IMG/VR virus record: IMGVR_UViG_3300032160_000774
Span: 1-30,095 of that record
DNA length: 30,095 bases
Source of the DNA: a virus
Strand: one strand, 5' to 3'
Shown: positions 1 through 30,095 of the stretch, in pieces
Position numbering within the stretch: position 1 is the first letter of the stretch
Layout: each line of letters starts with the position of its first letter
The notes under the pieces: model-generated
Seen by the model: only the letters and a program-made list of their open reading frames with translations
Told to the model about the DNA's origin: nothing
Database searches by the model: none
Made by a program: the position numbers and the translations under genes

Positions 1-8
1 CCGGCGTA

Positions 9-3000
9 ATGCAGGATGATGAACTGATGAGAATATGGCAGGGAGCGGCCAGCCTATCCGCCACCGACTTGGCAAACCACTTGTCGTGTAGTCATCTCAC
101 GACACTTGACCTCCGCCTCGCTAAAGGCGAGATAGCGGAACCCACGTGGGACAACCCCCATGCCGTCGTGCTCCAGCAGCGGGGTCTGGAACACGAGAAA
201 GCTTACATCGAATGGCTCCGGTCTAGGGGCCTTACTGTCGTTGATCTTTCGGACGAACCAGAGGCCGCGACCTGGGCGGCGATGGAGAGCGGGGCTCAGG
301 TGATAGTTCAGGCCAGCCTCGCGGGTGGCACCTGGAGAGGTCGCGCTGACGTGCTGCTCCGCGTCGAAAGACCGAGCCGCGCCAGCAATTGGTCGTACGA
401 AGCCGTGGATTGCAAGCTGTCCCGCGAAACGAAAGCGGAGACCGTTCTTCAACTGTGTCTGTATTCGCAATTCCTCGCGGAACTGCAAGGACTGGAGCCG
501 GAATTCTTCCACGTCATCCGGCCAGGCACTGGCTTCGAGCCGGAATCTTACCGGCTGGCGTCGTTCGCCGCGTATTACCGTCTAGTCAAACGGGCGCTGC
601 AGGAGGCGGTGGAAGCGGGCGCCGGCGAGACCTACCCCGAGCCGGTCGACCATTGCGATATCTGCCGCTGGTGGAAAGAATGCGACGGGCAGCGCCGCCG
701 GGACGATCATCTTTCCTTCGTGGCTGGCGCTTCCAGGCTACAGAGGAAGGAACTGACTTCGCGGGATGTTCCCACTCTGGAAGCCTTGGCCAGGCTGCCG
801 CTGCCGATTCCTTTCCGCCCCTCACGCGGGGCCGTCGAGGGGTACACGCGCATCCGGGAGCAGGCGCGGATTCAGCTTGAAGCGCGTACCGAAGGTGATC
901 TCAAATTTGAATTCCTCCAATGGGAAACGGGTGAGGGGCTCTCGCGCCTTCCCGTTCCATCACCGGGCGACATTTTTCTCGATTTCGAAGGCGATCCGTT
1001 CGTCGCGGACGGCGGCCTCGAATATCTCCTCGGCATGGTCACGGCAGGCGAAGGCGGCAACCTTGGTTATCAGTGCCGCTGGGCGCTCGATCGCGGCCAG
1101 GAGCGCGCGATGTTCGAATGGTTTATCGATTTCGCGTTCGACCAGCTGCAGCGGTTCCCGGATCTTCACATCTATCATTTCGGTACTTACGAACCGGGCG
1201 CGGTTAAACGCCTGACGCTGCGCTACGCCTCGCGTGAGGACGAGGTTGACCGGCTTTTGCGCGGCAAAATATTCGTCGATCTCCACGGAGTGATTAAGCA
1301 GGCACTCCGGGCCAGCGTGGAGCAGTATTCGCTGAAGGATATGGAAAGGTTTTGCGGCTTTAAGCGCAGGGTGCCGCTGCCGGAAGCGAGCCAGGCGCGA
1401 CATTTCTTGGAACATGAGCTAGAACTGAACACGTCGCCGGTACTCACCGAAGAATCACGCCGCATCGTTGAAGGGTATAACCAGGATGATTGCCTCGCGA
1501 CAGCCGAGCTGCGCAACTGGCTCGAAGGTCTCCGTGCTGAACGTGTTGCCGGCGGCATGGACGTCCCACGGCCCGAAGCGCAGGATATGGCGGCGAGCGA
1601 ACAGCTCACAGCCCACCAGCAGCGCGTCGCCGGGCTATTCGAGGCATTGACGCGCGATCTGCCGTCTGAACCGAAGGACCGCACGCCCGAGCAGGCGGCG
1701 CGGTGGTTGCTGGCTCACGCGCTCGACTGGCACCGGCGCGAGGAGAAGGTGAAGTGGTGGGAGTTCTTTCGGATGAAGGAGTTTTCCGACGAGGAACTCC
1801 TCGACGAAAAAACAGCGCTTACGGGACTGTCGCTCAGGCAGCGGATGCCAAAGATGAGTCCCAGGGAGCGCGCTCCGATTGATCAGTATCACTATCCCCC
1901 GCAGGAATGTTCCGTCAGGGTGCGCGACAAGCTCTATACGTTGGACGAGAATAAATTCGGCGACGTGGTTGCCGCGGACCCGCTTGCCCGGACCATCGAT
2001 GTGAAGAAACTCATCAAGCTCGATGGTCTTCACCCTGTGTCCGTGTTTGCGTACTCGCATTTTGGAACCGAGGAGCAGGCAAATTCTATTCTTCGGCTGG
2101 CGGAATGGATTGTGGCAAACGGTATCGATGGGCCGGGCGATTTCCGGGCCGCGCGGGATCTCCTACTGAGAAACCCGCCCCGGCTCACGGGAGGGCAGTC
2201 TATGGCCGTGAGGGTCAATGAAACGATCGTGGACGTAGCCCGCAGGCTCGGAGTGGCGCTCGACCATTCCGTGCTTCCTATCCAGGGGCCTCCGGGCGCG
2301 GGCAAGACTTTCTCTGGCGCGCGTATGATCTGCGAGCTGGTGAACGCCGGAGAGAGGGTCGGGATCACCGCCGTGGGACACAAGGTCATCCGCAAGCTGC
2401 TCGACGACGTGGTTAAAGCGGCCCGCAAGCTGAATATCGCTGGCGTGTCGTGCGCGCACAGAATGGAGGGGGATGGCTCCGCGAACGGACCCGTTCGCGA
2501 GGTGGGGACGAATGATGAAGCCCTGCACGATTTACAGGGCGGCGCCATAAACGTGCTCGGCGCTACTTCGTGGCTCTGGTCGCGCGCGGATTTCATGGAT
2601 TCGGCGGACGTGCTGTTTGTCGACGAGGCGGGGCAGATGTCGCTGGCGAATGTGCTGGCCTGCGCACCGGCCGGAAAGAGCCTCGTCTTGCTGGGCGATC
2701 CGCAGCAATTGGAGCAGCCGCAGAAGGGGAGCCATCCGGAAGGCTCAGACATTTCAGCACTGGCGCATCTGCTGGCTGGCAGGCGAACCATCGGTGAAAC
2801 GCAGGGCCTCTTTCTCCCCGAAACCTGGCGGCTTCACCCGGCCATCTGCGATTTCACATCGGAACTGTTTTATGAAGGGCGGCTATTCTCGCTTGCCGGT
2901 CTGGAGCGGCAGAATATTGAAGCCCCGGCGCCGTTCTCCGGGGCCGGCTTGTGGTTCGTGCCGGTGACCCATGAAGGCAATCAGAGCCACTCGGCAGAAG

Positions 3001-3458
3001 AAGTCGAGCGCGTCGCCGGCATCGTCGAATTCCTCACCCAGGACGGCACAGGATGGGTTGACCACGACGGAGATCGGCGCCCACTCACCCGTGATGACAT
3101 CCTGATCGTGGCTCCGTACAACGACCAGGTAAATCGGCTGAAGGATCGGCTGCCTGGCGCAAAGGTGGGAACGGTCGATAAGTTTCAAGGGCAGGAAGCA
3201 GCCGTGGTTATCTACACCATGACAACTTCGACGCCCGAGGACGCACCGCGCGGCATGGAATTTCTCTACAATCTTCACCGATTCAACGTCGCCACTTCGC
3301 GGGCGCGAGCCGCATGTATCGTAGTCGGCAGTCCGAGTCTTTTTTCGCCGGAATGCCGCACGCCTCGACAGATGGAGCTTGCAAACGTGCTGTGCCGCTA
3401 TGCCGAGATGAGCCAGGCCGTGGCGTTCGGCGTCGGGGCTGCGGGCGACGTCCACTAA
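9..3458 (+). CDS. RecB-like nuclease / RNase H-like / DNA2-type helicase fusion protein
   Basis: The protein is 1149 aa with three parts visible in order. The N-terminus is a RecB-like nuclease of the TM0106 type, with VDCK near residue 133, a QLCLYSQ helix shortly after, and a cysteine cluster HCDIC..KEC near 215-225 that could hold metal or iron-sulfur. The middle is a predicted RNase H/YprB-like exonuclease, with DFEGDP near 324 and YNQDDC near 495. The C-terminus is a superfamily 1 helicase of the DNA2/NAM7 group: Walker A GPPGAGKT near 760, DEAGQ near 872, GDPQQLEQP, DKFQGQE near 1057 and a C-terminal NVATSRARA. The family is expected to unwind and cut nucleic acid. The reading frame is open to the window edge and the ATG at 9 has no clear ribosome binding site, so the true start may lie upstream. 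The GHKL ATPase follows on the same strand 123 bp later. Confidence 0.9.
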   Translation: MQDDELMRIWQGAASLSATDLANHLSCSHLTTLDLRLAKGEIAEPTWDNPHAVVLQQRGLEHEKAYIEWLRSRGLTVVDLSDEPEAATWAAMESGAQVIVQASLAGGTWRGRADVLLRVERPSRASNWSYEAVDCKLSRETKAETVLQLCLYSQFLAELQGLEPEFFHVIRPGTGFEPESYRLASFAAYYRLVKRALQEAVEAGAGETYPEPVDHCDICRWWKECDGQRRRDDHLSFVAGASRLQRKELTSRDVPTLEALARLPLPIPFRPSRGAVEGYTRIREQARIQLEARTEGDLKFEFLQWETGEGLSRLPVPSPGDIFLDFEGDPFVADGGLEYLLGMVTAGEGGNLGYQCRWALDRGQERAMFEWFIDFAFDQLQRFPDLHIYHFGTYEPGAVKRLTLRYASREDEVDRLLRGKIFVDLHGVIKQALRASVEQYSLKDMERFCGFKRRVPLPEASQARHFLEHELELNTSPVLTEESRRIVEGYNQDDCLATAELRNWLEGLRAERVAGGMDVPRPEAQDMAASEQLTAHQQRVAGLFEALTRDLPSEPKDRTPEQAARWLLAHALDWHRREEKVKWWEFFRMKEFSDEELLDEKTALTGLSLRQRMPKMSPRERAPIDQYHYPPQECSVRVRDKLYTLDENKFGDVVAADPLARTIDVKKLIKLDGLHPVSVFAYSHFGTEEQANSILRLAEWIVANGIDGPGDFRAARDLLLRNPPRLTGGQSMAVRVNETIVDVARRLGVALDHSVLPIQGPPGAGKTFSGARMICELVNAGERVGITAVGHKVIRKLLDDVVKAARKLNIAGVSCAHRMEGDGSANGPVREVGTNDEALHDLQGGAINVLGATSWLWSRADFMDSADVLFVDEAGQMSLANVLACAPAGKSLVLLGDPQQLEQPQKGSHPEGSDISALAHLLAGRRTIGETQGLFLPETWRLHPAICDFTSELFYEGRLFSLAGLERQNIEAPAPFSGAGLWFVPVTHEGNQSHSAEEVERVAGIVEFLTQDGTGWVDHDGDRRPLTRDDILIVAPYNDQVNRLKDRLPGAKVGTVDKFQGQEAAVVIYTMTTSTPEDAPRGMEFLYNLHRFNVATSRARAACIVVGSPSLFSPECRTPRQMELANVLCRYAEMSQAVAFGVGAAGDVH

Positions 3459-3516
3459 AAGACGGGAGCGTGGGGTTTATTTGTAACATCTGGCCGTTTT
3501 CGACCCCTATCCTTAT

Positions 3517-3535
3517 GAGAGCCCATAACGCTCTC
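3517..3535. promoter_or_regulatory. Small inverted repeat upstream of the GHKL gene
   Basis: GAGAGC (3517-3522) and GCTCTC (3530-3535) form a perfect 6-bp inverted repeat with a 7-nt spacer in the 123-bp gap before the GHKL gene. There is no T-run after it, so an operator or leader hairpin is more likely than a terminator. The gene start downstream has a good ribosome binding site (AAGGAG about 6 nt before ATG 3582). Confidence 0.3.
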
Positions 3536-3581
3536 GACTTCTGATCCCGAATAGCCGGGGTCACAAAACAAGGAGAACGAG

Positions 3582-5510
3582 ATGTTAGAGCAGAATACGC
3601 AGAGTATCCCCGACGGTGACGTTCAACCGCCCGTCGATCTTCTTCAAGGCCCCACATGGGGCGATGACGCGCCGCGCGGCGGCAAAGCGGTCCTGAACCG
3701 GATCATCAAGGAAAAGGCGACAGTCCCGCTCTTTTTCGGGCAAACCCTTATCAGCTCCCTTCGCGATGTGGGCTATAACAGCACCACGTCGGCGCTCTGT
3801 GAACACGTGGATAACGCGATACAGTGGGGCGCGACCGAGATCCGCGTTTATTTTCGCCAGAGCGGTAAACCGGGCGCCTATAAGACTGACGCGCTGGTGC
3901 TGGATAACGGCAGCGGAATGGCACCGAACATCCTCAGATTTGCTACGTCGTTCGGTGGCTCGATGGTTTTCGACAACCGCACCGGCATCGGACGCTACGG
4001 CATGGGCATGAAAACCGCGGCGCTCAGCATGTGTCCAGTGATGGACCTCTATTCCTGGCAGGAAGCGGGCGCGTATTACAACATGATCCTGGATGTTGAG
4101 GCGATCGGAAAAGAACGCGCAAACCTGATCGAGCTGCCGGACCCGACGCTTATGGACAAATTGCCCAGCGATATTTCGGACATGTTTATCAAACCCATGT
4201 CCTTCCCCGACAAGGGCGAGCAGACGCTTTTGGTTGAAAGCCCCGACGAACTGAAAGAGCGCCTTGGGAATTCCGGCACCATCGTTTATCTTCCGTCGTG
4301 CGACCGCCTTTCGTCGGCGAAGGCCCGCACGCTATGCGAGCAAGCGATGAAGGAGATGGCGCGTGTGTACCGGCGGTCTCTCGCGAAAGGCATAAAGCTG
4401 TACATCAACAACCGGCTGGTGGAGCCCTTCGATCCGACCTACTCGATGCTATCTGCCCGGCACAGCAAAATTCCAGAGATCAAGGTGAAGGAGAGCCGGC
4501 TGGTTTTTTCCAGGGTGATCGAGATAAAGCGGAGCGAAAACCACAAGCAGGACCCGGACAGCGTCGAAAAGGCCCCTGTAACGGTGCGGCTCTACGCCCT
4601 GCCGATCGAGGATTGGGGGTCGCTGCCGCTCAAGGTGCGCAAGAACGACCTGCATCTGTACGATGACAACACGATCTCGGTTTTGCGCAACGACAGGGAA
4701 GTGTTCATCGGCACGATACCGCAGATCATGAAGCGCCACAGCGATGCGAATTGGCTGCGCATCCAGATCGACTTCGGAGGCCTGCTTGACGAAGCTTTCG
4801 GTGTCGCGGCGAACAAGCAGGGCATCCGCCCCAAGGACTTCGTTCTTAAAGACCTCTCCGGCGTGCTGGATGCCGAAATCACAGCGCTCCGTGAGCAGAT
4901 CAAAAAGTTCCAGAGCGAGCAGACGGTCAGGGGCCACGGCAGCAGGCCTAGTGCGGGTGAGATGAAGGCCGACGAAGCGGAGCGCCGGCAAGCGAAGCCG
5001 ATGCCGGAACCGGCGCCGACGACGGAGGAGGAACAGCGTCAGCTCAATGAAAACCTGCGCAAGTTGGCGGTTATGCTCAAACGCGAGAAGGAGACTGATG
5101 ACGAGGCTTTCGAACGAGTACGGACGTCAAAGTACATCATCAACTTCAAGCACGATAAGTATTGGCCGTTCTACCATGTCGATCAGCGCTTTGGGAAAAT
5201 CATTCTGACCATCAATATGGCGCATCCATTTTACGAGCGCCTGTACGAGCCGCTCAGCCGCGCCGTGCTGGTGCTGGATACGCGCACGGCGGAGGGCGCT
5301 CCGGTCGTGGCCGAGGAGAGTGACGGCGAACCGCAGACGTTCAAGGGCGCTCGGGAAGCGTTGGTAGCGCTTCAACTGATGTTGCTTTCCCTAGCGCGGG
5401 CGCAAAGCTCGATGGCGCTGCAGGACCCGGAGCGTACGCAGACCTTCGATCTTCTTCGGAAGGAATGGTCTGATACCTACGAGACCCAGCTGGGCGCGGC
5501 GACGGTGTGA
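3582..5510 (+). CDS. GHKL-family ATPase (MutL/MORC/Hsp90-like), putative defence or DNA-processing protein
   Basis: The protein is 642 aa. The N-terminal Bergerat-fold ATPase is clear: N-box EHVDNAI at 74-80 (E74, D77, N78), DNGSGM at 108-113, and the lid loop GIGRYGMGMK at 135-144. A region resembling the S5-type second domain of MutL/MORC ATPases seems to follow (to about 430). A charged Glu/Lys-rich linker (about 455-520) leads to a C-terminal domain I do not recognise. GHKL ATPases of this type dimerise on ATP and act as DNA clamps or conformational switches, and prokaryotic MutL/MORC-like members are known beside restriction and helicase genes. The nuclease-helicase gene just upstream fits that association. 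The start is well supported by AAGGAG. Histidine kinase is unlikely because there is no dimerisation/phosphoacceptor domain and no sensor. Confidence 0.85.
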   Translation: MLEQNTQSIPDGDVQPPVDLLQGPTWGDDAPRGGKAVLNRIIKEKATVPLFFGQTLISSLRDVGYNSTTSALCEHVDNAIQWGATEIRVYFRQSGKPGAYKTDALVLDNGSGMAPNILRFATSFGGSMVFDNRTGIGRYGMGMKTAALSMCPVMDLYSWQEAGAYYNMILDVEAIGKERANLIELPDPTLMDKLPSDISDMFIKPMSFPDKGEQTLLVESPDELKERLGNSGTIVYLPSCDRLSSAKARTLCEQAMKEMARVYRRSLAKGIKLYINNRLVEPFDPTYSMLSARHSKIPEIKVKESRLVFSRVIEIKRSENHKQDPDSVEKAPVTVRLYALPIEDWGSLPLKVRKNDLHLYDDNTISVLRNDREVFIGTIPQIMKRHSDANWLRIQIDFGGLLDEAFGVAANKQGIRPKDFVLKDLSGVLDAEITALREQIKKFQSEQTVRGHGSRPSAGEMKADEAERRQAKPMPEPAPTTEEEQRQLNENLRKLAVMLKREKETDDEAFERVRTSKYIINFKHDKYWPFYHVDQRFGKIILTINMAHPFYERLYEPLSRAVLVLDTRTAEGAPVVAEESDGEPQTFKGAREALVALQLMLLSLARAQSSMALQDPERTQTFDLLRKEWSDTYETQLGAATV

Positions 5511-5536
5511 TGTTTTCGGGGCTCCTGCACTTTGCG

Positions 5537-5549
5537 GCGGGGCCCCGCT
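5537..5549. repeat. GC-rich 12-bp palindrome in the GHKL-HTH gap
   Basis: A perfect palindrome, GCGGGGCCCCGC, lies a short distance after the GHKL stop codon in the 231-bp space before the HTH gene. No T-run follows. A TACAAT hexamer at 5580-5585 could be a -10 element for the next genes, but I see no convincing -35. The gap suggests that the downstream trio is a separate transcription unit. Confidence 0.3.
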
Positions 5550-5741
5550 CACGTCGCGTAACGTTCAGCACTTTTCGACTACAATATAGAGAGGGCTAGT
5601 TTCAGCCATCCATTGGCGGCCGGCAACGGCTTCGATCCGAGCACAGCGCTTCGGTTCGGGGTTCGGCGGCGAGTGGGGAAGTTGATCTGGACCTTGACCA
5701 TCGCGGTGATCGACAGCGATCCCGACAGAAGGAGATGTGTT

Positions 5742-6194
5742 ATGGCTGATTTGCCATTTCCGTGGTGCATTTATGCGGAGCACCAAACGAAGGCCGCGGC
5801 GTGCGGCCGGATAAACGACCGGTCCTGGGGTATCGAGAACGGTCTGACCAACTTCCTGACAGCTGTCGAATCCGGCAGCATTCCCAACCAAGAAGAATTT
5901 CAGCGCGGCGTAAACAGGGCGGTGGCCACCGGCTCCTGGGTTGAGCGGAACCATGCCCGGCTGCGGCGCATGTACCTCCGGCCGCAACACCACCATGCCG
6001 AACAGCGGGTGCTGGCCCGCGTTCGCCTGGCCGAGATCCGCGACAACGTGAGCCCGGCCGAGTGGACCCTGCTGATGGCGGTGGCGGCCGGCGTGGCTTA
6101 TCCCGAAATGACCGGGACCACGGCGGGCGGCGCCCGGACGAGGGTTGCACGGCTGCGGGCGCGCCTGCGCCCGGCGGGAAAGGAGCGGCCGTAA
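5742..6194 (+). CDS. Small protein with a C-terminal sigma-region-4-like helix-turn-helix
   Basis: The protein is 150 aa from ATG 5742, chosen because AAGGAG lies 7 nt upstream; the frame is open further upstream but has no comparable signal there. The last 45 residues (from about 105: SPAEWTLLMAVAAGVAYPEM, then TRVARLRARLR) have the spacing and basic final helix of region 4 of ECF sigma factors, so DNA binding is likely. The first 100 residues match nothing I recognise and show no sigma region 2, so this is probably a regulator or adaptor rather than a full sigma factor. It is followed 16 nt later by the MBL-fold gene, so the two are probably co-transcribed. It may control its own operon. 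Confidence 0.7.
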   Translation: MADLPFPWCIYAEHQTKAAACGRINDRSWGIENGLTNFLTAVESGSIPNQEEFQRGVNRAVATGSWVERNHARLRRMYLRPQHHHAEQRVLARVRLAEIRDNVSPAEWTLLMAVAAGVAYPEMTGTTAGGARTRVARLRARLRPAGKERP

Positions 6195-6210
6195 GGCCGG
6201 GAGAACCTCT

Positions 6211-7326
6211 ATGAACTGCGAAGTGGAATTTCTCCCTGTCGGCGATGGCTGCAAGGCTGGAGACGCCATTGTCATCAGATACGGCGACGCCAACAACTAC
6301 GAAATCATGGTCATGGACGGCGGCAACCTGGATTCCGGGAAGGCCGTCGTCAGCCATATTCAAAACAATTTCGGCTACAACGCTGTCGTCACCCACGCCG
6401 TGGTGACGCATCCCGATGCCGACCACGCATCAGGCATGCGGGAAGTGCTGGCCGGCCTGACGGTGAAAAATCTGTGGCTGCATAAGCCGTGGGAATTCGC
6501 GGCGGCGTCGCGGCCGTACTTCGCCAACAAGACCTGGACCGATCAGGGCCTCGCGCAGGCGCTTCGCAAGGAGTACGACATCATCAGCGAGCTGGTGGAC
6601 ACGGCTGAGAAAGACAAGGTCGCCGTCCAGCAGCCGTTCGCGGGCATGTGCATTGGTCCGTTCCGGGTGGTTTCTCCATATCGAAACGTCTATCCGTTGT
6701 TCATACCGCAGTTCGACCGCACGGCTGATGCCGACGAGGAGGCGATTAAGGCAGCCGGCTTCTGGGTCGGGAAAGCTCCGGGTTTGCTCGCGCAGCTGTT
6801 CGAGAAGGCGGCTGCGAAGGTCCAGAAGTGGATTGATGAGAGCTGGGAAAACGAACGACTGAAGGACGGCGGTTGCACGAGCGCCAGCAACGAAACCAGC
6901 GTCGTTCTGTACGGCGACTTCGGGCCCGGCCGCCGTGTGCTCCTGACCGGAGACACCGGGATTTGGGGGCTGTCGATGGTGGAGCATTACGCGCAGAACA
7001 ACGGCCTGGCGTTACAGGATTTCATGCTGGTGCAGGTGCCCCACCATGGAAGCCGGCGGAACGTCGGGCCGACAATCCTGAACAGCATCCTCGGCCCGAT
7101 CAAGCCGAACGGCACCCTGCCGCATTCACAGGCATACGTATCCGCGCCGAAGGATGACGACACGCATCCCCGCAAGATGGTGCTCAACGCATTCATGCGC
7201 CGCGGCTATAAGGTTGCCGCCACTCAGGGCAACAAGATCGTATATTGGGGCGGTTTCCCCGCGCGCCCGGGTTATGGTCCGCTGACCATGCTGCCGTTCG
7301 CCACGCAGGTGGAGGACTATGATTAG
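6211..7326 (+). CDS. ComEC/Rec2-type metallo-beta-lactamase-fold hydrolase
   Basis: The protein is 371 aa from ATG 6211, behind GGGAG. The metal-binding signature THPDADH (HPDADH at 67-72) is the HxDxDH form typical of ComEC-type MBL domains. Later come LLTGDTG and VPHHGS, the other conserved ComEC blocks. There are no membrane segments, so this is a stand-alone soluble MBL domain rather than a DNA uptake channel. The family contains nucleases and other hydrolases, and the substrate here cannot be told from sequence. The region between the motifs (about 80-230) is longer than in a minimal MBL fold. The stop overlaps the start of the membrane protein gene by 8 bp, so the two proteins are probably made together and may interact. 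Confidence 0.88.
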   Translation: MNCEVEFLPVGDGCKAGDAIVIRYGDANNYEIMVMDGGNLDSGKAVVSHIQNNFGYNAVVTHAVVTHPDADHASGMREVLAGLTVKNLWLHKPWEFAAASRPYFANKTWTDQGLAQALRKEYDIISELVDTAEKDKVAVQQPFAGMCIGPFRVVSPYRNVYPLFIPQFDRTADADEEAIKAAGFWVGKAPGLLAQLFEKAAAKVQKWIDESWENERLKDGGCTSASNETSVVLYGDFGPGRRVLLTGDTGIWGLSMVEHYAQNNGLALQDFMLVQVPHHGSRRNVGPTILNSILGPIKPNGTLPHSQAYVSAPKDDDTHPRKMVLNAFMRRGYKVAATQGNKIVYWGGFPARPGYGPLTMLPFATQVEDYD

Positions 7327-8074
7327 CGCGAGCGGGGCGGAGGCTACGCCACGCGGCGAAACCGGGAAGTCGCTGAAGGACCAGTATCGCTGGCAGCTCT
7401 GGATCATCGTCGCCGTCAACACGCTCTTTTTGTACGGGGTGGTGCAGGCGAACGCGATCAAGGTCGACGGGCTGCGCGCCATCTTCACGGACGCGCAGAA
7501 CCTGCTTCCGGTCGGGGTGGCGCTGATCGTGGCGACGGTGTTGAACGGCCTCCTCAGCGCCGACGCCAAGGCCCGCGTGGTTTTCTTTCGCTGGCACCAT
7601 GCGCTGCCCGGACATCGCGCATTCAGCGAGTATGCCGTGCGCGATCCGCGCATCGATGTCGCGGCGCTCGAGAAAATCCACGGCGGCCCATTGCCGACCG
7701 ATGCCGTGGAGCAGAACCGGACGTGGTACCGGATGTATAAGTCTATCGAAAACGATCCGGCCGTCCGGCAGGCGCATCGCGACTACCTTTTCATGCGCGA
7801 TTACACCGGCCTGTGCGCGGTGTTCATCGCCCTATACGGCGCGGCGGCCATGTTCACTATTCCGTCGATGAGGGTCCGCCTGACGTACCTGGTGGTTCTC
7901 GCCGCGCAGTTCGTGCTGGTGCGGCAGGCTGCCTGCAATTACGGAATCCGGTTTGTCACGACGGTCCTCGCCCGGAAAACCGGGAAGGAAGTGCCCGCCG
8001 CGAAGCCGCCGAAAGCCACGAAACCGCGGGCGCGAAAGCCCAAGGCGGATGCTGCGAGTGATGCCGGGGCGTGA
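7319..8074 (+). CDS. Protein with four predicted membrane segments, coupled to the MBL gene
   Basis: The protein is 251 aa. Two hydrophobic helices lie near the N-terminus (about 27-46 and 60-80), then about 80 soluble residues rich in charge and aromatics, then two more helices (about 163-183 and 185-205). A very basic, Ala/Pro/Lys-rich tail ends the protein (last 35 residues). The start ATG lies inside the end of the MBL gene (8-bp overlap), which points to translational coupling. The 2+2 helix layout with a helical linker recalls pore-forming effectors in bacterial conflict systems, but I see no family signature, so an effector role is only a suggestion. This is the last gene of the + strand block and is convergent with the phage genes. 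Confidence 0.75.
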   Translation: MISASGAEATPRGETGKSLKDQYRWQLWIIVAVNTLFLYGVVQANAIKVDGLRAIFTDAQNLLPVGVALIVATVLNGLLSADAKARVVFFRWHHALPGHRAFSEYAVRDPRIDVAALEKIHGGPLPTDAVEQNRTWYRMYKSIENDPAVRQAHRDYLFMRDYTGLCAVFIALYGAAAMFTIPSMRVRLTYLVVLAAQFVLVRQAACNYGIRFVTTVLARKTGKEVPAAKPPKATKPRARKPKADAASDAGA

Positions 8075-8306
8075 GGATGGCTGAAAACGCCAACGCCTTG
8101 CCCGGAATTTTACGCGCCTGTGCGTTCTTCTGACCCACGGGCTTAACCACCGTCAAAAGGGGCGGGCCGCGTCCTGCGTCCTTCTAATGGCGTAATAGAG
8201 GCTTTTCAGCGGTGTGGTTTTCATAAGTGTGAGACTTGGCCCTGACGGTCGCTCTTGGGCTACGGCACGAACGACCGCATAAGCTCGTGGGTGAGAAAAA
8301 GGGGGG

Positions 8307-8861
8307 TCAGTGCTTGGTGGCGGCGCCGATGGAATCCGGCGGGTGAGGCCGCGGCCGCCACGCTTCGACCTGGCGGTGGATCTCGGGAAGGTCCTGCGGC
8401 CAGATATACTGCTGTGCCTGCTGCTGCAGGACGCGCTGGCCCTGCTCAGGGCTCCAGCGAGCCGCCACGGAAAGCCAGAAATAGGCGAGCGTGTGGTTTT
8501 GCCGGACGCCGAGGCCAATGAAGAAACAAAGGCCGATCATGAATTGCGCGCCGTCCTGACCACGCCTCGCGGCGTCAAGGAAGCGGTCCGCGGCGGCGGT
8601 GAGATTGACGGGCGTCCCGTGGCCGACAAGGAAGACGTGGCCGAGGATGCAATTGGCGAGGGGCTCGCCGGCATCTGCCTTTGCCTCCAGTACGGCGAGC
8701 GCTTGCGGGGTGTCGGGAATCTGGGTACGTGTGATGGTGCGGCGCGCGATGCCTGCGATTACTTCAGGGCTCCAGGGCAGCGGACACTGAGCTAAGAGCG
8801 GCCCAAGATCGCCGCCGTGGAGGGCGGCGGTCTGTAGATTGTTGTTCTGGTTGTCGGTCAT
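8307..8861 (-). CDS. Sel1-like (TPR-type) repeat protein at the end of the phage late block
   Basis: The protein is 184 aa from ATG 8861; a TTG start at 8894 in the same frame would add 11 residues, and neither has a strong ribosome binding site. Residues about 60-140 hold two Sel1-like repeats with alpha/alpha spacing (AKADAGEPLANCILGHVF, AARRGQDGAQFMIGLCFF, then a third helix pair AYFWLSVAAR). Sel1 repeats are protein-protein scaffolds. No signal peptide is seen. It follows the 70-aa gene by 45 bp on the same strand, where T7-like phages would carry late lysis or packaging genes, but its role is unknown. Confidence 0.7.
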   Translation of the reverse strand: MTDNQNNNLQTAALHGGDLGPLLAQCPLPWSPEVIAGIARRTITRTQIPDTPQALAVLEAKADAGEPLANCILGHVFLVGHGTPVNLTAAADRFLDAARRGQDGAQFMIGLCFFIGLGVRQNHTLAYFWLSVAARWSPEQGQRVLQQQAQQYIWPQDLPEIHRQVEAWRPRPHPPDSIGAATKH

Positions 8862-8906
8862 CGGGTCGATCTTCGTCAGTGTGAAGTTTTGCAAGGTTGG
8901 GCGGGG

Positions 8907-9119
8907 TCAGTCCGCAACGGGCTGAGCCGCGGGCGCAGCAGGCGACACTGCCGCTCGGGGCCGCGTGCGCCCTTGACCGCGCTTTGCGGGTGCAGGCGGG
9001 CTGTATGCCAGGACGACATCCGCGCCAGCGAAGGCGCCAGCACCCTTGCCGGCGCGGCTGAATGTGGGATACCCGAACGCATAAGCGGGCGGGCAGATGG
9101 TCACTTTCGGTTGCACCAT
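8907..9119 (-). CDS. Small Ala/Pro-rich phage protein of unknown function
   Basis: The protein is 70 aa from ATG 9119, preferred because GGAG lies about 9 nt upstream. The longer frame from 9206 would add 29 residues and overlap the terminase gene by 26 nt. The N-terminal part (VTICPPAYAFGYPTFSRAGKG) is compact, and the C-terminal half is low-complexity Ala/Pro/Arg. No domain is recognised. It sits between the terminase small subunit and the Sel1-repeat gene. Confidence 0.55.
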   Translation of the reverse strand: MVQPKVTICPPAYAFGYPTFSRAGKGAGAFAGADVVLAYSPPAPAKRGQGRTRPRAAVSPAAPAAQPVAD

Positions 9120-9180
9120 GGTGGCTAACTCCAATGTGAAGGATGGGCCGATATCGTAAGAGCGGGCCCGGTCCGGTTGT

Positions 9181-9870
9181 TTATTTCTCAGCGCCGCCAT
9201 CATCACCTGCTGGCGGTAACGGTGACTTCTCGACGGGCTCGCCGCCCTGAGCTGGTGGCTGGTTGTTCGGCGTGTTCCGCGGCGGGTCCCGCAACGCCGC
9301 GTCCATGCCCCTGGCCAGCAAGTACGCTATTCGGCGCGCGACGTCTAAGTCTGACATGGTCACGGTTTCATCGGCATCTTCACTCCCAGGTTCGGTGTCG
9401 GGCTCGAACATCCCCAGGTGCTGCATCAGGCTGCGGTTGGCGGCGTTCTTATCCCAGAGCGTCAGCGTGAACGAGCGTATCTCGCGCGGCTCGACGCTGC
9501 TGTCTTCGTCTATGCGTTCGGGCTCGTGGATGCCGAACGACCTGATCGCCTTCGTCATGTGTGGGGTTTTTAGAAGATTGAGGCGCGGCCTGCCGTCCTC
9601 GTCGAAATCAAGGAAGTCCGAGATGTCGCTATAGGCGATGACCGCCTGATGTTCCAGCGTGCGCTCGACAGTCACCTGGGCCTTCGCAAGGCCCTTGTCG
9701 GTTCTATCCCGAATTATTTTCTTAATCTCGACGTTCTTCAGCAGCCTTGAGGCTATGGCGTATGCGGTTTTTTTTGAGTAGCCAGCTTTGATCGCTGCAT
9801 TCGCCCCATGGCCCTGGTTCGCGAGGTACTCCTCTACGAATTTCAGCTGCTTCGGCGTGAGCTTTCCCAT
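9181..9870 (-). CDS. terS: Phage terminase small subunit
   Basis: The protein is 229 aa. The first 55 residues are the classic terminase small-subunit DNA-binding domain: LTPKQLKFVEEYLAN, AAIKAGYSKKTAYAIASRLLKN, IKKII. The middle (VIAYSDISDFLDFDEDGRP) also fits the family. The C-terminus is a disordered Pro/Gly/Glu tail. TerS recognises phage DNA at the packaging site and hands it to the large ATPase/nuclease subunit. The start ATG 9870 is preceded by CGGAG about 9 nt upstream and lies 18 nt after the 2186-aa gene stop. No large terminase gene follows, although in T7-like phages it normally would. Confidence 0.9.
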   Translation of the reverse strand: MGKLTPKQLKFVEEYLANQGHGANAAIKAGYSKKTAYAIASRLLKNVEIKKIIRDRTDKGLAKAQVTVERTLEHQAVIAYSDISDFLDFDEDGRPRLNLLKTPHMTKAIRSFGIHEPERIDEDSSVEPREIRSFTLTLWDKNAANRSLMQHLGMFEPDTEPGSEDADETVTMSDLDVARRIAYLLARGMDAALRDPPRNTPNNQPPAQGGEPVEKSPLPPAGDDGGAEK

Positions 9871-9888
9871 TCCTTAAACTCCGTTCGC

Positions 9889-12800
9889 CTATTCCTTCGG
9901 CCGCGGGCCGCCGACGACGCCGCGCATGAAGTCGGCAGGGCCGGTGGGATGTTCCTTGCCCTGCTCGACGTCGTAAAGGTAATTCGCTGTCTTCTGCACC
10001 TGCGTGACCGGAACCTGCAGGGCGTAGCCAAGATCCTCGATGACGTCATCCATGGCCTTCCTGGCGCTGCCGCCTGGCTTAAACGCCTTGTAGATATCGG
10101 TTGGCGTGTCGATGAGGACTGTGTTCATGAAGTCTTTGAGCGCGCCGCCGAATACCACGCTGTCGTTGTAATGCTTGCTTTCGAACTTGTTGACGATGAC
10201 GCTCGCGATGTCGCCCCCGAAGGGGACCATGCCCGCCAAGTATTGGAAGGGCGCCGCGACGAGATTATCGAGCCAGTATTTCTCCGGGTCCTGCCCCTGC
10301 GGCGTCCCGCCGCGCGCGGCCATGGAAACGGCCTTGGCGCAGATGGCGGGCAGCACGGCGGCCATCATGGTCAGATACAGGCGCGCGAATCCCTTTCCGG
10401 CCATGCCGCGGTCGGATTTCCCGATCTGGTTCCAGTTGTCATACAGGAGGTTGCCCTGCGTGTTCATGATGCCGTAGAAGATCGTCCCCAGTTTCCAGAG
10501 ACCGCCGCGGGCCTCGATCTCGCTCGCGTGCTCGGGGTGGAACGAGCCCTGCGTCATGCGCACGCGCTGCTCGGCGTATTCGCGGACCTGCTGATCGTTC
10601 TCCAGGTCGATGCCCTTGATCTCGCCAGCCTCGGCCGCCCGGCGCGCATTGAGGTACTGCCAGTCGTCAAGCCAGGAGTGCGTCGCGTGCTGGACGATGT
10701 AGGCGTAGTCCTGCATGACGTCCGTGATGCGCCGCCCGATATTGCGGTTCTCAAGCAGCCGTCGGATGGCCTGCATGTGGTTCTCGTCGGCAGTGATATT
10801 CCGCTGCCGCATGAAGGCACTTTCCTCGCGGATATCTTTATGGATTTCCCCGCGGTTGAGCATGAGGTCGATGGCCGTGCCGATCGAGCGCCCGAAGCCT
10901 TCGCCTTCGCCCGTGGCGATGCTGACGAAGGGCTGCGCGAAGCGCTGCGCCATGTACACGGGGTTGAAGCCGAGCGCCTGAAGCTGGGTCTGCCGGCGCA
11001 GGTAATTCACGCCGTCGTTGAGCAGCATGTTCTTCGACTTGTCGCGGCCCATGCTCATGCTTTGCCGCACGGTTCGCTGCAGCCACGGGATAAGCAGGCT
11101 GCCGCGCGATGTCGGGTTGATGCGCGCCAGTGCATCGGTGAACTCGCGGTCAAAGACGATCTTGGCGACCTGCTTGATGACGGGCTCGATCGTTGTATAA
11201 CGGGCCGTCCAGTCGAGATGCATCGGAAGGTTGAGGATGTCCATCTCGAGGGGATAAGCGGCCTGCGCGACACGCTGCATCGTCGCGCCGCGCCCCGTCG
11301 TCGGAAACGCGAAATTGTTGTCCTCATTGACGAGCTGGTCGAACTGCTCTTTCTCATCGATCGCTGCGGTCTTGGTGCGGTCGGGCCGCGCGGGAGCATA
11401 GCCGCCCTTGTATTCTCCCCACGGGGTCTGGAAAGGCACGGCGGTGATTTCTGATGGATAATAGCCGCGCATGTCTCGGTGCGCTTTCCAGACGGCACCC
11501 TTTTGGGTATCGTAAAGGTCCCAGATTTTCTGAACGAGGTCCCAATCCGCCTTCGTGATGAGGCCGGTGCTATGCGCGCGCTTGAGGAAGGCCGTCAGAT
11601 CGTCCAGTTTCCAACTGTAGCCATTAAGCAGCTTGTAGCCGTTGGAGCCCGGCTCGAAACCGTTGCCGAGGTGAGACAGCATCCCGATAAGCTCGGCCTT
11701 GTTATCGAAGCGATAGCTACCGCCCGTCTTCTGCGAGACAAGCTCGGGTGCGGGTATTTCCTCGCCCGTGAGGTCCTCGCGGCGCGGCTCGAGGAGTTCG
11801 AGCGCCTGCTTGAGTAATGCGTTGCGGGTCTCCCGGTATTGCTCAACTGCGCGCTCGACTGGCTGGGATATATACCGCATGTGCGGGCCGCCCTGCTGGT
11901 GGCCGTCGAGGGCGAGCAGGAAGTTCTCGGCGCGGCGCAGCGATGACGCGGCATCCATGAGCGAGCGCTTGAACCGGGCGCCGCTCGGTATCTTCCCTTC
12001 CAGACCCGAGGGCAGGCCGGAGGCTGCCTGGTTCGCCATCAGGTCCGTCATTTCCTGCACCACCACGCGCTTCTCGAGGCGCTGCCCGGCTACCGTGATG
12101 GTCTTGATGTCCTGTCCGATGTGGATGAGACTGTCGATCTGATCGGCCAATCCCTGGAACTCATCGAAAGTCATCTCCTTGATCGGCTTGGCCAGCGCGA
12201 GGTTCGCGCTCTCGATGATGTCGCGCACGTCGTTCGCGGTCTCCGGGTCGTCTCGTAACACCCGCGCGAACCAGCCGTTGATATCGAATTTCCCGGAGCC
12301 GACGCCATGCGCGGCGAGGATGGCGCGCGCGGCGTTCACGAAATCTATGTTCATCGACTTGGCGAGCTTCTCGTCTGGCTTCAGGAGCTTCCTGCTCCAC
12401 AGCTCCAGCTTCTTCGCTTGCAACTCGCGCGCCTCGATGGCCATGGAATAAAGATGATGGTTCAGGAGCTGCCGTGCCTTCTCAATCGCGGCCTGCTCGA
12501 AATTGTTCTTGCCGAGAGCCTCGCCGGAACGGCGCGCGGCGGCAATCTCGGAACGGTAAAACACGGCCGGCGCGATCTTGCCCATCTGGCGGCCGCCGAT
12601 CACCTTACGGGCGTTGAGCTCGATGGATTGGCCCGATGGCGTCGGTATCTTAGCTGCCGCCGCGAGCTGCTTCATCTCCCATTCGAGCTGCGCGGCACGC
12701 ATGCCGTTGTGGTATGCCTCCACGGCCTGGCGTTCGATGGTGCCGTCCTTCAGCATGTCGCCGTGGCGGGAGAGCATCTCCTCATCAACCCTGCTGGCGA

Positions 12801-15800
12801 CGTAATCCTTGCGCGGCGCCATTTTCATGAAATCGTCCAGCATCTCGCGCGCGCTCGCGTAGCCGTGCAGGCCGGCAACCGGCGCGGGGTCGGCACCGTC
12901 CGCCTTGAACAGGCCCTTGTGTTGCTTCAGGCGGTCCAAGCCCTCGTTCGCGTAATCGCCGAAGGCTTTGCCGGTCTTCTTGCGGTCCAGCCCCTGCTCC
13001 ATAGCCATGCCGAGCGCCTGATAGCGCCGGTCCTGGCTTACGGCCTGCTCCACATCTGCGGCGATCTTCTCGCGTGCGTCCCGGTATTCCTGCGTGCCCG
13101 TGCGCTCTGACTCGCGCATGGCGTTGCGGAAGAGCTTTTCCGAGGCTGCCGCGGCAGCGCGGTCGGCCTTCCTGCGTGCCGTCTCGCGCTGCGCAGGGGT
13201 GAGATGCGACATGATGCGCGGGTCTATGGAGAATTGCGCCTCGCTCTTCAGCCGCGCGATTTCCTCGTCCGTGGCAAACATCCTGTCGAACACGTCTTTG
13301 ACGTGCGGGTTGATCGAGGGCAGCGTGTCCTTGATGCCGCCGTAGATGCGTGCGAGCCATGATTTAAACCGCTGAAATGCCGTGCGCACATCTGCGCTCG
13401 GGGCCTCGTTGTCCTTGAGGTAGCGCAGGAAGCCATCGGCGATCTTTTCCTCCTGCTCGGTGGTCAGCTCTTCACCCGCCTTGGTCCCGACCCACTCCCG
13501 GATCGCGTTGACATCGGCCCTGATCTGATCCGGGGCGTTGTCGAGCTTTGACAGCGCATCCAGCGCGTGCCAGTAAAGGTGGCCGTATTCATGCAGAACC
13601 GTCGAAAGATTTTCCTTCTCGAACAGGCGAATCAGCGGCGAGCCGTCCGGCGGGAAGGTTATGCTGCCGCGCGGGGTTTCAGTATCGCCATGGAAAAGCG
13701 TGTCTTTTCCGGAACCGTTGACGAAGTCCTTTTCCGTGAGTAACTTAGAAGATGAGCCTTGCCGCCCATCAACGGGCTTAATTGGCCTCCCCGAGGGATA
13801 TTGGTTCCCTCCAGTGCGAGGCTGGACAAGGCTCTTTTCCGTGTTCATGTAGAGCAATTCCCCGGCATCTGCTTTGGCCTGCAGCCGCTTCTGCGCATCC
13901 TTCAACCCGTAGACGCTTGCGATCATGTTCGCGCGGCGGACATTGCTGGGATAGATCGAGACAACAACCGGCTTGCCGTTTTCCTGCGCGTCGACCTGCA
14001 CGAGCAGGCTTTCACGGGGTTGGCCGTCTTTGTCTGCTCGCACTGATTTAAAGACAGCCACCGGATCGGCCAGCAACTGCGGCAGCCGCTCCAGCACTTC
14101 GACCGGGACCTCGTGAGCGACCTGCGTCACCTTCCGCGCGAAGTCCGCCTCCATGCGGATGGGCCAGTCTTTCCCGGCGCCGACGGCGGCGAGGATGTCG
14201 CCGGGCGTGCCCAGGTGCAGGGTATTACGGCCGGCGAGCTGCCTGCGCGCGAGTGCGTCCTTGAGATCGCGCTTGTAGCGCAGCAACAGTTCCGGCGTTA
14301 TTGGTTGCGTAAGCGTCGTGCCATCCTTGCGCGCGAGTTCATCGAGGTGCTGCTGCAGCGCTTCGCGCACCTGTTGATTGCTGGCCTTCGCGAGGTCGAC
14401 GCCTTGTCTGTCCAGCACGTTGAGCAACTGGTCTGCTGCCGCGCGGTGCTGCGCTTCGGCGTGGACCTGCTCCGGCGTGGGTTCCTCCGTGCGGGGTTTG
14501 CCCGCGCGGGCTTTGCCGCCGATGCGCTGCGCGTTTTCGATGGCCGCCTGCTGCCCTTCGAGCTTCTCCGTCTGCTGCGCCTGCTGGCCCATCTCGTTGC
14601 GGACGCGGTCGATAAAAAGGTCGAGCTGGTCGCCGCGGGCCTTCTCCGCGAGCGCGGGGCTCTCGCGCACGAACTGAAGGCCGCCGATCATGCGGTCGAT
14701 CACTTCTTTCACGCCGGGGGTCTGGCCGTATCTTTCCAGCATCACGCGCGAGAAATCCGCCGGGTTCTGCGCGAGGAGCCTGGCAATATCCGGCATGCCG
14801 GAGACGGCCGTGCGCTGCCCGTACTGCTGCAGGAGCTGGCGATAGATGTTCTCCGCGACGGGGTCTTCTTTTTCCTGCGCGTCGGTGAGCCCCTCGTGGA
14901 GATTGCTGACAAAAGCGTCATAGGCCTTCTCGTCGCCCTCGCTTGAGCCTTCGGGAACCCATTTCACCCACTGGTCTAGGTTCTTGGAGCCCTCGATCTG
15001 CTGGATGTAGGTGTGATAATCGGCTTGGTCGATCTGAAGATCTTCGCCCGTCTTCAGCGCCTCACCCAGGGACTTGCCAAATTCCGGCATGTTCTTGTCG
15101 AGGGCCCCGCGCTGCTCCGGCGTGAGCTTCTGGTAAAACGTCTGCGCTGCTCCCGGGTTGATGTAGATATCCCGGTCGCCGAGTTCCGAGCGCAGGAACT
15201 CATTCATCTTTTCGGGCGCGCGGCCCTGAAGCTTACTCTCCTGCACGACGATGCGCCCGCGGTCCATCTGTTCGCGGCGGTATTCGTTCATGAGCGGCTG
15301 AAAGTTCATATTCGTGTTATGGAAGAGAAGTCCGGCGATAAGACCGATGAAGCCGCCCTGGTCGACGGAATCGGATAGCCCCTGCGTCAGGCTCACATCC
15401 TCCCCCAGGACATTCCGGCTGATCGCGTTCTGCGCGACCGTTTGCCCGGCCATCGCCGTGGCATCCGACACCGTGCGCAGCGTGGCGTCTGCGGCGCGGT
15501 AAGCCAGGCGCGCGGCCGTGCCGCCCGGGTCGATACCGGCTCGCATCATGAACCCGGAGATCGTATTGCTGACGGTGTTTTGCAGCGATGCCGGCAGGCC
15601 CTTGGCGACAACTTCCGGGCCGAGCTTGCCCGTGACGGCCGCGACGAGCGCGCTCAGCGCGGCGGCTGTGTTCGCCTGCGGACTGTTTTCATCGAAGCCC
15701 TGCTTTTTGGCTTCCTCATAGGATTGCCCCGCGAACTGCGCCATGAAACCCGGCACGATGCCGACGGGGTTCGCCGCGGCGCCCAGCATGCCGCCCGCCA

Positions 15801-16449
15801 TGCGCGCCACGCCGGGGAAAAAGCCCTGGTTCTGGTTGTCGATTTTCTCGCCTGCTTCAGCGACCTGCTCGCCGGTGGAGGCCCCCACCATGCCGATGTC
15901 ATGCAGCGCGACGCTGCCCGATTTCAGCAGGAACTGGTCGACGGCGTCCATGCCGGGATGCGGGGCCTGCAAATAGGTATCCAGGCCCTCGCCAGCATTC
16001 TCGACGGCCTGGAAGAACCCGTGATAGGCCTGCCCCGCGCCGTGCACCGTGGCCGCGGCGAGGTTCTGCGCGATGGCGCTGAGGTCGTAATGGTCATCTA
16101 CGAGGCTGCGCGCCCAGTCGGATACTTTGGTGAGGCGGCCGACATCGTCATGCGCCAGCGCGGCGTTCTCATCGTTAGACAGGAACTGCGAGAGCTGCGG
16201 ATACTGCTTGATAAGCTGGTCGAACGGAACCGCATTGAACTGCGCGTCCTTCTGCAATCGGCCCTGGTTGCGCACGGCCATGTCGAGCGGGATGCCGTTG
16301 GCCTGCGCGAGCGGGAGGGCTTTCGCGGCCGCGTCGGGCGATGGCGCCATAGCCTGCCCGGACATGATGCCGGCGCGCAGGGTCTCGTTCTGCGTGTCGT
16401 ACATCTGGTCGAGGCTTTTATTGACCTCGTCGGGGGTGATATCGGCCAT
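9889..16449 (-). CDS. Giant phage ejection/polyvalent protein with HEYGH zincin motif (T7 gp16 position)
   Basis: The protein is 2186 aa, almost a quarter of the window. The N-terminal 400 residues include Gly/Ala-rich hydrophobic stretches (about 215-245). Around 744-845 is a MuF-C/LPD3-like module (LPQLLADPVAVFKS, GKPVVVSIYP, IASVYG). HEYGH at 953-957 is a zinc metallopeptidase motif. Residues 1100-2000 are mostly long helices. A hydrophobic segment near 2022-2043 lies in an LPD38-like C-terminal region. Such large polyvalent proteins are packed in virions and enter the host with the DNA. Gene order (gp14-like, transglycosylase, this, TerS) places it where T7 has its largest ejection proteins. 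The start overlaps the upstream stop by one base (TAATG). The domain names come from recognition by eye; the coding frame itself is certain. Confidence 0.88.
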   Translation of the reverse strand: MADITPDEVNKSLDQMYDTQNETLRAGIMSGQAMAPSPDAAAKALPLAQANGIPLDMAVRNQGRLQKDAQFNAVPFDQLIKQYPQLSQFLSNDENAALAHDDVGRLTKVSDWARSLVDDHYDLSAIAQNLAAATVHGAGQAYHGFFQAVENAGEGLDTYLQAPHPGMDAVDQFLLKSGSVALHDIGMVGASTGEQVAEAGEKIDNQNQGFFPGVARMAGGMLGAAANPVGIVPGFMAQFAGQSYEEAKKQGFDENSPQANTAAALSALVAAVTGKLGPEVVAKGLPASLQNTVSNTISGFMMRAGIDPGGTAARLAYRAADATLRTVSDATAMAGQTVAQNAISRNVLGEDVSLTQGLSDSVDQGGFIGLIAGLLFHNTNMNFQPLMNEYRREQMDRGRIVVQESKLQGRAPEKMNEFLRSELGDRDIYINPGAAQTFYQKLTPEQRGALDKNMPEFGKSLGEALKTGEDLQIDQADYHTYIQQIEGSKNLDQWVKWVPEGSSEGDEKAYDAFVSNLHEGLTDAQEKEDPVAENIYRQLLQQYGQRTAVSGMPDIARLLAQNPADFSRVMLERYGQTPGVKEVIDRMIGGLQFVRESPALAEKARGDQLDLFIDRVRNEMGQQAQQTEKLEGQQAAIENAQRIGGKARAGKPRTEEPTPEQVHAEAQHRAAADQLLNVLDRQGVDLAKASNQQVREALQQHLDELARKDGTTLTQPITPELLLRYKRDLKDALARRQLAGRNTLHLGTPGDILAAVGAGKDWPIRMEADFARKVTQVAHEVPVEVLERLPQLLADPVAVFKSVRADKDGQPRESLLVQVDAQENGKPVVVSIYPSNVRRANMIASVYGLKDAQKRLQAKADAGELLYMNTEKSLVQPRTGGNQYPSGRPIKPVDGRQGSSSKLLTEKDFVNGSGKDTLFHGDTETPRGSITFPPDGSPLIRLFEKENLSTVLHEYGHLYWHALDALSKLDNAPDQIRADVNAIREWVGTKAGEELTTEQEEKIADGFLRYLKDNEAPSADVRTAFQRFKSWLARIYGGIKDTLPSINPHVKDVFDRMFATDEEIARLKSEAQFSIDPRIMSHLTPAQRETARRKADRAAAAASEKLFRNAMRESERTGTQEYRDAREKIAADVEQAVSQDRRYQALGMAMEQGLDRKKTGKAFGDYANEGLDRLKQHKGLFKADGADPAPVAGLHGYASAREMLDDFMKMAPRKDYVASRVDEEMLSRHGDMLKDGTIERQAVEAYHNGMRAAQLEWEMKQLAAAAKIPTPSGQSIELNARKVIGGRQMGKIAPAVFYRSEIAAARRSGEALGKNNFEQAAIEKARQLLNHHLYSMAIEARELQAKKLELWSRKLLKPDEKLAKSMNIDFVNAARAILAAHGVGSGKFDINGWFARVLRDDPETANDVRDIIESANLALAKPIKEMTFDEFQGLADQIDSLIHIGQDIKTITVAGQRLEKRVVVQEMTDLMANQAASGLPSGLEGKIPSGARFKRSLMDAASSLRRAENFLLALDGHQQGGPHMRYISQPVERAVEQYRETRNALLKQALELLEPRREDLTGEEIPAPELVSQKTGGSYRFDNKAELIGMLSHLGNGFEPGSNGYKLLNGYSWKLDDLTAFLKRAHSTGLITKADWDLVQKIWDLYDTQKGAVWKAHRDMRGYYPSEITAVPFQTPWGEYKGGYAPARPDRTKTAAIDEKEQFDQLVNEDNNFAFPTTGRGATMQRVAQAAYPLEMDILNLPMHLDWTARYTTIEPVIKQVAKIVFDREFTDALARINPTSRGSLLIPWLQRTVRQSMSMGRDKSKNMLLNDGVNYLRRQTQLQALGFNPVYMAQRFAQPFVSIATGEGEGFGRSIGTAIDLMLNRGEIHKDIREESAFMRQRNITADENHMQAIRRLLENRNIGRRITDVMQDYAYIVQHATHSWLDDWQYLNARRAAEAGEIKGIDLENDQQVREYAEQRVRMTQGSFHPEHASEIEARGGLWKLGTIFYGIMNTQGNLLYDNWNQIGKSDRGMAGKGFARLYLTMMAAVLPAICAKAVSMAARGGTPQGQDPEKYWLDNLVAAPFQYLAGMVPFGGDIASVIVNKFESKHYNDSVVFGGALKDFMNTVLIDTPTDIYKAFKPGGSARKAMDDVIEDLGYALQVPVTQVQKTANYLYDVEQGKEHPTGPADFMRGVVGGPRPKE

Positions 16450-18611
16450 TACTGCCTCTGCTTCGTGCTGATGTAAGCGTTGATGATGGCGGCCTCGGTC
16501 TGGCTCTGGCCGCGCGCTTTGAGCTGCTGGACGATGGTTTCCTTCTCATCGGTGGGGATCGCGAACGTCTTGTCATTTGCGCCAGCGCTCCTGGACGGCA
16601 TGAGGGCGATATCGAATTTATTGACGTTCTGGTCGCCGTTCCACCAATGCGCGCCCTTGAGCTGAAGCTGGTTGAGGATGACGTTGTCCACGATGCCACG
16701 CACCTGTTCCGCGGTCGGGTATTGGCCGTTGTGGCCGCGGCTGTAAGTATCGATCGACTGTTCCACGAGCTGCTGCGCCCGGACGAATTCGATGCCGCCT
16801 TCCAGCTTCTGAATGCCCTGCTGGTCGTATGTCGTATGCATCGGCATCCCGGCCTTCTTGGCATCGGTCATCATCATCGCGTGGATCTGCTGCGCCGTTT
16901 CGTTGGCTGCGGTGTTTTGCGTCATCAGAGACTGCTTGCGCGCCAGATATTCGTAATCCGCCTGCGACAGGTTCAGGCGGGTGCCGGGCGCTTGAAGGTC
17001 TTCCTTGGAGAACTGGTCAGGGGCCATGGCATAGAGCTGGCCGAGCGCCGATGAATCGCTGGGCGCTTTCGGGTCGTATTTTTGCAGAAGGTCGGCAAAA
17101 CCGCCGCTTGCCGCCGAGGCCTGTATCGATGCCGGCAGGTCCTGCCATTTCTTTCCCTGCCCGTAGATATCCAGGGCCTTGTTCATGACCTGCTTATTCT
17201 GCATGTCGCGCGCCGCCGCAACCTGCGCGTTGGCGTTGCTGACATACTCCATGAAGGACTTTTGAGCATAGGGCGGCAGCGTTTTGGCGTAATCCTCGGC
17301 GTCTTTCTGGTTGATGGTGCCACCACCCTTCCCGGCGCCGGCCAGGACACTGGGAACGTATTCCCGGGCCTGCTGGACCGGGACGCTGGCGAGGAAATTC
17401 TGCATCGGGATTTCGCCCTTGCGGGGATCGCCGACCTTCTCGATATGATCGTCGACGCGCCCCGGACCCCAGTTATAGGCGAGGGTAGCCAGATTGCGGT
17501 CGCCGTACTTCTGCTCGAGCTGCGAGAGGTATAGTTCCCCGGCTTGCCGGTTGATTTTAGGATCGGTCAGGACCTGCTCTTCCGTGACTCCCATTTCCTT
17601 GGCGAGGTCGCCCGCGGGGCCGCCCTTCGATGAAGGCTCGATCTGCATCAGCCCCATGGCGCCGGTCGAAGAGGTCAGAACCCCACCGGTCTTGGGGTCG
17701 ATCATCTTTCCCTTGCTTTCCTGCCATTGCACGGCATCCGCCCATTGCGTGGGCGTCAGGGATGCCAGCCCGCCCTGCTGCCGGTAGTCCTGAAAGGCTT
17801 TGTAAGCCGTCATCTCGGGCAGGACGACGCTCTTGAGCCTGTTCAGTTTGCCGATGGTATCGAGGTCGACCTGCCCGGAGGAAAGCGCCTTGTCGGTCAG
17901 CGCGAGAGCCTGCTGCTTGACCGACATGTCGGGCGAGTCATACATGGGTTGCAGGCGGGACATCGCGACCTGCGACCTAGCGGCTATACCGTTCTGGATG
18001 TCGACAGGATCGCCGGGTTGAGGGCCGCCTGGAAGCATCCGCGCCCTCTGTTGCGCGGCCTCGGCGGCCTTGTCGGATTCCTGCTGGAACAGCTGTTCAT
18101 TTGTCGGGTCGAGCGCAGCAAGTTGCGAGGACTGCGTAACCTGCTGCCCGAGAAGGTTTGCAGAATACTCGCGGCTCTGCGTGAACTCGTGCTCCTTCAC
18201 GCGCGCATACATCGTGTTGTTCAACTGACCGAGCTCCGACATCAGGGCGCGCTGCGCGATGGGGTTCTGGACGCCTTGCAGGGCTTGGCTCTGGATTTTA
18301 TCGAAGGCATCGGAGTATGTCTTGCTGACACCCCGGGCATTGGCACCCTGCATGGAAAGCAGCCCCGGGTTCTGATCCGTGCCGTCTCCGTACATCAGAT
18401 TGGTGACCTGCTTCTCCGCACCAAGTCTGCGCTGTGTCGCGTCCTGCATGGAGCGGAAGATATCCAGTTTCCGCTCGATCGCGGCGCCTTCGGCCATGTT
18501 CTGCCCGGCGGATTCCAGTGCCCTGGGAATGATGTTGGGATCATACGTCGGCACCCGCTCCGTGGGCTGCGGTAGGGAGTCATATCCGATGAGGGTGGGA
18601 AGCTGCGGCAT
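16449..18611 (-). CDS. Phage internal virion protein with lytic transglycosylase domain
   Basis: The protein is 720 aa. A soluble lytic transglycosylase (SLT, goose-lysozyme-like) domain lies at about 285-400: AVQWQESKGK with the likely catalytic Glu near 298, TGAMGLMQIEPSS, and LATLAYNWGPGRVDDH. The first 270 residues and the last 300 are helical and Gln/Ala-rich, as in ejection proteins. In T7-like phages such an enzyme opens the peptidoglycan during DNA entry. Stop and start signals overlap as TAATG at both ends, with the gp14-like gene before it and the 2186-aa gene after it, so the three are translated as a coupled block and probably work as one complex. Confidence 0.9.
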   Translation of the reverse strand: MPQLPTLIGYDSLPQPTERVPTYDPNIIPRALESAGQNMAEGAAIERKLDIFRSMQDATQRRLGAEKQVTNLMYGDGTDQNPGLLSMQGANARGVSKTYSDAFDKIQSQALQGVQNPIAQRALMSELGQLNNTMYARVKEHEFTQSREYSANLLGQQVTQSSQLAALDPTNEQLFQQESDKAAEAAQQRARMLPGGPQPGDPVDIQNGIAARSQVAMSRLQPMYDSPDMSVKQQALALTDKALSSGQVDLDTIGKLNRLKSVVLPEMTAYKAFQDYRQQGGLASLTPTQWADAVQWQESKGKMIDPKTGGVLTSSTGAMGLMQIEPSSKGGPAGDLAKEMGVTEEQVLTDPKINRQAGELYLSQLEQKYGDRNLATLAYNWGPGRVDDHIEKVGDPRKGEIPMQNFLASVPVQQAREYVPSVLAGAGKGGGTINQKDAEDYAKTLPPYAQKSFMEYVSNANAQVAAARDMQNKQVMNKALDIYGQGKKWQDLPASIQASAASGGFADLLQKYDPKAPSDSSALGQLYAMAPDQFSKEDLQAPGTRLNLSQADYEYLARKQSLMTQNTAANETAQQIHAMMMTDAKKAGMPMHTTYDQQGIQKLEGGIEFVRAQQLVEQSIDTYSRGHNGQYPTAEQVRGIVDNVILNQLQLKGAHWWNGDQNVNKFDIALMPSRSAGANDKTFAIPTDEKETIVQQLKARGQSQTEAAIINAYISTKQRQ

Positions 18612-19321
18612 TACAGGGTGCCTCCGTCAAAGGCGCTGCTGTATTTATCCATAAGCGTCCCGGCCTTGAAGAGGTCGCCGACGGCCCCGATCACGCCGGT
18701 CGTGCCGTACTGGTTGGCCTGGAAGCGGTCCAGGTAGGCCTGGTTCATATCCTCCTGCGCCTTGTTCTTGCCGGTCCACTCGTCATAAAGCTCATTCGTT
18801 TTGCCCTGTGTTTCGAGGTTTCCGAGGATACTGACCGTCGACGGGTCCAGCGTCGAACCGCCGCCCGCCGCTGATCTTGCCATGGCTGAAGACTGCGCCA
18901 GGAGCATGTCGCGATCATCGAGCTGCATCTTGCGCTCCGCGGCGCCCATGTCGTTGTTGGCGTTAGTGCGCTCATACTGCGCCTTCATCTTCATCGCCGC
19001 CGCATTGCCCGATGACGTCAGATATGAACCAAGCGCGTTGAAGGTCGAGGAGCCGATGTTTAACATCTGGGCCGTGGACAGTCCGCCTATAGCGGACTCA
19101 GCTTCGGCCAACCCTCCGGCGATAGAGCTTCCGACCGTGCTCGCGCCGCCGATATCGGCGATTCCCGAGCCTACAAATCCCGCAAGTGGCGTTGCTATAC
19201 CGGACACCAGGCCAGCGCCGGTGATATCAGCAGCTGTCGCCGCTCCAGCAGCTACACCTTCCCCGACTGCTGTATCGGCAAACATTGACGTCGCCACCGC
19301 CGTTGCGCTTATCGGATCCAT
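18611..19321 (-). CDS. gp14-like phage internal virion protein
   Basis: The protein is 236 aa. The first 85 residues are Ala/Gly/Ser-rich and weakly hydrophobic. Next come a helical charged part (MKMKAQYERTNANNDMGAAE) and a Ser/Gly stretch (SAAGGGSTLDPSTVSILGN), typical of the membrane-active first ejection protein of T7-like phages. It is the first gene of the three-gene ejection block, and its stop overlaps the transglycosylase start. The family call rests on composition and position and is moderately sure. Confidence 0.72.
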   Translation of the reverse strand: MDPISATAVATSMFADTAVGEGVAAGAATAADITGAGLVSGIATPLAGFVGSGIADIGGASTVGSSIAGGLAEAESAIGGLSTAQMLNIGSSTFNALGSYLTSSGNAAAMKMKAQYERTNANNDMGAAERKMQLDDRDMLLAQSSAMARSAAGGGSTLDPSTVSILGNLETQGKTNELYDEWTGKNKAQEDMNQAYLDRFQANQYGTTGVIGAVGDLFKAGTLMDKYSSAFDGGTL

Positions 19322-19330
19322 GCGAATACC

Positions 19331-19603
19331 TCACTGATGAGTGTTGGCAATTGCGCCATTACGGGGGCCTCCGTGATTTGATTTCAAGCCCTGCTCCTGC
19401 ACGGGCGCGGCAGATGCATCTGGGGGGACGTAAGGCGGGAGAGCGGCCAGCCAGGCCTCGATGGCTTCGGCCGGCACTACGGTCCTGCGGCCGAATTTCT
19501 TGACCTTCAGGCGGCCGGTGTTGAGCTCTTCGTAGAATTTGCCGAGGCCGATGCCCCCCATCTGCTTGCGGGCTTCCGGAACGGAAAACGCGATCTTCGA
19601 CAT
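19331..19603 (-). CDS. Excisionase-like small HTH DNA-binding protein
   Basis: The protein is 90 aa from ATG 19603, chosen because AGAGGAAG lies just upstream; the frame runs open to 19825 but that part reads as noncoding. The core (FSVPEARKQMGGIGLGKFYEELNTGRLKVKKFGRRTVV, then EAIEAWLAAL) is the MerR-like winged helix of the excisionase/AlpA family. Such proteins bend DNA for excision or act as small transcription switches. It sits 9 bp upstream of the ejection block, so it could control late genes as well as excision. A 14-bp palindrome lies about 100 bp upstream. Confidence 0.8.
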   Translation of the reverse strand: MSKIAFSVPEARKQMGGIGLGKFYEELNTGRLKVKKFGRRTVVPAEAIEAWLAALPPYVPPDASAAPVQEQGLKSNHGGPRNGAIANTHQ

Positions 19604-19701
19604 GTTCGGCTTCCTCTGGTTGGTCCGGGTTGTGGGGGAAAGAGGGAGAACGCCAGCAGCAATTTCACTTTGCTGGAAGGGGGCTGCTGCGTCAAGAACA
19701 A

Positions 19702-19715
19702 AGCGTGAACACGCT
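19702..19715. promoter_or_regulatory. Perfect palindrome AGCGTGAACACGCT, candidate operator
   Basis: The two arms AGCGTG and CACGCT flank an AA centre in the 227-bp gap upstream of the excisionase-like gene. The same half-site with its centre (AGCGTGAAC) appears on the - strand at 23331-23339 in the other main intergenic region of the phage block. That suggests a common repressor. Confidence 0.45.
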
Positions 19716-19830
19716 ATGAAAAACTGTTGCGTGACGAAAAGCCCGGCGACGCAGGGGATGCAGTCGCTGCGGGCAAGGGCGGCGTCCGGCATGGCTCCTG
19801 TCCTGTCGATCCTGCTCCGCGGCATGCGAA

Positions 19831-20004
19831 TTAATCAGGGGCTTTGCGGGTGACTGGTGATTTCTCCCAGGGGCGGATTGTTTTCATCCGCTCGCTCTGC
19901 CGCCTGCGGTCGGCTGTGGTCCATTTGCGGCGTTTCCAGGGACGGCTCTTGTTGATGTGCTCACGCTGAGCGGCCCGGCGTTCCTCGGTCCAGTATTCTG
20001 TCAT
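19831..20004 (-). CDS. Very basic 57-aa protein of unknown function
   Basis: The protein is 57 aa, rich in Arg/Lys/Trp (WTEERRAAQREHINKSRPW, KRRKWTTADRRRQSERM). Its ATG overlaps the TGA of the gene before it (ATGA), the same coupling seen in the rest of this block, which supports it as a real gene. Its basic nature suggests nucleic acid binding, but there is no recognised fold. Confidence 0.6.
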   Translation of the reverse strand: MTEYWTEERRAAQREHINKSRPWKRRKWTTADRRRQSERMKTIRPWEKSPVTRKAPD

Positions 20005-20216
20005 TTACATTTTCCTTGGTCGCGGGCGATCATTTCGCTGAGCTCGATCTCGGCCTCTCCCAATGCCTGCACCAACGGCAGGTGAGTCTCCCCCTCGGCC
20101 TGCGGTGGTAGATCTGTGTATGACCGGAGTTTCGGTGGTTGGGTGGGGAAGGGGATCACCGCGCGCGATTCTTGATCGGCTTGGCGCGGCGGGGTTGCAG
20201 GGTCTCTGGTTTTCAT
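20001..20216 (-). CDS. Small phage protein of unknown function
   Basis: The protein is 71 aa. The start at 20216 has an ideal ribosome binding site, AAGGAGG, with correct spacing. The N-terminal half is Pro-rich and probably unfolded (TRDPATPPRQADQ). The C-terminal half (LVQALGEAEIELSEMIARDQ) is an amphipathic helix. No family is recognised. It is coupled by ATGA to the 57-aa gene and preceded by two direct repeats at 20283 and 20328. Confidence 0.65.
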   Translation of the reverse strand: MKTRDPATPPRQADQESRAVIPFPTQPPKLRSYTDLPPQAEGETHLPLVQALGEAEIELSEMIARDQGKCK

Positions 20217-20282
20217 TTTGTGGCCTCCTTCGTTTTCATATTTCAGGTAGTGCCGACGTCATCGGGCCGACGCGCTGGGAAC

Positions 20283-20344
20283 AAAAGGTTAAGAATTTTC
20301 CATTGCGAAGCAGGGGCGGGGTGTTGAAAAAGGTTAAGTATTTT
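20283..20344. repeat. Pair of 17-bp direct repeats (AAAAGGTTAAG-A/T-ATTTT)
   Basis: Copies at 20283-20299 and 20328-20344 differ at one base and are 45 bp apart (start to start). They lie in the A/T-richer gap between the VRR-NUC stop and the 71-aa gene start. A regulator could bind both. On the - strand each reads as CTTAACC, which contains the TTAACC half-site known from CtrA targets, but the TTAA-N7-TTAA full site is absent. Confidence 0.5.
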
Positions 20345-20370
20345 GCTTCCGTGGAGGGGCTTGCTGTTCT

Positions 20371-20829
20371 TCATGGCGTCGGCACCATTGCTGGCTTCGT
20401 CTCAAGCGGCGGCAGGGGTGCCCCTGCGCTGTCCCAGCCGCAGGCCTTGAGGATCTGATAAATCTGCTGAATGGCCGCCGTCGCCAGCGGCGCCGAAACC
20501 ACATAGGACCGATGCCCCAGGCGCTGGGCGGTGGCGTGAAATTCCCTTTGGTTGTCGGTGATGGCCCCGGTTTCCTCGTCCTTAAGCTCGATCATGACCG
20601 TGACGCCGCCCTCCAGCATGAACACCACGTCATGAACGCCCGGCCTCACCCCCAGGGCCTTGCGCAGCGCCGCCGCGCTCTTGCTTTCCACCAGGCCGCC
20701 GTTGTGCACGGCGTAAAAGGTCAGGTTCCGCTTTACCTTCTCGACGGCGCGAAAATGGTGAATGACGCCGATCTGCATCTTTTGCTCGGGGTAATTTCTG
20801 CGGGAGGCGGGGACCGGGTCGGGCATCAT
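20371..20829 (-). CDS. VRR-NUC domain nuclease
   Basis: The protein is 152 aa from ATG 20829, which overlaps the stop of the HTH gene (ATGATG). The VRR-NUC fold of the PD-(D/E)xK group is seen in GVRPGVHDVVF (D67), VMIELKD (E81, K83), and TDNQREF (Q94). Stand-alone VRR-NUC proteins are common in phage replication regions, where they probably act on branched DNA intermediates. A longer upstream frame from 20991 exists only as a shadow of the HTH gene. It ends the replication operon. Confidence 0.85.
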   Translation of the reverse strand: MMPDPVPASRRNYPEQKMQIGVIHHFRAVEKVKRNLTFYAVHNGGLVESKSAAALRKALGVRPGVHDVVFMLEGGVTVMIELKDEETGAITDNQREFHATAQRLGHRSYVVSAPLATAAIQQIYQILKACGWDSAGAPLPPLETKPAMVPTP

Positions 20830-21530
20830 GCGGCACCTACGCGGGCTTTGAGCCACTGTTTCGTCGGCCACCATGGCTTGATGCGGCGGGTGTCTGTCGG
20901 CTGGAGGCGGGCGAGCCACCCGTCCCGGTCGTCCAGCAAGGCGGCGAGTTGCTCGTCGGTGAGGGAGTGGTCGGCCTTCAGGGCTTCCCAATCGCGGGCG
21001 TTGACGCGAAGGACCGTGCCTTCGAAAACCAGATGCCTGCCAGCGGCGTCGGCCAGCGGCCCCTCCTTCTCTGGTAGTTCTTCTTGGTAGTTACACTGAA
21101 GGACGTTCAGTGCCTTTTTGTCGTCAGGTTCAGTGCCTTTCGCGGAATTATCAGATTTAGGCGCTGAAGGACGTTCAGTGCCTTGCGGGGGATTATCGGA
21201 ATTCTCAGGCCCCTGTTTTGGGGCAGGTTTGGGATGCCCAAGCTCGAAGCCCTCGGGCACGGTGGGGAAGTATTCATTCCGCGCCCAGCCCTGCCCGGAA
21301 AATCCGTGCCGCGATTTTTTGAGGAACCCGGCGACGACGGCCTTCTGCAGGTGGGTGCAGACCGTTCTTTCCGAGTACCCGGTTTCCTCGGCCTGCAGCC
21401 GCGTGCTCGGAAAACAGCTCTCGCCGGCGGCGTTCATGTGGTTGGCGAGATTTTGCAGAATAGCTTTCGTCGGCGGGGGCAGGTCGGACTTCTGCACCGC
21501 TTCGCGCCAGGACCAGACCTTCTTAGTCAT
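20826..21530 (-). CDS. Helix-turn-helix replication protein (phage O-like initiator candidate)
   Basis: The protein is 234 aa. Residues 1-85 are a winged helix (HTH_36-like): AILQNLANHMNAAGESCFPSTRLQAEETGYSERTV, then LQKAVVAGFL. A Pro/Ser/Lys-rich linker (about 100-145) is encoded by the DNA that holds the repeats at 21096-21184. The C-terminus contains Trp-rich WLARLQ and KPWWPTKQWL. It follows DnaB with an 8-bp overlap. A winged-helix protein beside DnaB fits an origin-binding or helicase-loading role as with lambda O/P, although gene order alone does not prove it. Confidence 0.75.
   Translation of the reverse strand: MTKKVWSWREAVQKSDLPPPTKAILQNLANHMNAAGESCFPSTRLQAEETGYSERTVCTHLQKAVVAGFLKKSRHGFSGQGWARNEYFPTVPEGFELGHPKPAPKQGPENSDNPPQGTERPSAPKSDNSAKGTEPDDKKALNVLQCNYQEELPEKEGPLADAAGRHLVFEGTVLRVNARDWEALKADHSLTDEQLAALLDDRDGWLARLQPTDTRRIKPWWPTKQWLKARVGAA
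21096..21184. repeat. Three iteron-like repeats inside the initiator-like gene (possible replication origin)
   Basis: The core GTTCAGTGCCTT occurs at 21105-21116, 21128-21139 and 21173-21184. The first and third copies extend upstream to a 21-bp identity starting at 21096 and 21164. Spacings are 23 and 45 bp, about one and two units of 22-23 bp. The repeats are read in different frames of the protein, so the DNA rather than the amino acid sequence is conserved. This resembles lambda, where origin iterons lie inside gene O. Confidence 0.55.
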
Positions 21531-22887
21531 GGAACCATTGCCTTTCGCCGTCGAAATCCAGATGGACGGTGCCAGTGCGCCCCTGACGGTATTTGGCGAT
21601 GATGACTTCGGCCTTGCCCTTCAGCGCATCGAGGTCGGCGAGCTGCGCGGCCTGCTTCTCCTTACTGCCTTTAAAGCCCGTGGACGGCTTCGCCGCGGCG
21701 TGTGCCTCGAACTGGTAATACTCTTCGCGATAGAGGAGCAACACAACGTCGGCGTCCTGCTCGATCGCGCCGCTGTCGCGCAGATCCCGGAGGGTCGGGC
21801 GCCGATTGTCGCGGTCCTCGACCGCCCGGGAGAGCTGAGACAGGAGGACGACGGGGATCTTAAGGTCTTTGGCGAGCCGCTTCAGCGCCCCGGTGATTTC
21901 CGCGAGCTGGTGCACCATGTTGGGCCGCTTGTCCTCGGAGGCGATGATTTGAAGGTAGTCGATGAGCAGGACATCGAGGCCGCGCTTGCGCTTGTGCCGT
22001 CGCGCGCGGGTCACAATGTCGGTCACGGTCAGCCCGGCTTTGTCGTCGACGTGGAGCGGTAGCGGGTCGAGCTTTCGCTTCGCATCGTCGACCTTGTCAG
22101 CGTCGTAAGGATCGCCGCTGTGCACGCATTCCCCGGAAAGCCGGGACAGAAGTCGCTGCGTGAGCTGCTCCTGCGGCATCTCGAGGCTGTGGAACAAGAC
22201 CTTGCGGCCGGCGAGGGCGGTATTCAGAGCGAGGGTCAGGCCCATCGCTGTCTTCCCCATGCCCGGCCTGCCGGCGACGATGTAGAGCTCGCCCGGCTTG
22301 AGGCCCTTGAGCGCGGCGTCCAGTTTCGGAATGCCTGTTCCGATGCCCGCCTGCGGTTTTTTCAGGGCCTCGATGGTCTTCCTGGCGCAATCAGAAATAT
22401 GCAGCGTGGTGTCCTCGGCGCCGATCTCCCCGGCTTCGGAGATGAATTTTTCTGCCTGGGCGAGAAGCTGCGCGGGCGACGTGTCGACGTCGGGATTATC
22501 GGCCAGGCCGATCAGGCGCCCGCCGAGACCCTTGACGGCCCTGCGGAGATGCAGGCCGTGGATGAGGTCGGCATGCGCCTTCGCGGTTTTCGTGGTGATG
22601 ATGTTGTCGGCCAGGTCGTGAATGTAGGCGGCGCCCCCAGCTTCGGAAAGGTCAGGATCGGTTGCGAAATATTGCGCGACCTGCTGGGGTGTGATGGTCT
22701 TGCCCGCGTCCTTCTGTTTTTTGATCAGCTCGAAGATCCTGCCGTGGACGGGTGTATAGAAATGTTCGGGCCGGAGGTGGGCGATGTCGTCATAAACCGC
22801 GTCGTCGACCAGGAGCGCGCCGAGGAAAGACTGCTCTACCTGATCGTTGTAAAGCGGCGCGGAGTGCTGCTCAGGATCTTCGGTCAT
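21523..22887 (-). CDS. dnaB: Replicative DNA helicase, DnaB family
   Basis: The protein is 454 aa from ATG 22887, which overlaps the TGA of the preceding gene as ATGA; an open extension to 22959 has no support. The N-terminal primase-interaction domain (DQVEQSFLGALLVDD, HFYTPVHGRIFELI) and the RecA-like motor are complete: Walker A GRPGMGKTA near 206-214, FHSLEMP, DVLLIDYLQII, LSQLSRAVEDR and LRDSGAIEQDADVVLLLYR. Length is normal for the family. It is the hexameric 5'-3' helicase for replication of the element. The gene ends 8 bp inside the HTH gene. No separate primase gene is seen in the window. Confidence 0.97.
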   Translation of the reverse strand: MTEDPEQHSAPLYNDQVEQSFLGALLVDDAVYDDIAHLRPEHFYTPVHGRIFELIKKQKDAGKTITPQQVAQYFATDPDLSEAGGAAYIHDLADNIITTKTAKAHADLIHGLHLRRAVKGLGGRLIGLADNPDVDTSPAQLLAQAEKFISEAGEIGAEDTTLHISDCARKTIEALKKPQAGIGTGIPKLDAALKGLKPGELYIVAGRPGMGKTAMGLTLALNTALAGRKVLFHSLEMPQEQLTQRLLSRLSGECVHSGDPYDADKVDDAKRKLDPLPLHVDDKAGLTVTDIVTRARRHKRKRGLDVLLIDYLQIIASEDKRPNMVHQLAEITGALKRLAKDLKIPVVLLSQLSRAVEDRDNRRPTLRDLRDSGAIEQDADVVLLLYREEYYQFEAHAAAKPSTGFKGSKEKQAAQLADLDALKGKAEVIIAKYRQGRTGTVHLDFDGERQWFHD

Positions 22888-23141
22888 GTGCGGCGCCCCT
22901 GCGGCGCGATAGGCGGGGGCCTTCGGCGGCTGCCGCCAGTGGAGGTGAGGCGCTTCCATGAAAGTCTGGCTTTCAAAAAGGCGACACGGTGGAAATCGTT
23001 TCCGGGGTCGGCTTCCAAGGCATGGTACGTGCGGCGCAGCTTGTCGAAGGCGGCGGTTTCTTCGTCCGGCGGGCGGTGCAGGAGAGGGTAAATACCTGTT
23101 ATTTCAGGGGGGGCTAAAGGGGTCTGGGTGCTCTGCGACAT
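22884..23141 (-). CDS. Small protein of unknown function, first gene of the replication operon
   Basis: The protein is 85 aa. The start at 23141 has GGAAGGA upstream. It contains PPDEETAAFDKLRRTYHALE and NDFHRVAFLKARLSWKRL, a helical middle part, and a basic, Pro-rich tail. It is coupled to dnaB by ATGA. A helicase-loading or regulatory role is possible from position only. Confidence 0.6.
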   Translation of the reverse strand: MSQSTQTPLAPPEITGIYPLLHRPPDEETAAFDKLRRTYHALEADPGNDFHRVAFLKARLSWKRLTSTGGSRRRPPPIAPQGRRT

Positions 23142-23296
23142 GTGTTCCTTCCATCAGGTTGTCCCCGAGCAGAGACGGAAGAAACAGTTTGCAAAGCGGA
23201 TAGCGCCAAGGTAGGGTGTAGGTGCGTTATGAGACGCATGTAATTGCTCCGCTTATAACGTTTCCCCGTTGCTGTTCACATCGGGTTTTGTTCAGG

Positions 23297-23326
23297 AAAA
23301 AGGCCCCCTCATCGGGGCCTTTTTTC
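23297..23326. terminator. Bidirectional rho-independent terminator
   Basis: A short stem (AAAAAGGCCCC / CGGGGCCTTTTTT, loop about 5 nt) has T-runs on both strands. It lies between the 304-aa gene and the replication operon and would end transcription from the former. Confidence 0.85.
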
Positions 23327-23328
23327 TT

Positions 23329-23350
23329 ATGTTCACGCTCTCATGAACAT
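23329..23350. promoter_or_regulatory. Inverted repeat ATGTTCA-N8-TGAACAT, candidate operator
   Basis: The 7-bp arms are perfect (23329-23335 and 23344-23350). The left arm continues into GTTCACGCT, which matches the palindrome half-site at 19702-19710. Two more GTTCA copies lie at about 23276 and 23291. The region is upstream of the replication operon, so it may be a repressor site. Confidence 0.45.
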
Positions 23351-23410
23351 ATTCCCGAGCCTAGGCATTTCCCAAAAACTAAGCAAGAACAAAACGCATA
23401 CTCCTAGTGC

Positions 23411-24325
23411 TCAACTATGAATTGCGACGGCCGGGTCAGCGATATCGGCGCTGGCCCTGGCCAGCCGTTTCTCGCGCCTGAGGGTTTCGAGGTAGGCGTA
23501 AAAATCACTACGCAGGCTATCTGTGTGTTCCTCGACTTCGCACACGAGCGTGACGACATCGCTGAGGTCTTCAGGATCGGGAGAGGGAAAGTCGAGTTCG
23601 CGAGCGAAGCGGCCGGCACAGCGCGCCAGGCCCTGAAGTCTCTGAAGCCCGGATTCGATGTCGATGTAGTTGACGCTGCGCAGCCGGGCGGGTTCCTGAT
23701 CGTTCGATGACGAGACCGGGTCAGCGATATCGCCGATGATGTTGGCGAGTTCGGATACTTTGTCGTCTACCGCTTCGAGGAAGCTTTCAACGTCTTTGGA
23801 GCTCAGTTGAGCGGGGTTGTCAGTGGCGACGTCAAGCATGGAAGAAAGCTGATCCTTCACCGTGATCAGGGCAGCGAGCTTGTCGGCGGTGAGAGTTCTG
23901 GTTGCGGTCTGGTGGTTGGTCATAGCGTCAGTCCTTGCAAGGTGCTCCGTCATTCCCGCTTGTTCCTGGTGCGCGGCGGCGCGCGGGTCGTCCGGCAATC
24001 CGGCGAGGCGCTCAGCGTCCCGCAGCAAACTCAACAGCGCGGCATGCCCGAAATCGATGCTGACGAAGTAATCCGAGTATTGCCTGAGCAGTAAAGCGGC
24101 TTTGGCGGCGAACTCCGGGGCGTTCCGGGCGGGGGTGTTGGAGACGTCGGCCAATAATTGGTCGAGACGATGAAGGGTTTGGCTGCTGAGTCGCGGTGAG
24201 GCTTTTATCTCAGGCGTGCCGTAGGACGAAGAGCATTCCGCATCCAACGCAGCCTCGTTCGCTTGCGCGGCCTGCCTGGCAAGAATGATGAGGCCCTGCA
24301 GCGTGACGGTCGAATTTTCTTTCAT
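23411..24325 (-). CDS. Protein of unknown function (304 aa), mostly helical
   Basis: The start at 24325 is chosen because AAGGAG lies 9 nt upstream; the frame is open to 24493 only through the inverted repeat. The protein is acidic, Leu/Ala/Asp-rich and predicted almost all-helical (LIILARQAAQANEAALDAE, SQTLHRLDQLLADVSNTP, LEAVDDKVSELANIIGDI, DLSDVVTLVCEVEEH). The two halves, before and after about residue 130 (MTNHQTATRTL), may be separate helical domains. No motif is recognised. It lies upstream of the replication operon and is separated from it by a terminator, so it is likely an early gene under its own control. Confidence 0.6.
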   Translation of the reverse strand: MKENSTVTLQGLIILARQAAQANEAALDAECSSSYGTPEIKASPRLSSQTLHRLDQLLADVSNTPARNAPEFAAKAALLLRQYSDYFVSIDFGHAALLSLLRDAERLAGLPDDPRAAAHQEQAGMTEHLARTDAMTNHQTATRTLTADKLAALITVKDQLSSMLDVATDNPAQLSSKDVESFLEAVDDKVSELANIIGDIADPVSSSNDQEPARLRSVNYIDIESGLQRLQGLARCAGRFARELDFPSPDPEDLSDVVTLVCEVEEHTDSLRSDFYAYLETLRREKRLARASADIADPAVAIHS

Positions 24326-24335
24326 GATTTTTACT

Positions 24336-24497
24336 CCTTGTGTTGTTGGTTCCCCTCGGGGAATAGTCCGGCGCGGCCATGCGCTAAGGCGCGGTGTCAA
24401 TGAGCAACCCGGTCGCTGGTGCGGGCAGCCATTGACACCCTGAGCGCCTGCGCATGGCAGGATCGCGGACAATACCGAGGGGCTGCGCAACACAAGG
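24336..24497. repeat. 162-bp imperfect inverted repeat in the leader of the 304-aa gene
   Basis: The arms are 24336-24402 and 24430-24497, with a 27-nt loop between them. Matching blocks in order are CCTTGTGTTG, CCCCTCGG, GTCCG, GCCATGCGC, AGGCGC and GGTGTCAATG, with small mismatched bulges. On the - strand transcript the inner end of the stem contains the AAGG of the ribosome binding site of the 304-aa gene. That suggests sequestration of the start signal by the leader. A DNA-level role (protein-binding cruciform or mobile-element end) is possible too. Confidence 0.6.
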
Positions 24498-24609
24498 CAG
24501 TCAGTGAAAAACGGCCTTACGCTGCGCTTCGGTGATTCGTGTCAGGGGGGATTGAGTGAGCCTATGGGCTTGATTTTGCGGTGTTCATCTGCGGGGCTTT
24601 CCTTTGTGG

Positions 24610-24639
24610 TTGACGGTTGTGAGTGGTTCGGGTAGTAAT
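24610..24639 (+). promoter_or_regulatory. Candidate sigma-70-type promoter for the RHH gene
   Basis: TTGACG (24610-24615), an 18-nt spacer and AGTAAT (24634-24639). The -10 overlaps the first GGTAGTAA operator copy, so repressor binding would block the polymerase. Confidence 0.5.
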
Positions 24640-24704
24640 GTGACGGCTTGGTGGAGTAAGTTACTACCAAGCCGAAAAGACCTCGTCAACCAGTTTTTAC
24701 TACC
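24631..24704. promoter_or_regulatory. Operator cluster: three GGTAGTAA/TTACTACC sites and an imperfect palindrome
   Basis: GGTAGTAA lies at 24631-24638 and TTACTACC at 24661-24668 and 24697-24704. The middle one is inside a near-palindrome (CGGCTTGGT...ACCAAGCCG, 24644-24674). Repeated short sites upstream of a ribbon-helix-helix gene are typical of autoregulation. Confidence 0.55.
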
Positions 24705-24746
24705 ATCTACCATCCGAAGCGAAACAACGAAAACGAAACGGGAACA

Positions 24747-24899
24747 ATGCACAGTATCAATCTCCGGGTTAACGATGAGCTGAAAGCGGCAATTGATCGC
24801 GTGGCTGAAAAGCGCGGGCTGCCGGTGGCGACCTACATCAAGTCAAGGCTGACGGAACTCCTTCGCGAAGAGGGCGAGCTGAAGCCGAAGAAGAAATAG
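24747..24899 (+). CDS. Ribbon-helix-helix (CopG/Arc-like) DNA-binding protein
   Basis: The protein is 50 aa. The N-terminal strand INLRVNDELKAAIDRVAEKRG, then a second helix VATYIKSRLTELLREE, is the RHH fold used by small repressors. The tail is Lys-rich (LKPKKK). It is preceded by an operator cluster and followed by a strong terminator, so it forms a monocistronic self-regulated unit. No toxin partner follows, so it is probably a repressor of the element rather than an antitoxin. Confidence 0.75.
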   Translation: MHSINLRVNDELKAAIDRVAEKRGLPVATYIKSRLTELLREEGELKPKKK

Positions 24900-24914
24900 A
24901 GGTTTGACGGTGCT

Positions 24915-24949
24915 AAGGCCGGGGGCCGCTTTCCAACCCCCGGCCTTTT
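24915..24949 (+). terminator. Rho-independent terminator after the RHH gene
   Basis: AAGGCCGGGGG and CCCCCGGCCTTTT form a 9-bp GC-rich stem followed by a T-run, 15 nt after the stop. Confidence 0.85.
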
Positions 24950-25008
24950 CTCGACCTCGCCCCTTTCACAAAGGCCTTACTTTTGCTCGCCGATGTGCAA
25001 GAGGTTTA

Positions 25009-25054
25009 TGCAAGGGCGAAAGCCCGGAATCTCGCAGGGTCAGAGAACCTTGCA
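25009..25054. repeat. Inverted repeat TGCAAGG...CCTTGCA before the recombinase gene
   Basis: Seven-bp arms at 25009-25015 and 25048-25054 lie 29 bp upstream of the serine recombinase start. Resolvases and invertases commonly act at sites beside their own gene, so this may be a res-like or regulatory site. The arms are short, so chance is possible. Confidence 0.35.
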
Positions 25055-25083
25055 AAATCGGTCGTTTTTGAAAAGGGCGTAAC

Positions 25084-25653
25084 GTGATCCTGGGATATAG
25101 CCGCGTCTCCAAAGGCGATGATCAGAATGCCGCGCTCCAGCTGCAGGCGTTCAAGGCGGCGCGCGTCGAAAAGGTTTTTCAGGAGACGGCATCCGGCGGC
25201 CGTTGGGATCGGCCGGCGCTGCACAAGATGCTGGACCATCTTCGGAAGGGCGATGTCGTTGTCGTCTGGAAGCTTGATCGCCTATCACGCTCACTGAAGG
25301 ATCTGCTCGCCATCATGGAGCGCATCCATCAGGCCGAGGCCGGTTTCAAAAGCTTGACGGAATCGATCGACACGACGACGCCGGCGGGACGGATGATGAT
25401 GCAGGTAGTTGGCTCGTTCGCGGAGTTCGAGCGCGAAATGATCCGCGAGCGCACAAAGGCTGGACTGCAAGCCGCGCGCAACGAGGGACGCATAGGCGGA
25501 AGAAAACCGAAACTTCGTGAAAATCAGCGCAAGGACATCATCGAGAATGTCCTGTCCGGCCGGAAGTCCGGGGCGCAGATGGCCCGGCTGTACGACATCA
25601 GCGAAGCTACGGTGTCCCGGCTTATGGCGCAACACCGGCAAAGGTCGAGGTAA
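25084..25653 (+). CDS. Serine recombinase, resolvase/invertase type
   Basis: The protein is 189 aa with a GTG start at 25084. The catalytic domain has GYSRVS (nucleophile S9), VWKLDRLSRS (D65, R66, R69) and the E-helix region SFAEFEREMIRERTKAGLQAAR. The C-terminus (about 145-185) is the DNA-binding HTH. Length matches the small resolvases and invertases of Tn3/Hin type and is far below that of large serine integrases, so it resolves dimers or inverts a segment and is unlikely to integrate the element. Possible recombination sites are not certain. Its GC content is like its neighbours. Confidence 0.93.
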   Translation: MILGYSRVSKGDDQNAALQLQAFKAARVEKVFQETASGGRWDRPALHKMLDHLRKGDVVVVWKLDRLSRSLKDLLAIMERIHQAEAGFKSLTESIDTTTPAGRMMMQVVGSFAEFEREMIRERTKAGLQAARNEGRIGGRKPKLRENQRKDIIENVLSGRKSGAQMARLYDISEATVSRLMAQHRQRSR

Positions 25654-25803
25654 TTTCCCCCATGCTGGTCGCTCACAAAATCGCCCTGGACATCCTGTGG
25701 TGCCGACGTCGGGAATCTTCCGGTGATCGACAACAAAAGCAGCCAACGCGGATCGGCACGCGCCAGGCCGCGATATCGCGCCATACTGTTATGGAGGAAC
25801 ACG

Positions 25804-26103
25804 ATGGCGACAGCAGCAGCGAAGAAGCGGAAGGCTACCTCCAGTATCAAGATCGATCCCAACGTGCGGTGCCTTCGCATTTATCCGGTCGAGGATAACC
25901 GAAACAGCACGAAAACCATTGCTGATTTAAAGACGGTGGGCCTCAAATTGTCACGCGAGCAGGCGGTCCATCTTGCCCGTGTGCTCCTGGCCGCCGCGCA
26001 GGAGTGGGACGAAATGGATATTACCGCTTGGCGCGTTTACAGGCGGAAATCTGACGGGACGTACAACATCACGGTCACGACCGCCGGGCCGGCGAAAGCC
26101 TGA
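25804..26103 (+). CDS. Small protein of unknown function
   Basis: The protein is 99 aa from ATG 25804 with GGAGGAA upstream; the open frame to 25723 is not supported. It has an N-terminal basic tail (KKRKATSS), then IKIDPNVRCLRIYPVEDNRNSTK, SREQAVHLARVLLAAAQEW and TAWRVYRRKSDGTYNITVT. The last part looks like a beta-rich end with a hydrophobic helix before it. No family is recognised. The next gene starts 2 nt after its stop. Confidence 0.65.
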   Translation: MATAAAKKRKATSSIKIDPNVRCLRIYPVEDNRNSTKTIADLKTVGLKLSREQAVHLARVLLAAAQEWDEMDITAWRVYRRKSDGTYNITVTTAGPAKA

Positions 26104-26105
26104 GT

Positions 26106-26297
26106 ATGAATTCCATGGGCGTGACCGACTGGGTGCGCCGGGCATTGGCGGAACTGGGAGCGGATGCGAGCGTTAAGCAGATTTCGGATTACATCCTGGT
26201 GCGGGATACGACCGTGCCGCGTAACCAGATCCCTCTCGCTGTTCGGAAGCTGAAGCAGCGGACCGTCGTCCCTGAGAAGGAACCGCCGATCTCCTGA
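26106..26297 (+). CDS. Small protein, possible winged helix
   Basis: The protein is 63 aa. VTDWVRRALAELGADASVKQ, then ISDYILVRDTTVP and IPLAVRKLKQR, have the helix spacing of a small winged-helix/HTH protein. The ATG lies right after the preceding stop, so the two genes are probably translated together. Confidence 0.55.
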   Translation: MNSMGVTDWVRRALAELGADASVKQISDYILVRDTTVPRNQIPLAVRKLKQRTVVPEKEPPIS

Positions 26298-26728
26298 TAG
26301 GTGAAGCGCCCGCCGCCTAAGCCGGGCGCTCGGTCTTTGTCCCTTCCCCAGCCCCCCTTTCCGATGATCACGGGACAGAGGGGTTTCCCAGCAGACGGTA
26401 GCGCGGTCAAGGGCGCGGCGTCGTGTGCCGCGTTCAATCTCGACCCTTGACGGCGCGGACGGCTGCATACGCTGGCGACAGGCGGAAAGGGGGCGATTCT
26501 CCTGGCTGCATACTGGGGTGTGTCGCGCAAGTAAATTCCATTTTTTATCGCAAGTTCAAGAAGTTGGGATTCCAAGGCGTTATCACAAGACGCTTTACAG
26601 CAGTTTCCAGAATCAGATATTCTGAACTGGCAATCGCGCATCTTGCGCCGGGTGGTTTAGGGTTTCACGTCCGGGTCACGCAGCAGCGGTTCTAAAACGT
26701 CCATGTGCAGCTTTCATGGGGGTGCCGC
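26298..26728. other. 431-bp stretch without a clear gene; contains two stem-loops
   Basis: A GC-rich stem (AGCGCCCG 26305-26312 / CGGGCGCT 26323-26330) soon after the gene stop may be a terminator, although the T-run is weak. The arms GTCAAGGG/CCCTTGAC (26406-26451), with an inner stem, form another structure. An A/T-richer palindrome lies at 26601-26629. No convincing CDS is seen; open frames here lack ribosome binding sites. Confidence 0.6.
26406..26451. other. Nested stem-loop, candidate structured RNA
   Basis: The outer arms GTCAAGGG (26406-26413) and CCCTTGAC (26444-26451) enclose CGCGGC (26414-26419) and GCCGCG (26427-26432). It lies in a gene-free stretch. Expression is unknown. Confidence 0.35.
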
Positions 26729-26965
26729 ATGACGTTGACCAAGCATTTCAATTCCAAGAGCCGACTCTCGACGCATTTCAATTCCAGGAGCAAGATCAAC
26801 CGCCGCGAGGAGGTTGAGACCGACAGCTTCGGCGAGACCTCGCTGAGCCGTTATTTTGCGCCGATCACGATGGCCCGCAAGCAGGCCTCCGAGCAGGAAT
26901 TGGATATGGAAGTGCGGGAAGCGGCCGCGCCGGTGCGCGTGGTTCGCCGCGGCTTGAGCATATAA
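26729..26965 (+). CDS. Small basic protein with two 10-residue repeats
   Basis: The protein is 78 aa from ATG 26729, after GGGGGTG. The N-terminus has two copies of a 10-aa unit (KHFNSKSRLS, THFNSRSKIN), matched by 19-nt direct repeats at 26743 and 26773. The rest is charged and unfamiliar. Upstream frame starts at 26705 have no support. Confidence 0.5.
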   Translation: MTLTKHFNSKSRLSTHFNSRSKINRREEVETDSFGETSLSRYFAPITMARKQASEQELDMEVREAAAPVRVVRRGLSI

Positions 26966-26978
26966 GGGGGGGGGCGGC

Positions 26979-27242
26979 ATGAAGTTAAGCGCGGTTTTCA
27001 ACGATCTGATGCGCAAGCATCACCGGCAGGCGGTTCTCCTGGGCGCGGCGCGGGCGTCGACGCCGGAGGAGTTCTTCGGGTTCCATCCCCAGCAGGTCAA
27101 GACGGTTCACTTCCACATGGAAGGCGCCGGCGAAGGTATCTGGTTCCGGCTGCACTGCGGGCACGTCGTCGATGAAGTTGCGCGGCCGTCGGCGCGCGAT
27201 CCCGAGCTTTACGATCACGGCGCGAAGTGGGGTTACGCATGA
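26979..27242 (+). CDS. Member 1 of a tandem family with an EEFFGF motif
   Basis: The protein is 87 aa. The start at 26979 follows a G-run (GGGGGGGGCGGC). It carries TPEEFFGFHPQQV, GIWFRLHCGHVVDEV and PELYDHG, shared with the two genes downstream. The family is unknown. It overlaps the next gene by ATGA. Confidence 0.7.
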   Translation: MKLSAVFNDLMRKHHRQAVLLGAARASTPEEFFGFHPQQVKTVHFHMEGAGEGIWFRLHCGHVVDEVARPSARDPELYDHGAKWGYA

Positions 27243-27529
27243 AGGAAAGCGAAGTCATATCCGTGCCGCGGCTGTTTGTGCTCGACCTCATCATGGACCG
27301 TCTGTTCACTGCCGCCATGATGGTGACGGGTTTGAGGACGGAGACGAAAGAAGAGTTCTTCGGGTTCCGTAGCGAGGATATCGTCGGGCTGCATCAGCGC
27401 AAGCACGATGTTCCGAACGTCGGGGTTTTTTTCCGCCTGCGCGACGGCCGCGTGATTGACGCCTTCGGCCGTGAGCACGACCCTGAGCGGGCGCTGTACG
27501 ACTAAGTCGCGAAGTGGAGTTACGCATGA
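27221..27529. repeat. 22-nt direct repeat at two gene junctions of the family array
   Basis: A near-identical 22-nt sequence (core GTTACGCATGA) lies at 27221-27242 and 27508-27529, with one difference. Each copy ends in the start codon of a family member (27239 and 27526). The repeat supports duplication of a unit including its leader. Confidence 0.75.
27239..27505 (+). CDS. Member 2 of a tandem family with an EEFFGF motif
   Basis: The protein is 88 aa from ATG 27239, four residues inside the longer open frame, overlapping the previous stop (ATGA). The N-terminus is hydrophobic (VPRLFVLDLIMDRLF). It shares KEEFFGFRSEDIVGLH, VGVFFRLRDGRVIDAFGRE and ALYD with its neighbours. Function is unknown. 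Confidence 0.7.
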   Translation: MKESEVISVPRLFVLDLIMDRLFTAAMMVTGLRTETKEEFFGFRSEDIVGLHQRKHDVPNVGVFFRLRDGRVIDAFGREHDPERALYD

Positions 27530-27897
27530 CAACACGGCCCGAAGGTGACGAAGAGGAGACCGAACGCGAAAAGATGTGGCGGCGCGTGATCTGCGCGCGC
27601 TGTGACTTCGTCGAGCTCGTCGCCTGCATCATGGAGACGGAGTTCCTTTTCGCGAAGATGCTCGATCAAACAAAGATTGGGACGAAAGAGGAATATTTCG
27701 GCTTTCACGCGCGGGACGTCGCGTATGTTCACCATCACAAGGCCGGGCGCCCGCGAGGCGTCTACTTCCGTCTTTATGGCGGCCGCGTTGTCGACGCCAG
27801 CGGCAAAGAGCAGGAAGATACTGACCTCACTCTCTACGATCAGACGTTCGAGCCTGACGGCCAGCTGCGCAGGGTCTTCGACAAATCGCTGCATTGA
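27526..27897 (+). CDS. Member 3 of a tandem family with an EEYFGF motif
   Basis: The protein is 123 aa from ATG 27526. It has an acidic/charged N-terminal extension (PEGDEEETEREKMWRR) and a C-terminal extension. The core KEEYFGFHARDVAYVHHHK, GVYFRLYGGRVVDASGKE, LYD matches the two genes before it. It is the largest of three paralogues in a row. Confidence 0.7.
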   Translation: MTTRPEGDEEETEREKMWRRVICARCDFVELVACIMETEFLFAKMLDQTKIGTKEEYFGFHARDVAYVHHHKAGRPRGVYFRLYGGRVVDASGKEQEDTDLTLYDQTFEPDGQLRRVFDKSLH

Positions 27898-27913
27898 CGA
27901 CAAAGGAGTTTTC

Positions 27914-27994
27914 ATGACGTTGACGGGCGAACTCGACGCGTTGCTGACGGCCGCCGCGGCCGTGGCGGTCCTCAAAACCCTGCGTGCTCCATGA
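27914..27994 (+). CDS. 26-aa ORF coupled to the methyltransferase
   Basis: The ATG at 27914 has a strong AAAGGAG upstream. It encodes a short Leu/Ala-rich peptide (TLTGELDALLTAAAAVAVLK). The stop overlaps the methyltransferase start as ATGA. The methyltransferase has no ribosome binding site of its own, so this may be a coupling ORF or a real small protein. Confidence 0.5.
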   Translation: MTLTGELDALLTAAAAVAVLKTLRAP

Positions 27995-28815
27995 CGGTGG
28001 TCCGCGGGGACTGCCTCAATGTCATGAAGGAGATGCCTTCGAGGTCCGTCGACCTCATCCTGACCGACCCTCCCTACCTCGTCCGCTACGTCGACCGTTC
28101 CGGCCGCAGCGTGAAGAACGACGACAACGATGCGTGGCTCGATCCGGCGTTCGCGCAGATGCACCGCGTTCTGAAAAACAACGCTTTCTGCGTCAGCTTC
28201 TACGCCTGGAACAAGGTCGACCGCTTCGCCGAGGCGTGGAAAAAGGCTGGCTTTCGCATCGCCGGCCACGTCGTCTTCACGAAAAAGTACGCTTCCTCCG
28301 CGCGCTTCATGAGCTACCAGCATGAGCAGGCTTATCTGCTCGCGAAGGGGAACCCGGCGCCGCCGTCTAACCCGCCGCCGGATGTGATCGCCTGGACGTA
28401 CACCGGAAACAAGCTCCATCCGACACAGAAACCTGTCGGTATATTCGTGCCGCTGATCGAGGCTTTCACAAAACCAGGTGATACCGTGCTTGACCCGTTC
28501 TGCGGCTCGGGGTCGACGTTGGTTGCAGCGCAGGATCTGGGCCGCCGCGTCGTTGGCATCGAGCTGGATGAGGCCCATCACCGGACGGCTTCGCAGCGCC
28601 TCGCCGCGAAACAGCCGGAGCTCTCATCGAAGTTCTATCAGGCCGGTATCAAGCAGAGCCGTTTCGCGCAGCCGATCGTTGTGAAGCCGGTTCAGCAGCC
28701 CAGCAAGTTCCACACGCCCGAGGAGACTGCCTGGATACCCGAGAAGCCGCCTGCCCTGGCAGTCGCGCAAATTCCGAAGCCGGCATTGGCAAGACCGAGG
28801 GCCCTGACGCTTTAA
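27991..28815 (+). CDS. Orphan DNA adenine N6-methyltransferase, beta class
   Basis: The protein is 274 aa. DPPY at 26-29 (motif IV) precedes the target-recognition part, and DPFCGSGST at 168-176 (motif I, SAM binding) follows. This order is that of beta-class MTases, which include CcrM. HPTQKPV at 143-149 is also conserved. The enzyme should transfer a methyl group from SAM to adenine in a short DNA site; the target is unknown. No restriction nuclease is adjacent, so it is orphan. It could protect the element or regulate it. The C-terminal 65 residues (Pro/Lys/Ala-rich) have no known domain. It is translated by coupling to the 26-aa ORF. Confidence 0.92.
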   Translation: MTVVRGDCLNVMKEMPSRSVDLILTDPPYLVRYVDRSGRSVKNDDNDAWLDPAFAQMHRVLKNNAFCVSFYAWNKVDRFAEAWKKAGFRIAGHVVFTKKYASSARFMSYQHEQAYLLAKGNPAPPSNPPPDVIAWTYTGNKLHPTQKPVGIFVPLIEAFTKPGDTVLDPFCGSGSTLVAAQDLGRRVVGIELDEAHHRTASQRLAAKQPELSSKFYQAGIKQSRFAQPIVVKPVQQPSKFHTPEETAWIPEKPPALAVAQIPKPALARPRALTL

Positions 28816-28844
28816 GATCGCTGCCCGATTTCCAAGCCCGCAGA

Positions 28845-28877
28845 CCGCTCTCGGCCCTGACAGCCGGGGGCGGTTTT
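28845..28877 (+). terminator. Rho-independent terminator after the methyltransferase gene
   Basis: An 11-bp stem (CCGCTCTCGGC / GCCGGGGGCGG with G-U pairs), a 7-nt loop and TTTT at 28874-28877, 29 nt after the stop. Confidence 0.7.
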
Positions 28878-28893
28878 GCTGTGGAAAGCGTTG

Positions 28894-29346
28894 TCAGTCG
28901 TTCAAGTGTTGGGCGGGAGCCGCCTTCTGTGTGTCCTTGGCCTTGCGCGCTTCTTCCATTTTCCGGGCGGCCTCGATCTCGCGCGCAACGCTGCAATTCT
29001 TGCGTACGGCGGCCTCTTCCAGGGCTTCATACTCTCCCTTCAGGCGCGCCAGCTCTTCACGCTGGTCCTTGTTGGCGAGGAAAAACAGCGCGGGCCAGAA
29101 AATGATCAGCCCGACGCCCATAGCCACATCGTCGTTCGTCGCATGGCTGTCCTGCGTTCCGGAAACCTCGGACACGTGCCGGGCGACAATCATCATTTCC
29201 TGTCTGATCTGGTTGCAGGAATACCCCTGATACTGCAGCGGCGACACGTAGGCGGGTTTCACGTTCTCGGATGATGGGGCACATCCCGAGAGAGCGAGGG
29301 AGAGCGCACAAAGCGAGAGGACGGTTTTTTTGAACTGCTTCTGCAT
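28894..29346 (-). CDS. Predicted lipoprotein of unknown function
   Basis: The protein is 150 aa. The N-terminal signal (KKTVLSLCALSLALSGC) ends with a lipobox (ALSGC; C22), so it is probably attached to a membrane on the periplasmic side. The rest contains YVSPLQYQGYSCNQI, a hydrophobic stretch (about residue 75: AMGVGLIIFWPALFFL) and a charged coiled-coil tail. The pattern is common in alphaproteobacterial chromosomes and prophages. It is convergent with the methyltransferase gene. Confidence 0.75.
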   Translation of the reverse strand: MQKQFKKTVLSLCALSLALSGCAPSSENVKPAYVSPLQYQGYSCNQIRQEMMIVARHVSEVSGTQDSHATNDDVAMGVGLIIFWPALFFLANKDQREELARLKGEYEALEEAAVRKNCSVAREIEAARKMEEARKAKDTQKAAPAQHLND

Positions 29347-29653
29347 GCGGCTGCCGGGGGAAAGGGTTGCGGGATCGTTCCTGATGACGATGCTATCTCA
29401 GGTGGCGTTAATCAAGGCTTAAAGCGAATTGCCAGAAAATCGGCGCTGCGCTTGCCAGTTTCCCCTCTCCATCCGCTGGACCACGTCCACACGTCCTTTG
29501 AGCCTGCATCCTGCATCTGTTCGTCCTGTGGGCGTCAAGCCTGAAGGCTCCCCTTTACTGCCGTGGGGCCTGCGGTTCTGCCCGGACGATACGAGCTGCT
29601 GGTATGCGGCATGAAGGCCGTGATGGTCGCGGCCGCAGATGAAGGAGAAAAAC
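29347..29653. other. 307-bp intergenic stretch, nothing found
   Basis: It lies between divergent genes (lipoprotein on -, small protein on +), so it should hold both promoters, but I could not identify good -35/-10 pairs. Open frames here lack ribosome binding sites. Confidence 0.5.
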
Positions 29654-29863
29654 ATGGACAACACTTTCAGCAAACTCATCACCCGCCACGAGACCGAGCG
29701 TCTCGACGATCAGGAGCTGGTCTCGCGGTTCGCCGACCTGCAGGCAATCCTCGTCCGCACGCAGCGCGAGCAGGGCGAGCGGCTCTGGGCGCTGGCCTCG
29801 CTCGAAACGCTCGAAGCGGAGCGGAACCGCCGCCTGGCGCGGCGGCCGGCGCTGTCGATGTAA
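29654..29863 (+). CDS. Small helical protein of unknown function
   Basis: The protein is 69 aa from ATG 29654 after GAAGGAG. It is charged and Leu-rich (LVSRFADLQAILVRTQREQ, LWALASLETLEAERNRRLA), probably one or two long helices, perhaps a dimeric coiled coil. It is the last gene before the tRNA-like end and has its own terminator, so it is a single-gene unit. Confidence 0.7.
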   Translation: MDNTFSKLITRHETERLDDQELVSRFADLQAILVRTQREQGERLWALASLETLEAERNRRLARRPALSM

Positions 29864-29871
29864 GCGCCACA

Positions 29872-29897
29872 GGGCGGGCCTTCGGGCTCGCCCTTTT
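29872..29897 (+). terminator. Strong rho-independent terminator with TTCG tetraloop
   Basis: The stem GGGCGGGCC / GGCTCGCCC has a TTCG loop and a TTTT tail, starting 9 nt after the 69-aa gene. Confidence 0.9.
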
Positions 29898-29907
29898 CTA
29901 TCCGTTC

Positions 29908-29927
29908 TGATCACACATTGATCACAC
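29908..29927. repeat. Tandem TGATCACAC repeat with 11-bp period
   Basis: TGATCACAC lies at 29908-29916 and 29919-29927, one helical turn apart and about 100 bp before the tRNA-like 3' end. Tandem sites of this kind near attachment sites can bind excisionase or integrase arm domains. Confidence 0.4.
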
Positions 29928-30026
29928 CGTTTGAATCCGTGGGGGTCACCGGGCAGAAAAGAGCGGCCAGCATCCACCTGAAATCAACTACTTACGACTG
30001 GTTCGGACGGGGCCAGGTGGAGCGAA

Positions 30027-30054
30027 GCGGGTTCGATTCCCGTTAGCGCTACCA
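30027..30054 (+). other. tRNA-like 3' end (T-arm, acceptor, CCA); possible attachment-site remnant
   Basis: T stem GCGGG (30027-30031), T loop TTCGATT, T stem CCCGT (30039-30043), acceptor strand TAGCGCT (30044-30050), A and CCA (30051-30054). The 5' half (acceptor, D-arm, anticodon arm) is not found in the preceding bases. This is how a displaced tRNA or tmRNA 3' end looks at the edge of an integrated element. A two-piece or permuted tmRNA cannot be excluded. Confidence 0.55.
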
Positions 30055-30095
30055 AGTTTTCAACAACTTACAGCCGAAGAGTGACAACAAGTGAC

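Follow-up and report, generated by a model that had tools for sequence, protein, structure and literature searches.

Which genes does a virus-borne GHKL ATPase work with when the gene directly in front of it encodes a nuclease-helicase? In the window, the whole 30,095-nucleotide stretch of viral DNA analysed here, a sequence-only reading had joined the two as a DNA-sensing and degrading defence pair. Both open reading frames are real, complete and co-directional, and lie within the interval that this reading gave. The three genes on which the question turns are the following.

9 to 3458, plus strand: TM0106-family RecB-like nuclease / RNase H-like / SF1 helicase fusion, 1149 aa, a neighbour that lies outside the cassette
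3582 to 5510, plus strand: GHKL (paraMORC/MutL-like) ATPase of 642 aa, the cassette's core gene (HATPase_c_3, E 2e-17)
5742 to 6194, plus strand: ORF3, a 150-aa protein with a sigma-70 region 4-like HTH, conserved partner of the GHKL ATPase

The three-part architecture proposed for the upstream gene is borne out by domain matches and motifs: a RecB/Cas4-type nuclease part (GRADV at 111, DCK at 134, QLCLY at 148, CDIC at 216), an RNase_H_2 domain at residues 322-505 (E 1e-14, with DFEGD at 325) and an SF1 helicase part (AAA_12, E 5e-26; GPPGAGKT at 760, DEA at 872). The gene is a full member of TIGR03491 (248.6 bits versus a curated cut-off of 97.45) and as such an already known, common TM0106-family RecB-like nuclease, with relatives on 236 plasmids. 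The case for pairing it with the ATPase draws on their adjacency on the same strand, 123 bp from stop to start, and on the account in Iyer et al. 2008 (PMC2292703) that MORC-type ATPases often adjoin SF2 helicases and nucleases. However, the helicase here is SF1, not SF2, and the two genes are never adjacent among relatives of either: the nuclease-helicase is absent from the neighbourhoods of all GHKL relatives examined, and at the eight loci examined around helicase relatives no close relative of the GHKL gene lies alongside. Moreover, DNA homology among the GHKL relatives begins at 3482, 25 bp past the helicase stop (3482/3483 in L002, L003, L006 and L023), a boundary that falls between the two genes. 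With their homologues found mostly apart, the adjacency in the window is a chance neighbourhood, and a functional nuclease-helicase and ATPase pair is highly improbable. What survives of the defence reading is the setting of the GHKL family in defence islands; the conserved partner is the downstream HTH gene.

The ATPase carries all four GHKL ATP-site motifs (EHVDNA at 74, DNGSGM at 108, GIGRYGMGMK at 135 and GTIV at 232), and these are invariant among its relatives, whose full-length members share 83, 78, 67, 58, 56, 56 and 49% identity with it. Its C-terminus, which had been called unfamiliar, recurs in many plasmid proteins annotated as "ATP-binding", at ~25% identity across residues 48-629. 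The nearest solved structure in a profile search is human MORC2 (E 1e-3), and the predicted structure is unusable (pLDDT 40). A domain search detected no nuclease or toxin domain in either the ATPase or ORF3.

The ATPase belongs to a rare, previously undescribed mobile two-gene cassette with ORF3. The two genes occur together, with ORF3 downstream, at all nine loci with an intact GHKL gene, in phage, plasmid and chromosome and in both Acidobacteria and Proteobacteria; the carriers include two viral contigs and one plasmid. The ninth locus, L056 (49% identity), was found after the cassette hypothesis had been formed, and ORF3 is present there too (Sigma70_r4_2 at E 3.6e-4, below Pfam's curated cut-off; 91%, E 9e-7 against the ORF3 family by hhalign). 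Profile searches match ORF3 to sigma region 4 / LuxR DNA-binding domains and to the sigma factor 5uxx (E 2e-4). The AlphaFold model is of moderate confidence (pLDDT 72), and its best Foldseek matches are sigma factors, none of them significant. A longer ORF3 frame starting at 5613 was rejected, as the upstream part changes frame in L002.

What stands around this cassette differs from locus to locus. L023 has BREX in its neighbourhood, with a multi-ubiquitin-like protein and an E1 following the cassette on the same strand; in L004 E2-E1 and JAB follow on the same strand, and a DUF1156 MTase/SNF2 is also present; L008 has DUF4917/PDC-S21 on the same strand after the cassette, and L056 lies among restriction genes. 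For distant GHKL relatives (25%) the surroundings are Dnd-like islands that also carry DEAD helicase and PLD genes. The distance from the cassette to the next gene is 17 bp in the window, a 1-bp overlap in L008 and ~70 bp in L023, and this tight spacing suggests co-transcription with effectors. In the window two genes follow.

6211 to 7326, plus strand: ComEC-like metallo-beta-lactamase-fold protein (MBL), PADLOC candidate PDC-M48B
7319 to 8074, plus strand: membrane protein (TM) with ~4 TM segments by eye, overlapping the MBL gene by 8 bp

The MBL gene matches the PDC-M48B profile at E 1.3e-89, and its protein contains the motifs THPDADH and HHGS. The membrane protein matches no family and no PADLOC model; one of its relatives weakly resembles a 2TM CBASS effector (E 1e-3). 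Searches of viral contigs returned no relative for the MBL query and short fragments only for the TM query. One hypothesis is that all four genes form a single abortive-infection system, in which the GHKL ATPase would be the sensor, ORF3 the regulator, the MBL protein an enzyme that processes a signal or a nucleic acid, and the membrane protein the effector that kills the cell. The window and L002, 81% identical over 4.57 kb of DNA, share the order GHKL-ORF3-MBL-TM with spacings of 17 bp (ORF3-MBL) and -8 bp (MBL-TM), and MBL-TM pairs also occur on plasmids, of Bradyrhizobium and Burkholderia. However, all four genes are together in these two related loci only; MBL-TM occurs without the cassette in L009 and L010, and the cassette without MBL-TM in L004, L005, L007, L008, L023 and L056. 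A single four-gene system is therefore unlikely.

An alternative hypothesis is that GHKL-ORF3 is itself a stand-alone anti-phage effector and its neighbours are other, independent systems. ORF3 would bind DNA and load the ATPase, which would clamp phage DNA and compact or silence it in the manner of eukaryotic MORCs. The kinship of the ATPase to MORC2, the carriage of the pair by viruses and a plasmid, and the loci L005, L007 and L056, where the pair has no defence gene after it on the same strand, are consistent with this. The lack of a detectable nuclease or toxin domain in both proteins and the tight downstream spacing at three loci argue against it, and we consider it somewhat unlikely.

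We hypothesize, at roughly even odds (probability about 0.5), that the real unit is a mobile sensor-regulator cassette, a paraMORC-like ATPase with a sigma4-HTH protein, that controls itself and the defence genes attached to it. The ATPase and ORF3 would each be expressed from a leader of its own. Driven by ATP, the GHKL dimer would sense infection or abnormal DNA and alter the HTH protein's state; the HTH protein in turn would regulate transcription of the cassette and of the attached genes, here the MBL-TM pair, for a presumed anti-phage outcome. In favour of this sensor-regulator cassette are the constant pairing of its two genes, the range of defence-type genes that follow it on the same strand, the DNA-binding-domain matches of ORF3, the invariant ATP-site motifs and the covarying hairpin described below; against it are the moderate ORF3 model and the absence of a recognisable sigma region 2 in ORF3. 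Since L005, L007 and L056 have no such gene downstream, control of downstream genes would not be its sole role, and since defence islands gather unrelated systems, its neighbours may be coincidental.

How might such a cassette be controlled? Both genes are preceded by candidate signals.

3483 to 3511, plus strand: promoter-like GTAAC-N18-CCTATC, where the block common to relatives has its left edge
3517 to 3535, plus strand: GHKL leader hairpin 1 (GAGAGC...GCTCTC)
3543 to 3562, plus strand: GHKL leader hairpin 2, loop AATAGC, followed by CACAAAAC and a ribosome-binding site
5558 to 5586, plus strand: second promoter-like motif, GTAAC-N18-ACAATA, upstream of ORF3
5631 to 5660, plus strand: conserved RNA hairpin with a stem of 11 bp and the invariant loop CACAGCG (loop at 5642-5648)
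5704 to 5724, plus strand: hairpin just 5' of the ORF3 ribosome-binding site, followed by ACAGAAGGAG

The GTAAC element is invariant across nine GHKL leaders, and the motif at 3483-3511 may act as a promoter; no sigma-70 consensus was found for it. A motif like that at 5558-5586 is present in L002, L003, L023 and L007 and absent in L004, L005 and L008. Leader hairpin 1 keeps TGAG..CTC in close relatives and was rejected as a general feature, with weak support in distant loci. Leader hairpin 2, with loop AATAGC in the window versus AACAGC in most relatives, is paired in 92.8% of cells and shows two-sided changes at two pairs, a score reached by 8 of 500 shuffles. The hairpin at 5704-5724, whose loop is ACAG in the window and AACAGC in L002, is predicted by folding in most loci and is suggestive only.

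The CACAGCG hairpin lies in the gap between the two genes, which is non-coding and about 200-300 bp long; a small ORF there was rejected, as stops fall in all frames and no reading frame is common to the loci. The identical loop is found in eight of the nine intact loci on stems that vary in sequence and keep their pairing: two-sided changes affect 9 of 11 pairs, with 19 compensatory cells, and none of 500 shuffles reaches this. The exception is L007, where the loop is changed to CACAAAG, the stem is weak and the R1 search finds nothing. R1 searches ruled out a genome-wide host element: six module-bearing records each gave a single strong copy, at the gap site. G1183 has unrelated sites that equal the module hairpin in score (23 versus 22.6 bits), so that this hairpin was counted on position and exact loop only. 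The window has no Rfam match to the hairpin at gathering score (best sub-threshold E 7).

It is possible that the hairpin is no regulatory leader and instead a separate element, i.e. a small RNA gene, a transcription terminator or a recombination site: it stands within a ~200-300-nt gap instead of adjoining the start codon, and covariation cannot discriminate RNA from single-stranded DNA. However, no U-run follows it as in a terminator, and L004, L005, L007 and L008 have another GC-rich, terminator-like hairpin right after the GHKL stop; a recombination site or repeat is at odds with a hairpin that occurs once per module and has no comparably scoring copy elsewhere. In the sensor-regulator cassette the hairpin in the ORF3 leader would supply a second, RNA-level control. 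More tentatively, and with considerable doubt, it might be recognised by a cassette component or a phage product, which would release ORF3 translation and arm interchangeable effectors. The hairpin would then be an integral part of sensing, in an RNA-gated, GHKL-driven switch serving MBL-TM, DUF4917 and ubiquitin-like operons.

Defence systems are known by the dozens and control switches for few of them. The conserved hairpin before the second gene suggests a new kind of phage-defence control switch, and a compact, mobile ATPase and HTH cassette that joins different defence genes and has a covarying hairpin in its regulator's leader would represent a novel and testable class of defence controller, one that supplies uncharacterised paraMORC ATPases with a defined partner.

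How does the cassette compare with known systems? The sequence-only reading had set it apart from Mza, and this holds: the MzaB match reaches 49.9 bits versus a cut-off of 850 and is confined to the ATPase region (residues 57-174), and no cargo-region protein has a domain or PADLOC match to Z1, AIPR or other Mza partners. VcSduA, a Shedu protein with a GHKL N-terminus (PMC12137116), likewise places a GHKL ATPase in an anti-phage protein, whereas no Shedu or other nuclease domain was detected here. PDC-M48 in PADLOC resembles the MBL protein (PDC-M48B) and not the membrane protein, and a literature search found no paper naming it. ECF sigma factors share the region 4 HTH with ORF3; Sigma70_r2 had no match in the six ORF3 members scanned, nor in that of L056. 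As far as the consulted portion of PMC2292703 goes, the paraMORC/prokaryotic MORC proteins are alike in their four GHKL motifs, C-terminal extension and placement among defence genes, and the ATPase here likely has an S5-type middle region as they do; by eye, TISVLRNDREV stands at the MORC motif GhXhhpXXRhl (S5 domain), without the G and without the hydrophobic residue after R. The paraMORC partner in that portion is an SF2 helicase or endonuclease, whereas the constant partner here is the sigma4-HTH protein, with a covarying RNA hairpin upstream of its gene, and no GHKL and sigma4-HTH pair is described there. An SF2 helicase and/or endonuclease operon is not found in the window, L002, L005, L007 or L023, and SF2 helicases near the pair in L004 and L056 are adjacent but not constant. 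A published precedent for the sensor-regulator cassette is CapK-CapS (PMC13373217). CapK is HTH-STAS-GHKL and CapS is STAS-wHTH, whereas neither protein here matches STAS, the ATPase is MORC/MutL-like and 642 aa long, and ORF3 is sigma4-like with no conserved Ser/Thr/His in its alignment. In both cases a GHKL-domain protein and a DNA-binding protein lie next to immune operons of diverse kinds, ubiquitin-like ones among them; CapK and CapS, encoded upstream of theirs, turn those operons on after DNA damage.

The sequence-only reading had proposed that a helicase fusion and the adjacent GHKL ATPase form a DNA-sensing and DNA-degrading pair, and both of the genes it named do exist, in complete form:

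9-3458, nuclease / RNase H-like / SF1 helicase fusion
3582-5510, plus strand, GHKL ATPase

The pairing itself did not hold, since relatives of each gene are found apart and a homology edge lies between the two. The product of 9-3458 belongs to the NCBI TM0106 RecB-like nuclease family, scoring well over the curated cut-off, and helicase relatives are present on 236 plasmids. A close GHKL relative was absent near all eight helicase relatives viewed in context (seven plasmid loci and one viral contig, most screened directly for GHKL), and the helicase was absent from all of the GHKL relatives' loci compared. At L033, a helicase-relative locus, a distant GHKL protein (24%) of another system lies 14 kb away. 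The DNA block common to the window and loci L002, L003, L006 and L023 has its left edge at window position 3482/3483, which is 25 bp past the helicase stop. The helicase is an ordinary gene and not the GHKL partner. On a Sphingobium plasmid (L032, 5974-13013), a TM0106-family gene is lined up with DNA repair exonuclease and AAA ATPase genes, SbcD/SbcC-like by annotation, with a divergent WYL regulator in front of the row; L033 holds a similar set in changed orientation, and this row may be a separate operon for defence or repair.

Which gene, then, accompanies the ATPase? The true partner is ORF3 (5742-6194, plus strand), a gene for a protein of ~140-150 aa located 3' of the GHKL gene on the same strand in 9/9 loci with an intact GHKL gene (window, L002, L003, L004, L005, L007, L008, L023 and L056). 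GHKL identities across this set run from 83% down to 49%, the GHKL-to-ORF3 distance is 190-293 bp, and in L003 the contig end cuts inside ORF3. Outside this count stand G1033, where the contig end falls within the GHKL gene, and L006, a broken GHKL copy (5850-6629, leader intact) whose match is limited to residues 1-270. L056 is the product of a later, wider search; its ORF3 was missed by BLAST but recovered by hhalign (91%, E 9e-7), and the C-terminus matches Sigma70_r4_2 in Pfam (E 3.6e-4). A six-member ORF3 profile searched against solved structures matched sigma factors and LuxR-type regulators (best E 2e-4). These two results make ORF3 a protein of DNA-binding type whose HTH is like that of sigma region 4; sigma region 2 is not recognisable in it. 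The pair is rare, occurring in 2/396, 1/385, 2/257 and 2/398 genomes in four draws, with seeds counted.

The window derives from an IMG/VR virus record and carries podovirus-like genes on its minus strand, and the GHKL/ORF3 cassette sits within a co-directional block of cargo genes adjoining the terminase small subunit gene. L007 is a second virus record with the cassette, which is therefore repeatedly phage-borne; in that contig (1-4677) it has a gene for a large serine recombinase on one side and tail-like genes on the other. The podovirus-like block (9181-22959, minus strand) encodes the terminase small subunit, a 2186-aa protein, an SLT-domain protein of an endolysin-type PHROG, an internal virion protein, a replication O-like protein and DnaB helicase, and no capsid, portal or large terminase gene was identified among the window ORFs scanned. 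Read from sequence only, 25084-25653 is a serine recombinase/invertase-like ORF and 27991-28815 an adenine-type DNA methyltransferase-like ORF.

A conserved reading frame was looked for in the GHKL-ORF3 gap and none is present. The gap instead holds a predicted conserved RNA hairpin (window 5631-5660) of ~11 pairs with a CACAGCG loop, the next base being T or C, in 8/9 loci; in L007 the loop is altered and the stem weak. Across seven loci, two-sided changes occur in 8/11 stem pairs with 14 compensatory cells, 0/500 shuffles match this covariation, and the score falls from 0.65 to at most 0.41 when the stem partners are slid by one column. Inclusion of L056, which had no part in the hairpin's discovery, gives 9/11 pairs and 19 cells. 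With the covariance model, the window and five host genomes each give a single copy at 40 bits or more, every time at the gap site; other matches in these sequences score ~22 bits or less. G1183 has a copy at 22.6 bits (E 1.8e-6 within 601 bp); because unrelated sites in G1183 reach 23 bits, what speaks for this copy is where it lies and its exact loop. Rfam holds no match to the gap hairpin. A terminator-like GC-rich hairpin lies directly 3' of the GHKL stop in L004, L005, L007 and L008. A hairpin of similar type, with weaker support, lies in the GHKL leader just 5' of the ribosome-binding site; its loop is AACAGC in most loci and CACAGCG in L056. Nine GHKL leaders also share a GTAAC motif ~100 bases 5' of the start codon, which we infer to be a promoter, and a resembling motif lies 5' of ORF3 in five loci.

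Known defence genes adjoin the cassette, and they change from locus to locus. In L023 it adjoins the BREX genes PglZ (E 4e-99) and BrxL (E 5e-277), together with E1 and a multi-ubiquitin-like protein, the latter assigned by inspection of its residues; in L004 its neighbours are a DUF1156 methylase, an SNF2 helicase, E2-E1 and JAB; and in L056 they are a type III restriction-type helicase, an Mrr-like nuclease and a methyltransferase-domain protein, a gene content that suggests a Dnd-like island. L008 has a DUF4917 gene (PDC-S21, E 8e-118) with a one-base overlap with ORF3. Next after the cassette in the window and L002 come an MBL-fold gene (PDC-M48B, E 1e-89; window 6211-7326) and a membrane-protein gene (7319-8074) whose family is unnamed in all libraries searched, and these two genes are also found without the cassette on plasmids. 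Plasmids of both Bradyrhizobium and Burkholderia carry the pair (window 6211-8074), and in Burkholderia it is adjoined by a ThiF/JAB protein and another MBL gene. Distant GHKL genes are followed by a DruA-like/DUF4338 gene on Leisingera (L011) and Roseivivax (L035) plasmids, the latter locus adjoined on the opposite strand by a gene annotated as a sigma-70 factor, and a sigma factor gene lies near the GHKL gene of L036 (Vibrio).

In GHKL ATPases of this class the dimer alternates between an open and an ATP-closed state, and the ATP site of the cassette protein is intact and strongly conserved. We hypothesize that GHKL and ORF3 would form a sensor-regulator cassette, the simplest reading because the partner is of DNA-binding type, there is no nuclease and the downstream genes change; we give this regulatory role a probability of about one half. 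The main rival is that the two proteins would act as a stand-alone DNA-binding defence pair. L005, L007 and L056 have no comparable same-strand gene 3' of the cassette.

A limited literature search turned up neither a pairing of a GHKL gene and a sigma4-like HTH gene nor the CACAGCG-loop hairpin; given that limited search, the pairing and its hairpin are called only likely new. Since 2008 the MORC/paraMORC ATPases of prokaryotes have been known as components of restriction systems, alongside SF2 helicases and nucleases (PMC2292703). CapK-CapS pairs a GHKL kinase with a DNA-binding protein next to diverse immune operons, which it switches on after DNA damage (PMC13373217). The cassette lacks STAS domains and is therefore not a member of the CapK-CapS family, but, read as a sensor-regulator, it would resemble that system in combining a GHKL protein with a DNA-binding protein.
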